DNA of 64,000 bases from an uncultured Duodenibacillus sp. (lineage in GTDB: Bacteria > Pseudomonadota > Gammaproteobacteria > Burkholderiales > Burkholderiaceae_F): positions 113,072 to 177,071 of the forward strand of contig CALXKM010000049.1 of NCBI GenBank assembly GCA_944388865.1, read 5' to 3'. The notes under the pieces are model-generated. The model ran no database searches and was not told where the DNA came from. It saw only the letters and a program-made list of their open reading frames with translations. Positions 1-64,000 of this stretch are shown piece after piece; the stretch's first letter is position 1, and every line of letters starts with the position of its first letter. The translations under genes were made by a program, and so were the position numbers.

Positions 1-119
1 TCGGCGCCATTACTCGCAGCTACGGCAGAACGCTTGCGGCGCAGGATCCGTATGCGGCTGAGCCGATGCGGCAGAGCCGTGGAAATCGCCGCACGAAAGG
101 ATACGGAGGACGCAAATAA
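1..119 (+). CDS. C-terminal tail of an upstream gene, possibly RluB pseudouridine synthase (partial)
   Basis: An open frame enters from the left edge (first full codon at 3) and ends at TAA 117-119. It gives about 38 residues of a very basic tail rich in Arg, Gly and Lys (ending GGRK). Basic low-complexity C-terminal tails of this kind are common on RluB-type 23S rRNA pseudouridine synthases, and rluB often lies just upstream of rimP in Burkholderiales. The catalytic domain is outside the window, so the identity is inferred from tail composition and gene order only. The frame itself is well supported by the promoter that follows it. Confidence 0.45.
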   Translation, partial: GAITRSYGRTLAAQDPYAAEPMRQSRGNRRTKGYGGRK

Positions 120-170
120 GCGTTCAAGCAAAAGAGGTCGCAGGACGGGGCGAAAAAGTTGAAAAAATTG

Positions 171-199
171 TTGAAATTCAACGATTAGCCCCGTATAAT
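171..199 (+). promoter_or_regulatory. Sigma-70 promoter of the rimP-nusA-infB operon
   Basis: TTGAAA at 171-176 and TATAAT at 194-199 are separated by exactly 17 bp, preceded by A/T-rich sequence. Predicted transcription start is near 206, giving a 5' leader of about 180 nt before rimP. Confidence 0.8.
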
Positions 200-315
200 G
201 CGGCCCATCGACGCCAACGTTGAGCTTTTGGTTGCGCCATTGGGTGTTTTTCTGGAAGCCGGCGGACTGCGTCGCCTCACTAAACCTTTGCTACGGACGT
301 CATCGGCCGGCAAGG

Positions 316-363
316 TGCCCTGTCAAAGGGCGTAGGGATGGGCAGTTTCGCCCATTTTTTTTT
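316..363 (+). promoter_or_regulatory. Attenuator-like leader with intrinsic terminator before rimP
   Basis: A first hairpin pairs GCCC 317-320 with GGGC 328-331. A second pairs ATGGGC 338-343 with GCCCAT 350-355 around a 6-nt loop and runs straight into nine T residues (355-363). This intrinsic terminator lies inside the leader, 22 bp before the rimP start, so transcription from the 171-199 promoter must read through it. A terminator-bearing rimP leader is a described element in gammaproteobacteria. The same role here is inferred from position and shape. Confidence 0.65.
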
Positions 364-385
364 GTTTCATTCCTTCTTCGATCGA

Positions 386-961
386 ATGCCTAAAAGCACT
401 TCTGAAATTATTGACATCGTCGAAAGCACCGTCGAGGGATTGGGCTACGAATTCGTTGAATTCGAGCGGCTGCCCCGAGGATTGATGCGCGTGACGATTG
501 ATCGCCCTGCTGACGGCGGGGTGACGGTTGATGATTGCGAAATCGTCAGCGATCAGATCACGCATCTGTTTATGGTCGAAGGCGTCGACTACGAGCGGCT
601 TGAAGTTGCAAGTCCCGGCGTTGAGCGTCCTTTAAAGCGCGTGCGCGACTGGCGCCGCTTTGCGGGTGAATTCGCCCATGTTGAACTCTACGAACCGATG
701 CACGCCGAGGGCTTTCCCGAGGCCGGCCGCAGAAAGCTCGACGGCCGCATTCTGGGCGTAGAAGGCGAAGAGGGAGCCGAAGTGATCCGCTTTTCGTTTG
801 AAGAAGTTGATGTGGCGCGTACGCCGAGTCAGGCAGCCCGTGCCCGGGCCCAAAAGGTCAAAAAGACCAAGGCCGAACCCATTGTCGTCATGTTCGCATT
901 CAACGATGTGGACAGGGCGAATTTGATTGCTCAATTGGACTTTAAAGGAAAACAGAAATGA
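386..961 (+). CDS. rimP: Ribosome maturation factor RimP
   Basis: RimP assists assembly of the 30S ribosomal subunit. The protein of 191 residues has the family N-terminal half (ExxVEGLGYEFVEFE near residues 12-28, then DCExVSDQI) followed by the Sm-like C-terminal domain, with an Ala/Lys-rich insertion near residues 150-165 that makes it longer than the usual ~150 residues. A longer reading from ATG 338 would encode the terminator hairpin as protein, so ATG 386 is preferred although it has no clear Shine-Dalgarno. Its TGA overlaps the nusA ATG (ATGA at 958-961), indicating translational coupling. It is the first gene of the nusA-infB operon and sits behind an attenuator-like leader. Confidence 0.93.
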   Translation: MPKSTSEIIDIVESTVEGLGYEFVEFERLPRGLMRVTIDRPADGGVTVDDCEIVSDQITHLFMVEGVDYERLEVASPGVERPLKRVRDWRRFAGEFAHVELYEPMHAEGFPEAGRRKLDGRILGVEGEEGAEVIRFSFEEVDVARTPSQAARARAQKVKKTKAEPIVVMFAFNDVDRANLIAQLDFKGKQK

Positions 962-2445
962 GCCGTGAAATGCTCGATATGGTCGATGTGCTCGCCAATG
1001 AAAAAAGTGTTGAGAAGGCAGCCGTCTTCGGCGTGCTCGAAACGGCTCTGGCCAGCGCCGTGAAGAAGGCGCAGTTCCCGGGCGAGGATGCCGACGTCAT
1101 TGTGCGCGTTGACAGAAATACGGGGGACTGGACTGCCGTGCGCCGCTGGCTTGTCGTCAGCGATGATCAGGGGCTGCAGCAGCCTGATCGCGAAGAGATG
1201 TATTCCGACATCTGCGATGATTATCCCGATATCGCTGTGGGTGACTATATTGAAAAGCCCATCGAAAACATCAACACGAGCGGCCGTCGCTTCGCACAGG
1301 ATGCCAAGCAGGTGATTCTGCAGAGATTGCGCGATGCCGAGCGCGAACAAATTCTCAAGGAATTTCTTGCCCGCGATGAGAAGGTTGTTTCCGGTCAGGT
1401 CAAGCGCGTCGACAAGGAAGGCGCCATTATCGAAATCGGCCGACTTGAAGCACGCCTGCCGCGCTCGGAGATGATTCCGCGTGAAAACCTTCGCAATACC
1501 GATCGCGTGCGCGCCTATGTGCTGCGTGTTGACGAATCGGCTAAGGGGCGTCAGGTGATTCTTTCTCGCGCCTGCCCGGAATTCATCAAGAAGCTTTTTG
1601 AGCTCGAAGTTCCCGAAATTGAAGAAGGCGTTGTTGAAATCAAGGCAGCTGCCCGCGATCCGGGCTCTCGCGCCAAGATTGCCGTGATGAGCCGCGACAA
1701 GCGCATAGAGCCGGTGGGCACTTGCATCGGCATTCGCGGTTCGCGCGTGACGGCCGTCACCAATGAGCTCGCCGGCGAGCGCATTGATGTTGTGCGTTGG
1801 GACGAAAATCCCGTGCAGTACATCGTTGAAGCTTTAAAGCCTGCAAAGGTGAGCAAGGTCTTTGCCGACGAAGATGCTCACTCCATGGATGTGACGGTCG
1901 ATGAGGAAAATCTGGCGATCGCCATTGGCCGTGCTGGTCAGAACGTGCGATTGGCTTCCGAGCTTACCGGCTGGCAGATCAACATCATGACTGCTGAAGA
2001 AGCCGACAAGAAGCAGCAGGAAGAAGTGCGCGAAGCCAGCGAAGAGTTCATGCGTGAACTTGACATGGACGAAGAGGCCGCGCGTGCGCTCATCGACTCG
2101 GGCATCTATACGCTCGAAGAGCTCGCTTATGTGCCCGAGCAGGAAATCATTGATCTGGGCGTGTTTGATGCAGAAACGGTCGTTGAACTGCGCGACAGAG
2201 CGCGCCGTGCGCTGCTCTCGCAGGCACTAAAGCGTGAAGAAAACCTGCGTCAGGCCGACGCGAGCCTGCTTGAGCTCGAGGGGATGGACTCCGACCTGGC
2301 AAGCAAGCTCGTGAGCGAGGGCGTCAAGACTGCCGATGATCTGGGCGACCTTGACGTGGAAGAGTTGATGCAAAAAAGCGGCGTTGATGAAGAACGTGCC
2401 AAGGCGCTCATCATGTCCGCCCGCGCCCGTTGGACGCAGCAGTAA
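958..2445 (+). CDS. nusA: Transcription termination/antitermination protein NusA
   Basis: NusA binds RNA polymerase and modulates pausing, termination and rRNA antitermination. The 495-residue protein has the N-terminal RNAP-binding domain (about 1-125), an S1 domain (about 135-200, near the SGQVKRVDKEGAIIEIG stretch), two KH domains (about 205-345, with GxxIGIRGSR and AIGRAGQNVRLA motifs), and two C-terminal acidic helical repeats (about 365-425 and 440-490). The two acidic repeats are typical of proteobacterial NusA. It overlaps rimP by 4 bases and is followed by a 142-bp gap with a hairpin before infB. Confidence 0.98.
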   Translation: MSREMLDMVDVLANEKSVEKAAVFGVLETALASAVKKAQFPGEDADVIVRVDRNTGDWTAVRRWLVVSDDQGLQQPDREEMYSDICDDYPDIAVGDYIEKPIENINTSGRRFAQDAKQVILQRLRDAEREQILKEFLARDEKVVSGQVKRVDKEGAIIEIGRLEARLPRSEMIPRENLRNTDRVRAYVLRVDESAKGRQVILSRACPEFIKKLFELEVPEIEEGVVEIKAAARDPGSRAKIAVMSRDKRIEPVGTCIGIRGSRVTAVTNELAGERIDVVRWDENPVQYIVEALKPAKVSKVFADEDAHSMDVTVDEENLAIAIGRAGQNVRLASELTGWQINIMTAEEADKKQQEEVREASEEFMRELDMDEEAARALIDSGIYTLEELAYVPEQEIIDLGVFDAETVVELRDRARRALLSQALKREENLRQADASLLELEGMDSDLASKLVSEGVKTADDLGDLDVEELMQKSGVDEERAKALIMSARARWTQQ

Positions 2446-2449
2446 GCTC

Positions 2450-2470
2450 GAAGTCTTTTTCCAAGACTTC
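2450..2470 (+). other. Intercistronic hairpin between nusA and infB
   Basis: Perfect 8-bp stem, GAAGTCTT 2450-2457 with AAGACTTC 2463-2470, loop of 5 nt. It starts 5 bases after the nusA stop and has no T-run downstream, so it is more likely a processing, pausing or mRNA-stability element than a terminator. Confidence 0.5.
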
Positions 2471-2587
2471 CATTGAAATAATCTGAATTTGCCGTTTGTC
2501 TAGAAACGACGGCGCCGGACAAAGAAGGCTTTCGAGCCCGCGGCGCACGACAACATCAAAGCATTCGGCAGGGAGAAAAAGGAAAAC

Positions 2588-5584
2588 ATGGCAAACAATA
2601 CGGTTCGCGAATTTGCCCTCGAGCTTAAGGTTTCTGCCGGTACGCTGCTTTCTCAGCTGCAGCAGGCAGGGGTTGCAGTCTCCAACGAAAGCGATGAAAT
2701 CAGCGATGCCGACAAGGCCAAGCTTCTCGAGAGTCTGCGCAAGGCTCGCGTGCAGGATAAGCCGCGCAAAATTACTGTAACGCGACGCGAAACGACGACG
2801 ATTCGTCAAAATGACGGCCAGGGCGGGGCGCGCACGATCGAAGTTGAAGTTCGTCGCCGCCGCGTCTTCGTCAAGAAGCCCGCTGCGGCTCAGACAACGC
2901 CTGCCGAGGCCGAGCGTGCAAGCCAGATGGCGGCTGCGCGCGCCGAGCTTGAGGCTCAAGCCAAGGCTGAGGCTGACCGCAGAGCCGCCGAAGAGGCCGC
3001 TCGCAAGGCTGCCGAAGAGGCCAAGGCAAAGGCTGAGCAGGAGGCGGCTGAACGCGCCCGTGCTGAGGCCGAAGCAGCCGAAGAGCGCCGTCGTCAGGAA
3101 GAAGAGCAAAAGCGCGCTGCTGAGCTTGAGGCGCAACGTCGCGAGCAGGAAGCCGCCCGCAAGGCTGCCGAAGAAAAAGAGGCAGCGCTTAAGGCTGCTC
3201 AGCAAAAGCAGGCCGAAGAACAAAAGGCTGCCGAGCAAAAAGCAGCAGAGCAAAAAGCGCAGGCCAAGGCACAGCAAGAGGCTCAAGCCAAGCGTGAGGC
3301 TCAGGCTAAAAAGGCTGCTGAAGAGGTCGCTGCTGCCGAGGCTCGTGCCGCTGAGCAAAAGCGCCGCGAAGAAGCACGCCGCAAGGCGCAGGAAGAGGCC
3401 GACGCCATCCGTGCGATGCTTGCCAAGCCTAAGACCGTTCTCAAGGCCAAGCAGGATCGCGGCGACAAGAATGATCGTCGTGATGAAGCAGCCGCCGGCA
3501 AGCAGGCTCAAAGCCAGCAGCCGCAGACGGCCAAGACGGCCTCGAAGTCTGCTGCCAAGACCGCTCAAGGCAATAAGCCTCAGAAGCCAGCCGACAACAA
3601 GAAGTCTTCCGGCAAGTCCGAAGGCGGCAAGAAGGCAGGCGTCAAGGGACGCAAGGCTGAAAAGAACAACGATCGCGGAGGTTGGGGCGAAGACAACCAA
3701 AAGCGCCGCACGATGAAGACGCGCGGTGTGGTCGACGGCGGCGAGGAAACCACCTGGCACAGCCGCAGCCGCAAGAATCATCGCCACGAGGCCGCCGTGC
3801 AGCATGAGATGCCCACCGAGCCGATCGTGCGCGAGGTGACAGTGCCCGAGACGATCTCAGTGGCCGATCTCGCCCACAAGATGGCCGTCAAGGCAACCGA
3901 AGTGATCAAGACGCTCATGAAGATGGGGCAGATGGTGACAATCAATCAGATGCTCGATCAGGAAACGGCCATGATCATCGTTGAGGAAATGGGCCATGTG
4001 GCTGTGGCGGCCAAGTCTGACGATCCGGAATCGCTTTTGGGCGAACTTGAAGAAAATGCGCAGCAGTATCCGGAAGTGCCGCGCCCGCCCGTGGTGACCA
4101 TTATGGGTCACGTTGACCATGGCAAGACCTCGTTGCTCGACTATATCCGTCGCGCCAAGGTCGCCGCTGGCGAAGCCGGCGGCATTACGCAGCACATCGG
4201 CGCCTATCACGTCAAGACTCCGCGCGGCATCGTAACCTTCCTCGATACCCCGGGCCATGAAGCGTTTACGGCCATGCGTGCTCGCGGTGCGCAGGCTACC
4301 GACATCGTGATTCTGGTGGTGGCCGCCGACGACGGCGTCATGCCCCAGACCAAGGAAGCCATTGCGCACGCGCGTGCTGCCAATGTGCCTTTGGTTGTGG
4401 CCATCAACAAGATTGACAAGCCCGAAGCCAACATCGAGCGCGTCAAGGGAGAGCTGGTGCAAAACGGCGTGCTTCCTGAAGAGTATGGCGGCGACGTACC
4501 CTTCTGCCCGGTGTCGGCCAAGAGCGGCCAGGGTGTGGACGAACTCTTGGAAAATGTGCTGCTGCAGGCTGAAATGCTCGAACTCAAGGCTCCTGCCGAA
4601 GGGCATGCCAAGGGCATCGTCATCGAAAGCCGCCTTGACAAGGGGCGCGGCCCTGTGGCTTCGGTGCTCGTGCAGTCGGGCTTGCTCCAAAAGGGCGACA
4701 TCGTCCTTGCCGGACAGGCTTTCGGCCGCGTGCGCGCCATGATCAACGAAATGGGCAAGCAGGTCGCTTCGGCCGGTCCTTCGATTCCGGTTGAGATCCA
4801 GGGTCTGTCGGATGTGCCCGCCGCAGGCGACGAAATTCTCGTCGTGCCCGACGAACGTCGTGCTCGTGAGGTCGCGCTTTTCCGTCAGGGCAAGTACCGC
4901 GACGTCAAACTTGCACGCCAGCAGGCTGCCAAGCTCGAAAATATTTTTGCCAACGCCGCAGAAGGCGAGGTCAAGACCTTGGCGCTCATTATCAAGGCCG
5001 ACGTGCAGGGCTCGACCGAGGCTCTTGTGCATGCCTTGACGAAGCTTTCGACCGAAGAGGTGCGCGTGCAGGTCGTGCACAGCGCCGTGGGCGGCATTTC
5101 GGAAACCGACGTCAACCTTGCAGCTGCTTCGCAGGCCGTTATCATCGGCTTTAACGTACGCGCTGATGCGCAGGCTCGCAAGCTTGCCGAGCAGGAAAGC
5201 GTTGATGTGCGCTACTACAACATCATCTACGATGCCGTCGATGATGTGAAGGCGGCCATGAGCGGCATGCTCTCGCCCGAAAAGCGCGAGACCGTCATCG
5301 GCATGCTCGAAATCCGTCAGGTCATCCGTGTGCCCAAGGTCGGCTTCATTGCCGGCTGCCGCGTGCTCGAGGGTGTGGTGCGCAGAAACGCAAATGCACG
5401 GCTGCTGCGCGACAACGTCGTTATCTGGACGGGCGAACTTGCTTCGCTGCGCCACTTCAAGGACGACGTGCGCGAAGTGCAGGCCGGAAACGAATGCGGC
5501 TTGTCGCTTAAGGGCTATGACGACATCAAGGTCAACGATCAGCTCGAAATCTTCGAGGTGACCGAAGTGGCTCGTACGCTTTAA
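2588..5584 (+). CDS. infB: Translation initiation factor IF-2
   Basis: IF-2 is the GTPase that brings initiator fMet-tRNA to the 30S subunit and promotes subunit joining. The 998-residue protein has an IF2_N module (1-55), a very long Ala/Glu/Lys-rich coiled linker (about 95-300), a second IF2_N module (about 415-470), the G domain, and the C-terminal domains II-IV. G motifs are visible: GHVDHGKT at 507-514, DTPGHE at 553-558 and NKID at 607-610. The linker length is in the usual range for betaproteobacteria. The start at 2588 follows a purine-rich AGGGAGAAAAAGGA region. Confidence 0.98.
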
Positions 5585-5596
5585 TCTAAAGAGATC

Positions 5597-5638
5597 TGCT
5601 GACATTCCGTTTGGGCTTGTCCAGACGGAGCGTCAGCA
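5597..5638 (+). other. Long imperfect hairpin between infB and rbfA
   Basis: TGCTGAC 5597-5603 pairs with GTCAGCA 5632-5638; inside it TCCGT 5606-5610 pairs with ACGGA 5625-5629 and TGG with CCA. No T-run follows (A-run instead), so it is not a standard terminator on this strand. Its position just after infB suggests an RNA processing or stability element. Confidence 0.5.
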
Positions 5639-5702
5639 AAAAATTGTGCGGCACGAACTCAGCAGAGCTTCGTGCCCGACTTGAATTTGGAGAACATTAA
5701 CG

Positions 5703-6101
5703 ATGAGATCTTCCAAGCCCGGACGCGGTCAGCGCGTGGCTGACCAGATCGCCCGAGACGTGGCCGAACTCATTCCGCAGGAAGTGCGTGATCCGCGCGT
5801 GGGTCTCGTGACCATCACCGGCTGCGAAATTACGCCTGACTATGCGCACGCTAAGCTTTACTTTACGGTGATCGGCAGCGATCCTGCCGTTTGCCGCGAG
5901 GGGCTCAACGCGGCAGCAGGCATGCTCAGAAACCATATTTTCAAAAAGCTGCGCATTCACACGGTGCCGACGCTGCACTTTGAGCACGACACGAGCGTTG
6001 AGCGCGGTTTTGCTATGGATGCAAAAATCAATGAGGCAATGGCGCAGACGCGCGCGAGCCTTGCTGATGAAACGCCCGAGGGCGAGGACGCGGCCAAGTA
6101 A
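5703..6101 (+). CDS. rbfA: 30S ribosome-binding factor RbfA
   Basis: RbfA is a KH-like cold-adaptation and 16S rRNA maturation factor. The 132-residue protein shows the family pattern: RVADQIARDVAELI at the N-terminus, then DPRVGLVTITGCEIT, the YAHAKLYFTV strand, and LHFEHDTSVERG near the C-terminus. Length fits the family. Its TAA overlaps the truB ATG (TAATG at 6099-6103), so the pair is translationally coupled. Confidence 0.97.
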   Translation: MRSSKPGRGQRVADQIARDVAELIPQEVRDPRVGLVTITGCEITPDYAHAKLYFTVIGSDPAVCREGLNAAAGMLRNHIFKKLRIHTVPTLHFEHDTSVERGFAMDAKINEAMAQTRASLADETPEGEDAAK

Positions 6102-7024
6102 TGGGCAAGAAGGGAGACGCAGTCGACGGCGTGATGCTGCTTGACAAGCCAGAGGGCATGAGCTCAAACTGGGCTTTGCAGCTCACGCGTCGGCTGATCA
6201 ATGCGCAAAAAGCAGGGCACACGGGCACGCTTGATCCGATGGCCACGGGGCTTTTGCCGCTTGCTTTCGGCAATGCGACGAAATACTCGGCCGACTTGCT
6301 GCATGCAGACAAGCGCTATCTGGCGGTGCTCACGCTTGGCGCGGCCACCGACACGATGGACAAGACGGGCGAAGTGATCGAGCGTTCCGACAAAATCGTC
6401 ACCCGTGAGGAATTCGAGGCGGTGCTGCCTGAGTTCACCGGCGACATCGAACAGATTCCGCCCATGTACTCAGCAGTGAAGTTCGGCGGAAAAAATCTGT
6501 ATGATCTCGCTCGCAAAGGTCTTGAAGTTGAGCGCAGGCCGCGCAAGGTACGCGTGCATGAACTCAGACTAGTGCACTTTGCCGACAACGAAGCGCATAT
6601 TGACGTGCGTGTGAGCAAGGGAACGTACATTCGCGTGCTTGCCGACGACATCGGCCGCAGACTAGGCTCATTTGCGCACCTCAAAGCGCTCAGGCGCACC
6701 GAGGTGGGTGACCTCAAGATTGAGGATGCCGTGCCCTTTGCCGTGATCGACGACAAGGAAAAAACGATTCAAGAGCGACGCGCTTATCTAAAGGGCGCTG
6801 ATTTTTTGCTGCAAACGCTGCCCGAGGTAAGGCTCGATGCCGTTGCTTCGGCCAGACTGCGCAACGGACAGAGGCTTGCGCATGCAAGTGAACTTAGAGG
6901 CGTGCTGGCTCGAGCCTACGATGAAGCCGGAATGCTTCTGGGCGTGGTGCGGGTAGATCACCGCGGCACCGTGCATCCGCACCGACTGATTCGGTTTGAG
7001 CAGACCTCGGCGTCGAAGAATTGA
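6101..7024 (+). CDS. truB: tRNA pseudouridine(55) synthase TruB
   Basis: TruB converts U55 of the T-loop of tRNAs to pseudouridine. The 307-residue protein contains the catalytic motif GHTGTLDPMATGLLP with the nucleophile Asp45, the VSKGTYIRVLADDIG motif near residue 170-185, and a C-terminal PUA-like region. It overlaps rbfA by one base and is followed by typA after 57 bp, all in one direction. Confidence 0.98.
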   Translation: MGKKGDAVDGVMLLDKPEGMSSNWALQLTRRLINAQKAGHTGTLDPMATGLLPLAFGNATKYSADLLHADKRYLAVLTLGAATDTMDKTGEVIERSDKIVTREEFEAVLPEFTGDIEQIPPMYSAVKFGGKNLYDLARKGLEVERRPRKVRVHELRLVHFADNEAHIDVRVSKGTYIRVLADDIGRRLGSFAHLKALRRTEVGDLKIEDAVPFAVIDDKEKTIQERRAYLKGADFLLQTLPEVRLDAVASARLRNGQRLAHASELRGVLARAYDEAGMLLGVVRVDHRGTVHPHRLIRFEQTSASKN

Positions 7025-7081
7025 AAAGAAATTGTTGAAAACTGAAGAAGGATCCCGCCAACACGGGAGTGGAAAAAAGAA

Positions 7082-8929
7082 ATGACTCGAGCGATTAGAA
7101 ATATTGCCATTATTGCTCACGTTGACCACGGCAAGACGACCATGGTTGACAAGCTGCTGCAGTGCGCGGGCACCTTCCGCAGCAATCAAGTGGTCGATGA
7201 ACGCGTGATGGACAGCAATGCCATTGAAAAGGAACGCGGCATCACGATTTTGTCCAAGAACTGCGCCGTGGAGTATGAAGGCGTACACATCAACATTATC
7301 GACACCCCGGGGCATGCCGACTTCGGCGGCGAAGTCGAGCGAGTTTTGTCGATGGTCGACGGAGTGCTGCTGTTGGTTGATGCCGTTGAAGGCCCGATGC
7401 CCCAGACGCGTTTCGTGACGCGCAAGGCGCTCGCCGCTGGCTTAAAGCCCATCGTCGTGGTCAACAAGGTCGACCGTCCGGGCGCTCGTCCCGACTGGGT
7501 CGTCAATCAGACCTTTGATCTGTTCGACAAGCTCGGCGCCACGGAAGATCAGCTTGATTTCCCGGTGATCTATGCTTCGGCCTTAAACGGCTATGCCGGC
7601 TACACGACTGATGTTGAAGAACTCAAGAAAATCGGCAACATGCGCGCGGTGTTCGACACCGTCATCAAGTACGTGCCGGTTCGTGAAGACAATGTCGACG
7701 GCAGTCTGATGCTGCAGATCTGCTCGCTGGACTATTCGAGCTACGTGGGCAAGATCGGCATTGGCCGCGTGCACCGCGGTCGCATCAAGAGCGGTCAGTC
7801 GGTTGTGATCATGAACGGTCCCGACGATACGCCCAAGCCCGCAAAGATCAACCAGATTCTGCAGTTCGAAGGACTCGACCGCAAGCTCGTCGACGAAGCG
7901 CAGGCCGGCGACATCGTGCTCATCAACGGCATTGAAGAGCTCAACATCGGTACGACCATCACCGATCCGGCCGCTCCCGAGGCGCTGCCGCTGCTGTCGG
8001 TTGACGAACCCACGCTTACCATGAGCTTTATGGTGAACACCTCGCCTTTGGCAGGCCGCGAAGGCAAGTTCGTGACGAGCCGTCAGATTCGCGAGCGTCT
8101 TGAGCGCGAGTTAAAGAGCAACGTTGCCATGCGTCTGCGTCCCACGGCCGATGAAACGTGCTGGGAAGTGTGCGGCCGTGGCGAACTGCATCTGACGATT
8201 CTGCTTGAAAACATGCGCCGCGAGGGCTATGAACTCGCTGTGGGCCGACCACGCGTGCTGCTCAAGGTTGTCGACGGCCAAAAGCTTGAGCCCTATGAGC
8301 TGCTCACTGTCGACGTTGAGGAAGAACATCAGGGCGCCGTGATGGAAGAACTCGGCCGTCGCAAGGGCGATTTGCAGGACATGCAGCCCGATGGAAAGGG
8401 ACGCGTGCGTCTTGAGTACCGCATCCCGGCCCGCGGTCTGATCGGCTTTCAGTCGATGTTCATGACGATGTGCCGCGGCACGGGCATCATGAGTCACGTT
8501 GTTGACGAATACGGCCCCAGCAGGCAGGGTGAGGTGGGCGAGCGACGCTCGGGCGCCATCATCAGTCAGGATGACGGCGCGGCCGTGGCTTATGCGCTCT
8601 GGAAGATTCAGGAGCGCGGTCGTTTGTTCGTGAGTCCCGGCGAGCCGCTCTACGAGGGCATGATCATCGGCGAACACTCGCGCGACAACGATATCGTCGT
8701 CAATCCGATTCGCTGCAAGCAGCTCACCAACATTCGCGCCTCCGGCACTGACGAGGCAATCCGTCTGGTGCCTCCGGTGAAGCTCACGCTTGAGTCTGCC
8801 GTTGAGTTCATCAACGACGACGAGCTCGTTGAGATTACGCCCAAGAGCATTCGTCTGAGAAAGCGCTGGCTTAAGGAGTTCGAGCGTCGCCGTGCAGCGC
8901 GCGTCGAACGCGACGAAAATACGCTTTAA
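7082..8929 (+). CDS. typA: Ribosome-associated translational GTPase TypA/BipA
   Basis: TypA/BipA is a translational GTPase related to EF-G that helps late 50S assembly and stress adaptation. The 615-residue protein starts with the G domain (AHVDHGKT at 12-19, ERGITIL switch [23 protein letters not shown]), followed by a beta-barrel domain, EF-G-like domains III and V, and the BipA-specific C-terminal domain. Length is typical. A strong rho-independent terminator follows, closing the rimP-typA block. Confidence 0.97.
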
Positions 8930-8964
8930 CGTGTCTGGTCGCAGACTGGCTTTTTGAGCCCTGA

Positions 8965-9015
8965 GCCGAAGCTTTTTTAGGAAGCGGCGCACGCCGCTTC
9001 GAGCTTCGGCTTTTT
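8965..9015 (+). terminator. Rho-independent terminator after typA
   Basis: Nested stem: GCCGAAGCT 8965-8973 with AGCTTCGGC 9002-9010 outside, GAAGCGGC with GCCGCTTC inside, followed by TTTTT 9011-9015. Confidence 0.85.
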
Positions 9016-9106
9016 GTGCTTTTTAAGATTCTTGCGGCAAGGCCGCAAAGGCTGCCTGATGCACCAGAGCGCTTTCGTACGAAAGCGGCGGATTTTAGGA
9101 GTTTCT

Positions 9107-9514
9107 ATGAGCTACTTCACGAAAAAGCAAAACAGCGCCCCGTGTCCGTGCGGAAGCGGACGAACGCTTGCGCAGTGCTGCGGCAAATTCATTGATCTCG
9201 ACGAGACGCCGCGCACGGCGCTTGAGGTGATGCGGGCGCGCTATACGGCCTATGCGCTCGGGCACAACGACTTCATCCGAGCCTCTTGGGCGATGGAAAA
9301 GTGTCCAGAAGGCGTGCTGGCCGATCCCGAATACAAGTGGCTTGGCCTTAAGGTGATTTCTGCCAAGGATATTGACGAGACGCACGCCGAAGTCGAATTC
9401 ATTGCGCGCGCCCGCGTGGGTTCGCGCGGGGCAATTCGCATGCACGAGCGAAGCCGCTTCGAAAAGCGAGACGGCCTGTGGTTTTACGTTGACGGCGACA
9501 TGCTCGAAAAATAA
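9107..9514 (+). CDS. YchJ-family SEC-C zinc-binding protein (UPF0225)
   Basis: A 135-residue protein of the YchJ/UPF0225 family, function not established. It begins with a SEC-C metal-binding motif (CPCGSGRTLAQCCGKF, about residues 13-28), followed by the NTF2-like YchJ middle domain (PRTALEVMRARYTAYALG) that ends in FVDGDML-type strands. Start at ATG 9107 is chosen because TAGGAG lies 6 bp upstream and because the longer reading would run into the typA terminator. It is transcribed towards dusA. Confidence 0.88.
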   Translation: MSYFTKKQNSAPCPCGSGRTLAQCCGKFIDLDETPRTALEVMRARYTAYALGHNDFIRASWAMEKCPEGVLADPEYKWLGLKVISAKDIDETHAEVEFIARARVGSRGAIRMHERSRFEKRDGLWFYVDGDMLEK

Positions 9515-9568
9515 GTCGCTCAGAGCGCTTTGAAAAAAAGACGTACTTTGGCTAGCGGAAAATTGTCG

Positions 9569-10597
9569 ATGACACCCAATCCCAAGAACTGGCGCTTTTG
9601 CGTTGCGCCCATGCTTGACTGGACTGATGCGCACTGCCGCGTATTTCATCGTTCTTTATCCAGACACGCAAGACTTTATACCGAGATGATCACCACGCCG
9701 GCTCTCGTCTACGGTAGGCGAGACTTCCTGCTCAGGCGCAGCCATCAGGAGAATCCCGTGGCCTGCCAGCTTGGAGGTAGCGACCCGGCAGAGCTTGCGC
9801 AGGCTGCGCGATGGGTAGAGGAAGCAGGCTTTGATGAAGTCAATCTCAATTGCGGTTGTCCTTCCGAGCGTGTGCAAAAGGGAAGCTTCGGCGCCTGCCT
9901 TATGCTTGAGCCCAAGCTTGTGGCCGATTGCTGGAAGGCGATGCGCGAAGCCGTCGACATCGATGTCACCATCAAGCATCGCATTGGCGTAGATGAAAAC
10001 GACAGCTACGCGTTTGTCAGCGACTTTGTAGGAACGCTCTACGAAGCGGGATGCCGTGTTTTCATCGTGCATACGCGCTCGGCCTGGCTCAAGGGGTTGA
10101 GCCCGAAGGAAAACCGCGAAGTGCCTCCGCTCAAAAGAGAATATGCGGCAAGGCTAAAAAAAGACTTCCCCGAGGCTGTCGTCTGCATCAATGGCGGCAT
10201 CGACAGCGTGCAGCTTGCCGAAGAGCTCATTGCAGCAGGAGTTGACGGCGTCATGGTCGGCAGGGCTGCTTATCAAAATCCCTGGATGCTCACTGAAGTC
10301 GATGAAAGACTTTTTGCCGATGCTCATGATCCTGTGACGCGCGAGGCCGTTGTTGAGGCCATGACCGAGTACATTGTGCGTACGGCTCCTGAACACCCGC
10401 AGGCCGTGCGCGGCACCGCGCGCCATATGCTCGGGCTTCTTAATGGTCTTGCAGGTGCAAAAACGTGGCGTCGCACGCTTTCAGATCCCGCGGCATATGC
10501 GGCGTTCGGCGTGCATATTCTCGAGGAGGCCTATGCCCGAGCCGGATGGCGCGATGCCGCCCTGCGTGAAGATCGCTTTGATGACGATGAGTTTTGA
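9569..10597 (+). CDS. dusA: tRNA-dihydrouridine(20/20a) synthase DusA
   Basis: DusA is an FMN enzyme reducing U20/U20a in the tRNA D-loop. The 342-residue protein begins with RFCVAPMLDWTDAHCR and LYTEMIT, diagnostic of DusA rather than DusB/C. The active-site Cys lies in NCGCPSERVQKGSFGACLM, and INGGI and DGVMVGRAAYQNPW mark the FMN phosphate loop. The start is taken at ATG 9569, just before the conserved block; a start at 9530 would add 13 poorly conserved residues. It lies 54 bp after the YchJ-like gene, possibly co-transcribed. Confidence 0.95.
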   Translation: MTPNPKNWRFCVAPMLDWTDAHCRVFHRSLSRHARLYTEMITTPALVYGRRDFLLRRSHQENPVACQLGGSDPAELAQAARWVEEAGFDEVNLNCGCPSERVQKGSFGACLMLEPKLVADCWKAMREAVDIDVTIKHRIGVDENDSYAFVSDFVGTLYEAGCRVFIVHTRSAWLKGLSPKENREVPPLKREYAARLKKDFPEAVVCINGGIDSVQLAEELIAAGVDGVMVGRAAYQNPWMLTEVDERLFADAHDPVTREAVVEAMTEYIVRTAPEHPQAVRGTARHMLGLLNGLAGAKTWRRTLSDPAAYAAFGVHILEEAYARAGWRDAALREDRFDDDEF

Positions 10598-10640
10598 TCT
10601 TCAGTTTGCACAGGGCTTTCGAAGAGCAGCCCGAAGGCAA

Positions 10641-10664
10641 CCGGCGCAAGCGTGCGCTTTTTTT
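10641..10664 (+). terminator. Probable terminator after dusA
   Basis: GCGC 10644-10647 pairs with GCGC 10654-10657 and is followed by seven T residues (10658-10664). This sits inside a larger inverted repeat, TCGAAGAGCAGCC from 10619 with GGCTGCTCGA 10668-10677. Confidence 0.5.
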
Positions 10665-10878
10665 CGAGGCTGCTCGAACTGAGATGGCTTCTCAAAATTG
10701 CACATTTTGTGCACAGATATAGAAAAATTGGTCTTACTGCAGCAGAAATAGGCTTCTAACATTTCCTCAGCAAGCGGTTGCAGGTCGATTGATATGGCCG
10801 GCTCGAAGAACAATGAAGACAAGAGCCGGCGAGGCCTGCCGCTGAGTTTTTTTTCTTGGTTTTGAGAGGAAATTTTTG

Positions 10879-11868
10879 ATGCAGTACAAAAAGCTGGGCC
10901 GCACCGGCCTCATGGTAAGCCGCCTGTGCCTGGGCACGATGAATTTCGGCGACGTGACCGACAAGCAGACAAGCTTTGAGATCATGGATCGCTCTTTTGA
11001 GTTGGGCATCAACTTCATTGATACGGCCGACGTCTATGGCGGCCCGCAGCGTCCGGATATTCCTTTGGGCTATGGAATTTCGGAGGAAATTGTCGGACAG
11101 TGGATCAAAGCGAGCAAAAAGCGCGACGAGATCGTGCTTGCCACCAAGCTATACCAGCCGATGATTGCCGGACCCAACGGCGGCAGACTGTCTGCTTATC
11201 ACATCCGCAAGGCCTGTGAAGACAGCTTAAGACGGCTGCAGACCGATCATATCGATCTCTACCAGATGCATCACTTTGACCGCACCACGCCTTGGGAAGA
11301 AATTTGGCAGGCAATGGACGTGCTTGTGCGTCAGGGCAAGGTGCTTTATGTCGGAAGCTGCAATTTTCCGGGCTGGGGCATTGCAGCGGCGCAGGCGCAA
11401 GCCAAGGCCTGCGGCATGATGGGACTTGTCAGCGAACAGAGCCGCTACAGCCTTGCCTGCCGCAGCATAGAACTTGAGGTGATTCCTTCGGCGCGCTATC
11501 ACGGCGTGGGCATCATGACTTACAGCCCGCTTGACGGAGGACTGCTTGCCGGCGCATTGAAAAAGGCTCAGGCGCGTTCGCGCCGCAGCAAGCCTTCGCT
11601 TCCCATTCGAGATCCGAACTTTTATGACCGTGTGGCAGTCTATGAGGCGCTGTGCGAGGAGTGTGGAATGGATCCGGCTGACGTCGCGCTGGCCTGGGTG
11701 CTGGCCAATCCCGACGTGACGTGTCCGATTGCAGGACCGCGTACGCTTGCGCAGCTCGAGAGTTCGGCTCGAGCGCTTGACGTGCAGCTTTCTGAAGAGA
11801 TGCTCAAAAAGCTCGATGAAATTTTCCCAGGGCCCGGAGCAGAGGCGCCGGAAGCCTATGCTTGGTAG
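10879..11868 (+). CDS. Aldo/keto reductase
   Basis: NAD(P)H-dependent oxidoreductase of the aldo/keto reductase superfamily, 329 residues. The N-terminus KLGRTGLMVSRLCLGTMNFG, the catalytic Asp48/Tyr53 pair in DTADVYGG, the Lys of LATKLY, and the YQMHHFD strand with the active-site His are all visible. Near the C-terminus, CPIAGPRTLAQLESS is the cofactor-phosphate-binding segment. The ATG at 10879 follows GAGAGGA by 8 bp; a TTG lies one codon earlier. The substrate is not deducible. The gene is flanked by a probable dusA terminator and a secreted hydrolase gene. Confidence 0.93.
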   Translation: MQYKKLGRTGLMVSRLCLGTMNFGDVTDKQTSFEIMDRSFELGINFIDTADVYGGPQRPDIPLGYGISEEIVGQWIKASKKRDEIVLATKLYQPMIAGPNGGRLSAYHIRKACEDSLRRLQTDHIDLYQMHHFDRTTPWEEIWQAMDVLVRQGKVLYVGSCNFPGWGIAAAQAQAKACGMMGLVSEQSRYSLACRSIELEVIPSARYHGVGIMTYSPLDGGLLAGALKKAQARSRRSKPSLPIRDPNFYDRVAVYEALCEECGMDPADVALAWVLANPDVTCPIAGPRTLAQLESSARALDVQLSEEMLKKLDEIFPGPGAEAPEAYAW

Positions 11869-11970
11869 CAAAAATTTCAATATTCTTCAGCCTGTGCGGG
11901 TGTTCATTGCCGACGGCCCGCACACAGACTAAGGCGACTGCAGCAATGAGATCAATAGGAAAATTTCAAC

Positions 11971-13026
11971 ATGACCCATAAATCAACATCGTTGCTTTTT
12001 TGCGCCTGCGCCGCAGCGTTGGCCCTTTTGTCTTATTCGGCTCAAGCTGCTTCGCGCACGCCGACGGTAAATGAACTTGCTCCGGAAATGAGTCCGGAAA
12101 TGGCCAAAAGCGTTTGCGCTCCAGCATTTCCTTTGTGGGCAACTCCAGCATCCGGCGCCGAGGAAGTCTCCAAGGCTGCCCGCGCTTTCGCTGCGGCCGG
12201 AGCCAAAACCGCACTTGATTTGGCCCGCCGCATGAATGTCGTCATCGAATCCGGAAACATCGCGGACGTGCCGATTTTTACGCTTACGCCCAAAGAGCTT
12301 TCAGGCCAAAAAGCCGACAAGATCGTCTACTACCTGCACGGAGGCGGCTACGTGCTCGGGCACGGAGTTGCCGGAACTGCCGAGGCCGTGCAGCTTGCCG
12401 GACGCGAAGGCTGGAAAGTCATTTGCGTCGACTACCGCATGGCGCCCGAATATCCTTTCCCGGCTGCAATTGAAGACGCCTTTGCGGTGTATCGAGAACT
12501 CGTCAAAGAACACGGAGCAAACAACATTGCAGTGTTTGGGACTTCAACGGGCGGCGCCATGACGCTTATTTTGGCGCTTCAGGCCCATGAGGCCAAGGTG
12601 GCTATGCCGGCTGCGCTTATAGCGGGAACGCCCTGGACCGATATGGGCCGCATCGGCGACACGTACTATACAAACGACGGCATTGACAACGTGCTGCATT
12701 CCTATGACGGACTGCTGAAAGCGGCGGTCAAAACCTATGCAGGCTCAGAGGATCTGAAAAATCCTCTGATTTCGCCGGTTTACGCCAAAGATGAGGCGCT
12801 TTGCGAGTTTCCTTCGACGCTGCTCATTTCCGGTACGCGCGATCTTTTCTTGAGCAACACGGTTCGCATGCAAAGAAGACTACTCTTAAACGAGATCGAT
12901 GTTGACTTGATCGTTTATGAGTCGATGTCGCACGCGCAGTACTACATCAATCCCGCGGCTCGGGAAACCGGCGAGCACTACAGCTTTTTGAATGCATTCT
13001 TGGAGCGCGTGCTGTTGAAGAAGTAA
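11971..13026 (+). CDS. Exported alpha/beta hydrolase of the HSL/GDXG esterase family
   Basis: A 351-residue protein with a Sec signal peptide (about 1-26, ending SAQA). The hormone-sensitive-lipase family oxyanion motif HGGGYVLG (about 122-129) and the nucleophile elbow GTSTGGA (about 190-196) are intact. The catalytic Asp is probably in GTRDLFLS and the His in SMSHAQYY near the C-terminus. It is predicted to be a periplasmic or outer-membrane-associated carboxylesterase; the substrate is unknown. Start is ATG 11971. It may be co-transcribed with the preceding aldo/keto reductase (102-bp gap). Confidence 0.88.
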   Translation: MTHKSTSLLFCACAAALALLSYSAQAASRTPTVNELAPEMSPEMAKSVCAPAFPLWATPASGAEEVSKAARAFAAAGAKTALDLARRMNVVIESGNIADVPIFTLTPKELSGQKADKIVYYLHGGGYVLGHGVAGTAEAVQLAGREGWKVICVDYRMAPEYPFPAAIEDAFAVYRELVKEHGANNIAVFGTSTGGAMTLILALQAHEAKVAMPAALIAGTPWTDMGRIGDTYYTNDGIDNVLHSYDGLLKAAVKTYAGSEDLKNPLISPVYAKDEALCEFPSTLLISGTRDLFLSNTVRMQRRLLLNEIDVDLIVYESMSHAQYYINPAARETGEHYSFLNAFLERVLLKK

Positions 13027-13092
13027 TCAAGTGTTTTGGGCGCAATACCGCCCGAAATGTCAGGCTGCTTGAAGGTGCCGATGAAAGTTTAT

Positions 13093-13126
13093 TGCGGTGC
13101 GCGCGATTGACTTTGCGCGCACTGCA
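13093..13126. other. Hairpin between hydrolase and autotransporter genes
   Basis: TGCGGTGCGCGC 13093-13104 pairs with GCGCGCACTGCA 13115-13126 (one G-U), loop of 10 nt. No T-run follows on the + strand. It could be a factor-assisted terminator of the hydrolase gene or part of the autotransporter leader. Confidence 0.45.
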
Positions 13127-13180
13127 TCGCTTGCTCAGGATTTTTCGTATCATTGAAAAAATGGATTCCTGGAGGCAGCT

Positions 13181-16100
13181 ATGGACAAGAAAGCTCTTTT
13201 GAAATATGCGTCGTTGTTTCCTCTGACATTGCTCTCAGCAGCCGTATCGGCGGCGGTCTCAGAGTATTGGGACATTGAGCTGCCTGACGGTCGCCCTTTT
13301 GTCACGCTCGAAATCCATGGAGAGGGGCAGGAGTATCAATTCAATGACGAAGTTCTTGAAGATGGCATGCTGCCTGTTTCGGATTGGGACTTGTTGCCTC
13401 AGGACAAAGAGCGTTTCCATCAGGCTTTCGACTTTTTGGGCAGGATGCTTCAAAAGTCGGTTCATTTCCCGTCTTCGATTACGGTGGTGACGGAGGATGC
13501 GAACGATGACAACGCTTCGGCCTATAGTCCAACCTCAAGCTCTCTGGACGCTGTCGGACACACGTATCTGGGCGCAGAGCTCATTTATGGCATTAAGCCC
13601 GATACCGATTCCGGGACAACTGCGCTGATTACGATTGACCACTCTTCGCGAGAAGATGGAGAGTGGTACGCCGGTGCAATGCATACGCTGCCCGACAACG
13701 ATGATTACTCGGATCTGACTTCGACCGTGACCCATGAGTTGTTTCATGCGCTGGGGCTTGCCTGCACGGTCGACCCGGAAGATCCGAATATTGACATCAA
13801 TGATGTTCCGAAATACACCGTGGACGGCTATGACTTTTTTAAGCTGCAGTTTTCAGAGCTGCACTCAAACTGGACTGCGGGCCTTCGAGACGGCGACGGC
13901 ACGGCAGCAGTCCCGGGCATGGAGGTGACGCCCTACGGAGGCACCTCTCGAGCTAGCTCCGCTACGTTTGATATGCTTTCGTCCAAGTTCAGCGCCTCGG
14001 GCGTTTATTTCACCGGAGAAAACGTTCAGAAAGTGCTCAATGGTGCCCTCATTTACTATCCGGATGGAGCAGACATTGATCCCGTGCCCGGACTGCCGGT
14101 CAATGGCTGGGAAACAGGTGAAGGGCTTAATGCTTGGTTTCCTGAATTGAGCCATATCGAACTGCAAAACAGTCTCATGAGCCATCAGTCGTGGCGCAAT
14201 TGGAATACGTTCATGGAAGCCGAAATCGCCGTGCTGCAGGATATCGGCTATGAGATTGACCGCAGAGATTGGTTCGGATATTCCGTCTACAACTCGGGCG
14301 AAGAAGGAAGTCCATACGTTTTCGTCAATACAAATCCGTTTTATGCGCGCAACGCCCAAGGCACGGCGTATGTGACGGGAGCGGCCAACGACAATCCGTG
14401 GGGCATCGGGCTGCATGTCTACGGCAGCTATACGGACGTCACGCAGGCAGCTGAAATCTTAAGCAACGGCGACTATGCCATTGGCATACGCGTTGACGGC
14501 TTCAACAACACGCTTCGAATCGCACAGAACGCAACCGTTCGCTCCGACGGCGCCGAAGGCTACGGTCTGGCCGTCACCTACGGCAAGGGGCATCACATCA
14601 TTCATCAAGGCACTCTTGCAGCCGCAGGCGGGCAGGGAATTGCTGCCGTATTTTCATTCGGCGACAACGAACTTGGCGAAAATTATGAACAAAGAGGGTC
14701 TTTTATTTTCGCCGAAAGAGAGTACAGCAATGCAAATTTAATCAATAGCAATCCGGCAGATGTTGGTCTAGACGGCGCGCTTGTGGACAATTTTGATGTT
14801 TCTGGCACCCTCTTTGGTCGTCAAGCTGCGATTTTCATCAACGACAACGCGCTTGTCTCCAACATCAACATCCTGCAGGGAAGCCGCATTGCGGGCGACA
14901 TCGTTTCGCTTTGGGACCCATTGGCCGATCGCGTTCAGTCTTCTTCCATCGACGATGATGATGATCAGCAGTCTATCGGTATTGAAAATCTGATTACACA
15001 CTTGAATTTCGGTCTGGCCGCCAACGAGGATGGCTCTGTGGATCCGTCTAGGGCCGATGAGAATTTTTATCTATCCTATAGCGGAAATATTTACGGAGGA
15101 CTTGTCGAGAGCGAAGGCGCAGACTCGGGAGCAGCCGCCATAGCAATTCGCGTTGCTGCAGGCACGCTCTCCTTTAACGGCAATGCTGATGTGCTCTCCG
15201 TGACGATCGATGAAAACGCAACGCTTTCGGGCAATGCCGAGTACAACTTGACATCGCTCGTTGTGAGCGGCGATGAAGAAAATTCTGATGAGTCAGAAAC
15301 CATCGGCGGGACGTTCGTCAACAACGGCACGATTTCTCCTGGCAACAGCATCGGCAAGATCGTCGTCAACGGTGCATTCGTCATGGGCGACAGCGGCAAA
15401 CTCTTGATGGAATTTTCTCCCGATGGAAGCACCGATACTCTGGTTGTGAGCGAGCTTGTCAAAAATGACGACGACGAAGGAGCTGTTTTTGATGAAGACA
15501 ACGTAACGATGGCTCCTGCAGAGGGATACTACAGCGCTCCGTTGACGATAAGTCTCAATGAAATGATTTTTGAAGGAGAAAAAGCTGTTGCTGTTAAGCG
15601 CGCTGCACTTTTGTCTGCCGAGAACATATCTCCCACATTGACAATGAAGGGGAGCGTTCAAAATGGCGAACTGACGGTCGAAACAACGCGCGCTGCTGAT
15701 GCTTACAGTCAATATGCGGTCTCTAAAGAGGCTCAATCCGTGGCTTTTGCTTTTGATCGCTACGCGGCACAAGCCCAAGGTCAGATGCAGGATCTAGTGA
15801 GTGCGCTTGACTTCTCAAGTCCTGACGGCAGCAGCTTGAATTCGGCCTTTGAGAGCTTATCTGCGGACCTTTACGGCAGAGCGGGAGCGGCGGCTCTTTC
15901 GGCGCAGCGCGTGATCACGCGCGCCGTCATGCGCGAGCAGTCCAAAGCGCGCAGCTTAGACATCGGCTCAGGCGAGAGCGTATTTTTTGCCGTGCCTTTG
16001 GGCGGCTATGCCGATCGCAGCGCCGAGGGCGTGCGCAGCACCTTTGCCGGACTTCTTGCCGGCGTGCAGACCGAGCGCGCATTTGAAAGCGGCACGCTGA

Positions 16101-16807
16101 CGGTGGGCGGACATACGGCTGTCTTGACAAGACGCGATAAGTTCACTGATTCGGACGGCAGCAAAGCTGATTCCGACAGCTTTTATCTGGGCGTAAATGG
16201 CCGCTATGACTTTTCCGGTGCGCCAGGCGTCTATGCATTCGGGCTTGCGCAATTGGCCATTGAAAACACCGATATGGAACGCTCGGTGATGGGCGGCTTT
16301 GACAAAGCCTCAAGCGATTGGACGGGCTGGGGCGCAAGCTTTGCCGCCGGCGTTGGAAAGTCGTTTTCGTTGAGCGAGTCTGTTGCTTTGGGGCCGGTTT
16401 TGTGGCTTGACTACAGCTTCATGCATTTGCCGTCGGTCAAAGAGACTTCTGCGCATGGAACAGCTCTGCGTACTGAGGATGAAACCTACGAGTCTCTGGT
16501 TTCGACTCTGGGGGTGAGAGTGGACTATGCGCTTCCGGTCGAGTGCGCTGATGTCAAGGCATCAGGGCTTGTGGCATGGAACCATGAATTTCTAGACAAC
16601 TACGGCACGGCAAGCGCGAGCTTTGCTTCGTGGCGAGGCACCCGTTTTGATGCCAAAGCCGATGCTCGCGCCGATGATACTGCAACGGCTGCCGTGAGCC
16701 TAAAGGCGAAAATAAAGGAAAACTTCTCGGCCTCGATAGGCGCCGGCGTTGATTTCGGCGGCAGTTCCGCAGGATGGGGAAACGTTGGCCTCAAGTGGAT
16801 TTTCTAG
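13181..16807 (+). CDS. Autotransporter with zinc-metalloprotease-like passenger
   Basis: A type V secretion autotransporter of 1208 residues. It has a signal peptide (about 1-25), an N-terminal passenger domain with a HELFHALG motif at 185-192 (His185, Glu186, His189), a central repetitive region with pertactin-like strands (GGTFVNNGTISPGNSIGK, about 705-725) and a C-terminal 12-strand beta-barrel (about 930-1208) ending in an aromatic-rich GLKWIF. The HExxH motif and its downstream Gly resemble metzincin proteases, but the third ligand position (residue 195) is Cys rather than His or Asp. GGAGG lies 5 bp before the ATG. It is a single-gene unit, and the cleaved substrate, if any, is unknown. 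Autotransporter assignment is firm; protease activity is inferred. Confidence 0.88.
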   Translation: MDKKALLKYASLFPLTLLSAAVSAAVSEYWDIELPDGRPFVTLEIHGEGQEYQFNDEVLEDGMLPVSDWDLLPQDKERFHQAFDFLGRMLQKSVHFPSSITVVTEDANDDNASAYSPTSSSLDAVGHTYLGAELIYGIKPDTDSGTTALITIDHSSREDGEWYAGAMHTLPDNDDYSDLTSTVTHELFHALGLACTVDPEDPNIDINDVPKYTVDGYDFFKLQFSELHSNWTAGLRDGDGTAAVPGMEVTPYGGTSRASSATFDMLSSKFSASGVYFTGENVQKVLNGALIYYPDGADIDPVPGLPVNGWETGEGLNAWFPELSHIELQNSLMSHQSWRNWNTFMEAEIAVLQDIGYEIDRRDWFGYSVYNSGEEGSPYVFVNTNPFYARNAQGTAYVTGAANDNPWGIGLHVYGSYTDVTQAAEILSNGDYAIGIRVDGFNNTLRIAQNATVRSDGAEGYGLAVTYGKGHHIIHQGTLAAAGGQGIAAVFSFGDNELGENYEQRGSFIFAEREYSNANLINSNPADVGLDGALVDNFDVSGTLFGRQAAIFINDNALVSNINILQGSRIAGDIVSLWDPLADRVQSSSIDDDDDQQSIGIENLITHLNFGLAANEDGSVDPSRADENFYLSYSGNIYGGLVESEGADSGAAAIAIRVAAGTLSFNGNADVLSVTIDENATLSGNAEYNLTSLVVSGDEENSDESETIGGTFVNNGTISPGNSIGKIVVNGAFVMGDSGKLLMEFSPDGSTDTLVVSELVKNDDDEGAVFDEDNVTMAPAEGYYSAPLTISLNEMIFEGEKAVAVKRAALLSAENISPTLTMKGSVQNGELTVETTRAADAYSQYAVSKEAQSVAFAFDRYAAQAQGQMQDLVSALDFSSPDGSSLNSAFESLSADLYGRAGAAALSAQRVITRAVMREQSKARSLDIGSGESVFFAVPLGGYADRSAEGVRSTFAGLLAGVQTERAFESGTLTVGGHTAVLTRRDKFTDSDGSKADSDSFYLGVNGRYDFSGAPGVYAFGLAQLAIENTDMERSVMGGFDKASSDWTGWGASFAAGVGKSFSLSESVALGPVLWLDYSFMHLPSVKETSAHGTALRTEDETYESLVSTLGVRVDYALPVECADVKASGLVAWNHEFLDNYGTASASFASWRGTRFDAKADARADDTATAAVSLKAKIKENFSASIGAGVDFGGSSAGWGNVGLKWIF

Positions 16808-16858
16808 CGACAGGCGTGTTTTGCTTTGACGGCAGGCCTCAGTGTCGACGCAGTGCTT

Positions 16859-16886
16859 GCGCTCATAGACGAAAGTTTATGAGCGC
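16859..16886. other. Inverted repeat downstream of the autotransporter
   Basis: GCGCTCATA 16859-16867 pairs perfectly with TATGAGCGC 16878-16886 around a 10-nt loop. No T-run follows. It may help end the autotransporter transcript. Confidence 0.45.
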
Positions 16887-16903
16887 CGAGGCACGCGCAT
16901 GAG

Positions 16904-16945
16904 AAAAAACTGCCGAGAACCACTTTTTGCGTAAGGTTCTCGGCA
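16904..16945 (-). terminator. Terminator of the sulfurtransferase transcript
   Basis: On the minus strand, an 11-bp stem (16911-16921 with 16935-16945, TGCCGAGAACC and its complement) is followed by a T-run (A-run 16904-16909 on the + strand). It lies 26 bp after the sulfurtransferase stop. Confidence 0.8.
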
Positions 16946-16970
16946 AAGTTCCTTGAGTGTTCTCAATAGG

Positions 16971-17825
16971 CTAGGGCTTGTCGGTCTGGTTGATCGGGCG
17001 GCGCGGGTCGCTGATCCACTCCGACCAGCTGCCGATGTAGACGCCTGCGGCAGGAATGCCGGCAGTCATCATCGCCAGGTGATTGCAGCAGGCCGTAACG
17101 CCCGAGCCGCAGTAGTTGATGACATCGGCGTGGCTCGTTGGATTGATGACGGCGAGAAATTCTTGGGCCAAGGTCTCGGGCGATTTGAAAAAGCCGTCTT
17201 TGCCGATGTTTTCCGTGCTCGGACGCACCAGAGCTCCAGGGATGTGGCCTGCGATCGGGTCGATCGGCTCGGTCTGGCCGGACCAGCGCTCGCGGCTTCT
17301 TCCATCGAGCAGCGTGTAGTCTCCCGTTTCAAGATTGCGTTCAATGAATTCAACGTCAAAGACGCGCTCAAGGGGCGTGTGCGCGCGCAGATTGCCAGCT
17401 TGCCAGACGGGCTTTTCAGTGTTCACCGCAAGGCCCGCTTTCTGCCAGGCGACAAAACCGCCGTTGAGAACCTGCACATTTTCAAATCCCACCCAGCGAA
17501 GCGTAAACCACAGGCGCGATGCGTAGCCGCAGGCGCCGTCGTCGTAGACGACAACATGCGAGTCGGCCGAGACGCCGAGTCGGCGCATGTTTTCGCAAAA
17601 GCGCCCGGAATCCGGCAGCGGGTGGCGTCCGTTGGTGCCGGACTTGCAGCCTGCGACGTCTTCTTCAAGATCGCAAAAGCGAGCCCCAGCAATGTGCCCG
17701 GCTTCGTAGTACCCACGGCCGGCTTCGGGATCGGTGAGGCTTGCCCGCACATCAAGCAGCACGAGCTTTGGATCATTGAGCAGAGCTTGCAGCTCATTTA
17801 TTGAAGCAAGAGGCGAAAGAGGCAT
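16971..17825 (-). CDS. sseA: 3-mercaptopyruvate/thiosulfate sulfurtransferase
   Basis: A 284-residue two-domain rhodanese. The inactive N-terminal domain (about 5-135) contains VLLDVRASLTDP, and the C-terminal domain (about 155-280) carries the active-site loop CGSGVTA with Cys239. The CGSGV(T/S) loop is characteristic of 3-mercaptopyruvate sulfurtransferases rather than thiosulfate rhodaneses (CRxG). The enzyme moves sulfane sulfur from mercaptopyruvate to acceptors such as cyanide or thiols. Its start codon is only 2 bp after the stop of the EamA gene on the same strand, so the two are probably one operon. Confidence 0.92.
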   Translation of the reverse strand: MPLSPLASINELQALLNDPKLVLLDVRASLTDPEAGRGYYEAGHIAGARFCDLEEDVAGCKSGTNGRHPLPDSGRFCENMRRLGVSADSHVVVYDDGACGYASRLWFTLRWVGFENVQVLNGGFVAWQKAGLAVNTEKPVWQAGNLRAHTPLERVFDVEFIERNLETGDYTLLDGRSRERWSGQTEPIDPIAGHIPGALVRPSTENIGKDGFFKSPETLAQEFLAVINPTSHADVINYCGSGVTACCNHLAMMTAGIPAAGVYIGSWSEWISDPRRPINQTDKP

Positions 17826-17827
17826 TT

Positions 17828-18739
17828 TTAGTTTTCTCCCATTTCTTGGGCGTCTTGATTAAGGGCCTCGCCTGCTTTATGTCGGCGCGAGGTGCGCTTG
17901 GTGAGCAAGCTTGCGCAAACGCCCGCAAAGATAATGATAGCGATGCCCAGAGCGCTTTCAAGCGTGATGGCATCCCCCCAAACAAGTGTGCCGATGATCG
18001 CCGCAAAAACAATGCCGGAAAACGAGAGCACGGAGCTCACAAGCAGGTTGCCTGCGCCGAAGCTGCGCGTCATGGCGACCTGAGCAAAGCACGCCGACAG
18101 TCCCACGGCAATGACGCAGGCCGTGCTTTTGACCGTATAGGTATCGGCGGGCTCAAAGAGCAGGTGCCCGACGAGGCCAAAGACAAGGTTGAAAAAGGAA
18201 AAGTAAAAGACGACGCGCCACTCGGGTTCCTTGAGTTCGCTCAGCTCTTTGATCTGAATATAGGCAATGGCTGACAGAAGTCCTGAGCCCAGACCGATGA
18301 GCGAGGGCCACAAGTCGCGAGCATTGACTTCGGGCTGCAGAACCTCGACGACGCCGATAAAGCCGATCAAAACCGAGGCAACGAGCTTCCATTCAACTGG
18401 TCGACGGTGCATAAGTCCGGCAATGACAAGGATGGCCGCCATGAAGATGGGTGAGGTGTAGTTGAGCGTCATGCCGGTCGAAAGCGGCAGGAATGTGATG
18501 GCGTACAGCCACATCGCCAGCGCAACGGTGCCTGCGCCGCTGCGCTTGAAGTGACTCCAGATGTAGGGCGTGGCAAGTCTTTTTCCCGTGGCGCGCGCCC
18601 AGACAAAAAGCATGATGACGCCAAACAGGCCTCGGTAAAAGATCATGGAAAAAGTGCCTACTTCGGGCGAACCGAGCTTGACGGCTGCCGCAAGAACGGC
18701 AAACAAAAAGGAAGCGACAAGCATCCACAAAGACTGCAT
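17828..18739 (-). CDS. EamA/DMT-superfamily transporter
   Basis: A 303-residue membrane protein with about ten hydrophobic segments arranged as two EamA repeats (roughly 5-140 and 150-285). The motif FYRGLFGVIMLFVWA and the second-repeat segment with SAIAYIQIKELS are typical of the drug/metabolite transporter superfamily. Substrate is unknown. The start at 18739 is chosen because the hydrophobic first helix begins immediately (MQSLWMLVASFLFA); 43 further upstream residues would be unrelated to the family. It is divergent from proC and upstream of the sulfurtransferase gene. Confidence 0.88.
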   Translation of the reverse strand: MQSLWMLVASFLFAVLAAAVKLGSPEVGTFSMIFYRGLFGVIMLFVWARATGKRLATPYIWSHFKRSGAGTVALAMWLYAITFLPLSTGMTLNYTSPIFMAAILVIAGLMHRRPVEWKLVASVLIGFIGVVEVLQPEVNARDLWPSLIGLGSGLLSAIAYIQIKELSELKEPEWRVVFYFSFFNLVFGLVGHLLFEPADTYTVKSTACVIAVGLSACFAQVAMTRSFGAGNLLVSSVLSFSGIVFAAIIGTLVWGDAITLESALGIAIIIFAGVCASLLTKRTSRRHKAGEALNQDAQEMGEN

Positions 18740-18891
18740 GGCGGGACTCGAGAAGTTTTGTGTCGTTGAGTGATAAATTCTGTGGCAAAGCGCCTCTCTA
18801 GGCGCGGCTTTGTACAATAGCAAAACGCTGCGGCCTTTGTCATGGCTGCTTGCCTCTGCGGCGTGCATCGACGAAAAAAGGAGTCGGAACA

Positions 18892-19695
18892 GTGAAAATT
18901 GCTTTCATCGGCGGGGGCAACATGGCCCGCGCCATCATCGGCGGTCTGGTCGCCAGCAAGACGGATGCAGAAATTGCCGTCAAAGATCCCAATGCCTGCA
19001 AGCGCGAGGCTCTGACGCGCGATTTCGGAGCTTCGTGCCACGAGGAGGCTTCCGACTGGATAAGCAAGGCCGATTTGGTGGTGCTTGCCGTCAAGCCTCA
19101 GGTTATGCAGAAGTGCCTTCAAGAGGTGGGACCTTTTATCGATGACGCCGCAACCGTGCTTTCAATTGCAGCGGCCGTTCCCGTTGACTCGATCGTCAAG
19201 TGGACTGGCAAAACGCATGTGGTGCGGTGTCTGCCCAATACGCCGGCGATGGCTGGCTGCGGTTTTTCCGGGTTGTTTGCCGGACCACTGGCTGACGAGA
19301 ACGACAAAGCCAGAGCCCAGTGCGTGATGCAAAGCGTCGGCCGTGTGCTATGGGTCGAAGACGAAGACAAGCTTCATGTCGTCACAGGAGGTCCCGGGTC
19401 GGGGCCGGCCTACGTGTTTTTGTTTATGGAAGCATTAAGCGCAGCGCTTGAAAAGTCAGGCATGAGCAAGGATCAAGCGCATGAATTGGCGCTTTCCACC
19501 GTGCAAGGGGCTGCAGCCCTTGCTCGTCAGTCGGGCGAGGATTTTGCCAAACTGCGTGAAAACGTCACTAGCAAGGGCGGCACGACGGCAAAGGCTATCG
19601 AAGCCTTTGAGGCGGGCGGTCTGCGAGATCTTGTGGGCAAAGCAGTCGAGGCCTGCATGGCTCGCTCGCGTGAAATGAGCAAGCTCTTTGGCTGA
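18892..19695 (+). CDS. proC: Pyrroline-5-carboxylate reductase
   Basis: ProC reduces pyrroline-5-carboxylate to proline using NAD(P)H. The 267-residue protein starts with the Rossmann motif FIGGGNMARAIIGG, has VVLAVKPQ in the middle and RCLPNTPA before the dimerisation domain. The C-terminal helices contain SGPAYVFLFMEAL and NVTSKGGTTAKAI, the family signature. The GTG at 18892 is preferred because AAGGAG lies 8 bp upstream and the Rossmann strand follows directly. A possible -10 TACAAT is at 18813-18818. It ends at a bidirectional terminator. Confidence 0.97.
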   Translation: MKIAFIGGGNMARAIIGGLVASKTDAEIAVKDPNACKREALTRDFGASCHEEASDWISKADLVVLAVKPQVMQKCLQEVGPFIDDAATVLSIAAAVPVDSIVKWTGKTHVVRCLPNTPAMAGCGFSGLFAGPLADENDKARAQCVMQSVGRVLWVEDEDKLHVVTGGPGSGPAYVFLFMEALSAALEKSGMSKDQAHELALSTVQGAAALARQSGEDFAKLRENVTSKGGTTAKAIEAFEAGGLRDLVGKAVEACMARSREMSKLFG

Positions 19696-19710
19696 CCAAA
19701 AACATCTGCA

Positions 19711-19769
19711 AAAAAAGCCGACTTTGAACTGTCCTCAGTTCACTTTTTCTGCAAAAGCCGGCTTTTTTT
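19711..19769. terminator. Bidirectional terminator between proC and the convergent nitroreductase gene
   Basis: AAAAAAGCCG 19711-19720 is complementary to CGGCTTTTTT from 19759; inside it GAACT and AGTTC form a second stem. T-runs are present in both orientations, and the two flanking genes converge. Confidence 0.75.
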
Positions 19770-19789
19770 CTGCGGTGCGCGGCGTTTCG

Positions 19790-20494
19790 TTAAAACGCGA
19801 GATCAAGTAGTCCGCGGGGCTTGTAGCCCAGGGTCTGTACGCACAGCGGGGTTTGCGAGTCCTTTAAAAGGAGCGCTTTGCGCACTTTGGCAGACTCAAA
19901 GGTCTGACGCGCCATGCAGTTGATGCCAAGCGCGGCGCAGGCCAGGTAGACGGCCATCACCTTGGCTCCAGCATCGAGCAGCGGCGCGCGCTGCATGACT
20001 TCATCGCTTAACGTGGCAATGCGCTCGCTTTTGGTGTACTTCACGATGCTTTTTGCCAGATCGGTCATAAAGCCTTGGGTCTTTTGTTCGTCATAGACGT
20101 AAACCAGGTGTACGGGCGCTTGTCTGACTAAAGGCTGCAGCAGGCATAAGTCCTTGCGGCGGTCTTTGTCGTGCACAAAGCTCAGTACGCCCCGTACGGG
20201 ATCCCAGAGCCAGACGCCGTTGGCTTTGACGACATAGATGTCGATTTCCTTCCAGTTGAGCGCCGTCGGCGTGGTGCGGTGGTCGTCTTTTTTATTCTTG
20301 CCGTTGAGGCCGTCGGCTGCCCACAAAATGCTTGCTAAATGCTCGTCGCTGACGGGCTCGTCGGAAAAGTCGTAGGCCGTGCGCCTTTTCATGAGCGCTT
20401 CGGTAAGCGATGCTTCAAGCTGCAAAGGAGAAGGAAGAGCGCGCTCGGGAGCGGCGCCTTCAAGAGGCTTATTTTTCTTTCTAAGCGTCACCAT
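19790..20494 (-). CDS. Nitroreductase-like (SagB/ThcOx-type) protein 1
   Basis: A 234-residue member of the nitroreductase FMN-binding fold, closest in pattern to the SagB/ThcOx-type group. The N-terminal ALMKRRTAYDFSDEPVS segment carries the FMN-phosphate-binding RRR/S motif, and the C-terminal LDAGAKVMAVYLACAALGINCMAR is the conserved helix over the flavin. ATG 20494 is used; a TTG lies three codons earlier. No cyclodehydratase or RiPP precursor is adjacent, so a small-molecule reductase is more likely than peptide-azoline oxidation. It follows a second homologue on the same strand with a 40-bp gap. Confidence 0.78.
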   Translation of the reverse strand: MVTLRKKNKPLEGAAPERALPSPLQLEASLTEALMKRRTAYDFSDEPVSDEHLASILWAADGLNGKNKKDDHRTTPTALNWKEIDIYVVKANGVWLWDPVRGVLSFVHDKDRRKDLCLLQPLVRQAPVHLVYVYDEQKTQGFMTDLAKSIVKYTKSERIATLSDEVMQRAPLLDAGAKVMAVYLACAALGINCMARQTFESAKVRKALLLKDSQTPLCVQTLGYKPRGLLDLAF

Positions 20495-20534
20495 GGCGAT
20501 CAAATCAAAAAAGTAGCCGTTATCGTGTCGAGCG

Positions 20535-21110
20535 TTATGCCGGAAAACCTACGGTCAAGGTCATGACGGGAACGAAGTTTTCATCGAGTCCCATCGCTTC
20601 GCGCAATTTCTTTGCGTCAAACCAAGCCCGCGGAACGCTCGCAAGCCCCATGGCGGCGCAGGCAAGTTGCGCGGCTTGAATCATGCAGCCCGTATCGACG
20701 CACACGCACAAAAGGCCTCCGTCGCCTTCAAGTGGCTCGCTTAAAGCCTTTTCCTGCACAAAGACGATGGTCACAGGAGCCTTGAGCACAAAGTCCTGAC
20801 CTGCGGTCGTGGCTGCGCGCTGGTCGCCCGATGCGGTCTGCGTGAGGGTGTTTTCCGTGGGATCGTAGCGCCAGACGCCTTGGGAGTCGATGACATAGGC
20901 CTTGACTTCGCGGCAGTCCAAAGCCGATGGTACGGTGCGGTGTCCGTCAGGCAGATTGTTGCCTGCGCAGGCCCACAAAAGAGCCGAAAGCAGTGCTTCG
21001 TCAAGCGGCGTTTCGGAGAATTCGCGGCTTGAGCGTCTGCGTCCCAGAGCTTGAGCCAAAGGCATGTTGATCTCGATCGGAGCGGCAAGCTTGCGCACAA
21101 CGTCTAACAT
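20535..21110 (-). CDS. Nitroreductase-like (SagB/ThcOx-type) protein 2
   Basis: A 191-residue paralogue of the neighbouring nitroreductase-like protein. It shares ALGRRRSSREFSETPLDEALLSALLWA, HRTVPSALDCREV and the C-terminal MIQAAQLACAAMGLASVPRAW helix, in the same order. AAGGAG 7 bp upstream supports ATG 21110. The N-terminus is shorter than in protein 1 (no 30-residue leader). The pair looks like a tandem duplication that has diverged strongly. Substrate is unknown. Confidence 0.78.
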   Translation of the reverse strand: MLDVVRKLAAPIEINMPLAQALGRRRSSREFSETPLDEALLSALLWACAGNNLPDGHRTVPSALDCREVKAYVIDSQGVWRYDPTENTLTQTASGDQRAATTAGQDFVLKAPVTIVFVQEKALSEPLEGDGGLLCVCVDTGCMIQAAQLACAAMGLASVPRAWFDAKKLREAMGLDENFVPVMTLTVGFPA

Positions 21111-21317
21111 ATGACGACTCCTTATGAGGACATAATACGTAAAACGAGAAGCTTCCCAAGGATAGCGAAAACAAAGTCTTCCGGCGCGAACTTTTGCCTT
21201 CTGTTGCATTGCTTTGCCGCAATTTGCTCCATGTTCGGCCTCGGGCGCGTCTACAATGCCTTCCAACAGCAAGCCCATGGCCCGACGGCAGCTGCCGCAG
21301 GCATGAACAAGGCAGAT

Positions 21318-22400
21318 ATGACGCAGCAGCAGGAAAACTGGCGCAAGGTTATTCACGTTGACATGGATGCGTTTTTTGCTTCCGTTGAACAACACGATCA
21401 CCCCGAACTCAAGGGGCTGCCCGTTGCCGTCGGTCACGCCGACGGCCGCGGCGTCGTAGCTGCGGCAAGCTACGAGGCGCGCCGCTTCGGCGTGCACAGC
21501 GCCATGCCGAGCGCACGGGCGCGCCAGCTCTGTCCCGAGCTGGTCTTCGTCGAAAGCCGCATGGGGCGCTACCGCGAGGTGAGCGCGCAGGTGCATGAAA
21601 TTTTTTCCCGCTACACCGATCTCATTGAGCCCATCAGCATTGACGAGGCATTTCTTGACGTCACGCAAAATAAGCCCGGCATTTCTCTTGCCGTTGACAT
21701 CGCTCGGGAGATCAAGGCAAGCATCAAGGCCGAGCTTGGTCTTACGGCAAGCGCAGGCGTCTCCTACAACAAGCTTTTGGCCAAGATCGCCAGCGACTGG
21801 CGCAAGCCCGACGGACTGTGCACGATTCATCCGCAGGCCGCCCTTAAATTTATTGATCAGTTGAAAGTCGAGCATCTTTGGGGCGTGGGTCCGGCAACGG
21901 CCAAAGCCATGCACGAGATGGGAATTGAGACGGCGCGCCAATTGCGTCAGGTGCCGCTGCCCGACATGATGCGCCGCTTCGGCAAGGCAGGCGTTTCTTA
22001 CTACAACTTCGTGCGCGGCGTCGATCATCGCCCTGTCATGGCCGTGCGCGAGCGCAAGTCCGTGGGGTGCGAACACACCTATGGACGCGACATGCGCAGT
22101 CGCGATGAGCTCAAAGAGGCTTTGGACAGACTCATTGACGAGCTTCTCGAAAGGGCAGGGGCAAAGAAGTTTGAAGGTTTGACGCTGACGCTGAAAGTAC
22201 GGTTTTTCAACTTTGAGACCGTTACGCGCTCGCGTTCGGCAAAAGAGCCTTGGACTGATCGCGTTGCGATTCGGATTGCTGCGCAGGGTCTTTTGCAGCA
22301 GCTTGAAATCCCTGCCGGCGGCGTGAGGCTCATGGGACTTTCGGTTTCAGATCCCGTGGGCGAGCACTACCGCCAGGCAAGACTTAAGCTCGAATATTAA
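21318..22400 (+). CDS. dinB: DNA polymerase IV (Y-family)
   Basis: DinB is an error-prone translesion polymerase. The 360-residue product has the palm motif IHVDMDAFFASVEQ, the SYEARRFGVHSAMPS finger segment, the catalytic SIDEAFLDVT, and ASAGVSYNKLLAKIASDWRKPDG, followed by the helix-hairpin-helix thumb and little-finger domains. The start at 21318 has AAGG 5-6 bp upstream; ATG 21303 is an alternative. It is divergent from the nitroreductase pair, and its 3' end overlaps the convergent membrane protein gene by 4 bp. No LexA box was identified upstream. Confidence 0.95.
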   Translation: MTQQQENWRKVIHVDMDAFFASVEQHDHPELKGLPVAVGHADGRGVVAAASYEARRFGVHSAMPSARARQLCPELVFVESRMGRYREVSAQVHEIFSRYTDLIEPISIDEAFLDVTQNKPGISLAVDIAREIKASIKAELGLTASAGVSYNKLLAKIASDWRKPDGLCTIHPQAALKFIDQLKVEHLWGVGPATAKAMHEMGIETARQLRQVPLPDMMRRFGKAGVSYYNFVRGVDHRPVMAVRERKSVGCEHTYGRDMRSRDELKEALDRLIDELLERAGAKKFEGLTLTLKVRFFNFETVTRSRSAKEPWTDRVAIRIAAQGLLQQLEIPAGGVRLMGLSVSDPVGEHYRQARLKLEY

Positions 22401-23179
22401 TTGAGGTCGCCGAATAGGTCGCGGTACATCGGCCAGTAGCTCGCGTACATCACGACTGCGGCGAAAAATACAATGGGAATCGTCAGCCACGAGGCAAGCG
22501 TCTCGGAAGAGAGCACGACGGCAAGCGCCACGACGGCCGTTACGGCTGCCATCATGACGGCGGCCAGCACGAGCGCAAGCACGATGACCGGAACCAGATT
22601 GCGCAGACAGCCGAAAAATGAATAAAAGAGCGCTTTGCCCGGGGGCATGCTGTTTTGCGCGATAAGCATCGGTGCAAACCATACGCTCACCACGCCCGGC
22701 AGGTAAATCGCAAGCGAGGCGATGGTAGCGTCCCACGGGAAGTTGGCGCGCACGCTCTCCCAGTCAAGACGATTTTGCTCGGTGATCACCCAGTGGCTGA
22801 TTTCATCGGCAGCCATGAAGCCGTAGACGGCTTCAACGGCAATGAGAACGAAGCTGTAGACCACGCCGATGCGCACGAGCGAGCGGCGAGTCGTCATTGA
22901 ATTCCACAGTTCTTTGAAGACGGAGTAGGTGGGCATTTTTCCTGCGAGCACATCGCGCGTGGAGTGCGCCACAAACACGGTGCCAAATGGCATGAAGAAG
23001 GCAGCCGCGACCGTGCCGGCCAAAGGCAGCGCCGACAGGCCGCCCATAACAAGCAGATAAAAAAGCACGACGCCCAGCATCGAAACAGGTGCCATGCGTG
23101 CGGCCTTAAGCCCTTGCAAGAACCAGTCGATGCCGGCGGAAGCTGGAAGTTTGCGCGAACGCGCATCGTTGTAGGACAT
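22397..23179 (-). CDS. BPSS1780-family membrane protein
   Basis: A 260-residue protein with about six transmembrane segments (for example near 35-60, 100-125, 155-175, 190-225 and 230-250). It matches the pattern of the uncharacterised BPSS1780 family that lies beside thrB and polA in many Burkholderiales. No catalytic motif is visible and its function is unknown. It follows thrB on the same strand after 65 bp. Confidence 0.75.
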   Translation of the reverse strand: MSYNDARSRKLPASAGIDWFLQGLKAARMAPVSMLGVVLFYLLVMGGLSALPLAGTVAAAFFMPFGTVFVAHSTRDVLAGKMPTYSVFKELWNSMTTRRSLVRIGVVYSFVLIAVEAVYGFMAADEISHWVITEQNRLDWESVRANFPWDATIASLAIYLPGVVSVWFAPMLIAQNSMPPGKALFYSFFGCLRNLVPVIVLALVLAAVMMAAVTAVVALAVVLSSETLASWLTIPIVFFAAVVMYASYWPMYRDLFGDLN

Positions 23180-23244
23180 GGATTTTATGAAGAATCAGTA
23201 TGTGTGTTGTTATGTTTTTATAAGGGGGCGTCGGCGCGCTTATT

Positions 23245-24234
23245 TTATGGTGCCGATCCATCGGCATCGGGCCAGTAGAGCGGGCAGCTTCTGCGGTCCT
23301 TGAGGATGCGTTCAAAGTGCGCTGGATCGTGGGGCTTTAAGAGGCTGGCCTCGCGCGGACAGTAGTAGTCAAAAAGCCTGCTCATCCAAAAGCGCAGCGC
23401 GCCGGCGCGCAGCATGTCTCGCCACAAGTCCCGTTCAGAAGCCTCAAGTCTGCGCACGGCACTGTAGCTTTGCATGAAGGCGCGCACGAGCGGCTCTTCA
23501 AGAAGACCAGTGTCCGGGTCAATGCACCAGTCGTTGACCGTAACGGCCAGATCATAGAGCCAGGCGACGGTGCCCGCAAAATAAAAGTCGAAAACCCCCG
23601 ACACGCAGGCGGCATTGGTGCCGTGGCCGGCAATGAGCGCATTGTTGCGAAAAAGATCGCAGTGACAGGCTGAAGCTTTAAGTGCGAGAAATGCCTCAGA
23701 GGCGTGAACTTGCTTTTGGTGCTCGAGCTCATCGGCAAGCAGCGCTTTCTGCTCATCATTGAGATGGGGCTCGACCTTGGGAGCCGTTTCAAGCCACCAG
23801 GCAAGTCCGCGCAGATTAGGTTGGCTGAGCGGAAAGCTTCTCGCGGCCAGATGCATGCGGGCGAGCACTTCGCCCATGCTGGCGCACTCGAGCTCGTTGA
23901 CGCGCTCGACGGTTTGGCCTTCGAGCCGATCGGCAATGGAAAAGGGCTTGCCGCAGATGAATTCAAACAAATTTCCGGCGCGGCTTCTTGCCGGACAGGC
24001 GACGCGGCAGCCGTTCTTTTTCAAGTGCTCGGCAAGTTCCAGATAAAAGGGCAGCTGCTCAGGAAGCAGGCGCTCGAAAACGGTGAGCACCCAGCGTCCG
24101 CACGTGGTGTCAAGAAAATAGTTCGTGTTCTCTATGCCCGATGCGATCGGCTCAAGACGCACAAAGTCGCCCAGCTCAAAGTCTTTTAGAGCACGGGCGA
24201 CCTGATCGGTTGTGAGTTCAGTGAAAACGGCCAT
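23245..24234 (-). CDS. thrB: Homoserine kinase (APH-type ThrB)
   Basis: This kinase phosphorylates homoserine in threonine synthesis. It is the aminoglycoside-phosphotransferase-fold type rather than the GHMP type of enterobacteria. The 329-residue protein contains the Brenner-type catalytic motif HCDLFRNNAL (Asp base plus metal-binding Asn), then FDFYFAGTVAWLYDLAV with the DFY metal-binding Asp. The N-terminal MAVFTELTTDQV start is characteristic of this family. It lies 6 bp after the DUF2782 gene, forming a DUF2782-thrB-BPSS1780 operon divergent from polA. Confidence 0.95.
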   Translation of the reverse strand: MAVFTELTTDQVARALKDFELGDFVRLEPIASGIENTNYFLDTTCGRWVLTVFERLLPEQLPFYLELAEHLKKNGCRVACPARSRAGNLFEFICGKPFSIADRLEGQTVERVNELECASMGEVLARMHLAARSFPLSQPNLRGLAWWLETAPKVEPHLNDEQKALLADELEHQKQVHASEAFLALKASACHCDLFRNNALIAGHGTNAACVSGVFDFYFAGTVAWLYDLAVTVNDWCIDPDTGLLEEPLVRAFMQSYSAVRRLEASERDLWRDMLRAGALRFWMSRLFDYYCPREASLLKPHDPAHFERILKDRRSCPLYWPDADGSAP

Positions 24235-24240
24235 AAGCGA

Positions 24241-24717
24241 CTACCAGCCGAACTGAATGAATTTTGGCGTATCAAGCGTCGAGCGAGGATCCGCGCCCGG
24301 TCGATTGTCAATGGGCCTGTCGCTGGTGTTTTTCATCGTGTAGGGAATCGAAGTCGATCCCGGCGTGACGCGAATCTCGGTGAGCCGGTTGTTCTGGTCG
24401 TAGCGCTCCTCAATCACGGTGCCGTAGTCTGAGACATAGGGCTTGGTTTGAGCTCCCTGATTCTGCGCGCGGCGCCGCTGCTCGCGGGCGCGCGCCATGT
24501 CCTCGGCCGTGGGCTCAAGGCGGCTTGCCTCATAAGTTGCGCGATCCTGGCTGCGGCTGCGCGGCTGTGCTTGAGGCGGTGCCGGAGTTTTTTGTGCAGG
24601 AACTTTGGCTGTCGGTACGGAAGTGATTTTGGGCGGCGCTTCAAGATTGTCTGCAGCGGCTGCGCATGCAGAAAAAGCAGCCAGCAGCGCAAGCGCAATT
24701 GTCTTTCTCAACATCAT
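24241..24717 (-). CDS. DUF2782-family exported protein
   Basis: A 158-residue protein with a signal peptide (MMLRKTIALALLAAFSACAAA) followed by a Pro/Gln-rich linker and a C-terminal DUF2782 domain (about 95-158, YGTVIEERYDQNNRLTEIRVTPG). Function is unknown. Genes of this family are regularly found between polA and thrB in Burkholderiales, as here. A start 11 codons further upstream is possible but would place extra residues before the signal sequence. Confidence 0.8.
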   Translation of the reverse strand: MMLRKTIALALLAAFSACAAAADNLEAPPKITSVPTAKVPAQKTPAPPQAQPRSRSQDRATYEASRLEPTAEDMARAREQRRRAQNQGAQTKPYVSDYGTVIEERYDQNNRLTEIRVTPGSTSIPYTMKNTSDRPIDNRPGADPRSTLDTPKFIQFGW

Positions 24718-24921
24718 AAAAAGCCTATTTTGAATGTTTTCCGAGTTCATCAGTGGGTATTTTCTTCAAACACCCCTTTTAACTCGATTATATAGGCTTG
24801 GTCATAAGCTAAAGGGCCTTGCTTGAGTGCGCAGCAGACCTCATTTGGGCGTGTTGCGCATATGGGCGCGCAGGTACAATGTCTGCGCCAAGAAAAAACT
24901 TGCGGACGCACCATAACCAAT

Positions 24922-27663
24922 ATGACGACACTGCTTTTAATTGACGGTTCAAATTATCTTTTTCGAGCGTTTCATGCGCTGCCGCCTCTGGCCACGAGCC
25001 GCGGCGAACCCACAGGGGCGATCAAGGGCTTCAACGGGATGCTAAAAACCGTCTTTGACATCGTCAAGCCTGACTATGCGGCCTGCGTGTTTGATGCCTC
25101 AGGCAAGAACTTTCGCCATGACATCTATCCCGAATACAAGGCCAATCGTCCGCCTATGCCCGATGAGCTGCGCGTTCAGATTGCTCCCATTTTCGAGCTC
25201 ATTGGACTCAAAGGAATTCCGCTGCTTCAAATCGCAGGCGTTGAGGCCGACGACGTGCTCGCCACGCTTGCCGTCAAAGGTGAAAAAGAGGGCATGGACG
25301 TGGTGATTGCCACGGGCGACAAGGATCTCGCGCAGATGGTCACCGAGCACATCACGCTCATCAACACGATGAGCCGCACGCGCAGCGACAGACAGGGCGT
25401 CTTTGAAAAGTACGGCGTCTATCCTGAGCGCATCATCGATTATTTGGCTCTAATGGGCGACAAGGTCGACAATGTGCCGGGCATCAACAAGTGCGGACCG
25501 AAAACGGCCGCCAAATGGATTGCCGAATACGGCTCAATGGATAATCTCCTGGCGCATGCCGATGAAGTCAAGGGCAAGATCGGCGAATATCTCAGAGAAG
25601 GCATGGGGTTTCTGGATGTTGCCCGCAGGCTTGTGACGATCAATTCGGCTGCCCCGGGTGTTGACATGGTGCCTACGGATCTTGTGGTCAACAAAAGCGA
25701 TGAGGCCGGGCTTGAGAAGTTTTTTGTGCGCTGGGAGATGCGTTCAGGCGCGCGCAAAAAGGCTTTGCCGGCAGATTTGCCCTCGCAGCCGGGGCTTTTT
25801 GATGCTCCCGACATTGCCAAGGATGCCTCAGCTTTGGCTTCAGCTGCGCCGAGTGCGACCGAGACGCACGCCAGCGTGGCGCGCACGCGCGAGGAGCTCG
25901 CAGGGCTTGCCGTGCGCCTAAAGGAGTGCGGAAATAATACCTTCCCGACGGCTGTCGTCGTCTTGTGCGACAGACTTCAAGCCATGAGCGAGCTGCCTGT
26001 TGGAATCTCCTTTGCCGTTTCGGCTCTTGAGAGCTGCTATGTGCCGCTAGCGCATGCCGAGGCCGTCAACGCCAAGCGAGAAGATGTTCTTGAGCTGCTT
26101 GGTCCTTGGTTTGCCGGCGAGGCTGCCAAGGTCTTTTACAACGCCAAGTTCGACGGCCATGTTCTTGACAATTACGGCATGACTGTCGGCGGGCGCATTG
26201 ATGACGCCTCGGTCATGAGCTACGTGCTCGAAGCGCACCTCAAGCACGATTTTTCAAAGATTGCAGCCAGATATCTGGCAAGCGCGGCGCCCGATCAGAC
26301 GGACATTCTGGGCAAGGGTGCTTCGAGACGCGAGGCTGCCTCACTGTCTGCCGACGAGGCCGCAAGCGTATTCTGCTCGATTGCCGTCAAGCTTCATGCG
26401 GCTGCTGCCGTGATGCTCGAAAAGCTCGCTCGCGATCACGGGCTGCAGCATATTTATGAGGACATTGAGCTTGCGGTGATGCGCGTGCTGCAGAAAATGG
26501 AGCGCACAGGCGTGCTTGTCGATGCGCAAAAGCTCTCGCAGCAAAGCTCAGAGCTTGGCGCGGCAATCGAAGACATCAAGAGACGAATTGACGAAATTGT
26601 CGGCGAGCCGTTTAACCCCGGCAGCCCCAAGCAGCTTGCGCGCATTTTGTTTGAAAAGCAGGGCTTGCCCGTCAAGAAAAAGACTGCCTCGGGTACGCCC
26701 TCAACCGATGAAGAAGTGCTCTCGGAGCTTGCGCTTGACTATCCTCTTGCCAAGCTTGTTCTCGAGTATCGAGCGTTGAGCAAATTAAAGAGTACCTATA
26801 CCGATAAGCTTGCGGATCTGGCCGACGACAATGGGCGCGTGCACACGACATTTGGTCAGACGACGGCCGTGACCGGACGATTGGCAAGCTCTGAGCCCAA
26901 TTTGCAGAACATTCCTGTGCGTACGGCCGAGGGACGACGCGTGCGCGAGGCGTTTGTCGCTCCGGCGGGCTTTAAGATTCTATCGGCGGACTACTCTCAG
27001 ATTGAGCTTCGGATCATGGCGCACATCTCAGGCGACGAGGGTCTTTTGAATGCCTTCAGACTCGGGCGAGATATTCACCGGGCAACTGCTGCCGAAGTTT
27101 TCGGCGTTGCGCTCGAAGATGTGACGGCACAACAGCGCCGCATGGCCAAAGTGATCAACTTCGGGCTCATCTACGGCATGAGCGCCTTTGGACTAGCGCA
27201 AAATCTCGGACTTGAGCGATCGGTGGCAGCGCACTACATTTCAGAGTACTTTGCCCGCTACCCCAAGGTAGCTCAGTATATGGAGCAGACGCGCGTGAAG
27301 GCGCGCACCCAGGGCTATGTAGAGACTGCTTTCGGACGCAGGCTGTGGCTGCCGGACATTACAAGTTCTCGCGCGCCCGTGCGGGCGGCAGCTGAGCGAG
27401 CGGCCATTAACGCGCCCATGCAGGGCACGGCGGCCGATCTCATCAAGATGGCCATGGTTGCCGTTGACAAGTGGATGACGGCAGAGGGCCTCAAGAGCCG
27501 CATGATTTTGCAGGTGCACGACGAACTTATTTTCGAAGTGCCCCAAGAAGAAGTGCCGCTGATGAAGAAAAGGGTTGCTGAACTCATGGCAGGTGCAGCC
27601 AAGCTCAGCGTGCCCCTTGTTGCCGAAGTGGGCGTGGCTGACAATTGGGAGGCTGCGCATTGA
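24922..27663 (+). CDS. polA: DNA polymerase I with degenerate proofreading domain
   Basis: Pol I fills gaps and removes primers. The 913-residue protein has a 5'-3' exonuclease domain (about 1-290: LLIDGSNYLFRAFHAL, EADDVLATLA, ATGDKDLAQMV, GDKVDNVPGI), a 3'-5' exonuclease-like domain (about 330-520) and the family A polymerase domain (SADYSQIELRIMAHIS, KVINFGLIYGMSAFGLA, ILQVHDELIFEVP). In the middle domain the ExoI D-x-E motif and the ExoIII YxxxD motif are lost; only the ExoII Asp (NAKFDGHVLDNYG) remains, so proofreading is probably absent. ATG 24922 begins directly at the conserved MTTLLLIDGSNYLF block. It is divergent from the DUF2782-thrB operon. Confidence 0.96.
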   Translation: MTTLLLIDGSNYLFRAFHALPPLATSRGEPTGAIKGFNGMLKTVFDIVKPDYAACVFDASGKNFRHDIYPEYKANRPPMPDELRVQIAPIFELIGLKGIPLLQIAGVEADDVLATLAVKGEKEGMDVVIATGDKDLAQMVTEHITLINTMSRTRSDRQGVFEKYGVYPERIIDYLALMGDKVDNVPGINKCGPKTAAKWIAEYGSMDNLLAHADEVKGKIGEYLREGMGFLDVARRLVTINSAAPGVDMVPTDLVVNKSDEAGLEKFFVRWEMRSGARKKALPADLPSQPGLFDAPDIAKDASALASAAPSATETHASVARTREELAGLAVRLKECGNNTFPTAVVVLCDRLQAMSELPVGISFAVSALESCYVPLAHAEAVNAKREDVLELLGPWFAGEAAKVFYNAKFDGHVLDNYGMTVGGRIDDASVMSYVLEAHLKHDFSKIAARYLASAAPDQTDILGKGASRREAASLSADEAASVFCSIAVKLHAAAAVMLEKLARDHGLQHIYEDIELAVMRVLQKMERTGVLVDAQKLSQQSSELGAAIEDIKRRIDEIVGEPFNPGSPKQLARILFEKQGLPVKKKTASGTPSTDEEVLSELALDYPLAKLVLEYRALSKLKSTYTDKLADLADDNGRVHTTFGQTTAVTGRLASSEPNLQNIPVRTAEGRRVREAFVAPAGFKILSADYSQIELRIMAHISGDEGLLNAFRLGRDIHRATAAEVFGVALEDVTAQQRRMAKVINFGLIYGMSAFGLAQNLGLERSVAAHYISEYFARYPKVAQYMEQTRVKARTQGYVETAFGRRLWLPDITSSRAPVRAAAERAAINAPMQGTAADLIKMAMVAVDKWMTAEGLKSRMILQVHDELIFEVPQEEVPLMKKRVAELMAGAAKLSVPLVAEVGVADNWEAAH

Positions 27664-27785
27664 GGTCGAGAGGTCGAAAATCGTACGCACGGGAATCTGG
27701 CTAGGATGTCGGATAATGAGCTGATTCAACAGCAAACCTAACGGTTTTTGATTGCTGTAGAGTTTTCATAAACCAACTTTTTCTA

Positions 27786-28997
27786 ATGACAGCTATGCAG
27801 CAGCTGCCGCTTGGACAATCAGGATTTTCTGCGTTAAGACTGAGTAACGCCGTCTATGTTGACAAAACTTTGATGATCAACGAGTTGGCACGCAATGTCG
27901 GGAAGTTTTTTCTGGCGCGTCCCAGGCGATTCGGAAAATCGCTTTTGATTTCTACGTTCGAGTCGTTGTTTGCCGATGGCTTGACTCAATTTAAAGGATT
28001 GGCAATTGAAAAGCTCTGGACTGACCAAACCTATCCGGTTGTCAGACTTGATTTCTCGCAAGCCAAAGAATTTGCGAGCGCAGAGGAGTTTGTTTGCAAG
28101 TTCAAGACGCTTCTTGCTGCTGGGTTTCGAAAAGCGGGCTTTTCTCCAAGCGGCACCGAGAGCGTTGTTGCCGATATCGCTGATTGGCTTGAGAGACTTG
28201 CGCCCTGTTCGCTGGTCGTTTTGATTGACGAGTATGATTCGCCGCTGACGGCGTGCCTAGACAACGCAGATCTTTTCGAAAGCGTGCGGTTGGCGCTGAG
28301 CGACTTTTATCTGATGCTCAAAAGCTGCGACAAGGCGCTTCGATTTTTGTTTTTGACTGGAATTACAAAGTACAGCAGCACGAACATTTTCTCTGGACTC
28401 AACAACGTGACCGATATTTCACTTGAGCCGGCCTATGGAACGTTGCTGGGATATACGCAAAAAGAAATCGAAATTTATTTTGCCGACTATTTAAGCAAAG
28501 CGGCGCAAGTGCTCAACCTTGAGCAAGAAGAGCTTCTATCAGAACTTCGAGATAACTACAACGGCTTTTGCTTTGATCAGCTTGCTCAAACGAGCGTTTA
28601 TTGCCCTTGGTCTGTTCTGAGTTTTTTGAGAACGCCTGCAGTGGGTTTTGAGAATTATTGGTATGTGAGCGGCGGACATCCGACTGTTTTGCTCAACTAT
28701 ATGTCTGACCACAGGCTGGGCGATCCTCGCAGCTTTAACGAGCCGGTCGTTATTAAGCTTGAGTCATTGGCTTCTCCTCAAAGCTACAACGACATGGCGC
28801 CGGAAGTGTTGCTGACGCAAACTGGCTATTTGACGATAAAAAAACGACTCTCGAGAGTGCATTTGCTGATTGGATATCCAAATCAAGAGCTGTACCTTTC
28901 GATGGGACGACTTTATGCTGGTGAGCTGCTGCGACGCGGCCAAGATGTCAATGATCCGCTGGCGTTCTGGACATTGTCGCTTGCTGAAGAGAATTAG
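27786..28997 (+). CDS. AAA-ATPase-like protein (N-terminal part of a split ATPase/nuclease gene)
   Basis: A 403-residue product matching the AAA-ATPase-like family found in scattered, variable copies in anaerobes. The family start LPLGQSGFSALRLSNAVYVDKT is followed by a Walker A-like ARPRRFGKSLL and Walker B VVLIDEYDSP, and later ITKYSSTNIFSGLNNVTDIS. In full-length members the ATPase is followed by a PD-(D/E)XK nuclease domain. Here the frame is closed by TAG 28995-28997 exactly before that domain, which continues in the same frame. ATG 27795 is an alternative start. The gene looks more AT-rich than its neighbours, consistent with a mobile accessory gene. Its role is unknown, possibly defence or nucleic-acid processing. 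Confidence 0.8.
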   Translation: MTAMQQLPLGQSGFSALRLSNAVYVDKTLMINELARNVGKFFLARPRRFGKSLLISTFESLFADGLTQFKGLAIEKLWTDQTYPVVRLDFSQAKEFASAEEFVCKFKTLLAAGFRKAGFSPSGTESVVADIADWLERLAPCSLVVLIDEYDSPLTACLDNADLFESVRLALSDFYLMLKSCDKALRFLFLTGITKYSSTNIFSGLNNVTDISLEPAYGTLLGYTQKEIEIYFADYLSKAAQVLNLEQEELLSELRDNYNGFCFDQLAQTSVYCPWSVLSFLRTPAVGFENYWYVSGGHPTVLLNYMSDHRLGDPRSFNEPVVIKLESLASPQSYNDMAPEVLLTQTGYLTIKKRLSRVHLLIGYPNQELYLSMGRLYAGELLRRGQDVNDPLAFWTLSLAEEN

Positions 28998-29366
28998 GAA
29001 ACGATTGTTCGCCGCTTCAACGCTGTTATGAATATGATTGATTATCAGCGTTATCCAATTTCTGATGAGGCTAGCTGCAGAAGTCATCTCCAGATGTTGT
29101 TGATCGGTGCTGGTCTTGTTCCCAGAGTGGAAACGCATTGCGCCCTCGGACGCAGCGATTTAGAGGTTGATGCCGGTAATCGACATTGGGTTTTTGAATT
29201 GAAATACGCGCAAAACGCTCAACAGGCTCAAAAGCTTGCAAGTCATGCCGCTTTTCAGATGACAAGCCGCAACTACGGCGTTGCATTCAGACAAAAAGAA
29301 ATCCTTCGAGCAGTTCTCGTCTTCAGCTCAAAGGACAGGCAGTTTACGGCATGGAAACAAGTCTAG
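28998..29366 (+). pseudogene. PD-(D/E)XK nuclease domain cut off by an in-frame TAG
   Basis: The reading frame continues without shift after TAG 28995-28997 and encodes about 122 residues matching the C-terminal nuclease domain of AAA-ATPase-like proteins. The PD-(D/E)XK residues look intact: the Asp in GRSDLEVD and the ExK in WVFELKYA. ATG 29028 or 29034 could in principle start it separately, but no good ribosome-binding site is seen. Either the gene is a recent nonsense pseudogene, or the two domains are made separately or by read-through. Confidence 0.7.
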
Positions 29367-29397
29367 AAGCGGCTGAGAAGCCGCAATTTCGGCATCC

Positions 29398-29439
29398 TGC
29401 GAGGAACTTGCCTTAAGCGCTCAAAAAAAGTTCCTCGCA
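29398..29439. other. Inverted repeat between convergent genes
   Basis: TGCGAGGAACT 29398-29408 pairs with AGTTCCTCGCA 29429-29439 (11 bp). A smaller stem, GCGGCT 29369-29374 with AGCCGC 29379-29384, precedes it. The position between convergent genes suggests a terminator, but no T-run directly follows either arm. Confidence 0.5.
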
Positions 29440-29458
29440 AAACTCAAAAAGATGCCTC

Positions 29459-29899
29459 TTAATCGCAAGAGCCGGCCATTTCCGGAACCATCGTCATGAG
29501 TTCCTGGCCTTGAGCATCGTAAAATGTCAGTCCCTTGTCGGTCATTTTGACGGTACGTGCGCCGGACATCATTTTGAGCATTTGATCTTCGAGCGCCATG
29601 TATTTGGGGGCGCACATCTTGCGCGTCGTGGCAACCTTGTCAAAGAGGATGTTTGTGCCGTCAAATTGAAAAGAGCCGTGGGCGCGGTTGCAGCCCAGAT
29701 CGCCTGTGACCATGTTGTTGGGCAGAAATTCGAGCATGGGCGTAACGCTGCAGTCAGCTTCGGGCGGCACCTGCATCATCCAGCTTGTGCCTTCAAGGAC
29801 AACAGGCTTGGCGTTGGTCTTGTCAACGTTGGTCGTCGAACAGGCCGTTAAAGCGCCTGCGCAGCAGACAAGGGCGGCCGCTTGCAGTATTTTCTTCAT
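29459..29899 (-). CDS. META-domain lipoprotein (HslJ-like)
   Basis: A 146-residue exported protein with a lipoprotein signal (MKKILQAAALVCCAGALTAC; lipobox LTAC, acylated Cys about residue 20) followed by a META/HslJ domain. Domain features are LEGTSWMMQ, then LEFLPNNMVTGDLGCNRAHGSFQFDG and a C-terminal GLTFYDAQGQELM strand. HslJ-like proteins are outer-membrane or periplasmic stress-associated proteins of unclear mechanism. GGAG 6 bp upstream supports the ATG at 29899; a start four codons earlier exists. Confidence 0.85.
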   Translation of the reverse strand: MKKILQAAALVCCAGALTACSTTNVDKTNAKPVVLEGTSWMMQVPPEADCSVTPMLEFLPNNMVTGDLGCNRAHGSFQFDGTNILFDKVATTRKMCAPKYMALEDQMLKMMSGARTVKMTDKGLTFYDAQGQELMTMVPEMAGSCD

Positions 29900-30369
29900 A
29901 AAAAGCTCCAAAAAGTCAAAAGTGCTCGTATTCTATCGGCAAACGCATGCGCAGCGAGCAAAATGCGCGCGTACATCAGCGCAGTTTCGACTTTGCTGCT
30001 TTTGTCGCGCGAAAAAAAAAAGCGGAAATGCAAGGCACTTCCGCTGTCAATCAAACCAAAGGAGAATTAAGAAAACAAGGAAGAGTTCAGTTTTCTTGAT
30101 GCGTACTTTACGGCAAGAGGCTCTCAAAATCTGAAACGATTTCTGAGCAGCGCAACAAGATGTGTCTGAGGCGGTTCTTCAGGGGCGGGCAACAGGGACT
30201 CTGAGGGCTGATGAAAATTCTGAGGTTGAGACTTAAAAATCTATTCAAATGCCTGATAATAAAGGCTTTTTAGAGGTCGCTTGCAGTTCTTCGAACGCGA
30301 ATTGTCATGCGGCGGCAATAATTGCATTTAGAAACATAGCTTTGGTTTTTTTGCATCTTTGACGAATTG
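29900..30369. other. Intergenic region with an orphan minus-strand terminator
   Basis: This 470-bp stretch between the divergent META lipoprotein and ZIP genes holds no convincing protein-coding gene. A clear minus-strand terminator sits at 30012-30044 although no minus-strand gene lies to its right. The + strand before the ZIP gene has no obvious Shine-Dalgarno. A short minus-strand open frame at 30124-30240 lacks a start codon. Confidence 0.6.
30012..30044 (-). terminator. Minus-strand intrinsic terminator without an assigned gene
   Basis: On the minus strand a 6-bp stem (GCGGAA/TTCCGC, 30022-30027 with 30039-30044, 11-nt loop) runs into a 10-base T-run (A-run 30012-30021 on +). It would end a transcript starting within 30045-30366. 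Confidence 0.65.
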
Positions 30370-31257
30370 ATGACGCTCATTTGGATTGCAGCGGCAAACT
30401 TCATCAGCCGGGCATTGGCCGTTGGACTTGCCTGCTGGCTTTCGTTTCGTTTGTTTGCCCGTTTTTCAAACATGATCTCCTCGCTTGCCGCGGGGCTCAT
30501 GCTCACGCTTGCCTGCACGCACCTTGTTCCTGAGGCCGTGCATGCGGGCATTGACATTCATGAAGGCGGGTTGGTGCTGCTAGGCTCTTTTGCCTTTTTC
30601 GTTGTGCTCGATGCGGTGCTGAGCGCTTCCGGCGGACACAGCCATGCGCTGCCGGAGATGACCAAGCGAGCAGTTTTGCTCGGAGGTACAGGAGTGCCTG
30701 AGCCTCTTGACAAAGTTTCGGGGCGCGCCGCCACGCTGCTTTTGGGAGCGGCCTGCCACAATTTTGTCGACGGCGTTCTGATTGCCGCTGCATTTATGGT
30801 GTCCAACACAACGGGCGCGGCGGTGACGGCGGCCGTCTTTGGGCATGAATTGCCGCAAGTGGTGGGCCAGCTTGTGATTCTTTCGCAGACGGGCCTGAGC
30901 ACGAAGAAGGCTGGCAAACTTGCACTTTTGGCGGCCATGGCTTCGGTTCTGGGCGGCATTGCGGGCTGGGCGGTTTTTGGTCTCATGCATCAGCTTGTGG
31001 GCTATGCCATGCTGGTGTCGGCGGCAAGCTTTATTTTTGTCGTGCTCAGCGTGCTGCTGCCGGCCATGATGCACGAAGACGATGCAGGGTGCTGCACAAA
31101 GCGAAGGATGCCCGTGCGCGAACTTGCGGCCATGGCCGTGGGCATCGTTTTTTCTCTTTTGGTGCTCGCTCCCTTGCATGAAGAAGCGCATGCGGCGGTT
31201 CATGAAGACGAGCATGCGCAGGCAAGCACGTTATTCGACGTCCCGCACGAGCATTGA
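30370..31257 (+). CDS. ZIP-family metal transporter
   Basis: A 295-residue inner-membrane protein of the ZIP family, which imports Zn2+ and related divalent metals. About eight transmembrane helices are visible. The metal-binding helices IV and V carry the hallmark HNFVDGVLIAAAF and GHELPQVVGQLVI motifs; another His-rich stretch (HLVPEAVHAGIDIHEGG) lies near residue 55-75. The His/Glu-rich C-terminal tail (HEEAHAAVHEDEHAQ) is typical of metal carriers. ATG 30370 is used, one codon after an in-frame TTG. Confidence 0.9.
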   Translation: MTLIWIAAANFISRALAVGLACWLSFRLFARFSNMISSLAAGLMLTLACTHLVPEAVHAGIDIHEGGLVLLGSFAFFVVLDAVLSASGGHSHALPEMTKRAVLLGGTGVPEPLDKVSGRAATLLLGAACHNFVDGVLIAAAFMVSNTTGAAVTAAVFGHELPQVVGQLVILSQTGLSTKKAGKLALLAAMASVLGGIAGWAVFGLMHQLVGYAMLVSAASFIFVVLSVLLPAMMHEDDAGCCTKRRMPVRELAAMAVGIVFSLLVLAPLHEEAHAAVHEDEHAQASTLFDVPHEH

Positions 31258-31347
31258 CAAGCGCCGATTGCTCGAGGCTCTAGATGACCGCCTACGGCGC
31301 CTCGTCTACAATCGGCTGGCTGATATGAGAAAAAGAACATTTTTGGT

Positions 31348-31782
31348 ATGACCATCAAAATTTTCGATCTGTGCTGCGCCAACGGCCATGTTTTTGAAGG
31401 CTGGTTTTCGAGCGTTGAAGACTTTGAGAGCCAAAACGACAAAAAGCTCATTGCCTGTCCGATCTGTTCGGATACGCGCATCGAGCGTCGCCCGTCGCCG
31501 AGCCGCATCGGCCGCAGTTCAGAAAAATCTACCGACAAAGAGCCTCGCCTTGAAGCGTTGCGCGAGCGCTTTGAAGCCATCATGGCGCAGGTGCGCGAGG
31601 CTGCCGTCAAGGCCGAAGACGTCGGAGAGGGCTTTGCGCATGAGGCCCGAGAAATTCAGGCCGGGCGCGCACCCGAGCGCAACATCCGCGGCCGCTGCAC
31701 GGCCCGGGAGGCGCTTGAGCTCGTCGAAGAAGGCATCAGCGTGCTGCCGATCCCTGAGTCGAGCGGCAAGACGCTTAACTAA
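31348..31782 (+). CDS. DUF1178-family zinc-ribbon protein
   Basis: A 144-residue protein of the uncharacterised DUF1178 family, common in alpha- and betaproteobacteria. It begins with a zinc-ribbon-like FDLCCANGHVFEGWF and CPICSD pair (four metal-binding Cys/His positions) and ends with a conserved EIQAGRAPERNIRGRCTAREALELVEEGI segment, written here as two blocks: EIQAGRAPERNIRG and ARELVEEG-like. Function is unknown. It is followed closely by the PPOX-fold gene. Confidence 0.85.
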   Translation: MTIKIFDLCCANGHVFEGWFSSVEDFESQNDKKLIACPICSDTRIERRPSPSRIGRSSEKSTDKEPRLEALRERFEAIMAQVREAAVKAEDVGEGFAHEAREIQAGRAPERNIRGRCTAREALELVEEGISVLPIPESSGKTLN

Positions 31783-31805
31783 CCGAATGCAATAAGAGTT
31801 TCAGC

Positions 31806-32279
31806 ATGAGAAGACGCGATAGACAGACAAGCACCGAGCAGGCGCTCGAGATCATCTCTGAGGCTTCCTGGGCAGTGTTGAGCGTCGTTGACGCTCAAGG
31901 CCGTCCTTACGGTACGCCGGTGTCTCCGGTTTTGTTGAACGGAGCCTTGTATTTTCACGGCGCTCAGGAAGGCGGTGCGCGAAGCCGTGCGCTTGATGTC
32001 TGCCCTGAAGTGAGTTTGTGCGCCGTGTCGCGCTGCGAGGTGCTTGCCGGCCGCTACGCACTGGATTTTGAAAGCACTGTTGTGCGAGGACGCTGCTCGA
32101 GGGTCACAGATTTAAACGAAGCAAAAGCAGCTCTGCGGGCGATTGCCAAGCGCTACGATTCGCAGGCCGACGCGGCCAGGACCGAGGAAGTAATCAAGAG
32201 CAGTCTGGAGAAAACGGCGGTCTGGAGAATTGACATTGTCGAGATCTCCGGCAAGGCAAGGCAGCCGCGCGGGCACTAG
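31806..32279 (+). CDS. Pyridoxamine-5'-phosphate-oxidase-fold (NimA-like) flavoprotein
   Basis: A 157-residue protein with the split-barrel FMN-binding fold of the PPOX superfamily. ASWAVLSVVDAQGRPYGTPVSPV and LYFHGAQEGGARSRAL are the typical first strands and FMN-phosphate region of NimA-like proteins. These reduce small nitro compounds or bind FMN/heme; the substrate here is not known. It lies 23 bp after the DUF1178 gene and probably shares its transcript. Confidence 0.85.
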   Translation: MRRRDRQTSTEQALEIISEASWAVLSVVDAQGRPYGTPVSPVLLNGALYFHGAQEGGARSRALDVCPEVSLCAVSRCEVLAGRYALDFESTVVRGRCSRVTDLNEAKAALRAIAKRYDSQADAARTEEVIKSSLEKTAVWRIDIVEISGKARQPRGH

Positions 32280-32375
32280 AGTCTTCATCGCCACTCGGGA
32301 AAACGTTTGGGATTGTTGCGCCTGCCGGAGCTTTTTGATAGGCTCAAGCTCGTTGGCGCACCGTCAGCCTCTGAG

Positions 32376-32406
32376 CCTTCGGCAGACAATGCTGCCGAAG
32401 GATTTT
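32376..32406 (+). promoter_or_regulatory. Hairpin covering the ribosome-binding site of the AEC carrier gene
   Basis: CCTTCGGCAG 32376-32385 pairs perfectly with CTGCCGAAGG 32392-32401 (6-nt loop), followed by ATTTT. The only Shine-Dalgarno-like AAGG (32398-32401) for ATG 32411 is inside the stem, so the structure should limit translation, or act as a weak terminator, unless opened. Confidence 0.55.
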
Positions 32407-32410
32407 CCTT

Positions 32411-33367
32411 ATGCAAAGCATTCTTCTCATTACTCCGGACTTTCTCATCATTTTGCTTGGCGCAGCGCTTGTCGCATGGCTCAAGTATCCCAAAGGCTTC
32501 TGGCAGTGGGCTGAAAAGCTTGTTTTTTACATTCTTTTTCCGCCGTTGCTGTTTACCTCGATTGCAACATCAAAGCTGACGTTGTCGACTTCGACGACTT
32601 TTCTTGCCGCAAGCATCATCACGATGTTTCTGGGGGTGGCGGCAGCTTGGTCGGTGCGCTGGTTTGTTAAAGCAGATCCCGTTACGCACGCTTCTGTCTT
32701 TCAGTGCGCTTTTCGCTTCAATACATATATCGGCTTTGCACTGTGCTCGCGCATTTACGGCGATGAAGGCTTTGCGCTTTTGGCGCTTCTGATGGCTTTT
32801 TGGGTGCCGATCAGCAACACGATTGCAGTGGGCGTGCTTGCACATGCCGTTGCTCGGCGCGACGCGCAGCAAAACGTTGCATCAGGACGAGGATTGAGCA
32901 GCCGTCAGGTGTTGAAGTCAACTTTTTTTGCCGTGGTGAAAAATCCTCTCATCATCGCCACGGTCTGCGGATTGCTTTTCAATATCAGCGGTTTTGTGAT
33001 TCCAGGGGTAGCGCTCGATTTCATGAAGCATCTCGGATCGGCCTCGCTTGCCATGGGGCTTTTGTGCATCGGTGCCGGCCTGCAGGTTAAGGGTTTGACG
33101 AGCGGCTTGAAGCTTTTGGCTGCGGCAACTTTTGTGCGGCTGGTGGTGATCAGCGTTTTTGCTCTGATCATGATTCATGTCTTTGAGCTGCCGGCAGCTG
33201 CCGCGGGTGTTCTTTTGATTTTCGCTTCGCTGCCTACGGGGCAGAGCTGCTACGTTATGACGGCCAATATGCGAGGCGACGCCGCAGCTGTTGCAAATCT
33301 GACGACGATGCATACGGTAGCGGCCATGGCAACGCTGCCGATATGGATATCCTTGTTCATTTTGTAG
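32411..33367 (+). CDS. AEC-family (auxin efflux carrier-like) transporter
   Basis: A 318-residue inner-membrane protein with about ten transmembrane helices in two 5-helix repeats. FILLGAALVAWL..FPPLLFTSIATSKL (split here) and the second-half VVKNPLIIATVCGLLFN and GLLCIGAGL are typical of the AEC family, which in bacteria includes malonate and malate carriers such as MleP-type permeases. Its exact substrate is unknown; an organic acid is plausible given the carboxylate island downstream. It lies 62 bp before the D-cysteine desulfhydrase gene. Confidence 0.88.
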   Translation: MQSILLITPDFLIILLGAALVAWLKYPKGFWQWAEKLVFYILFPPLLFTSIATSKLTLSTSTTFLAASIITMFLGVAAAWSVRWFVKADPVTHASVFQCAFRFNTYIGFALCSRIYGDEGFALLALLMAFWVPISNTIAVGVLAHAVARRDAQQNVASGRGLSSRQVLKSTFFAVVKNPLIIATVCGLLFNISGFVIPGVALDFMKHLGSASLAMGLLCIGAGLQVKGLTSGLKLLAAATFVRLVVISVFALIMIHVFELPAAAAGVLLIFASLPTGQSCYVMTANMRGDAAAVANLTTMHTVAAMATLPIWISLFIL

Positions 33368-33429
33368 TATCTTGATTGAGAAAAGGCTCAGGGTTGAGCT
33401 TTCGTTTCTATTAAAAGGAGGAGAAATCA

Positions 33430-34494
33430 ATGAGCAGCAGACTTCAAGAGGCGCGCGACAGACTCAACCGTCTCGGAAAAATATCTCTAGGTTTTTATCC
33501 CACGCCGTTTCATAAGCTCGAGCGCATTTCCGAAGAGTACGGCGTCAATCTTTGGATTAAGCGCGAAGACTTTTCAGGCACCACGCTTTTTGGCGGCAAT
33601 AAGATTAGAAAGCTTGAGTATCTTCTGAAGGACGCCAAGGATCAGGGGTGCGATACGGTCTTTACCTATGGCGCCACGCAGTCCAACCATGCCATGGAAA
33701 CCTGCACGGCAGCTCGTCGTTGCGGCATGCGGCCAGTGCTCTATTTGGGAGCAATCGTCGAGCCCAAGCCCGATGATGTTCGCGCAAATCTGCTGCTTGA
33801 CCGAATTTTGGGCGCTGAAATTCACATTCTTGCCTCCGAAGGTCGTTCGACCAAGGACACGATGAAGGCCAATGAGGCGATCTTTGCCGCACATCGCGAG
33901 CAGCTTGCCAAAGAAGGCCACAAGGTCTACGACATTCCCATTGGCGGCTCGACGCCGCGCGGTGCGGCAGGTTTTGCCGAAGCCTACATCGAGCTGCTCG
34001 AACAAGCTGCAGACAAGGGCATGACGATCGACTATCTTTATACGGCCACCGGCAGCGGCGGCACGCTCGCTGGTCTCACGGCAGGCAAGATTCTTGCGGG
34101 CGACGCGCATGCCACAACGCGCGGCATCATCGTCGGCAAGAAGGATCCCTCGACCTATGGTCAGGGCGTAGCCGACATCGCCAATAAGATTCTCGAGCTT
34201 ACGGGCAACGAGCCGAGCGCGACGACGGATCATTTCGAGCTTTATGCCGACTATGTAGGCCCGGGCTACGAAAAGCCCTACAGAGAGGCCAACGACGACA
34301 TCCGCTATCTGGCGCGTACGGAAGGAATCTTTACCGATCCCGTTTATTCGGGCAAGGGATTCCACGGCATGATGGATCAGATCAGAAAAGGCATGGTGCC
34401 CAAGGGATCGACGGTTGTGTATCTGCACACGGGCGGCGCGACGGCGCTCTTTTCCGAGCCGGAGATTATCGGCGACTTGAGAGACGATCTTTAA
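33430..34494 (+). CDS. dcyD: PLP-dependent D-cysteine desulfhydrase family protein
   Basis: A 354-residue member of the D-cysteine desulfhydrase/ACC-deaminase branch of PLP fold II enzymes. These degrade D-cysteine to pyruvate, sulfide and ammonia, or act on related substrates. The PLP-binding Lys58 lies in FGGNKIRKLEYLL and the phosphate-binding loop in TATGSGGTLAGL. A very strong AGGAGGAG precedes the ATG by 7-10 bp. The desulfhydrase versus ACC-deaminase choice is inferred from overall pattern. A RidA gene, which removes reactive enamines made by such enzymes, lies 1.6 kb away on the other strand. Confidence 0.85.
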   Translation: MSSRLQEARDRLNRLGKISLGFYPTPFHKLERISEEYGVNLWIKREDFSGTTLFGGNKIRKLEYLLKDAKDQGCDTVFTYGATQSNHAMETCTAARRCGMRPVLYLGAIVEPKPDDVRANLLLDRILGAEIHILASEGRSTKDTMKANEAIFAAHREQLAKEGHKVYDIPIGGSTPRGAAGFAEAYIELLEQAADKGMTIDYLYTATGSGGTLAGLTAGKILAGDAHATTRGIIVGKKDPSTYGQGVADIANKILELTGNEPSATTDHFELYADYVGPGYEKPYREANDDIRYLARTEGIFTDPVYSGKGFHGMMDQIRKGMVPKGSTVVYLHTGGATALFSEPEIIGDLRDDL

Positions 34495-34521
34495 GAAAAA
34501 AAGCGATCAAAGCGCTTCTTT

Positions 34522-34556
34522 AGCCTTTCGCGGCTTCTTGCTGCGAGAGGCTTTTT
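34522..34556 (+). terminator. Terminator after the desulfhydrase gene
   Basis: AGCCTTTCGC 34522-34531 pairs with GCGAGAGGCT 34543-34552 (10 bp, one G-U), followed by TTTTT to 34556. Confidence 0.85.
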
Positions 34557-34562
34557 AATGGG

Positions 34563-34605
34563 CAAAAACAAAAGCCCGCGCAGAAGTTTTGGTTCTGCGC
34601 GGGCT
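34563..34605 (-). terminator. Terminator after the DcuC-type carrier gene
   Basis: Perfect 13-bp stem, 34573-34585 with 34593-34605 (AGCCCGCGCAGAA and complement), loop of 7, with a T-rich tail on the minus strand (A-rich 34563-34573 on +). It lies 42 bp past the carrier stop. Confidence 0.9.
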
Positions 34606-34646
34606 GGTAAAAGACTTCTTAATTCGTCTTTATGGCAGGTTGCCGA

Positions 34647-36038
34647 TTAGGCAACAGGCACATAGTAGAAGAAGAAGTAGATGAAGCCCGTAGCGATCGT
34701 AGCGACAATCATCGGGATGCATGTACGCTTGGCGATCTGGAAGCTCGAGACGCCTGCCATGCCGGCAATAGCGATCAAGGCGCCCGTAATCGGAGAAGAC
34801 ACGCGGCCGAAGGACACGAAGATCTGCAACGGGAAGATGAGCGAGATGATCGGAGCGCCGAGCGTCTTGGCAACATCAGGAACGAGCGGAGCAAACGAGA
34901 AGAATGCAGCGTTGCCCGAACCCATGATGAATGCGCAGACCCACAGCAGCAGACCGCCCACGATGACCATCGTAGCCAGACCGAAGCCAGCGGCGTCAGC
35001 GGCGTTGATGAGGGTGGCCATAGCGCCCGACTTGATGAGGCCGGCAGCGAAGAATTCGCCGCAGACGATCAGCGAAACGACGCTAACCAGGATCTTGCCC
35101 ATGCCTTCGAAGAAGAGCTTGAAGGAAGCAAGCACTTCACGCAGGTTGCGCCAGCGGATGAGTTCGAAGATGATGGCAACGATCGTGGAGATGACCATAG
35201 CGGTCACGACGTCCATACGGATGGGGCTGCCTGCAACCTTCGAGAAGAAGATGATCAGGAACAGCGGGATGATCGGCAGGATGGCGTAGATGCGCGGCAC
35301 ATTCTTATCGGCGTCGGCGGACTTGGCGCCGGCGAGCGTCTGAATGTTGTTCGGGTCGAACTTCCAGCCTTCCTTCTTATCCCACCAGCGCTGAACGATC
35401 ATGTGCGTGATGCAGACGATGAGCGTCACGGCAATAAAGAGCGGCAGCTGGTAGTACACGAAGTATTCGGAGACGTCCATACCGGCGACCTGAGCAGCCA
35501 TGTTGGCGTTGCCGGAACCGGGGCCAGCATCGATGTACTGCGCGCAGCCGATCACGCCCAGAGCAGACAGCGGCGAGACGCCGGAGCGGACGAGAATCGG
35601 ATAGAGCGTCACCATCAGCAGCAGAGCGAGGCCGGCGTGCGAGGGCACGAAGATGGCCATCACCTGAGAGACGAGGAAGGAAGCGCCCAGCAGGATGTAG
35701 GGGCTCTTGATGAGCTTCAGGGGACGTTCAAAGACCTTGAACAGAGCGCTCGAAGCGCCGACGTGCTCCATATAGCGGGAGAAGCCGCCGATGGCCATCA
35801 GCTGCAGGCCCAGACCGGAAATGCGGCCGGCAAAGCCGTCGCTGAAAACCTTGAAGATGTCAAAGCCGCCGAAGTGCGTGGTCTTCTTGGCGTCAAGCAG
35901 CGTGCCCAGATCAAAGACCCAGGTGCACAGCAGCAGCACGAAGCCGCCGATGAACAGCGCTGCCTGCGGGTAGTAGCCCTTCAGAAGCAGATATACGACC
36001 GCGACGATGACAATCGCGGCAATGATAAGACTAACCAT
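34647..36038 (-). CDS. DcuC-family anaerobic C4-dicarboxylate transporter
   Basis: A 463-residue inner-membrane carrier with about twelve transmembrane helices, matching the DcuC family, which mainly exports succinate or exchanges it for fumarate in anaerobes. Features are the N-terminal LLLKGYYPQAALFIGG, SQVMAIFVPSHAGLALLLMVTLYP with the conserved SHAG, GCAQYIDAGPGSGNANMAAQ, and the C-terminal FGRVSSPITGALIAIAGMAG. It is the second gene of a ridA-carrier operon (53-bp gap) divergent from the ttd operon, and ends at a strong terminator. Confidence 0.88.
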   Translation of the reverse strand: MVSLIIAAIVIVAVVYLLLKGYYPQAALFIGGFVLLLCTWVFDLGTLLDAKKTTHFGGFDIFKVFSDGFAGRISGLGLQLMAIGGFSRYMEHVGASSALFKVFERPLKLIKSPYILLGASFLVSQVMAIFVPSHAGLALLLMVTLYPILVRSGVSPLSALGVIGCAQYIDAGPGSGNANMAAQVAGMDVSEYFVYYQLPLFIAVTLIVCITHMIVQRWWDKKEGWKFDPNNIQTLAGAKSADADKNVPRIYAILPIIPLFLIIFFSKVAGSPIRMDVVTAMVISTIVAIIFELIRWRNLREVLASFKLFFEGMGKILVSVVSLIVCGEFFAAGLIKSGAMATLINAADAAGFGLATMVIVGGLLLWVCAFIMGSGNAAFFSFAPLVPDVAKTLGAPIISLIFPLQIFVSFGRVSSPITGALIAIAGMAGVSSFQIAKRTCIPMIVATIATGFIYFFFYYVPVA

Positions 36039-36091
36039 GATGATAGGTTCCTGTCGTTGTAGTTTTGATTGTTCTCTTTGACGAGGTGCGG

Positions 36092-36472
36092 TTACTTGAC
36101 GGCAATCGCTTCGATTTCAACCTTGGCTCCCTTGGGCAGAGCGGCAACGCCGACAGCCGAGCGGGCAGGAGCGCCCTGAGCCGGGAAGAATTCGCTGTAG
36201 GCTTCATTGAAGGCAGCGAAATACGAAATGTCCGACAAAAAGCAGGTGGTCTTGACAACCTTGTCAAGCGAGGTGCCTGCGGACTCGAGAATTGCCTTGA
36301 TGTTCTTAATCGAGGCGCGAGCCTGATCCTTGACATCCTCAGGCATCGTGCCCGTGGCAGGATCAATCGGCAGCTGGCCGGAAACGAACACGAGATCGCC
36401 AGCGGCAATGCCCTGAGAATAGGGGCCGATCGCTGCCGGAGCGTTCGTCGTGCACAGAACTTCCTTCTGCAT
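36092..36472 (-). CDS. ridA: RidA-family enamine/imine deaminase
   Basis: RidA hydrolyses reactive 2-aminoacrylate and related enamines released by PLP enzymes. The 126-residue protein shows NAPAAIGPYSQGIAAGDLVFVSGQ at the N-terminus (split: AIGPYSQGI, VFVSGQLPIDP) and the catalytic-Arg segment GAPARSAVGVAALPKGAKVEIEAIA near the C-terminus (split: PARSAVGVAALP, KVEIEAIAV). Length and motifs are canonical. It heads a two-gene operon with the DcuC-type carrier, and a GGTATACC-centred dyad lies about 106 bp upstream. Confidence 0.95.
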   Translation of the reverse strand: MQKEVLCTTNAPAAIGPYSQGIAAGDLVFVSGQLPIDPATGTMPEDVKDQARASIKNIKAILESAGTSLDKVVKTTCFLSDISYFAAFNEAYSEFFPAQGAPARSAVGVAALPKGAKVEIEAIAVK

Positions 36473-36532
36473 CGCAAATACTCCTTTGTTTTTTTGGTTT
36501 GACTGCCTGCCCGTCTAATGTCACCGCGATTT

Positions 36533-36549
36533 CTGTGTGAGGGACACAG
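36533..36549. other. Inverted repeat upstream of ridA
   Basis: CTGTGT 36533-36538 and ACACAG 36544-36549 separated by 5 bp, about 60 bp before the ridA start. Could be a protein-binding dyad or a leader hairpin. Confidence 0.4.
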
Positions 36550-36577
36550 CATCATCGTAAAAAGAGCAGACGAGTAG

Positions 36578-36592
36578 ACTGGTATACCTAGT
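36578..36592. promoter_or_regulatory. Candidate GntR/FadR operator, ridA side
   Basis: GGTATACC core at 36581-36588 within ACTGGTATACCTAGT. The TGGT-N-ACC symmetry is typical of FadR-subfamily GntR operators. It lies 106 bp upstream of ridA. Confidence 0.6.
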
Positions 36593-37014
36593 TTGGTGAC
36601 AGTGTGATTGTGGCGCAAAAGTTGGATGCTTTCTTTAAGGGATCACCCTAAATGTCTAAGGGTTGTCCATATCAACTTGCAGCACAAAGGGGCGTCAAAC
36701 CAAGCGCGACAGGCTAAAACTGCATTCGACCGTCAGATGAAGGCCTAAATGCCTGATTTATCGAATAATGACGCAAAACAAAGGGCAGGTCGAAATTTAC
36801 TGTTTGAAACACCTGAAAAAATCATGTTTCAGGCCGGTTCTACAAGAATTGCGTAGCAAAAGACGTATCGTCAGAAATACGATCAGCCAAGTCTGATTTG
36901 AACTTTTTCTATGTAAGGACGGGCTTTAACTTTGATTCAAAGCAAACCTAGACAACCCGTAAAAGAAACGAGGGTAAACGAGCCTGCCAAACTACGCACT
37001 TGTGCTTAAAATGC

Positions 37015-37028
37015 ACTGGTATACCAGT
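37015..37028. promoter_or_regulatory. Candidate GntR/FadR operator, ttdA side
   Basis: Perfect 14-bp palindrome ACTGGTATACCAGT centred 63 bp upstream of the ttdA ATG. It shares its core with the dyad at 36578. The likely ligand is the FadR-type regulator encoded at 41840-42553. Confidence 0.65.
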
Positions 37029-37084
37029 ATATCGCCGACCCCGTTATACGGTCTTACTTGTAAAACTCAATAAAGAGGCTCCCA

Positions 37085-38002
37085 ATGGCAACTCTTGAAC
37101 TTCCTTATGAGGAGGTATTTGACCTCCTCCATAAAAGCTGCACGTCGATTTCGCCTGACGTTCTGTTTCTGATGAAGCAGGCCGCCGAGAAGGAAACCAA
37201 CGTTGAAGCCAAGACGTTCATCGAGACGATGCTCAAGAACGTCGAACTCGCCGGCAAGATGGACAAGCCCGTCTGCCAGTCTCCCGGCTTCCCGTCCGTG
37301 TGGATTCGCTGGGGCGATGCGATGCAGCCCAACCTGGCCAACCTGACCGGCAACATCACCAAGGCTGTGATCGAAGCAACGAAGGCCGGCTACATCCGTC
37401 CTTCCATCGTGCATCCGCTCACGCGCTTTAATCCGGGCGACTCTTCCGGCCGCGGCGTTCCCAACTATGAGCTGCGCTACGAAAAGGATCTGCCTTACTG
37501 CGAAATCGTGGTGAGCGCAAAGGGCTGCGGCGCTGAACTTCCCAACGTTGCCAAGATTCTTACGCCGGCCACGCTCGGCAAGAACTACAAGGGTCTCAAG
37601 AAGCTCGTGCTCGACGTCATCTGCGGCGCAGAAGGCTTCATGGGCGCTCGTGGTTATCCCTGCCCGCCGTTCTCGATCGGCATCGGTCTGGGCGGCCAGA
37701 TGGATGTTGCTGCCAAGCTTTCGCGCGAAGCCATCTCCACGCGCAGCTGGCTTGACCACAATCCTGATCCGCTCTTTGACGAACTCGAACAGGAATTGCT
37801 CGCAGACATCAACAAGCTCAAGAACGGTCCCGCCGGCATCGGCGGCGATACGACGGCTCTGGCCGTCAAGATCGGCTGGGCTGCTACCCACACGGCCATC
37901 TGCCCTGTGGTGATCAACTTCCATTGCTGGGTTGCTCGTCGTTTCGGCGTCCGCTTCTATCCCGACGGCCATACCGAACAGCTCTTTCAGGTAGGAGAAT
38001 AA
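37085..38002 (+). CDS. ttdA: Fe-S hydro-lyase alpha subunit (L-tartrate dehydratase / class I fumarase type)
   Basis: The alpha subunit of a two-subunit [4Fe-4S] hydro-lyase. At 305 residues it is close to E. coli TtdA (about 303) and shorter than single-chain FumA. Candidate cluster ligands are Cys64 (DKPVCQSPG), Cys193 (GYPCPPFSIGIG) and Cys273 or Cys281. The family converts L-tartrate to oxaloacetate, or fumarate/mesaconate to malate/citramalate; these cannot be told apart here, but the two-subunit form and the DASS carrier downstream mirror the E. coli ttdA-ttdB-ttdT operon. AGAGG precedes the ATG. Confidence 0.8.
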   Translation: MATLELPYEEVFDLLHKSCTSISPDVLFLMKQAAEKETNVEAKTFIETMLKNVELAGKMDKPVCQSPGFPSVWIRWGDAMQPNLANLTGNITKAVIEATKAGYIRPSIVHPLTRFNPGDSSGRGVPNYELRYEKDLPYCEIVVSAKGCGAELPNVAKILTPATLGKNYKGLKKLVLDVICGAEGFMGARGYPCPPFSIGIGLGGQMDVAAKLSREAISTRSWLDHNPDPLFDELEQELLADINKLKNGPAGIGGDTTALAVKIGWAATHTAICPVVINFHCWVARRFGVRFYPDGHTEQLFQVGE

Positions 38003-38005
38003 GAC

Positions 38006-38599
38006 ATGGCTGTATACGAACTGACTCTGCCCGTTGATGATGCAACGATCGAAAAGCTGCACGTGGGCGACATCATCTATATCGATGGCCAGGTTTGCAC
38101 GGCGCGCGATATTGCGCACCTCAAGATGCGCGAGCTCGTTGAAGAAAACAAGCCTCTGCCCGAAGACATTCGCGGCGGCGCCATCTTCCACGCCGGTCCC
38201 GTCATGAAGAAGGACGAGAACGACAAGTGGTACCTGAGCGTTATTGGACCGACCACCTCCATTCGCATGGAGCCGCATGCTGACTTCGTCGGTCAGCAGG
38301 GCGTCAAGGTCATCATCGGCAAGGGCGGCATGGGCGAAGGCACCAAGGCTGCTTTGCAGAAGTACAAGCAGGTCTATGTGCAGGCTTGCCCGGGCTGCGC
38401 CGTGGTTCTGGCTGCCGGCATCGTCGGCACGAAGGATCCGCACTGGTTCGAGCATGGCATGCCTGAAGCCATGTGGCCGCTGCAGGCCAAGCACTTCGGT
38501 CCGTTCTTGGTGACGATGGACTCGCACGGCGCCAGCCGCTATGACGAAGTTCGCGATCGTGCCCAGAAGATCGAAAAAGAAATTCTTGAAACCAAGTAA
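38006..38599 (+). CDS. ttdB: Fe-S hydro-lyase beta subunit (L-tartrate dehydratase / class I fumarase type)
   Basis: The 197-residue beta subunit, matching the fumarase C-terminal domain and close to E. coli TtdB (about 201). Visible motifs are DIIYIDGQVCTARDIAHLKM, GAIFHAGPVM, GPTTSIRMEPHADF (substrate-binding loop), GKGGMGEGTKAAL and WFEHGMPEAMWPLQ. The start lies 3 bp after the ttdA stop with TAGGAGAA upstream, so both subunits are co-translated. Confidence 0.82.
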   Translation: MAVYELTLPVDDATIEKLHVGDIIYIDGQVCTARDIAHLKMRELVEENKPLPEDIRGGAIFHAGPVMKKDENDKWYLSVIGPTTSIRMEPHADFVGQQGVKVIIGKGGMGEGTKAALQKYKQVYVQACPGCAVVLAAGIVGTKDPHWFEHGMPEAMWPLQAKHFGPFLVTMDSHGASRYDEVRDRAQKIEKEILETK

Positions 38600-38612
38600 T
38601 TTCTAAACATTC

Positions 38613-38652
38613 AGGAGGGGTGTGCGCTGTAAAAAGACCGCTCCTCCTTTTT
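38613..38652 (+). terminator. Attenuator-like hairpin between ttdB and the MmgE/PrpD gene
   Basis: AGGAGGGG 38613-38620 pairs with CTCCTCCT 38641-38648 (one G-U), 20-nt loop, followed by TTTTT. It probably lets only part of the transcription pass to the downstream genes. The left arm is also a perfect Shine-Dalgarno before a GTG at 38622. Confidence 0.6.
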
Positions 38653-38675
38653 CATTGCAGGGAAGCATACGTATT

Positions 38676-40052
38676 ATGGAAAATCAGAACTGGTCGCCTT
38701 CTGCGGCCTGCGCCGAATTTGTTTCAGGCTTGAAGTTTGAAGACATTCCCGCTGAGGTCGTCGACACCATCAAGCGCGATATCCTCGACTGGATTGGATG
38801 CGCCGTTGGCGGCGCTGCTGATCCTTCTTCTCAGCCGGTAAAGGATGTTTGCGACTTTTTTGGCGGCAATGTGCAGGCTAGCGCTCTTGACAGCGACAAG
38901 CGCAATGCATTTTTTGCCGCGATGACCAATGCTTATTGCGGTCACATCCTTGAGATGGACGACGTTGATCGCGACAGCATCAGCCATCCGGCAACCGTCA
39001 ATATTCCGCCGGCTCTGGCTTTGGCTCAGACGCTGGGCAAGGGTGGGCGTGAACTCATTACTGCTGTCGTGAGCGGTTTCGAAGTGATGCTTCGCATCGG
39101 TGCCGCAATTACGCCGGCGCACTATCAGGTTTTCCATACGACGGCCACCACGGGCGTCTTTGGCGCTGCGATGTCGGCTGGCAAGATGCTTGGTCTGACC
39201 GAAGCGCAGCTTGGCTGGGCGCTCGGCAATGCGGGTTCGATGTCTGCTGGTCTGTGGCAGTTCCTGCCCGACGGCGCCATGAGCAAATTCCTGCACACGG
39301 GTGCAGCCGCTGCCAATGGTGTTCTCGTTGCCATGCTCGCTAAGAATGGCTTCACCGGCGCCAAGCATATCCTTGAAGGAAAGCAGGGTTTCTTTGCCGG
39401 GTATGCCCGTCAGGAAGCCAACCTTGATCTTTTCAAGGATTTTGGCACGAAGTGGCGCGCAGGCTTGATTTCCTTCAAGCCCTATCCGTGCTGCCGTCAT
39501 ACGCACTCTGCAATTGATGCCGCCGCAGAAATCCGTCGTCAGGCCAAGGGCCGTGCTCTCAAGAGCATCAAGCTCTTTACCTATAAGACGGCTCAGCAGG
39601 TTGCCGGCATCCGTCACCCTGAAACCACTCGTCAGGCTAAGTTCAGTACGGCTTACTGTGTGGCGAGTACGCTTCTTCGCGGTACTCCCTCGGAAGCAGA
39701 CTTCAGCAATGAAAACGTCAACGAAGCCGATGTGAAGGCGCTTGAGGCGCGCATCGAAACGGCCATTGATGAAGAAATCAATGCTCGTGTTCCGCGCAAC
39801 TGGCCCTGCCGCATTGAGGCTGTGACCGAAGACGGCGAAAATCTCGTCGCGCAGGTCTGGGATCCGACGGGTGACCCTGAGAACACGCTTTCCTGGGAAG
39901 GCGTTGAGACGAAGTTCCGCATCCTTACCGATGGAATCATTTCAACTGAGCAGCAGGACAAGCTCATTGCAGCCTGCCGTGACCTTGAAAATCTTGACTC
40001 CGTTGCTGAGCTCATTGAGAGCGTCAATGCCAACTTCACTCGCAAGTACTAA
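38676..40052 (+). CDS. MmgE/PrpD-family dehydratase or decarboxylase
   Basis: A 458-residue MmgE/PrpD protein; the family includes 2-methylcitrate dehydratase and cis-aconitate decarboxylase. Conserved blocks are RDILDWIGCAVGGA, NAYCGHILEMDDVDRDSISHPATVNIPPALALAQ (split here as GHILEMDD and HPATVNIPPALA), TATTGVFGAAMSAGKMLGL, and KPYPCCRHTHSAIDA. None of these fixes the substrate. The ATG at 38676 starts at the family N-terminus; a GTG at 38622 with AGGAGG upstream would add 18 residues that run through a hairpin. It sits between a tartrate-dehydratase-like pair and a dicarboxylate carrier. Confidence 0.85.
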   Translation: MENQNWSPSAACAEFVSGLKFEDIPAEVVDTIKRDILDWIGCAVGGAADPSSQPVKDVCDFFGGNVQASALDSDKRNAFFAAMTNAYCGHILEMDDVDRDSISHPATVNIPPALALAQTLGKGGRELITAVVSGFEVMLRIGAAITPAHYQVFHTTATTGVFGAAMSAGKMLGLTEAQLGWALGNAGSMSAGLWQFLPDGAMSKFLHTGAAAANGVLVAMLAKNGFTGAKHILEGKQGFFAGYARQEANLDLFKDFGTKWRAGLISFKPYPCCRHTHSAIDAAAEIRRQAKGRALKSIKLFTYKTAQQVAGIRHPETTRQAKFSTAYCVASTLLRGTPSEADFSNENVNEADVKALEARIETAIDEEINARVPRNWPCRIEAVTEDGENLVAQVWDPTGDPENTLSWEGVETKFRILTDGIISTEQQDKLIAACRDLENLDSVAELIESVNANFTRKY

Positions 40053-40070
40053 CCAGAGAACGCGATCCAG

Positions 40071-40098
40071 GCAGAAAGTCAGCTAGCGGACTTTCTGC
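40071..40098. other. Intercistronic hairpin before the DASS carrier gene
   Basis: GCAGAAAGTC 40071-40080 pairs perfectly with GACTTTCTGC 40089-40098, loop of 8. No T-run follows, so it is probably an mRNA stability or processing element. Confidence 0.5.
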
Positions 40099-40168
40099 TT
40101 GGATTCAATCAAACCAAACTATTCAAACAACTTGCTTATCCGACCATTCTTTTTTTGGAGAGACAAAG

Positions 40169-41605
40169 ATGGACGAGACCAAAAAAGAAGTGTTTGACAC
40201 TAAGCGCATCATTAAGTTGATCATCGGCTTTTTGCCGTTGCTGCTGCTTTTTGTCGATCCTCCCGAAGGCATGGATCCCAAGGCATGGGGTCTGTTCCCG
40301 TTCTACGCCGGCGCCATTTTGATGGTTATGCTGCAGCCCGTGGGCGAAGCAACGGCGCTTCTGATCTTCCTGGGCTTGTACGCCGTGATCAAAAATGGTC
40401 AGGCGGTATCGCTTTCAGGCTTTTCGCTTGCCATGACCTGGCTCGTTGTCGGCGCCTACGTGATTGCGCAGGCTTTTGCTGATACGAACCTCGGCCGCCG
40501 CATCTCCTTCTGGATGATTCGAATTTTCGGCCGTACAACGCTTGGTTTGGGTTATGCAGCAGCGTTCGCTGACTTCATCATTGCTCCTGTGACGCCATCG
40601 AACGCGGCTCGTACCGGCGGCATTATCTGGCCGATTTTCCAGCAGATTTCCGTGTCTCTTGGCTCTACGCCGGACAAAAATCCGCGCGGCATCGGCGCTT
40701 ATCTTGCTGTTTTGCTCTACGTCATCACGATGTGCACGGGCATTACGTTCCTGACGGGCTATGCTGCTAATACGGTTGCTTGGTCCTTGGCCGACCAGAT
40801 GCTTGATCTGCACATTTCCTGGCTGCAGTGGACGACGGCCTTCATTGTGCCCGCCGGCGTTGTGCTGCTCATCGCCCCGTATGTGATGTACAAGATCTAC
40901 AAGCCCACGATCACCAAGGTCGACAACATCCGCATCGCAAAGGAAGGTCTTGATGCGATCGGCCCGATGACCGGCAAGGAAAAGCTTCTGCTTGGTCTGT
41001 TCGTGCTGGCCATCATCGGTTGGGCAACGAGCTCCTACACGGGTTTGAATTCCACGGGCGTGGTGCTGGGCTTCATCGCTTTGTGCTTGATGACCGGCAT
41101 TCTGAAGTGGCAGAACATTGCTAAGAACGGCAAGGTCTGGGGCACCCTGATGTGGTACGGCGGCATTCTCGGTCTGGCCGGTGCCATGAACAAGTTCGGC
41201 TTCTTCAAGTGGATGGCCGCTCAGCTTCAGTTGATGGTCGACTTCTCGCAGTTTAGCCACATCACCTTGTTCATCATCTTGGTGTTTGCGGGTTCTGCCT
41301 GCCGCTATCTGTTCGTGTCCTGCGGCGCCTACATGGCTTCCGTGCTTCCGGTGCAGTTCACGATCGGCTTGGCTGCCGGTCTGCCGAAGTGGGACATGTT
41401 CCTGATGTTCCTGATGTGCGGCGTGATGGGCGCTTTGCTTACGCACTACGCAAATGCTGCTGGTCCGGCTCTGTACGGCTCTGGCTACGTGAGCGTGCAG
41501 CGTTGGTGCGCGATTGGTTTGTTCTTTACGCTGCTGTCGTACGTGATCTTCGCCATCATCGGCGTGCCGTACTGGGTGGCGCTCGGTTTGTTCACTTCGC
41601 TCTAA
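40169..41605 (+). CDS. DASS-family (CitT/TtdT-like) dicarboxylate transporter
   Basis: A 478-residue inner-membrane carrier with about twelve transmembrane helices, of the divalent anion:sodium symporter family. It resembles the CitT/TtdT antiporter branch: the IIAPVTPSNAARTGGIIWPI block (SNA substrate motif), TGITFLTGYAANTVAW, and the C-terminal GALLTHYANAAGPALYGSGYV. E. coli TtdT (about 487 residues) exchanges tartrate for succinate and follows ttdAB as here. GGAGAG is 8 bp before the ATG. The operon ends at a strong terminator. Confidence 0.88.
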   Translation: MDETKKEVFDTKRIIKLIIGFLPLLLLFVDPPEGMDPKAWGLFPFYAGAILMVMLQPVGEATALLIFLGLYAVIKNGQAVSLSGFSLAMTWLVVGAYVIAQAFADTNLGRRISFWMIRIFGRTTLGLGYAAAFADFIIAPVTPSNAARTGGIIWPIFQQISVSLGSTPDKNPRGIGAYLAVLLYVITMCTGITFLTGYAANTVAWSLADQMLDLHISWLQWTTAFIVPAGVVLLIAPYVMYKIYKPTITKVDNIRIAKEGLDAIGPMTGKEKLLLGLFVLAIIGWATSSYTGLNSTGVVLGFIALCLMTGILKWQNIAKNGKVWGTLMWYGGILGLAGAMNKFGFFKWMAAQLQLMVDFSQFSHITLFIILVFAGSACRYLFVSCGAYMASVLPVQFTIGLAAGLPKWDMFLMFLMCGVMGALLTHYANAAGPALYGSGYVSVQRWCAIGLFFTLLSYVIFAIIGVPYWVALGLFTSL

Positions 41606-41634
41606 GAGCTTGTTGACAGACTGAACATAAAAGT

Positions 41635-41693
41635 TGGGCGAAAGGCGTGGTGCGTCTCAAAGCATCAGTAGCCTTTCGCCCATTGCTTTTTTT
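41635..41693 (+). terminator. Terminator of the ttd-prpD-DASS operon
   Basis: TGGGCGAAAGGC 41635-41646 pairs with GCCTTTCGCCCA 41671-41682 (12 bp), then T-rich 41687-41693. Confidence 0.85.
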
Positions 41694-41839
41694 GTTGTCA
41701 AGTTGTAGATGTAAAAAGAAATTTTGTGTAGGATAAAAACAGCACTGTCGGGCTGCAGTTAAACTGCGGCAGTGTGCGCGCACGCTTAGTTTGCTGAGAC
41801 GATTTGATTTGCATACGGATAAAAAGATAGGTTAGGGAT

Positions 41840-42553
41840 ATGACTAGCAAAAAATTGCTCGATAGAAGCAATCAGACGCTCTATGGACAGATTGCCAACA
41901 TTTGGCGCGACCGAATCCTTTCGGGGGAATTTAAGCCTGGCGATGTGTTGCCTTCTGAGCGCGAGATTGCTGCGGAGCTTGAAGTCAGTCGCATCCCTGT
42001 GCGCGAAGCCATGAAATCACTTGAGTATCTCGGCGTGGTGCGCCAGCAGCGAGGAAAGGGTGTTGTTGTTCAAGAGGCTGACCTTGGAAATGCACTCAAA
42101 GTGATAGGCCCGCTTGTAACGACCATTACGCCGGAGATTTTGGAAAATTTGTTCGATTTTCGTTTGCTGATCGAACCATATGCCGCCGAGCAGGCGGCGC
42201 TGCACGCAACTAAGCAGGAGCTTCAGAGTATTTTTGAGGCAATTGAGACGCATCGCAAGGCCTATCTCAATAAGCAAAAGGCAGAGAATTTCTCTTTTGA
42301 TTTTCACTACCGCGTTTTGATGGCCTCGCACAACGAGATTATTGCTATCGTAAGCAGGTTTTTGAGCGAAGTGCAGCACTACTCACGGCACCTGACGCTA
42401 TGGAATGAGGAACGCCGCAAAAGCGCCTTTGCTGATCACTGTGCGATTTATGAAGCAATAGCTGCGAGAAATCCGAATTTGGCCAGAGAGACGATGCGCA
42501 GACACTTGCTGGAAGCAAAAGAAGAGCTGCCGATGGTGCCTGCGGCGACCTAG
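41840..42553 (+). CDS. GntR-family (FadR/FCD-type) transcriptional regulator
   Basis: A 237-residue regulator with an N-terminal winged HTH (about 10-78: GDVLPSEREIAAELEVSRIP, VREAMKSLEYLGVV) and a C-terminal all-helical FCD ligand-binding domain (about 95-225) with metal-binding His residues (FHYRVL, HYSRHL, H of DHCAIYEAI). FCD-domain regulators commonly respond to organic acids and bind TGGT-N-ACCA dyads. Two such dyads lie at 36578 and 37015 before ridA and ttdA. It follows the operon terminator and precedes a UxaA/GarD-type gene. Confidence 0.92.
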   Translation: MTSKKLLDRSNQTLYGQIANIWRDRILSGEFKPGDVLPSEREIAAELEVSRIPVREAMKSLEYLGVVRQQRGKGVVVQEADLGNALKVIGPLVTTITPEILENLFDFRLLIEPYAAEQAALHATKQELQSIFEAIETHRKAYLNKQKAENFSFDFHYRVLMASHNEIIAIVSRFLSEVQHYSRHLTLWNEERRKSAFADHCAIYEAIAARNPNLARETMRRHLLEAKEELPMVPAAT

Positions 42554-42591
42554 AATTAAAAAGCTGTCGGTTCCGGCCGTTTATATGTTTT

Positions 42592-42613
42592 GCGGGTTTT
42601 TTAGCCCGCTTTT
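42592..42613 (+). terminator. Weak terminator between the GntR gene and the UxaA-type gene
   Basis: GCGGG 42592-42596 pairs with CCCGC 42605-42609 around an 8-nt loop, followed by TTTT. Short stem, so probably partial. Confidence 0.5.
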
Positions 42614-42636
42614 GTTTGAAAAAGGAATGTAGAGAG

Positions 42637-44193
42637 ATGAGCAACAGGCAGAAATTTGATGCTCTGTGGATTGCTGAAGCAGACAACACGGCGACAATGC
42701 TCAGAGACGCCAAGGCAGGCGAAAGAGTTTCTGCAGCATTGGCCGACGGCAGTCAAGCAAAAGTAATTGTGCTGCAAGAAGATATTGGTTTTGGCCACAA
42801 GTTTGCCCTTGCCGACATAGGTGAAGGTCAAGATGTTCTCAAATATGGTGAGGTAATTGGCCGTACTCATTGCTCGATTCATGCTGGACAGCACGTGCAT
42901 GTACACAATGTAGAGAGTTTGCGAGGCAGAGGAGATGAGACGACCGGCAGAGTCGAAAAAGAGGATGCGCAGCTTCCCGAATCATTTGTCGGGGCCGACA
43001 GACTGGTGCTCAAGGCCCCGCTGATTGATGTCGGTAATAAAACTTTTCTTGGTTATCCGAGAGCCGATGGAAGTGCAGGAACGCGCAATCTCGTGGGGAT
43101 TATCTCGTGCGTAGCGTGCGCCAATGATGTTGTTTCGCGCTTGTCCGATATTGACGGAGCGGCTTGTTTTACGCATCAGCAAGGATGCTCGCAGACGATG
43201 CCTGATGTCGCGAAAATCACGCAGGTACTTATCAATCTTGCGTTGAATCCAAATTTGGGTGCCGTACTTTTGGTTAGTCTCGGCTGTGAGAGCGTGCCTT
43301 CGCAGAAAGTTCTCGAAGCAGTGCGTGCCTCGGGCAAGCCAGTTGAGATGATTGTGATACAGCAAGAGGGCGGGCTGACTGCTTCGGTTGAAAAAGCCCG
43401 ACGGATTGTTTTGGAATTGGTTGAAAGAATCAGAACCGATCCCCAAAACGTGCCGGTAAGCAAGCTTCGCGTGGGGCTCAAATGCGGCAGTTCGGATACG
43501 ACGCAGGGGCTGTCGGCCAATGTGGTTGTGGGCAGTCTGACAGACATGCTCGCAGCTGTGGGTGCGGGCATCGTCATTGGAGAGACGACCGAATTCATGG
43601 GAGCCGAACATATTGCCGCTCGCGACGCTGTCGACAAAGCAACGGCGCAGTCGATCGTAAAGCTGGTGCATTGCATGGAGCAACGAGCGCTTTCTGTTGG
43701 CGTCGATATGAGAGGAGGACAGCCGACTCGCGGCAATATTGCCGGAGGTCTGACCACGATTGAGGAAAAAAGCCTGGGAGCGCTGGCCAAAGCGGGTTCA
43801 GCCGTCTATCAGAAGGTCATTGATTACGGCGAGCGCACCGAGGTGCGAGGGCTTGTGATGATGGATGCGCCGGGAAGAGAGCCGGAAATGCTCACCGGTC
43901 TTGCGGCGGCAGGCTGCAATCTCATTGTGTTTTCCACGGGTCGCGGTGCGCCGCAGGGCTTTCCCTTTGTGCCCGTCGTGAAGGTCACGGGCAACGAGAG
44001 AACCTTCAAGGTGATGAACGAGCATATGGACTTGTGCGTCAGCGGAGTAATGGCCGGCACCCAAAGCCCGGCCGAAGCCGCTGGCGCCCTTTTTGAAGAG
44101 GTCATTGCCGTTGCCTCGGGCAGCCCCTCCAAGGCCGAAAAGTGCGGTTACAACAATTCCATGAATATTTATGCAACAGGGCCTGTCATCTAG
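42637..44193 (+). CDS. UxaA/GarD-family altronate/galactarate-type dehydratase
   Basis: A 518-residue protein with an N-terminal SAF domain (about 35-105, GRTHCSIHAGQHVHVHNVES) joined to a UxaA-type catalytic C-terminal region. Motifs are GYPRADGSAGTRNLVGIISCV, FTHQQGCSQ, LVSLGCES, LKCGSSDTTQGLSANVVVG and the C-terminal STGRGAPQGFPFVPVVKV. Known family reactions are dehydration of D-altronate or D-galactarate, or sulfolactate sulfo-lyase (where the two domains are separate proteins); which applies is unknown. ATG 42637 is used; a TTG at 42616 would add 7 residues. Confidence 0.85.
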   Translation: MSNRQKFDALWIAEADNTATMLRDAKAGERVSAALADGSQAKVIVLQEDIGFGHKFALADIGEGQDVLKYGEVIGRTHCSIHAGQHVHVHNVESLRGRGDETTGRVEKEDAQLPESFVGADRLVLKAPLIDVGNKTFLGYPRADGSAGTRNLVGIISCVACANDVVSRLSDIDGAACFTHQQGCSQTMPDVAKITQVLINLALNPNLGAVLLVSLGCESVPSQKVLEAVRASGKPVEMIVIQQEGGLTASVEKARRIVLELVERIRTDPQNVPVSKLRVGLKCGSSDTTQGLSANVVVGSLTDMLAAVGAGIVIGETTEFMGAEHIAARDAVDKATAQSIVKLVHCMEQRALSVGVDMRGGQPTRGNIAGGLTTIEEKSLGALAKAGSAVYQKVIDYGERTEVRGLVMMDAPGREPEMLTGLAAAGCNLIVFSTGRGAPQGFPFVPVVKVTGNERTFKVMNEHMDLCVSGVMAGTQSPAEAAGALFEEVIAVASGSPSKAEKCGYNNSMNIYATGPVI

Positions 44194-44281
44194 AAAACGG
44201 ATGCTCGAAAAGATATCAAGCAAACTATTTGACAAGGATGCGCTCGTTTTTCAACGCTTTTTTTCAAGCGGGGATTTTCAT

Positions 44282-44295
44282 GGTTAGGAATAACC
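44282..44295. other. Small dyad upstream of the malic enzyme gene
   Basis: GGTTA 44282-44286 and TAACC 44291-44295 with a 4-bp spacer. It is a possible regulator site; a link to the GGTATACC dyads is speculative. Confidence 0.3.
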
Positions 44296-44445
44296 TTTGT
44301 TTGGGTAGGTTTGCAATGTTTTTCGCTTGCGTCGAGAGCTAAAATAGATCAGTTAGAGGTGCCCGCCGCCATGAAGAGTGAGGCATGACGACAGAGTGCC
44401 GAGAAATAGAAAAATCCTCCACCAAAGTTTTATTGCAGGTCAGCT

Positions 44446-46095
44446 ATGAGCACTTGTGAAAAGAAAGAAAAAGGGGTTGGCGTTCTTCGCAACCCGTGGC
44501 TAAATCGTGGTCTCGCTTTCAGCGAGCAGCAGCGTGATGCGCTTGGATTGCGCGGACTTCTTCCCGCTGCCGTGTCGACTCGCGATCAGCAGGTTGAGCG
44601 CTGGAAGGCATTGATTGCCCAGCAGCCGACGCCGCTCATGAAGTACATCACGCTTGATACCGCTCGCATGATTGACGAGGCGCTCTACTTCCAGCTCGTG
44701 ATGGAAAACGTTGAAGAGTACATGCCTCTTATTTATACGCCTACCGTGGGCGAGGCTTGCCAGAAGTTCGGCCATATCTATCGCGCTCATCGCGGTCTTT
44801 ACATTTGCGCCGAGGATCGCGGTCACGTGCGCGACATCGTTGCCAATGTTCCCAACCAGAAGGTCGACATCATCGTCGTTACCGACGGTCAGCGCATCCT
44901 CGGTCTTGGTGATCTGGGCGCCTGCGGCATGGGCATTCCCATCGGCAAGCTTGCTCTGTATACGGCTTGCGCCGGCGTCAATCCGCAGCACACGCTTCCC
45001 GTGACGCTCGATGTCGGCACCAACAACGAAGAATTCCTCAAGGATCCTCTCTACATCGGTCAGCGTCACAAGCGCGTTGACGACGAGACCTACTATGCTC
45101 TCATTGAGGAGTTCGTTGCTGCTGTTCGCGAACGCTGGCCCAATGTGCTCATCCAGTTTGAAGACTTCCAGAATACGCATGCCTTCAAGCTGCTCGACAT
45201 TTGGCGTGACCGTGTCCCGTGCTTCAACGACGACATTCAGGGTACGGCTTCTGTGGTTGTCACGGGCTTTTACTCTGCCATGCGCGTCAAGAAGGAAAAG
45301 CTCAGCGATCAGAAGATTCTGTTCCTCGGTGCAGGTTCTGCTGCAACGGGCATTGCGCACCTCATTGCTGATGCCATGGTCGAAGAGGGAACGTCGCGCG
45401 AAGAGGCACTCTCCAAGATTGCTTTGTTTGACTCCAAGGGCTTGGTCACGAGCCGCCGCACGGACAAGCTTGCCGACAACAAACTGCCGTTTGCGCACGA
45501 CTACGAGGTGTGCACGAGCTTTGCCGATGCTGTGCGCCATCTCAAGCCCACGGCCATCGTCGGCGTTTCTGCTCAGCCCAAGACCTTCAGCGAGGAAGTC
45601 ATTTCGCTGATGGCTCAGTACAACAAGCAGCCGATCATCTTTGCTCTGTCGAACCCGACTTCCAAGGCCGAATGCACGGCTGAGGAAGCTTACAAGTTCT
45701 CCAACGGCACGGCGCTCTTTGCAAGCGGCTCGCCCTTTGATCCGGTTGAATTCGAAGGCAAGACCTTTGTTCCGCGTCAGGGCAACAACAGCTATGTATT
45801 CCCTGCCATCGGCATGGGCTGCATCTACACGCATGCCAAGAGCGTTCCCAACGGCGTGTTCCTGGCTGCCGCCAAGAGCCTTGCCGACCAGGTGAGCGAG
45901 GAAGACCTCGGCAAGGGTGCGCTCTATCCGCCGTTGTCTGAAATTCGCGAGCTGTCCGTGGCGATTGCCGCGGCTGTTGCCGAGTACTGCTTCGAACATG
46001 GTCTGGCGCAGATTGAGCGTCCTGCTGATCTCAAGGCCGCTGTTCGCGAAGCTATGTGGCAGCCGAGCGATCCGAAGTTTGCTGCCGGAGAATAA
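44446..46095 (+). CDS. maeA: NAD-dependent malic enzyme
   Basis: Oxidatively decarboxylates malate to pyruvate and CO2. The 549-residue single-domain form (no phosphotransacetylase extension) resembles MaeA/SfcA. Visible motifs are the catalytic Tyr in IYTPTVGEACQKFG, the Lys/Asp region VTDGQRILGLGDLGACGMGIP, metal ligands in QFEDFQNTHAFKLL and CFNDDIQGTASV, and the Rossmann motif FLGAGSAATGIA. The start at 44446 lies after an A/T-rich 250-bp region. It links malate and pyruvate in the carboxylate island and ends at a bidirectional terminator. Confidence 0.96.
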   Translation: MSTCEKKEKGVGVLRNPWLNRGLAFSEQQRDALGLRGLLPAAVSTRDQQVERWKALIAQQPTPLMKYITLDTARMIDEALYFQLVMENVEEYMPLIYTPTVGEACQKFGHIYRAHRGLYICAEDRGHVRDIVANVPNQKVDIIVVTDGQRILGLGDLGACGMGIPIGKLALYTACAGVNPQHTLPVTLDVGTNNEEFLKDPLYIGQRHKRVDDETYYALIEEFVAAVRERWPNVLIQFEDFQNTHAFKLLDIWRDRVPCFNDDIQGTASVVVTGFYSAMRVKKEKLSDQKILFLGAGSAATGIAHLIADAMVEEGTSREEALSKIALFDSKGLVTSRRTDKLADNKLPFAHDYEVCTSFADAVRHLKPTAIVGVSAQPKTFSEEVISLMAQYNKQPIIFALSNPTSKAECTAEEAYKFSNGTALFASGSPFDPVEFEGKTFVPRQGNNSYVFPAIGMGCIYTHAKSVPNGVFLAAAKSLADQVSEEDLGKGALYPPLSEIRELSVAIAAAVAEYCFEHGLAQIERPADLKAAVREAMWQPSDPKFAAGE

Positions 46096-46163
46096 TTTGC
46101 TGACAGCAGCCGTTTGCCTCCGTTGTTTTGGGGGCAAGCTTTCCTAAACGGATCGGCGTCACA

Positions 46164-46202
46164 AAAAAACCGCTCCTTTCGACAGGAAGAGAGCGGTTTT
46201 TT
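46164..46202. terminator. Bidirectional terminator after maeA
   Basis: AAAAAACCGCTC 46164-46175 pairs with GAGCGGTTTTTT 46191-46202. T-runs exist in both directions. Confidence 0.9.
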
Positions 46203-46384
46203 GTACCTCTTAGGAGGTATGTTCAGAAAAACTCGAAGCAACACCATTTTAGGTGGAATACCACCAAAAGGGTATTGGCATGAAGATGTCTTCCCTTTGT
46301 TTTTTGTCTTAATGCCGGCACTGCAAAAGAGAGTTCTTTGATTTTAAGCAATCTAAAAGTACGGCATTACATATTATTTCAGAC

Positions 46385-46424
46385 AAAAAAAGTGCCGCGC
46401 GGTGAAGCACACCGGAGGCGGCGC
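46385..46424 (-). terminator. Terminator of the AspT-type transporter gene
   Basis: On the minus strand a stem formed by 46392-46398 with 46418-46424 (one G-U) and an inner CGGTG/CACCG stem is followed by a T-run (A 46385-46391 on +). It lies 30 bp past the stop. Confidence 0.75.
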
Positions 46425-46454
46425 AAGAGGGGAGCAGTAAAAATGTAAGAGAGA

Positions 46455-48140
46455 CTATTGGGCGACGACAAACCCCCAGAGAGCCAGCAAAATGACCTGA
46501 CCAGTTAGGATTCTCAGGCACATAGCCAAGGGGTAAACCGTCGAATAGGCAATGGCCGAGGAGTCTTTTTCTGAAATCGTATTGGCATAGGCAAGCGTCG
46601 GAGGATCGGTCGTTGCGCCGGCCAGAAGCCCTACGATCAAGTGATAGTTCATCTTGAATTTAATGCGGGCGAGAATCCCGACAAGGATAAGCGGAACAAC
46701 AGTAATGACAAGGCCTGCGGCGACATAAATCGGTCCGTTGCCGTTGATGAGGGCGTTGACGAATTTGTCGCCTGCCGACAGTCCCACGCTCGCTAGAAAT
46801 AAGGCGATGCCCATTTCGCGCAGCATCAGGTTGGCCGAGTGTGTGGTGTATGTAATGAGCTTAAAGTGCGGCCCCCAGTAGCCCAACAAAATGGCCACAA
46901 TCAGCGGACCGCCTGCTAAACCAAGCTTGAGAGGAACCGGCATGCCGGGAATCGCAATCGGCAGAAAGCCCAGAATAATGCCAAGAGCAATGCCCAAAAA
47001 AATCGAAATGATGTTGGGGTGATCGAGTTTTTTTACTTGATTGCCGAGCCTGTCGGCCAGACGTGCAATGGCGCGCTCCGGCCCCACGCAGTAGACCTGA
47101 TCGCCGATTTGCAGATGCAGGTTTTGATAGGGAAACAGCGTCATGCCCGCACGAAAGACGCGGGTGATGTTGACGCCGTCAAAGCGGCTTAAATGCAATT
47201 CGCTCAGGCGCAAGCCGTTGACTTCGTCGCGGGTGATCAAAATGTTGCGCGAAATCAGAGGCGAATGAGCCGTTGCCAAATCAACTTCCGTGTCTTCTTT
47301 GCCGAAAAAAGCGATGATGGCAGGCTTGTCCTCGGAGCCGGCAACAATTCTGAGCTTGTCGCCGACGTGCACCGGCGTATCCGGGCCGGGGCTGTTGATG
47401 ACGCCGTCATGAAGCACTCTTGAGCAGATGAATGCTCGCCCGATGAGCCTTCTCACGTCGCGGATTGTTTGCCCATTGATTCCCTCGTTGGTGATGTCGA
47501 CGTGAAAGAAAATGGGGGCGTCGCTCTTGGCGTTGGCCTCTTCTTCCCAGTGCTGATCCTCTTCTTTGACGTCAATGCGAAAGATGATGCGAAGAAGAAT
47601 TGCGGACATGATGATGCCGACCACGCCCAAAGGATAGGCGCATGCGTAGCCTACAGCGATGTTTTCGCCTGCGTAGCCAAGCATGTCAAGCGCTTCCTGC
47701 GTAGCGCCCAGTCCAGGCGTATTGGTCACGGCACCGAAGTGAACGCCCAGCATCTGAGGCAGCGTAACGGTTCCCTGAAGCGCAAAAAAGAGCACAACCG
47801 TTAAGGCAATGCTGAGCACAACCGCAAGGATAGTGAGCAAATTGAGCTGAAGTCCGCCGCTTTTGAAGGAAGAGAAAAACGAAGGACCGACCTGCAGACC
47901 GATGAAGAAGACAAAAAGAATCAGGCCAAAGTCGCGCAGAAAATTAAGCACCGTCATGTTGACGGCAACTCCGGCGTAGCTTGCCGCAAGGGCGGCGAAC
48001 AGCACGAAAGTAACGCCCAATGAAACGCCAAGCACTTTGATGCGTCCGAGCGCCATGCCGATTGAGATGACAACGGCGTATACAAGCATGATGTGCCCGA
48101 TCGAGTCGGCATCTGTGACAAGCTGCAAAATCCAGTCCAT
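46455..48140 (-). CDS. AspT/YidE-type aspartate:alanine exchanger-family transporter
   Basis: A 561-residue inner-membrane protein built of two membrane duplication domains (about 10-190 and 380-560) flanking a central cytoplasmic region with two TrkA_C/RCK-type domains (about 205-285 and 295-370). FIGLQVGPSFFSSF and NTPGLGATQEALD in the first half and ASVGLSAGDKFV and GATTDPPTLAYANTI in the second are typical repeats. Characterised AspT exchanges aspartate for alanine; related YidE/YbjL proteins are uncharacterised. Substrate here is inferred only as a small acid. Divergent from fumC. Confidence 0.85.
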   Translation of the reverse strand: MDWILQLVTDADSIGHIMLVYAVVISIGMALGRIKVLGVSLGVTFVLFAALAASYAGVAVNMTVLNFLRDFGLILFVFFIGLQVGPSFFSSFKSGGLQLNLLTILAVVLSIALTVVLFFALQGTVTLPQMLGVHFGAVTNTPGLGATQEALDMLGYAGENIAVGYACAYPLGVVGIIMSAILLRIIFRIDVKEEDQHWEEEANAKSDAPIFFHVDITNEGINGQTIRDVRRLIGRAFICSRVLHDGVINSPGPDTPVHVGDKLRIVAGSEDKPAIIAFFGKEDTEVDLATAHSPLISRNILITRDEVNGLRLSELHLSRFDGVNITRVFRAGMTLFPYQNLHLQIGDQVYCVGPERAIARLADRLGNQVKKLDHPNIISIFLGIALGIILGFLPIAIPGMPVPLKLGLAGGPLIVAILLGYWGPHFKLITYTTHSANLMLREMGIALFLASVGLSAGDKFVNALINGNGPIYVAAGLVITVVPLILVGILARIKFKMNYHLIVGLLAGATTDPPTLAYANTISEKDSSAIAYSTVYPLAMCLRILTGQVILLALWGFVVAQ

Positions 48141-48481
48141 GACGATGTCTGAGGCTCGCTCGGAGCCTGAGTTTTCCTGTTAGCTAAGAATAGGGAAAAG
48201 AAGTTTATTTTGAAAACAAGGCTAAATTTATGCGTACAAACCCGCCTTATAAGCAAACCGCAGTGTAGAGCGCCTGTAAATTTTGTGAAAGCTTTTGCCT
48301 TTACTCAGATGCTTGTCTCAGGAAACAAAATTTTGCGGACATGAATGAGGAGTTACTCTATACTCCTTTCGCGGTAGGAAGGGCAGAGTATCTCTACCTC
48401 TTCTGATTGACGCAATTTGTGCTGACACGCCGCGCTCGGCTTTTTCGGGTGCGAGCAATATTTATATACGAGGAAAGCGAA
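48141..48481. other. Divergent intergenic region between the AspT-type gene and fumC
   Basis: A 341-bp region with no supported gene. A stem AGGAGT 48348-48353 with ACTCCT 48362-48367 overlaps a -10-like TATACT (48359-48364); no matching -35 hexamer at normal spacing was found. TTGT/ACAA half-sites near 48313-48328 are suggestive of an FNR-type site but spaced wrongly. Confidence 0.45.
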
Positions 48482-49888
48482 ATGGCATTTCGTATTGAAA
48501 AGGACTCCATGGGCGAAATTCAGGTCCCTGACGATAAGTACTGGGGCGCCCAGACGGAGCGCAGCTACGAAAACTTCAAGATCGGCGTTGAAAAAATGCC
48601 GATGCAGATCACGCGCGCTTTTGCCATGCTCAAGCAGGCCTGCGCCATCGCCAACAACAAGTTCGGCAAGCTCGACGATCGCCGCATGAGCGCCATCAAG
48701 CAGGCTTGCGAAGAAATCCTCGAGGGCAAGCTCGACGGCAACTTCCCGCTTGCAATCTGGCAGACCGGTTCGGGCACGCAGTCCAACATGAACATGAACG
48801 AGGTGATCGCCAACCGCTCGACCGAAATCCTCGGCGGCAATTTCCGCGACAAGGCCAATACGCCCAAGGAAAATCTGGTTCATCCCAATGATCATGTCAA
48901 CATGAGCCAGTCTTCCAACGACACCTTCCCGACTGCTCTGCACATCATGGCAGTGGTTGAAACGACCAACTATCTGCTGCCGCGTCTGTGCGAATTCGAG
49001 AAGTGCCTCATCGCCAAGAGCGAAGAGTTCATGGACATCATCAAGAACGGTCGCACCCACCTGCAGGACGCCACGCCTCTGACGCTCGGCCAGGAATTCA
49101 GCGGCTACGCTTCCATGATCACCCACAGCAAGAAGCACATCGAAGCAGCTCTTGAATCCGTGCGTGAAATTGCCATCGGCGGCACGGCTGTCGGCACCGG
49201 TCTCAACTCGCCCAAGGGCTGGGGCGCTGAAATCGCTCAGACCCTGACCGCCAAGACGGGCATCAAGTTCATCGACTGCCCCAACAAGTTCTACGGCCTT
49301 ACCAGCCATGACTCGCTCGTTGCACTCGAAGGCGCTTTTGCCGGCCTTGCTGCCGACCTTATGAAGATTGCCAACGACATCCGTTGGCTCGCCAGCGGTC
49401 CGCGCGGCGGCCTCGGCGAAATCACGATTCCGGCCAATGAACCGGGTTCTTCGATCATGCCGGGCAAGGTCAATCCGACCCAGTGTGAAGCTGTCACGAT
49501 GGTTGCCGTTCAGGTCATGGGCAATGCGACGACGATCAACATGGCTGCCTCTCAGGGCAACTTCGAACTGAACGTCTTCCAGCCCGTTGTTGCTCACAAT
49601 CTGCTGCAGAGCATCCGTCTGCTGGCCGATGTGATGGTTTCCTTCCAGGAACACTGCGTTGCCGGCATTACCGCCAACAAGGAACGCATCCAGGAACTGA
49701 TGGAACGCTCTCTGATGCTCGTGACGGCTCTCTCGCCGCTCGTGGGCTATGACAATGCCGCTAAGATCGCCAAGTACGCTCACGCTCAGAACAAGAGCCT
49801 GCGCGAGGCTGCCCTCGAACTCGGTCTGTGCACCGAAGAGCAGTTCAACGAGTACGTTGTTCCTGCCAAGATGATTCATCCGCAGTGA
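48482..49888 (+). CDS. fumC: Fumarate hydratase class II
   Basis: Oxygen-stable fumarase interconverting fumarate and malate. The 468-residue protein has [19 protein letters not shown], the [22 protein letters not shown] block, [20 protein letters not shown], and the superfamily signature [15 protein letters not shown] with the mobile-loop Ser. Start ATG 48482 follows GAGGAAAG by about 5 bp. It complements the Fe-S hydro-lyase of the ttd operon and supplies fumarate for reductases or the exchangers. Two hairpins end the transcript. Confidence 0.97.
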
Positions 49889-49909
49889 TCTGCTGATGCA
49901 TGACTCTTT

Positions 49910-49941
49910 CCTGCCGCCGGACGCTTAAACCCTGCGGCAGG
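49910..49941 (+). other. First hairpin downstream of fumC
   Basis: CCTGCCGC 49910-49917 pairs with GCGGCAGG 49934-49941. It precedes the terminator at 49953 and may stabilise the fumC mRNA 3' end. Confidence 0.5.
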
Positions 49942-49952
49942 GTCTATAGCAC

Positions 49953-49992
49953 AAAAGCTCGATTCCGGACGTTGTTCGAAATCGAGCTTTTT
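49953..49992 (+). terminator. Terminator after fumC
   Basis: GCTCGATT 49957-49964 pairs with AATCGAGC 49980-49987, flanked by AAAA and followed by TTTTT (49988-49992). Confidence 0.88.
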
Positions 49993-50060
49993 GCTGAGCG
50001 CTGTTTGCCTGCAGGAGTCGGCATAATGAGCCGATAAGTCTTTTTTGAGGGTACAAACTC

Positions 50061-50633
50061 ATGGCTGATCTCAATGTATGTTCAATGCCGAGCGCTTCCG
50101 GCAGTTTTCCCATGCCCTGCGTGCCGGGCTGGCCCAAGCTTCGTGCGGGTACTCAGCTTGACGCTATGTACGAGAGGCTGCAGCGCGACGGTTTTTCCTT
50201 TACGCGTCCGGGAGCCGATCTGAGCAAGCCTCATGTCGTTGTTGTGTTTGATCCTCAGTGCTATTGGTCGAACAATTTGTGGAAAACCACGCGTCTATTA
50301 GAAGATGAGGTTTTCTTCGTGTGGTTTCCTGTGTGCGTGTCGGCCGACATCAGCACGGCGCAGGCAGCCTGCATCATGGCAGCGAGCAATCCTTGGGAGG
50401 TGTTTTGCGAACACGAGGAGAGTTTTGCCGATCCGGATTTTTGCGGAATTCATCCTGAGAACTACAAAATCACGCAGGACGACCGCAATCGAGTCTGGCG
50501 CAATGCTCGTGTATTTCGAAAAGCGGGCGGCACGCAAGTGCCTCTGGGAATCTATCGCTGTCCGGACGGTTCCTACGTGCCTATATTTGGCGACGATACG
50601 CTGAGCGAAATTAAGCAGAAGCTGGGGCTTTGA
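50061..50633 (+). CDS. Thioredoxin-fold protein related to DsbC/DsbG catalytic domains, atypical CYWS site
   Basis: A 190-residue protein without a signal peptide, so probably cytosolic. The strand VVVVFDPQCYWSNNLWK resembles the first strand and active site of DsbC/DsbG-type thioredoxin domains, but the CxxC is replaced by Cys-Tyr-Trp-Ser. A later GGTQVPLGIYRCPDGSYVPIFG stretch (split: GGTQVPLGIY, DGSYVPIFGD) carries the cis-Pro loop and last strands of that fold. With only one Cys at the site it cannot form an internal disulfide there. Assignment rests on fold pattern; function is unknown. GAGGGT precedes the ATG. Confidence 0.6.
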   Translation: MADLNVCSMPSASGSFPMPCVPGWPKLRAGTQLDAMYERLQRDGFSFTRPGADLSKPHVVVVFDPQCYWSNNLWKTTRLLEDEVFFVWFPVCVSADISTAQAACIMAASNPWEVFCEHEESFADPDFCGIHPENYKITQDDRNRVWRNARVFRKAGGTQVPLGIYRCPDGSYVPIFGDDTLSEIKQKLGL

Positions 50634-50800
50634 TTTTTCTAGTGGTTTTCCGCAGGCTGGATGGAGGAAAGCAGACCTAAGTGAATCGCAAGCCGTTGAT
50701 TTTCTTTGGAAATATTTGTTGCTTGCTTCGCATCGGCTCAAATGGATTGGGCTCATCAAGTGATAAACTTCGCGAGTTTTTGATGAAGGACGCCTGAACC

Positions 50801-51616
50801 ATGTCCATTGAAATTGCACTTGCGCTGCTTTTGCTCGGCTCCTGCACGGGTTTTCTTGCCGGCTTGCTGGGCATCGGCGGCGGCATGATCCTTACGCCTT
50901 TTCTGACGATGATGCTCGTCTACACCGGTGTTCCCGACGAGCACATTGTGCATGTGGCCATTGCCACGTCGCTTGCCACCATCATGTTCACCTCAATGTC
51001 TTCGGTGCGCGCGCACAATAAGCGCGGCGCCGTGCTCTGGCCTGTTGTTTGGATGATTGCGCCGGGCATTCTGGTGGGCGCTCTGGCTGGAGCCAAGGTA
51101 GCAAGCGCGCTGCCTACATTTTGGATTTCCATGGTGTTCGTGTGCTTTGTGGGATTTTCCGCCTGCAAGATGTTTATGAATTCCAAGCCCTCGCCCTCTC
51201 GCGAACTTCCCGGCAAGCCCGGACTTTTCGGCATGGGCGGCTTGATCGGCGTGATTTCTGCGCTTGTGGGCGCGGGCGGCGGCTTTATCTCTGTTCCCTT
51301 TATGGTGTGGTGCAATGTGAAGATGCAAAATGCGGTGGGGACATCCGCTGCTCTTGGATTTCCTATTGCTGCCGCAGGCACTCTCGGCTACATCATTACA
51401 GGCTGGGGGGCGCAGGGGCTGCCCGGACTGCCGATGATGATGGGTTATATCCATCTGCCGGCTTTGCTGTGCGTGTCGGCTGCCAGCGTCTGCACGGCTC
51501 CCTTGGGCGCAAAGGTTGCCCACAGCATTAACACCAAGCCTTTGAAAAAGCTCTTTGCCTGCAATCTCTTTGTTCTTGCGGGCTACATGCTGTATCGTGC
51601 CATTTTGAGTTTCTAA
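50801..51616 (+). CDS. TauE/SafE-family (TSUP) anion exporter
   Basis: A 271-residue inner-membrane protein with about eight helices in two TSUP repeats. GFLAGLLGIGGGMILTPFL in the first half and GVISALVGAGGGFISVPFMVW in the second are the repeated family motifs. Members export or import sulfite, sulfoacetate, taurine-derived anions or other organosulfonates; the substrate here is unknown. AAGGA lies about 11 bp before the ATG. It ends 226 bp before the hydrogenase genes. Confidence 0.9.
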   Translation: MSIEIALALLLLGSCTGFLAGLLGIGGGMILTPFLTMMLVYTGVPDEHIVHVAIATSLATIMFTSMSSVRAHNKRGAVLWPVVWMIAPGILVGALAGAKVASALPTFWISMVFVCFVGFSACKMFMNSKPSPSRELPGKPGLFGMGGLIGVISALVGAGGGFISVPFMVWCNVKMQNAVGTSAALGFPIAAAGTLGYIITGWGAQGLPGLPMMMGYIHLPALLCVSAASVCTAPLGAKVAHSINTKPLKKLFACNLFVLAGYMLYRAILSF

Positions 51617-51662
51617 TAATAAGAAAACAGGAGCGGCTGACAGTCAAATTGCTCGATATGAA

Positions 51663-51689
51663 CGCGCAGACTTTGATTGCGTCTGCGCG
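51663..51689. other. Hairpin/dyad upstream of the hydrogenase operon
   Basis: CGCGCAGAC 51663-51671 pairs with GTCTGCGCG 51681-51689 (9-nt loop containing TTGAT). It could end the TSUP transcript or bind a regulator of the hydrogenase genes. Confidence 0.45.
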
Positions 51690-51842
51690 AATTGCGACAG
51701 ACAGGAAGTCCGTCATGGACAGCTTTGTCGGAAGCAAATCAGCGTTGTTTGAATCAGCTTGAAAATTCCAAAAATCGGCGTGCGCGCTTAGCTCTAAAAG
51801 CTGTCGGCGCGTCGCTGCCGCCAAACGAGGACCCCGATCGTC

Positions 51843-53858
51843 ATGCAGAAAGTCAAATACGGCGTCTGGAACGGCGTCAAATACGACAATACTCAGGGGG
51901 GCGATGCAACGCCTCCGGATCTGCCCATATCTGCTTTGCAGAATTTCAATCCCGGCAATCCGATAGAAGCAATTATCGGCAAGCCGGGTTTTCTGGTTTT
52001 CAATGAGGCCGTGAGCCTAACGGGCATTCTTTATCGTTATTACGCACGCACCCACGCTATTGCGTGCGGGCGGTGCACGCCCTGCCGCACCGGTTCGATA
52101 CTTCTTGAGCAGGCTCTTGAGAGCTTGATTCGAGGTGAAGGCGACAAGGTCGATTGGGATCATATCTACGACACGGCACTGCAGATGCGCCGCACCAGCA
52201 TGTGCGGCATCGGACGCACGTCGCCTGTGGCATTGATCGGCGCAATCAAGTACTTCAAAGACCGTCTGTTGAATAATCCCACGCTGATGGTGGGCGACAT
52301 GTACACAACGGTCACGGCCAAGTGCATTGAAGCTTGCCCGGCTCACGTCAACATTCCGCGATACATCGATTATGTGCGCGATGGACACCCTGAGCTTGCC
52401 GTGGGAGTGCTTTTGCACCACTATCCGTTGGTTGCCTCCTGCGGGCGCGTGTGCGCCAGACCGTGCGAAGCAGCTTGCCGTCGCAACTACATTGATACCC
52501 CGGTGGCCATCAAGGACATCAAGCGCTTTGCCGCAGACAATGTGGGAGCCTCGGTCTCCGAGCTCTTCAAAGGCATGGACCCGATGCTCGATCCCACCAA
52601 GGCGCGCGTTGCCGTTGTGGGAGCGGGACCAGCAGGCATCAATTGCGCCTACAACCTGTTGATGATGGGCTATCCCGTCGATATCTACGACAAAGATGAA
52701 AATGCGGGCGGCATGGCCTTAAGAGGCATTCCTCCGTACCGACTGCCCAAGGGGCTGCTGCAGAAAGAAACCGATGCCATCGGAGAACTCGGCGGCGTTT
52801 GGCATTTCGGCAAGAAGCTCGGGCGCGACTTCACCGTATCGAGCCTTTTTGACGAGGGTTACGGAGCGGTGTTTCTCGGCATCGGCTGCGCCGAGGGAGC
52901 CTATCTTGGACTGCCCGATGAGGACACGACGCTCGAAGGCTATCGCAACGGCATCGATTTTCTGCTTGAAGTCGAAAAGGGCGTCGCAGAAAATGATCTG
53001 CCCAAGATCGAAGGCGACGTGGTCGTCGTCGGCTGCGGCAATGTGGCTATGGACTGCTGCCGTACGGCCAAGCGCATCTGCACGGGCAAGGTTCACGTCG
53101 TCTATCGCCGTACGGTTCATGAGGCAAGTGCGGATCCCGAAGAAATCGAAGCCGCACAGGCCGAGGGCGTCGAATTTCATTTCCTTACCAACCCAGTGGG
53201 CATGCACAGCGCTGACGGCAAGGTTACGGGCGTGCGGCTCGTTAAGATGGAATTGACCGAGAAAGACGCCCGCGGCAGAAGAGGCGTGCGTGCCATCGAG
53301 GGAAGCGAATTTGACATCAGTTGCTCAACGCTTATTGCCGCCATTGGCCAAAAACTTGATCGCACGGCATTTACCGAAGCCGACGGCGTGCTCTTTGATA
53401 GACGCGGCAATATTGCCGTGACGAGTGCTCTTGCCACGTCGCGCCCGGGCGTGTTCGCGGGCGGCGACTGCGCAACAGGTCCTACGACGCTCATCGGTGG
53501 TCTTGCGCACGGTGAGCGTGCTGCATACTCAATTGATGAATATCTCTCGCGTGGTTCCGTGGGCTTCGTGCCGCGTTTCCGCATGGGACAGATTCTGCAC
53601 GACTGCCGTCTTCTTGAGGATGGCCGCCCCGAGCAGCCCCATCGCAAGATGCCGCGTGAGAAGCTGCCGCAGATGCGAGTTGAAGATCGCGAAGGAAATT
53701 TCTGCGAGGTCGATCAGACCTTCACGGCAGAACAAGCTCAGCGTGAAGCTGCGCGCTGCATGCGCTGCTACCGGCTGTATGCCGTTGTGACGCCGCGCCC
53801 GATCCCGGGCAATGAGCGCATCGACTATCAAAATGAAAAGGTTCTGCCGGGAGCTTAA
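51843..53858 (+). CDS. NuoF-type Fe-S domain fused to GltD-type NAD(P)H oxidoreductase (hydrogenase partner)
   Basis: A 671-residue electron-transfer protein. Residues about 50-145 match the NADH_4Fe-4S domain of NuoF/HydB (Cys75, Cys78, Cys81 and Cys121) but the FMN and NADH-binding part of NuoF is absent. From about 155 it is GltD-like: an Fe-S region with CIEACPAHVNIPRY and SCGRVCARPCEAACRR, an FAD Rossmann motif (VAVVGAGPAGINCAY), and an NAD(P) Rossmann motif (VVVVGCGNVAMDCC) followed by VYRR, which favours NADPH. A C-terminal CMRCYRLY ends it. It lies 4 bp before the [FeFe] hydrogenase gene and likely passes electrons between NAD(P)H and that enzyme. Confidence 0.85.
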   Translation: MQKVKYGVWNGVKYDNTQGGDATPPDLPISALQNFNPGNPIEAIIGKPGFLVFNEAVSLTGILYRYYARTHAIACGRCTPCRTGSILLEQALESLIRGEGDKVDWDHIYDTALQMRRTSMCGIGRTSPVALIGAIKYFKDRLLNNPTLMVGDMYTTVTAKCIEACPAHVNIPRYIDYVRDGHPELAVGVLLHHYPLVASCGRVCARPCEAACRRNYIDTPVAIKDIKRFAADNVGASVSELFKGMDPMLDPTKARVAVVGAGPAGINCAYNLLMMGYPVDIYDKDENAGGMALRGIPPYRLPKGLLQKETDAIGELGGVWHFGKKLGRDFTVSSLFDEGYGAVFLGIGCAEGAYLGLPDEDTTLEGYRNGIDFLLEVEKGVAENDLPKIEGDVVVVGCGNVAMDCCRTAKRICTGKVHVVYRRTVHEASADPEEIEAAQAEGVEFHFLTNPVGMHSADGKVTGVRLVKMELTEKDARGRRGVRAIEGSEFDISCSTLIAAIGQKLDRTAFTEADGVLFDRRGNIAVTSALATSRPGVFAGGDCATGPTTLIGGLAHGERAAYSIDEYLSRGSVGFVPRFRMGQILHDCRLLEDGRPEQPHRKMPREKLPQMRVEDREGNFCEVDQTFTAEQAQREAARCMRCYRLYAVVTPRPIPGNERIDYQNEKVLPGA

Positions 53859-53862
53859 GGTC

Positions 53863-55662
53863 ATGAAAGCATGGATCAACGATATTGAAATCGAATTTAC
53901 TGAAGGCGAAACCGTTCTTCAGGCCGCTTCTCGAGCGGGCATCTTTATTCCGACGTTGTGCGCATTCTTGCCTTTGGATCACACGCCGGGAACGTGCCGC
54001 ATGTGCTTGGTGGAAATTTCTCCTGGGGCTGACGGAAGCGAAAAGCAAATTGTCACGGCCTGCACGACGCCTCTTGTTGAGGGCATGCGTGTTCAGACTC
54101 GCACGGCTGAGGTGCGCCGCGTGCAGCGCATGCAGGTTGCGTGGATTTTTGCCGATCACGATCAGGACTGCGCAAGCTGCGCTCGCTACGGAAACTGCGA
54201 GCTGCAGGATCTGGCGCTTTACGTAGGCTTGCGAGACAACACTTGCAATGGCCGCTTTACGCAAAAGCGCCCCGACGACTGGTCGGCAACGGGTGTTGTG
54301 CGCGACGCCAACAAGTGCGTGCGCTGCGGGCGCTGCATTGAAGTCTGCCGTCGCGTGCAGGGCATTTCCGCCTTGACGCTCGATGACATCGGAACTGCCA
54401 GCGGCGTAGGCGTGGCCGGTGCTAAGCGCTGGGCCGATAGCTCGCTGTGCGTGCAGTGCGGACAGTGCACATTGGTGTGTCCGACTGGCGCTTTGAGCGA
54501 GCACGATCAGATTGAAAAGGCTGTCGACTGGCTCAGCGATTCGGACATCAAGACCGTGGTTGCATTTGCGCCGGCTGTGCGCGTGACGATCGGCGACGAA
54601 TTTGGACTGCCGGCAGGGCAAAATGCCGAAAAGAAGATCATCACGGCATTAAAGCGCCTGGGGGCGGACTTCGTCTGCGACATCAACTGGGCCGCTGACG
54701 TGACGATCATGGAAGAGGGTACGGAGCTTTTGCATCGCTTGGAATCCGGCAAGGGATTGCCGATGATGACAAGCTGCTGCCCGGGCTGGGTGAATTTCGT
54801 TGAAAAGCTCCACCCCGAGCTCATTGAAAATTTGTCGAGCACCCGCTCGCCGCAGGGCATCTTTGGTTCCCTCGTCAAGACTTGGTTTGCCAAGGAGCAC
54901 GGGCTTGATCCGGCAAAGATCAGATTTATTTCGCTCATGCCCTGCACGGCCAAAAAGGACGAGGCGGCGCGCGAGCAGCTTGCCAAAGACGGCATGCCCG
55001 ACACCGATTTGGTGCTCACCGTGCGCGAGTTTGCTCGTCTGCTGCATCGCTACGGCATTGATTTGACGACGCTGCCGGATTCCGACTACGACTCGCCCTT
55101 CATGACTCAAAACACCGGTGCGGGCGCTATTTTCGGCGTCACGGGCGGCGTGATGGAAGCGGCTTTGCGCACTGTGCACCATGCGGTCACGGGCAAAGAG
55201 CTCGAGCATGTTGCCTTTGAAGCCGTGCGCGGGCAGGATTGGCTGCGCGAAGCCGAAGTCGACCTTGGCGCCAAGGGCAAAATCAAGGTTGCCGTGGTGC
55301 ATGGGCTTGCCAATGTTGCCCAGCTCATCGAACGCATGAAAAACGGTCAGGCCGACTATCAGTTTATTGAAGTGATGGCTTGCCCGGGCGGCTGCGTTGA
55401 CGGCGGCGGCACGGTTCGCTCAAAGTTCAACTACCTGCAGTTTGCCAAAAAGCGCGCCGAAGGCATCTACGACATTGATGAGAAGCGTCCGATTCGCCAG
55501 TCGCACAACAATCCTGACGTTGTGAGGCTCTACAAGGAGTTTTTGGATAAGCCTCTGAGCTGCAAGGCCGAAGAGCTTCTTCATACCTCCTACAAGGATC
55601 GCAAGGTCGCGCCTCGCCGCAGAACCATCACGGAAATCTGGCGCGAAGTCAAGCTCGGCTGA
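53863..55662 (+). CDS. [FeFe] hydrogenase catalytic subunit, group A (glutamate-synthase-linked type)
   Basis: A 599-residue cytosolic [FeFe] hydrogenase. It has an N-terminal [2Fe-2S] domain (Cys33, 45, 48, 67), a His-ligated [4Fe-4S] site (DHDQDCASCARYGNC), two ferredoxin clusters (CVRCGRCIEVC and CVQCGQCTLVC), and the H-cluster domain. L1 is TSCCPGW (relay Cys305, ligand Cys306), L2 is MPCTAKKDE (Cys361), L3 is MACPGGCVDGGG (Cys507, Cys511). A small-subunit-like tail follows (NNPDVVRLYKEFLDKPLS). All ligands are intact. The gene order with a GltD-type partner matches group A2. Maturases HydE, HydF and HydG are not in this window. Confidence 0.93.
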   Translation: MKAWINDIEIEFTEGETVLQAASRAGIFIPTLCAFLPLDHTPGTCRMCLVEISPGADGSEKQIVTACTTPLVEGMRVQTRTAEVRRVQRMQVAWIFADHDQDCASCARYGNCELQDLALYVGLRDNTCNGRFTQKRPDDWSATGVVRDANKCVRCGRCIEVCRRVQGISALTLDDIGTASGVGVAGAKRWADSSLCVQCGQCTLVCPTGALSEHDQIEKAVDWLSDSDIKTVVAFAPAVRVTIGDEFGLPAGQNAEKKIITALKRLGADFVCDINWAADVTIMEEGTELLHRLESGKGLPMMTSCCPGWVNFVEKLHPELIENLSSTRSPQGIFGSLVKTWFAKEHGLDPAKIRFISLMPCTAKKDEAAREQLAKDGMPDTDLVLTVREFARLLHRYGIDLTTLPDSDYDSPFMTQNTGAGAIFGVTGGVMEAALRTVHHAVTGKELEHVAFEAVRGQDWLREAEVDLGAKGKIKVAVVHGLANVAQLIERMKNGQADYQFIEVMACPGGCVDGGGTVRSKFNYLQFAKKRAEGIYDIDEKRPIRQSHNNPDVVRLYKEFLDKPLSCKAEELLHTSYKDRKVAPRRRTITEIWREVKLG

Positions 55663-55684
55663 TAAGCACATATCGCGCAAAGCT

Positions 55685-55712
55685 GCCGGATTCGATCAAA
55701 CATCGAACCGGC
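55685..55712. other. Hairpin after the hydrogenase gene
   Basis: GCCGG 55685-55689 plus TTCGAT pairs with ATCGAA plus CCGGC 55708-55712, with one bulged A. It may protect the hydrogenase mRNA end. Confidence 0.45.
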
Positions 55713-55774
55713 GGCGCAAACAGCACGAGTGTGCGCGTGATTTTTGAGCTTTTGCATGCTGGTCGTGCTTTTTC

Positions 55775-55820
55775 AACGACGGCAGAGTATTTTTTCTAAA
55801 ATACTCTGCCGTCGTTTTTT
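55775..55820 (+). terminator. Very strong terminator between hydrogenase and two-component genes
   Basis: A perfect 19-bp stem (55775-55793 with 55798-55816, arms beginning AACGACGGCAG) with a TTCT loop and T-run to 55820. It separates the hydrogenase operon from the kinase gene, whose start is therefore placed downstream of it. Confidence 0.93.
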
Positions 55821-55851
55821 CTATGTCTCCTTTGTTTTGATCAAGGTCTTC

Positions 55852-57825
55852 ATGCTGCTTCTGACATCGGGCATGCACTGTCTGCAGAGTTTGGTCTTTG
55901 GGTTGCGATGTTTGGCGCATCGGGGCAAAGTCTGTCTGAAGGCTTGCGCTTTGCTTTTGATGTGTTCAAGTCTTTTCCGTGCAGTGGCGGCCGATGTTTC
56001 TGCACAGCGCAATCTTTCTGACATTGACGTTCTTTCTTCGGCATCCTTTTCAAAGTCAACGACAATTTCTTCGGGCAAAGAGGCCCTTGTTGGCTCCGAA
56101 GTCGCAAGCGGTTATCCCGTCATCACCATTGCCATGCCGGATACAGCTGATTTGGGACGAGAGCGGCCGATGGTGATTTCGACAATCGAAAAACTAAGCC
56201 GCGCTCTGCCGGGCACTCAATTTAAGCTTCGCATTGTGCTTACTGCCGACGGCAGCGCGCAGCTGGCAATGCTCAAGCCTGATTTCATGTTTGCTCCAGC
56301 CGGAGCCGTTGCCGTCTGGCATCGAGAAGGAATTGAGTCCTACCGCATCGCAACGAGAAAAAATGCGCTTGCCAAGGAGGCGGGCAAAAGCGTGGGATCG
56401 GTGTTCGTTGCGCTCAAAAGCCGCAGTGATCTTGACGATATCGAGGATCTCAAAGGAAAAGTAGTGGTGGCAGGGCTGCCCGATTCCGTCCCGGGGTGGC
56501 TCGCCGCTTTGGAAGAAATTCGAAAAGAAGGATTTGATCCGGACGAATTTTTCGGATCTTCGGAATTTTTATTTGACTTTTATCCGGAGATCATTGCTTC
56601 GCTGTGGGGCCGCAAAGCCGATGCCGCCGTCTTTCCTACCTGTCTATTGGAGAGCCTGCAGGAGCAGGGACTGGTGGCCACCGATCAGCTCAAAGTGATT
56701 CACGATCGCAGCGATGATGCGCTCGCTTGCAAACGATCCACAGAGCTTTACCCCGATCTGAGTCTGGTGGGATTTGCCTGGACGCCCGAAAAAATGGTGC
56801 GCGACGTGACTGTTGCTTTGATGAGCGAGCCGGCAGATGCGGGTTTTGAATGGCTTTCATATGTTTCGCACGCCAATGTTGACGAGCTCTTCAAAAGCCT
56901 AAAGACCGGACCGTACAGTTACTTGCGCGACTACAGCGTCAAGGCGCTTTATGCTCGATATCCGGCAGTGTTTTGGAGCGTTGCGGCAATGCTGATCGTG
57001 CTTTGCATTCACGGCGCCTTGCTGCAGATTTTGGTGCGGCGCCGCACGCGGCAGCTCTCTTTGACGGTGGCCGAGCAAAAGCGCATGGAGCAAGAAGCGC
57101 GTGAACATCGCCGGCGGCTTGGACACCTCGAAAGACGAAACATTGTCAACCAGATGTCGGGCATGATTGCTCACGAGATCAATTCGCCCGTGGGAGCAAT
57201 CTGCAATTTCAAAACTATTTTGGATATGCTTCTGGACTCAAAAGCGAAAAACAATCCCAACATACGCGTGGCTTTAGACGGCATTGAAAGCGAAGCGCAG
57301 CGTATTGCGGGCATTGTGGGGCGCGTCAGAAGCTACGCCAAAAAGCAAAAGCATGCGCACAAACCCTGCGATTTGGTTGAAATCTGCAGACGTGCCGTGC
57401 GCGCGCTTTATGTGAGCACGTCGGTCAAGGCAGAGGTTGACGAGTGCTATGACGTCGATCGCGCACCCGTTGTGGGCGATTCGCTGGAGCTTGAGCTGCT
57501 TGTGCTCAACTTGCTTCGAAACGCAAGCGAAGTTGAGCCGCGAAAAGGTCGGCGCGTGCGTATTGCGCTTGCCGTTAGAAGACTCGAAGACGGACGCTGG
57601 CGGCTTGAGATCAAAGACAATGGCAAGACCTTGAGCGACGAGCAATTTGAACGGCTCACGGCAATGATGCAAAGCGTCAAGCCAGAAGGGCTCGGGATGG
57701 GACTTTCGATTGTGAGAGGCATTGCGGACAGTCATGGCGCGGAGCTAGAGTTCCAAAGAGCCCAGCAGGGCGGCCTTTTGGTTCTCTTCACTCTTGAGGC
57801 CGAAAGCGGCGAGCATCTTTCTTGA
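55852..57825 (+). CDS. TtrS-like sensor histidine kinase with periplasmic PhnD-type binding domain
   Basis: A 657-residue membrane kinase. After a signal-like N-terminus (about 1-45) comes a periplasmic substrate-binding domain of the PhnD/TtrS type (about 75-360, MPDTADLGRERPMVISTIEKL, KSRSDLDDIEDLKGKVV), a transmembrane helix (about 375-400), a coiled linker, and a HisKA/HATPase core with phospho-His441 (MIAHEINSPVGA) and N-box Asn557 (LVLNLLRNASE). The G2 box is MGLSIVRG. It senses a periplasmic ligand, tetrathionate in characterised TtrS, but not necessarily here. A start at 55744 would cross the upstream terminator; ATG 55852 has AAGG 6 bp upstream. Confidence 0.88.
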   Translation: MLLLTSGMHCLQSLVFGLRCLAHRGKVCLKACALLLMCSSLFRAVAADVSAQRNLSDIDVLSSASFSKSTTISSGKEALVGSEVASGYPVITIAMPDTADLGRERPMVISTIEKLSRALPGTQFKLRIVLTADGSAQLAMLKPDFMFAPAGAVAVWHREGIESYRIATRKNALAKEAGKSVGSVFVALKSRSDLDDIEDLKGKVVVAGLPDSVPGWLAALEEIRKEGFDPDEFFGSSEFLFDFYPEIIASLWGRKADAAVFPTCLLESLQEQGLVATDQLKVIHDRSDDALACKRSTELYPDLSLVGFAWTPEKMVRDVTVALMSEPADAGFEWLSYVSHANVDELFKSLKTGPYSYLRDYSVKALYARYPAVFWSVAAMLIVLCIHGALLQILVRRRTRQLSLTVAEQKRMEQEAREHRRRLGHLERRNIVNQMSGMIAHEINSPVGAICNFKTILDMLLDSKAKNNPNIRVALDGIESEAQRIAGIVGRVRSYAKKQKHAHKPCDLVEICRRAVRALYVSTSVKAEVDECYDVDRAPVVGDSLELELLVLNLLRNASEVEPRKGRRVRIALAVRRLEDGRWRLEIKDNGKTLSDEQFERLTAMMQSVKPEGLGMGLSIVRGIADSHGAELEFQRAQQGGLLVLFTLEAESGEHLS

Positions 57826-57887
57826 TGTGCGCACGCAAAGATATCTCCTACGGCAAGAACAACGCCTGTGAAAAGAGGAATTTAGTT

Positions 57888-58538
57888 GTGAAGACAGAGC
57901 TTCCTTTGATTCGATTGGTCGATGACGACGAACTCTTTCGCGTTTCTCAGACGATGCTTCTGAAGGCAAGAGGCTGGCAGGTTGAGGAATTTGAAAGCGG
58001 CGAGGCTTTTTTGGAAAGCGCTGACCTGCGCAGACCGGGCTGCATTATTCTCGATGTGCGCATGAGCGGCATGTCCGGCATGCAGGTACACAGAGAGTTG
58101 CTCAACCGAGGCTGCAGGCTTGCGGTCATCTTCCTTACCGGACACGGCGACATTCCGATGGCAGTGCGCGCCATGCAGCGCGGAGCGGTGAGTTTTCTGG
58201 AAAAGCCCGTCAAGCCCTTTGAGCTCCTTGAAGCCGTGCAGAAGGCCGTCGAGAGTTCGCTTGAAGCTGCGCAAAAAGACGAGCAGGCTTCAAAAAACCG
58301 TGCAATTTTTGACGAACTGACCGCACGCGAAAAGGAAATCGTCATGCGCGCAGCGCTCGATACGCCCAACAAGGTCATCGCTCGAGAACTCGGCATTGCC
58401 GAGCCTACGGTGAAGATGCATCGTGGTCACGCTTTTGCCAAGCTTGGCGTCAAAAGCCCTCTGGAAGCGTATCGCGTTTTGCTGCGTTTGGGCGTGATGA
58501 AGGATGATCAGGCCGACAGCGTTCAGAGCGAGATCTAA
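57888..58538 (+). CDS. TtrR/FixJ-like response regulator
   Basis: A 216-residue LuxR/FixJ-type regulator with a receiver domain (acidic DDD at 12-14, phosphoacceptor Asp56, Lys in FLEKPV) and a C-terminal HTH (LTAREKEIVMRAAL, VIARELGIAEPTVKMHR). It is the partner of the upstream TtrS-like kinase. GTG 57888 has AGAGGA 8 bp upstream and begins at the receiver fold; ATG 57825, overlapping the kinase stop as TGATG, is an alternative that would add 21 residues. The flavoprotein gene starts 3 bp after its stop, linking regulator and reductase in one operon. Confidence 0.9.
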   Translation: MKTELPLIRLVDDDELFRVSQTMLLKARGWQVEEFESGEAFLESADLRRPGCIILDVRMSGMSGMQVHRELLNRGCRLAVIFLTGHGDIPMAVRAMQRGAVSFLEKPVKPFELLEAVQKAVESSLEAAQKDEQASKNRAIFDELTAREKEIVMRAALDTPNKVIARELGIAEPTVKMHRGHAFAKLGVKSPLEAYRVLLRLGVMKDDQADSVQSEI

Positions 58539-58541
58539 GAC

Positions 58542-60005
58542 ATGTTCAGACGTCGTTGGTTAAGCGCGATTGGCGCGTTCGCACTTTTTGGTTTGCTCTC
58601 GGGTCGAAATTCCTTTGCAGATGCGCTCGCGCAAACTAGCCCGAAAGCGGACGAGGCCGGCATCTTCGATGTCATTGTTGTGGGCACCGGCATGGCCGGG
58701 CACTGCGCGGCAATTTCGGCCAAGCTCTCAGGCGCCCGTCGCGTGATGATGATCGACAAGGCGCCGCTCGTGGGCGGACATTCGGCGTTGGCAAGCGGCT
58801 CAATTGCCTTTGTCGATGCCAAGCGGCAGGCCGCTCAAGGCATTGAGGATTCGGTTGAGAAATTTGTCAACGATGCACGCACGGCCGGAGGAGACATCAA
58901 CGAGGAGCTCGTGCGCAGCATTGCTCTGCATTCTGGCTGCGGCATCGATTGGCTGCAGGCGCAGGGCGTGCGGTTTGCTCCAAACATCTTTCGCGCCTAC
59001 GGCGGCATGCATCCGCGCTGTCTGACGGCCTTCGGCAATTCGGGCGCAAGGTACTATATCTTCAGACTTCACGAAAAGTGCCGAGAACTCGGAATTGAGA
59101 CGAGGCTACTTACGAAGGCTCTGGGATTGCACAGATTTGAAAAAAATCTTTTGGCGCTGAGGCTTCTTGATTCAAGGACCAATTCAGAATACATGGTGCA
59201 GTCGCGCAGCATCGTGCTTGCCACGGGAGGCTTTGGCGCCAATCTTGCTTTGCGCATGCGCTATCGGCCCGAACTCGATCATGAGGTGCCGACAACAGCC
59301 AATCCCCGAGGATTGGCCGAGGATCCGGCAACAGGCGACGGACTTTTTCTGGCGCAGATGCTTGGGGCGGATTGGGTTGACATGGACCGCATGGTGATGC
59401 TTTCCTACTGGGGCGGGCGCATGCTCGACTACATTGGCGCAGAAATCTACGTTGATCAGCAGGGATGCCGGTTTGTCGATGAGACGGCAACGACGGCGCA
59501 CATTGCCCGTGCCATTGCCAGGCTTGCCGGCCGTTCCATGTTTGTGATCACCGATGCCAAATCGGACAAGGGAGTCAATGTCGGCGCAAAAATCGCTGCC
59601 GGCAGCATCCATCGTTCAAATTCAGTGACGGAGATGGCCAGCGAAATGAAGGTCTCGGCCGTCGAACTGCAGCGAACAATTGATGAGTACAACAAATGCG
59701 CCCTTGAGAACAGACAGGATCAGTTTGGCCGCAGGATTTTTCTGCAGACAATTGATCAGCCGCCTTTTTATTGGGGTCGAGAGCGTCTTATGCTGCATAC
59801 GACGCTCGGAGGTTTGAAGACCGACGTGAAGGCGCGCGTCGAGCGAAGCGATGGCTCGGTGATCTCTGGCCTGTATGCGGCCGGTGAAGTTGCCGGAGGC
59901 ATCTGGGGAAGCGACCGTTTGGGCGGAACCGGTCTGCTGCAGTGCCTTGTGCAGGGAAGGACCGCGGGTGAAGAAGCGGCGCGGCATGCGTCGCAAAGCA
60001 GATAA
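58542..60005 (+). CDS. Exported fumarate-reductase-family flavoprotein lacking the proton-donor Arg
   Basis: A 487-residue FAD protein of the flavocytochrome c/FrdA family with an N-terminal RRRW signal-like sequence (about 1-28), so probably periplasmic. The FAD motif is VIVVGTGMAGHCAA. Substrate residues His419 (MLHTTLGG) and Arg459 (GSDRLGGTG) align with His504 and Arg544 of Shewanella Fcc3 at the same 40-residue spacing. The position of the catalytic proton donor Arg402, in the motif after FVDE, is Thr318 here. It may therefore reduce something other than fumarate, or by another route. It is co-transcribed with the two-component genes and carries no heme motif. Confidence 0.85.
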   Translation: MFRRRWLSAIGAFALFGLLSGRNSFADALAQTSPKADEAGIFDVIVVGTGMAGHCAAISAKLSGARRVMMIDKAPLVGGHSALASGSIAFVDAKRQAAQGIEDSVEKFVNDARTAGGDINEELVRSIALHSGCGIDWLQAQGVRFAPNIFRAYGGMHPRCLTAFGNSGARYYIFRLHEKCRELGIETRLLTKALGLHRFEKNLLALRLLDSRTNSEYMVQSRSIVLATGGFGANLALRMRYRPELDHEVPTTANPRGLAEDPATGDGLFLAQMLGADWVDMDRMVMLSYWGGRMLDYIGAEIYVDQQGCRFVDETATTAHIARAIARLAGRSMFVITDAKSDKGVNVGAKIAAGSIHRSNSVTEMASEMKVSAVELQRTIDEYNKCALENRQDQFGRRIFLQTIDQPPFYWGRERLMLHTTLGGLKTDVKARVERSDGSVISGLYAAGEVAGGIWGSDRLGGTGLLQCLVQGRTAGEEAARHASQSR

Positions 60006-60061
60006 AACCTTTCTAGTGCTTGAGCTTGCGCATGAGCGCAAAACTAAGCCTTCTAAACGAG

Positions 60062-60105
60062 ATTGCCCGCACGCTGGGAGAGAGAGGCAGCATGCGGGCA
60101 ATTTT
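60062..60105 (+). terminator. Terminator after the kinase-regulator-flavoprotein operon
   Basis: ATTGCCCGCA 60062-60071 pairs with TGCGGGCAAT 60093-60102, followed by TTT. The convergent flavoprotein gene ends 22 bp further on. Confidence 0.75.
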
Positions 60106-60126
60106 GCGGGATAAGAAAGACAGCGA

Positions 60127-61689
60127 TTAAGCCTTCATCTTGGCAAACTGTTCGCCTGCGATCATGCCAAAGGTGAGGGCATCAATCACGGCGACCGTAC
60201 CCAGGCGAGAAGCGCCGTGCACGCCGCCCGTGACTTCGCCGCCGGCGTACAGTCCCTTGATCGGGGCGTGCGTCGTGGCCGAGATGACCTGAGCGTTGTT
60301 GTTGATCATCACGCCGCCCATGGTGTGGTGAATCTTCGGGCAGACTTCAATGCCGTAGAACGGGGGCTTGGAAACATCGAGCCCCTTGTTGAACTTGAGA
60401 ATGCGGTTGAAGTCCTTGTCGGTGCCTTCCTTGACGAAGTTGTTGAACTTCTTGACTTCAGCAAGGAATGCGTCCTGCTTGATGCCGAAGTGCTTGGCAA
60501 GAGCTTCGAGGGTATCGAACTTTTTGACCGTGCCCATTTCGAGCGGCAGCTTCACGAACGAAGGATTGATGGCCTTGACGATGGCATCGTCGCACACGGC
60601 AATCGGGTAGTTCTGATCGGTGCCGATGACCTTAAAGAGTGCATCGGCCTTGATCTTGCGGCCGGCGTGTTCGTCCATGAAGCGCTTGCCGGTCTTGCGG
60701 TCCACGACAAGGCCAAGGTCCATGCAGGCGTGGTTGGTGAAGTTGACGGATACGCCGAATCCCTTTTCATGCGGGTTGCAGTAGGGCAGGAACTGCAGCC
60801 AGCAGAGCTGCACGGGAGCCGCGCCGATGCCCAAAGCCTTGATGAGCACGCCGGCCGTGGCACCGGGCTGGTTGGTGGAGTCGGTTGTGGGGACAACGCG
60901 CGGATCTTGAATCTGACGGAACCAGATGTCGCGCGAGAAGCCGCCCGCGGCAAGCATGACGCCGAGCTTGGCGCGCACAGTGTGGCTCTTGCCGGTCTTG
61001 TTTTCCAGATCGTCGCTGGCAAGCTTGTTGTTGAAGCGATAACCGGAACGATAGGTCACGCCGAGAACTTCGTTTTTGTCGTCGCTCACAATGAAGTCGT
61101 CGAACTTGGCTCGAGTGCGGATGACGACGTTTTTGATCTTTTTCAATTCAGCGTGCATTGGACGGATGTAGCCCGATCCGGAGCCAGCCTTGATTTCGTA
61201 GGAGCGCGGAACGGAGTGGCCGCCTTCAAAGAGCATGTGATTGGGCACGAACTCGCAGCCGCAGTCGACCACCATCTTGATCGTGTCGTTGCAGCGGTCG
61301 GCAATCGTTGCGAGAAGGTTCGTGTGGTTGATGCCGAGACCGTCGCGCAGGCAGTCTTCGATGAAGAGTTCCTTGCTGTCCTTGATGCCCTGAGCCTTCT
61401 GGACGGGGTTGCAGGGGCATGCGACGTTGCCGCCGCAGATGGCGGAATTGCCGCCGACGACGCTCATCTTTTCGAGCATCAGAACGCGCAGACCGGCGCG
61501 GCCGGCCTTCAGTGCGCAGGCCATGCCAGCAAAGCCCGAGCCGATGATGACGACGTCGAACTCTTCTTCATAGGATTTGACGGCAGAAGCGGGGATGCCG
61601 GCGTTGGCAGCAGCGGCAGCCACGAGGGCGCCGGAGGCGGCAACTGCAGATTTCAGAAAACCGCGGCGGGAGGTATCAACGTTTTCCAT
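60127..61689 (-). CDS. Tat-exported fumarate-reductase-type flavoprotein (flavocytochrome c family)
   Basis: A 520-residue flavoprotein with a twin-arginine signal (TSRRGFLKSAVAASGAL, residues 6-22), so it is folded and exported to the periplasm with FAD. The FAD motif is VVIIGSGFAGMACAL. All catalytic residues of soluble fumarate reductases look intact: the proton-donor Arg344 (MDEHAGRK), His454/His455 (IHHTMGGV) and Arg495 (GASRLG). Unlike Shewanella Fcc3 it has no heme domain; the divergent tetraheme cytochrome gene 327 bp away can supply that. Substrate may be fumarate or a related unsaturated acid. Confidence 0.9.
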   Translation of the reverse strand: MENVDTSRRGFLKSAVAASGALVAAAAANAGIPASAVKSYEEEFDVVIIGSGFAGMACALKAGRAGLRVLMLEKMSVVGGNSAICGGNVACPCNPVQKAQGIKDSKELFIEDCLRDGLGINHTNLLATIADRCNDTIKMVVDCGCEFVPNHMLFEGGHSVPRSYEIKAGSGSGYIRPMHAELKKIKNVVIRTRAKFDDFIVSDDKNEVLGVTYRSGYRFNNKLASDDLENKTGKSHTVRAKLGVMLAAGGFSRDIWFRQIQDPRVVPTTDSTNQPGATAGVLIKALGIGAAPVQLCWLQFLPYCNPHEKGFGVSVNFTNHACMDLGLVVDRKTGKRFMDEHAGRKIKADALFKVIGTDQNYPIAVCDDAIVKAINPSFVKLPLEMGTVKKFDTLEALAKHFGIKQDAFLAEVKKFNNFVKEGTDKDFNRILKFNKGLDVSKPPFYGIEVCPKIHHTMGGVMINNNAQVISATTHAPIKGLYAGGEVTGGVHGASRLGTVAVIDALTFGMIAGEQFAKMKA

Positions 61690-62016
61690 GATTAGAAATC
61701 CTTTTGTAATTGGACCTCGGTAAGGAGGAAGGAAGTGTTTTTTTGTCTGAGTTAAAGGCTCGACGCGCTTGCTGAGCTTTTTTTGGGGCTCGTGACGCTT
61801 CGATGCGTGAAGCGTTGCCTAGATGCCGGCGTCTGCGCCATGAACGACATTGTGGGCGTGCCTAGCTGGCGTTGATACATCCCGTGGGATGTATCCCGAA
61901 GGATGTAGCCGCAAAGCGTCTGGACTTTTCACAATGTCAGCGAAATTTCCCCCTGTGCGGAACGCTCAAACGAGAGATCAAACACCGCCCAATCCTTCTT
62001 ACAGGAGACAAAGATC
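61690..62016. other. Divergent regulatory region between flavoprotein and cytochrome genes
   Basis: A 327-bp region with no gene. It holds a stem ACGCTTC/GAAGCGT (61795-61815), the dyad at 61874-61895, and a third copy of the GGATGTA half-site at 61901-61907. No consensus sigma-70 promoter was recognised. Confidence 0.6.
61874..61895. promoter_or_regulatory. Candidate response-regulator operator
   Basis: Perfect inverted repeat: GATACATCCC 61874-61883 and GGGATGTATC 61886-61895 with a 2-bp centre, followed by a direct half-site GGATGTA at 61901-61907. It lies 122 bp before the cytochrome ATG and 185 bp before the flavoprotein start. Confidence 0.6.
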
Positions 62017-62382
62017 ATGACGAAATCGTCAATGGCTGCAAAAACAGTTTTCTTGGCAGCAGCCTGCGCTTTTTTTGCCGCTGCTCTTCCTGCCGGCGCG
62101 GCCGACAACTTTCTGGCGGATCGCCATAAGGCCAAGGGCTTGAGCTGCCAGATGTGCCATGGGCCGGATGCGAAGAACCCTCAGACGCCCACCATTGAGA
62201 CGTGCACCGCGTGCCATCAGAAGGATGCATTGGTGCAAAAGACGGCCAAGGTCAAGCCGACCAATCCGCACGTCTCGCCTCATTACGGCAAGGATTTGGA
62301 CTGCACCAACTGCCATATGGGTCATATGGAGTCGGAAAACTTCTGCAATCAGTGCCATCAATTCAACTTCAAAGTGCGCTGA
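62017..62382 (+). CDS. Periplasmic tetraheme cytochrome c
   Basis: A 121-residue exported cytochrome with a signal peptide (about 1-29) and four CxxCH heme sites: CQMCH 44-48, CTACH 63-67, CTNCH 96-100 and CNQCH 110-114. The spacing and size match the small tetraheme heme domain that is fused to FAD in Shewanella flavocytochrome c. It therefore probably delivers electrons from the quinol pool or a membrane cytochrome to the divergent flavoprotein. AGGAGA precedes the ATG by 9 bp. The porin gene follows after 59 bp. Confidence 0.92.
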   Translation: MTKSSMAAKTVFLAAACAFFAAALPAGAADNFLADRHKAKGLSCQMCHGPDAKNPQTPTIETCTACHQKDALVQKTAKVKPTNPHVSPHYGKDLDCTNCHMGHMESENFCNQCHQFNFKVR

Positions 62383-62441
62383 TGAAAGAGCCGACGTTTG
62401 ATTGACGGTTTTATCGATCGCAACAACAAGAAAGGAAAGAA

Positions 62442-63563
62442 ATGAACGCGATGAAAAAGACATGTGCTGCAGCAGCTGCTGCGGCGGCCTGCGCTGCTGC
62501 GGCTGCCGACGTGACGGTCTATGGATTGGTCGACTATGGGCTGATGTATACGGGAACGGACAACGGCTCAACGACGAGCCATGTCACGGAAATGACTTCA
62601 GGCAAAAATCTCGGATCTCGATTCGGCTTTAAGGGCACGGAAGATTTGGGAAACGGCGTGACGGTAGGCTTTATTCTTGAAAATGGCTTTAGCGCCGATA
62701 CAGGTGCGCTACCGTCCAACGGAAAGTTCTTTGATCGCGAGTCTACGCTTTATCTTGAGGGAGCCTTCGGCAACCTGAAGTTCGGCAGAATGACCCGCAT
62801 GACAGGTTCGACCGGGTCGTCTTGCATTTATGCGGGAAATATTGCGCCGATTTCGACCGGCTACGGCGATTCGATTCCCGGCTACAACGCAATCATGGCC
62901 GGAAATCTGCTTCGTTATGACAATGTCTTCATGTATTCGACGCCGGACTTCGCGGGCTTGAAGCTCTACGTGCAGTACTCGGGCGGCTATGCGCTCGAAG
63001 AAGGCGAAGTTGAAAACAAGTCTTCGGCCAATCGCTACTACGGGCTTGGCATGACCTACAAAAATGGACCATTCAACATGGCCGGCGCGGTTGAACGATT
63101 CAACTGGAAGAGCTATGACGCAGCAACTGATACGGCTGAGGACACAGATGATGGACTTGTTGTTTCAGCCGGTGCAGCCTATGACTTTGCGGTGCTCAAG
63201 TTCTTCTTGATGGGCGCATATTTTGACCATATGCCGCTGTCGATGGATTTTTACGGCGACAGAAACAGACTTCAAGGCGTCTTTGAAAATGATGACTTGC
63301 AGGGTTGGGGCATCAACACGGGAATCAACACCCCGCTTTTGGGAGGCAACCTGCGCGTGTCGCTGGCGTATCTCAATGCAGAGCCCTCGCAGAGTGCGCT
63401 TGCCAATCATGAGGTCGACCGCAGCAACGTGACGATCGGTTGGGAGAATAAACTCAGCAAGCGCACGACTCTCTACATGGGAGCAGCCTGGACGCAGGAC
63501 GATTATCAGGTGCTGACGGCAGAGCGCTACAGCGCAACGGTCGGTCTGATCCACAGCTTTTAG
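62442..63563 (+). CDS. Gram-negative trimeric porin (betaproteobacterial type)
   Basis: A 373-residue outer-membrane porin with a very Ala-rich signal peptide (about 1-21) and the mature start DVTVYGLVDYGLMY, typical of betaproteobacterial 16-strand porins. SRFGFKGTEDLGNG and LYLEGAFGNLKFGRM are early-strand motifs, and the last strand ends in Phe (VGLIHSF), the BAM recognition signal. AAAGGAAAGAA lies just upstream of the ATG. It follows the tetraheme cytochrome gene and may provide entry for the acceptor used by the flavoproteins. Confidence 0.92.
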   Translation: MNAMKKTCAAAAAAAACAAAAADVTVYGLVDYGLMYTGTDNGSTTSHVTEMTSGKNLGSRFGFKGTEDLGNGVTVGFILENGFSADTGALPSNGKFFDRESTLYLEGAFGNLKFGRMTRMTGSTGSSCIYAGNIAPISTGYGDSIPGYNAIMAGNLLRYDNVFMYSTPDFAGLKLYVQYSGGYALEEGEVENKSSANRYYGLGMTYKNGPFNMAGAVERFNWKSYDAATDTAEDTDDGLVVSAGAAYDFAVLKFFLMGAYFDHMPLSMDFYGDRNRLQGVFENDDLQGWGINTGINTPLLGGNLRVSLAYLNAEPSQSALANHEVDRSNVTIGWENKLSKRTTLYMGAAWTQDDYQVLTAERYSATVGLIHSF

Positions 63564-63572
63564 CATGTCGGC

Positions 63573-63608
63573 GGGAAGGTTGGCTGCTGCATCAAAGAGC
63601 CAGCCTTC
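63573..63608 (+). other. Stem-loop directly after the porin gene
   Basis: GGAAGGTTGGCT 63573-63584 pairs with AGCCAGCCTTCC 63597-63608 (12 bp, one G-U). No T-run follows, so read-through to the 63706 terminator is likely. Confidence 0.55.
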
Positions 63609-63686
63609 CATGCAAAGGATCATCTCAATAGCTTTTTCTCCTCGGAGCAAAGGTAGGTCGAAAGTCCTGCTGAGCTCAATACCAAT

Positions 63687-63700
63687 GCGAATATATTCGC
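63687..63700. other. 14-bp palindrome in the porin 3' region
   Basis: GCGAATATATTCGC is a perfect palindrome just 5 bp before a terminator hairpin; possible protein-binding site or small hairpin. Confidence 0.4.
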
Positions 63701-63705
63701 AGTTT

Positions 63706-63731
63706 GGGAACCTTCGGGTTCCCGTTTTTTT
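63706..63731 (+). terminator. UUCG-capped intrinsic terminator
   Basis: GGGAACC 63706-63712 and GGTTCCC 63717-63723 enclose a TTCG tetraloop, followed by G and seven T residues (63725-63731). It probably ends the cytochrome-porin transcript. Confidence 0.9.
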
Positions 63732-63861
63732 GCGTGAGCAGCTGGCAAAGTTCTTTGGGCGAAGCAAGAACGCGCAAAATTTTTTTGATAGCAGGCAACT
63801 GAATCTAAAGGAAATTTTCTGTTTTGCTGGAGAGCAAGGGAATTTTTTTTATAACAAAGTC

Positions 63862-63890
63862 TTGACAAGCGCGAAAATGATCTTCATAAT
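63862..63890 (+). promoter_or_regulatory. Strong sigma-70 promoter with UP-like element at the right edge
   Basis: TTGACA 63862-63867 and CATAAT 63885-63890 are spaced by 17 bp, preceded by an A/T tract (about 63838-63858) and followed by a G/C-rich GCGC discriminator. This layout is common at stable-RNA promoters. Predicted start is near 63897. Confidence 0.85.
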
Positions 63891-63897
63891 GCGCAAC

Positions 63898-63961
63898 CTC
63901 GCTTGAACGAAAGCGAGCAAAAACAAGTCTTCCGCAAAGAGAGTGCCCGACACTCTTTTTT
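63898..63961 (+). ncRNA. Possible short RNA or attenuated leader
   Basis: Right after the promoter come a hairpin CTCGCTT 63898-63904 with AAGCGAG 63911-63917, and a terminator-like stem AGAGTG 63940-63945 with CACTCT 63951-63956 followed by six T residues to 63961. A transcript of about 65 nt could end here, or this is a leader of a gene beyond the window. Confidence 0.4.
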
Positions 63962-64000
63962 GTTGGCCTCTGAAAGGCCGACCGGATCGAAAAGAAAAAA

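Follow-up and report, generated by a model that had tools for sequence, protein, structure and literature searches.

The window, a 64,000-nucleotide stretch of DNA from an uncultured Duodenibacillus sp., contains a six-gene module that on balance is probably a periplasmic respiration cassette induced by its substrate, an organic acceptor with a reducible C=C bond. The module comprises a TtrS-like kinase, a TtrR-like regulator, two flavoproteins (FAD1 and FAD2), a tetraheme cytochrome c and a porin (Table 1). What we observed directly is which genes are present, their synteny in three relatives, the association of FAD1-class flavoproteins with TtrS-like kinases, the patterns of key residues and the conservation of the spacer; any binding, the regulation of the genes, the path of the electrons and the class of substrate are inferences from these. 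An earlier note on this DNA had proposed the same six genes, and all of them are present at the positions it gave, with the expected domains.

Table 1 Features of the module and its upstream boundary (positions in the window)
Feature	Positions	Strand	Basis or remark
TtrS-like sensor histidine kinase (PF12974 periplasmic ligand domain, HisKA, HATPase)	55852..57825	+	longest ORF from 55744
TtrR/FixJ-like response regulator (receiver, LuxR-type HTH, GerE)	57822..58538	+	domain and model matches
FAD1, exported-type flavoprotein, class B	58542..60005	+	Arg at FccA-377, Tyr at 381, Thr at 402; His504 and Arg545 kept
FAD2, Tat-type flavoprotein (SRRGFLK)	60127..61689	-	Arg402, His504 and Arg545 kept; His365, Thr377 and Glu378 not
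Candidate operator in the spacer between the divergent FAD2 and cytochrome genes; dyads TACATCCCGTGGGATGTA and TGTATCCCGAAGGATGTA overlap	61876..61907	.	spacer sequence comparison
Tetraheme cytochrome c (PF14537), exported-type leader, 4 CxxCH	62017..62382	+	domain match and motifs
General porin (Porin_4, PorB-like)	62442..63563	+	domain match
Terminator-like stem, boundary with upstream [FeFe] hydrogenase genes, not a working part	55775..55816	+	19 pairs and T tail

The kinase, the regulator and FAD1 form a single operon, and FAD2 is convergent with FAD1. A 327-bp spacer separates FAD2 from the divergent cytochrome and porin genes. For the kinase, the start given in the earlier note fits better than that of the longest ORF, because the longer ORF would include the terminator-like stem, which lies 3' of a hydrogenase gene. 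The upstream [FeFe] hydrogenase was rejected as part of the module, since this stem intervenes and the corresponding stretches of two same-genus genomes (G008 and G007) have no hydrogenase match; the contig of a third (G004) starts within the kinase gene and is uninformative on this linkage.

In the proposed mechanism, the acceptor would enter through the porin and be bound by the periplasmic domain of the kinase. The phosphorylated regulator would bind the double dyad and switch on FAD2 on one side and the cytochrome and porin on the other. Electrons would pass from quinol to the NapC/CymA-like cytochrome, encoded by the only PF03264 gene of the genome, and from there via the tetraheme cytochrome to the flavin of FAD2, where the acceptor would be reduced. 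FAD1, co-encoded with the sensor pair, may handle or bind the same ligand.

FAD2 matches the FAD_binding_2/TIGR01813 family with 416.1 bits (cut-off, 285.45). At FccA positions 365, 377, 378, 402, 504 and 545 it has L, N, F, R, H and R, and thus departs from the fumarate-site set His365, Thr377, Glu378, Arg402, His504 and Arg545. Compared with UrdA at position 365 and in the core, FAD2 has Leu, not Tyr, at position 365 and keeps the reductase core. The amino-acid identities of FAD2 (99/93/86%) exceed those of FAD1 (80/63/49%) and TtrS (83/67/50%). The effective codon number is 34.3 for FAD2 versus 49.5 for FAD1 and 53.8 for TtrS, and codon bias is also weaker in the cytochrome (44.3) and the porin (49.4). 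FAD2 is likely the respiratory reductase, since it keeps Arg402, His504 and Arg545, is far more conserved and is codon-biased. No CxxCH heme motif is present in FAD1 or FAD2. A heme-free FAD2 with a Tat leader and a separate tetraheme cytochrome gene make a pair of the Mrd/Mcc type, with the two genes divergent rather than co-operonic. The two flavoproteins placed in one module by the earlier note are not equivalent, FAD1 lacking Arg402 and evolving at the rate of the sensor, and FAD2 carrying the reductase core.

The double dyad is a candidate TtrR operator. It is the best-conserved part of the FAD2/cytochrome spacer, with 22 of 39 columns invariant across four genomes versus a median of 3 per alignment window. 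The perfect form, TACATCC-N4-GGATGTA, occurs once in 2.49 Mb of the genome, at the spacer dyad, and there is no further dyad site with ≤3 mismatches in the window. One perfect copy precedes a same-class operon in another genus (locus L155). Eighteen relatives contain eight sites at ≤1 mismatch, four of which do not adjoin a TtrS-like gene, including a perfect copy inside an ORF (G029). The paralogous regulator on contig C20 of the same genome has an HTH 73% identical to that of the window regulator, yet the C20 stretch has no site (≤2 mismatches); the HTH of the L155 regulator is only 48% identical, though its operon carries the dyad. No generic TtrR motif was found across class B loci. When ≤3 mismatches are allowed, class B has 18 sites, class A 14 and the rest 21, compared with 2, 5 and 5 in a reversed control that is poorly matched, and eight of the 18 class B sites come from the window's own group and L155. 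The candidate control site is in the FAD2/cytochrome spacer rather than ahead of the sensor operon.

Conservation of the neighbourhood in related genomes, suggested in the earlier note as a check, was seen in three same-genus genomes. Two of nine such genomes (G004 and G008, both with porin matches) have all the genes in synteny; the third (G007) keeps the order TtrS-TtrR-FAD1/FAD2/cytochrome, as the other two do, with no porin match in its stretch. The remaining six have no close kinase, their best match being 30–36% identical, and the distribution of the cassette across the genus is patchy. The next nearest kinases (41–47%; C20 of the same genome, G033 and G019) keep TtrS-TtrR-FAD1, and their stretches contain no FAD2 or cytochrome orthologue. 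A single-protein search of the genome contigs found one close and two distant relatives.

The linkage of sensor and flavoprotein extends beyond this locus. In this genome, eight of 11 TtrS-like kinases have a flavocytochrome-c-type flavoprotein no more than 1.5 kb away (binomial 7e-6, given a background fraction of 0.125). Among 117 TtrS-like kinases examined in 16 genomes, 91 lie ≤1.5 kb and 76 lie ≤300 bp from such a flavoprotein. Across 53 pairs, partner flavoprotein divergence correlates with that of the sensor (rank correlation, 0.52) and of the kinase (0.58), versus 0.08 in within-genome permutations, none of 500 of which reached the observed value; linkage alone can explain this co-divergence. 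The module had earlier been put forward as a candidate for an undescribed system. A sensing-plus-respiration module with reductases of the organic-acid kind does stand, but it is no singular system: the genome and its relatives carry multiple copies of the cassette. "Undescribed" is too strong because large flavin-reductase arsenals have reportedly been described in this gut-bacterial group: Little et al. 2024 is said to document respiratory-like flavin reductases at tens of copies per genome in gut bacteria including Sutterella. The module encodes enzymes of the same kind.

FAD1 barely passes the FAD_binding_2/TIGR01813 cut-off (292.9 bits) and has L, R, M, T, H and R at the six FccA positions, again departing from the fumarate-site set. 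It carries a twin-arginine-like leader (MFRRRWLSA); therefore, FAD1 as well as FAD2 looks exported. In class B, the Arg402 of fumarate reductase is lost (Arg in 0 of 22 members), Arg377 and Tyr381 are common to the members, and the FAD site is kept, with His164, Arg377, Tyr381, Glu499, His504 and Arg545 in 21 of 21. As it lacks Arg402, FAD1 is at most a putative reductase.

All 24 FAD1 matches of at least 240 bits, in 11 genomes, sit at TtrS-like kinase loci (21 class B members, one second flavoprotein that keeps Arg402 and two placed by coordinates only). This association, the loss of Arg402, the ordinary codon use and sensor-like evolution rate of FAD1 beside a constrained FAD2, and the position of the only candidate operator in the window, ahead of FAD2 and the cytochrome, are consistent with FAD1 being a flavin-bearing, ligand-binding co-sensor of the kinase and no pathway enzyme, with FAD2 as the sole respiratory reductase. 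However, the intact FAD site and strict residue constellation of class B look like selection for chemistry, and at L155 a second flavoprotein gene and a leader-bearing dehydroquinase gene are collinear with the gene of the FAD1 relative. In addition, eight of 22 class B loci have a single flavoprotein and no cytochrome within the stretch; therefore, an output of the FAD2 type is not general. We consider the co-sensor role possible but unlikely. Equally tentative, and rather doubtful, is the idea that in this gut-bacterial group class B gave up respiratory reduction and now serves TtrS-like kinases as a dedicated, flavin-bearing co-receptor: it lost the proton donor Arg402, settled beside the sensor genes and would report acceptor identity or redox state to the kinase while a separate, highly expressed flavoprotein respires. 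FAD1 is more likely an ene-reductase or dehydrogenase acting via Arg377 and Tyr381 than a pure sensory partner.

A second alternative gives the module an alicyclic acid of the quinate/shikimate type as its substrate, from a ligand family shared by class B flavoproteins and their sensors. A type I 3-dehydroquinase gene, in some cassettes with an export leader, occurs at six class B loci, whereas the other TtrS stretches examined lack one, and three of the six also have a PF01261 TIM-barrel protein. At an additional locus, G019 C8, a 325-bit dehydroquinase lies beside a kinase match and a 338-bit FAD1 match, and Arg377, Tyr381, His504 and Arg545 are common across class B. However, the window locus has no dehydroquinase, the only match in the genome being a 279-aa frame at 101 bits, and no sensor residue was found that marks the linked loci. 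Position 402 is Trp in all six linked FAD1 relatives and Thr in the window group, which suggests that the ligand of the window group differs. We regard this alternative as improbable for the window module.

It is highly improbable that the pair is a true tetrathionate/thiosulfate sensor for distant genes with an accidental flavoprotein neighbour: TtrS is the best-scoring named model for the kinase, but at 184.7 bits (NF040750; cut-off, 750), the regulator reaches 154.1 bits with TtrR (NF040749; cut-off, 290) and 162.9 with FixJ (cut-off, 255), and flavoprotein adjacency of TtrS-like kinases recurs far above background. Tetrathionate control was rejected on these TtrS and TtrR scores and on the lack of TtrA among the proteins found. 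The four PF00384 molybdopterin oxidoreductases of the genome (98.8% complete) are NapA, DmsA/YnfE-type, BisC/TorA-like and PhsA-like, with at most 83.4 of 1750 bits to the TtrA model. The view in the earlier note that this is no ordinary tetrathionate module is supported. In principle, a thiosulfate-type target is possible through the PhsA-like enzyme.

The preferred reading, an inducible respiration cassette, has parallels in known systems. In Shewanella, TtrSR and ThsSR are two-gene pairs sensing tetrathionate and thiosulfate, and relatives sensing different acceptors exist (PMC5408782). The window pair is likewise a two-gene pair with a reductase operon nearby, which in Shewanella the pair controls, but its partner is a flavin reductase and its model scores are far below cut-off. 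As in Mrd/Mcc, the methacrylate redox system of Geobacter sulfurreducens AM-1, a Tat-exported heme-free flavoprotein accompanies a separate periplasmic tetraheme cytochrome; unlike in Mrd/Mcc, the two genes are divergent, and the portion of the Mrd/Mcc account consulted mentions no sensor pair (PMC4427408). FccA (flavocytochrome c3 fumarate reductase) and UrdA (PDB 1d4d, 6t85) belong to the same flavoprotein family, and FAD2 shares their Arg402, His504 and Arg545, but FAD1 and FAD2 have no heme motif, the fumarate-side residues 365, 377 and 378 are altered, and FAD1 lacks Arg402.

Gut bacteria of this family have tens of flavin reductases, with substrates mostly unassigned. Should every TtrSR-like pair respond to the acceptor of the flavoprotein beside it, the sensors, which could be moved into laboratory E. 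coli as TtrSR and ThsSR have been, would be a direct route to these acceptors and a source of new biosensors for diet- and host-derived acids. Respiration of plant quinate/shikimate-type acids, to which the sister loci with a dehydroquinase gene point, would be the first case to test. The cassette has many relatives in the family; therefore, the sensors could help to reveal what these microbes breathe.

The window lies on contig C49 (113072-177071) of a 2.49-Mb genome that comprises 53 contigs and is 98.8% complete. Gene calls and domain matches recover every gene named for the module by the earlier note. Its start for the kinase, 55852, is favored over the longest-ORF start at 55744, because a terminator-like stem with a T tail sits between the two. 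This stem is the longest of its kind, such stems being overall no commoner than in shuffled sequences (14 versus 11.8). Immediately upstream of the module are a Group A [FeFe] hydrogenase and its NuoF/GltD-like partner. Because the stem comes after these genes, they are probably a unit apart from the module. A protein with the domain make-up of the NuoF/GltD-like partner is also present in a fetched stretch of the relative G007 (L125).

Coordinates of the features discussed (window positions unless a fetched stretch is named)
Feature	Position	Strand	Remark
Hydrogenase and partner	51843-55662		
Terminator-like stem	55775-55816		19 pairs, T tail
TtrS-like kinase	55852-57825	+	
TtrR-like regulator	57822-58538	+	
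FAD1	58542-60005	+	class B flavoprotein
FAD2	60127-61689	-	flavoprotein
Candidate operator TACATCCCGTGGGATGTATCCCGAAGGATGTA	61876-61907		within 327-bp FAD2/cytochrome spacer; best conserved stretch
Tetraheme cytochrome c	62017-62382	+	
Porin	62442-63563	+	
3-Dehydroquinase, L155 (G014)	2453-3409		Tat-like leader
Kinase orthologue, L113 (G004)	2-1811		two frames, at contig start
TtrS-like gene, L062 (own genome)	8918-10792		in-frame TGA

Profile scores bear out the earlier view that this is not a tetrathionate system. Against the TtrS equivalog (cut-off 750), the kinase reaches 184.7 bits; the regulator reaches 154.1 bits against TtrR (cut-off 290) and 162.9 bits against FixJ (cut-off 255). None of the four molybdopterin oxidoreductases found in the genome (NapA, DmsA/YnfE-type, BisC/TorA-like, and PhsA-like) is TtrA, the TtrA model reaching at most 83.4 of 1750 bits. 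On these scores, the identity of a tetrathionate sensor is rejected. The kinase matched 29 solved sequences (E ≤0.01), and for every one the best-matching stretch lay in the kinase part rather than in the ligand domain. Residues 300 and 329 of the kinase (longest ORF) are periplasmic cysteines that are near-invariant in TtrS-like sensors (89/90 and 88/90).

The genome encodes 11 TtrS-like kinases with a PF12974 domain, eight of which adjoin a flavoprotein of the TIGR01813 (flavocytochrome-c-type) family (background, 0.125 of genome positions; P = 7e-6). This probability is taken from the own genome alone, because many of the kinases surveyed are mutual orthologues or close paralogues. The survey comprises at least 117 TtrS-like genes in 16 genomes including this one, with 100 stretches fetched around kinases of relatives, a part of those among the matches listed. 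A flavoprotein lies within 300 bp of 76, within 1.5 kb of 91, and within 3 kb of 94 of the 117 genes. The figure of 91 is an undercount, because some stretches stop just behind the sensor pair (L063, L070, L164, L166, and L208); the stretch that follows L208, L188, starts with a flavoprotein. The 26 misses (22 with no flavoprotein in the stretch and four with one at 2.0-5.2 kb) also include the single loci of G026, G050, and G055 (0/3 with a flavoprotein), kinases beside aconitase (L139 and L145), and kinases next to argininosuccinate synthase with no regulator detected (L067, L119, L124, and, via clustering, L128). L140, L147, and L209 have some neighbor clusters in common with these last four. 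TIGR01813 matches number 28 to 73 per genome in 11 genomes (E ≤0.001; fragments and sub-cut-off matches counted). The in-frame TGA that breaks one TtrS-like gene of the own genome may reflect a decaying gene or a sequencing error.

We read the flavoproteins at the fumarate-site residues 365, 377, 378, 402, 504, and 545 of FccA (1d4d), to which the 164 locus flavoproteins left after filtering by score and length were aligned. FAD2 retains Arg402, His504, and Arg545, with L, N, and F in place of His365, Thr377, and Glu378. FAD1 has L365, R377, M378, Y381, T402, H504, and R545. Arg377 occurs in 43 of 56 flavoproteins directly downstream of a regulator versus 9 of 108 others. A single 60-tip clade (FastTree support 0.956), chosen as the largest with at least 75% regulator-downstream flavoproteins, takes in 45 of the 56. 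Inside this clade, class B has 22 members including FAD1, with Arg402 in none, Tyr381 in all, and His164, Arg377, Glu499, His504, and Arg545 in 21/21 aligned members. Four more Arg377 flavoproteins lack both Arg402 and Tyr381. All 24 strong FAD1 matches in 11 genomes (≥240 bits) are at a listed TtrS-like kinase, as matched by eye, and 21 of them belong to class B. Another, G034 C19:92733, is a second flavoprotein at its locus and retains Arg402. The remaining two, G019 C8 and G033 1633588, were assigned by coordinates, and the G019 C8 kinase match spans the kinase part only. A scan of 399 genomes from the order, in which up to three candidates per genome were scored, found no FAD1 match of ≥240 bits outside family f1; the best there had 172 and 167 bits. 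Distances between sensors and between kinase parts track those of the partner flavoproteins (rank correlations of 0.52 and 0.58, respectively, for 53 pairs versus 0.08 permuted; 0.31 and 0.30 for all 90 pairs). When partners were swapped within genomes, 0/500 permutations were as high for either set. Linkage alone could explain this co-divergence.

The neighborhood of the module is conserved in part. The relatives G004, G008, and G007 have the same arrangement of TtrS-TtrR-FAD1, FAD2, and cytochrome, with a porin match in G004 and G008 and no porin in the 1.6 kb behind the G007 cytochrome. The G004 kinase orthologue spans two frames, either a real break or an assembly error. In the other six of nine same-genus genomes (G001, G002, G003, G005, G006, and G009; 84-96% complete), the best kinase among the matches listed is only 30-36% identical. 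Therefore, the cassette is patchy (3/9). The next nearest kinases among the matches listed, at 41-47%, keep TtrS-TtrR-FAD1 (contig C20 of the own genome, G033 L186, and G019 L150), and no FAD2 or cytochrome orthologue was found in their stretches. FAD2 is far better conserved than the other parts: identities in the three relatives are 99.0, 93.3, and 85.5% for FAD2, 80.2, 63.3, and 48.7% for FAD1, and 82.5, 67.2, and 50.4% for TtrS. At fourfold-degenerate sites, FAD2 is alike at 0.67, 0.64, and 0.58 versus 0.49, 0.45, and 0.40 for FAD1. The effective codon number in the window is 34.3 for FAD2, 49.5 for FAD1, 53.8 for TtrS, 44.3 for the cytochrome, and 49.4 for the porin; the codon bias of FAD2 appears as for a highly expressed gene.

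In the FAD2/cytochrome spacer, pairwise identity is 0.64-0.88 in the TACATCCCGTGGGATGTATCCCGAAGGATGTA block versus 0.25-0.61 elsewhere, and 22 of the 39 columns of the dyad block are invariant in four genomes versus a median of 3; the G007 block is degenerate. The genome has one perfect copy of TACATCC-N4-GGATGTA and five sites at ≤2 mismatches (reversed control, three). The mere presence of the dyad is weak, because as many sites as the two in the window at ≤3 mismatches also arose in 18 of 100 shuffles; the argument is carried by the unique perfect copy and the conservation. At ≤1 mismatch, 18 relatives have eight sites (reversed control, one). Three lie in G004 and G008, in the spacers orthologous to that of the module, and one, perfect, is 5' of a dehydroquinase-flavoprotein-TtrS-TtrR-class B line in G014 (L155). 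The remaining four (two in G003, one each in G024 and G029) have no TtrS-like gene beside them in the fetched stretches; one G003 site is ~460 bp behind a flavoprotein gene, and the G029 site, also perfect, is inside an ORF. Judged from sequence, the TtrR-like regulator may bind the dyad. The regulator of the C20 paralogue shares 73% HTH identity with that of the module, but no dyad at ≤2 mismatches was found in its stretch; for the L155 regulator, whose locus has a perfect site, identity is only 48%.

As for electron supply, PF03264 matches one gene in the genome (122.5 bits; cut-off 24.1), for a 185-aa NapC/CymA-like protein that scores 96.3 of 310.6 bits on the NapC/NirT model. This protein would be the natural putative electron donor to the small tetraheme cytochrome. 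TtrSR and ThsSR of Shewanella are the model for a sensor pair adjoining its own reductase (PMC5408782), and Mrd/Mcc is the model for a Tat flavoprotein that lacks heme and is served by a tetraheme cytochrome encoded apart from it (PMC4427408). Published work also ties a rumen Duodenibacillus to hydrogen-driven fumarate reduction (PMC12613782) and places fumarate-reductase-type genes of Sutterella close to sulfotransferase genes (PMC10932419). Titles and abstract openings, which mostly do not cover subscription papers and so do not prove novelty, gave no match on TtrSR-flavoprotein cassettes or on a flavin reductase paired with a dehydroquinase in the periplasm.

Sister loci bear on the ligands. 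Six of the class B loci, and no other fetched stretch, carry a type I 3-dehydroquinase gene: L114, L154, L155, L187, L197, and L211. A Tat-like leader is seen at L114, L155, L197, and L211, L187 shows the hind part, and L154 gives only a weak match (32% over 214 residues); the L155 protein exceeds the aroD domain cut-off (182.3 versus 139.3). L114, L197, and L211 also have a PF01261 TIM-barrel protein, with a leader in the one inspected, and the non-class B locus L152 has a weak PF01261 match. Six dehydroquinase matches of ≥320 bits in 12 genomes correspond to five of the six class B loci and to G019 C8, where the gene adjoins the kinase match and a FAD1 match of 338 bits. Trp402 is found in 6/6 dehydroquinase-linked FAD1 relatives versus 1/16 others (Fisher 9e-5, the linked relatives falling in about two groups by tip order and thus not being independent). 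The pattern points to a ligand-specific pocket lined by position 402, and to a ligand of the module that differs from that of the dehydroquinase loci. Aconitase genes are near TtrS-like kinases at L139, L144, L145, and L170, and other cassettes may therefore concern aconitate; two of these four stretches also hold a flavoprotein and a cytochrome.

The leader-bearing dehydroquinase suggests periplasmic quinate/shikimate-type metabolism in its cassettes. The gene set of the module is real and probably forms a respiratory cassette coupled to a sensor, with a patchy distribution among relatives. It joins known parts in a new way and offers a testable candidate operator, together with an unusual class of flavoproteins linked to sensors.
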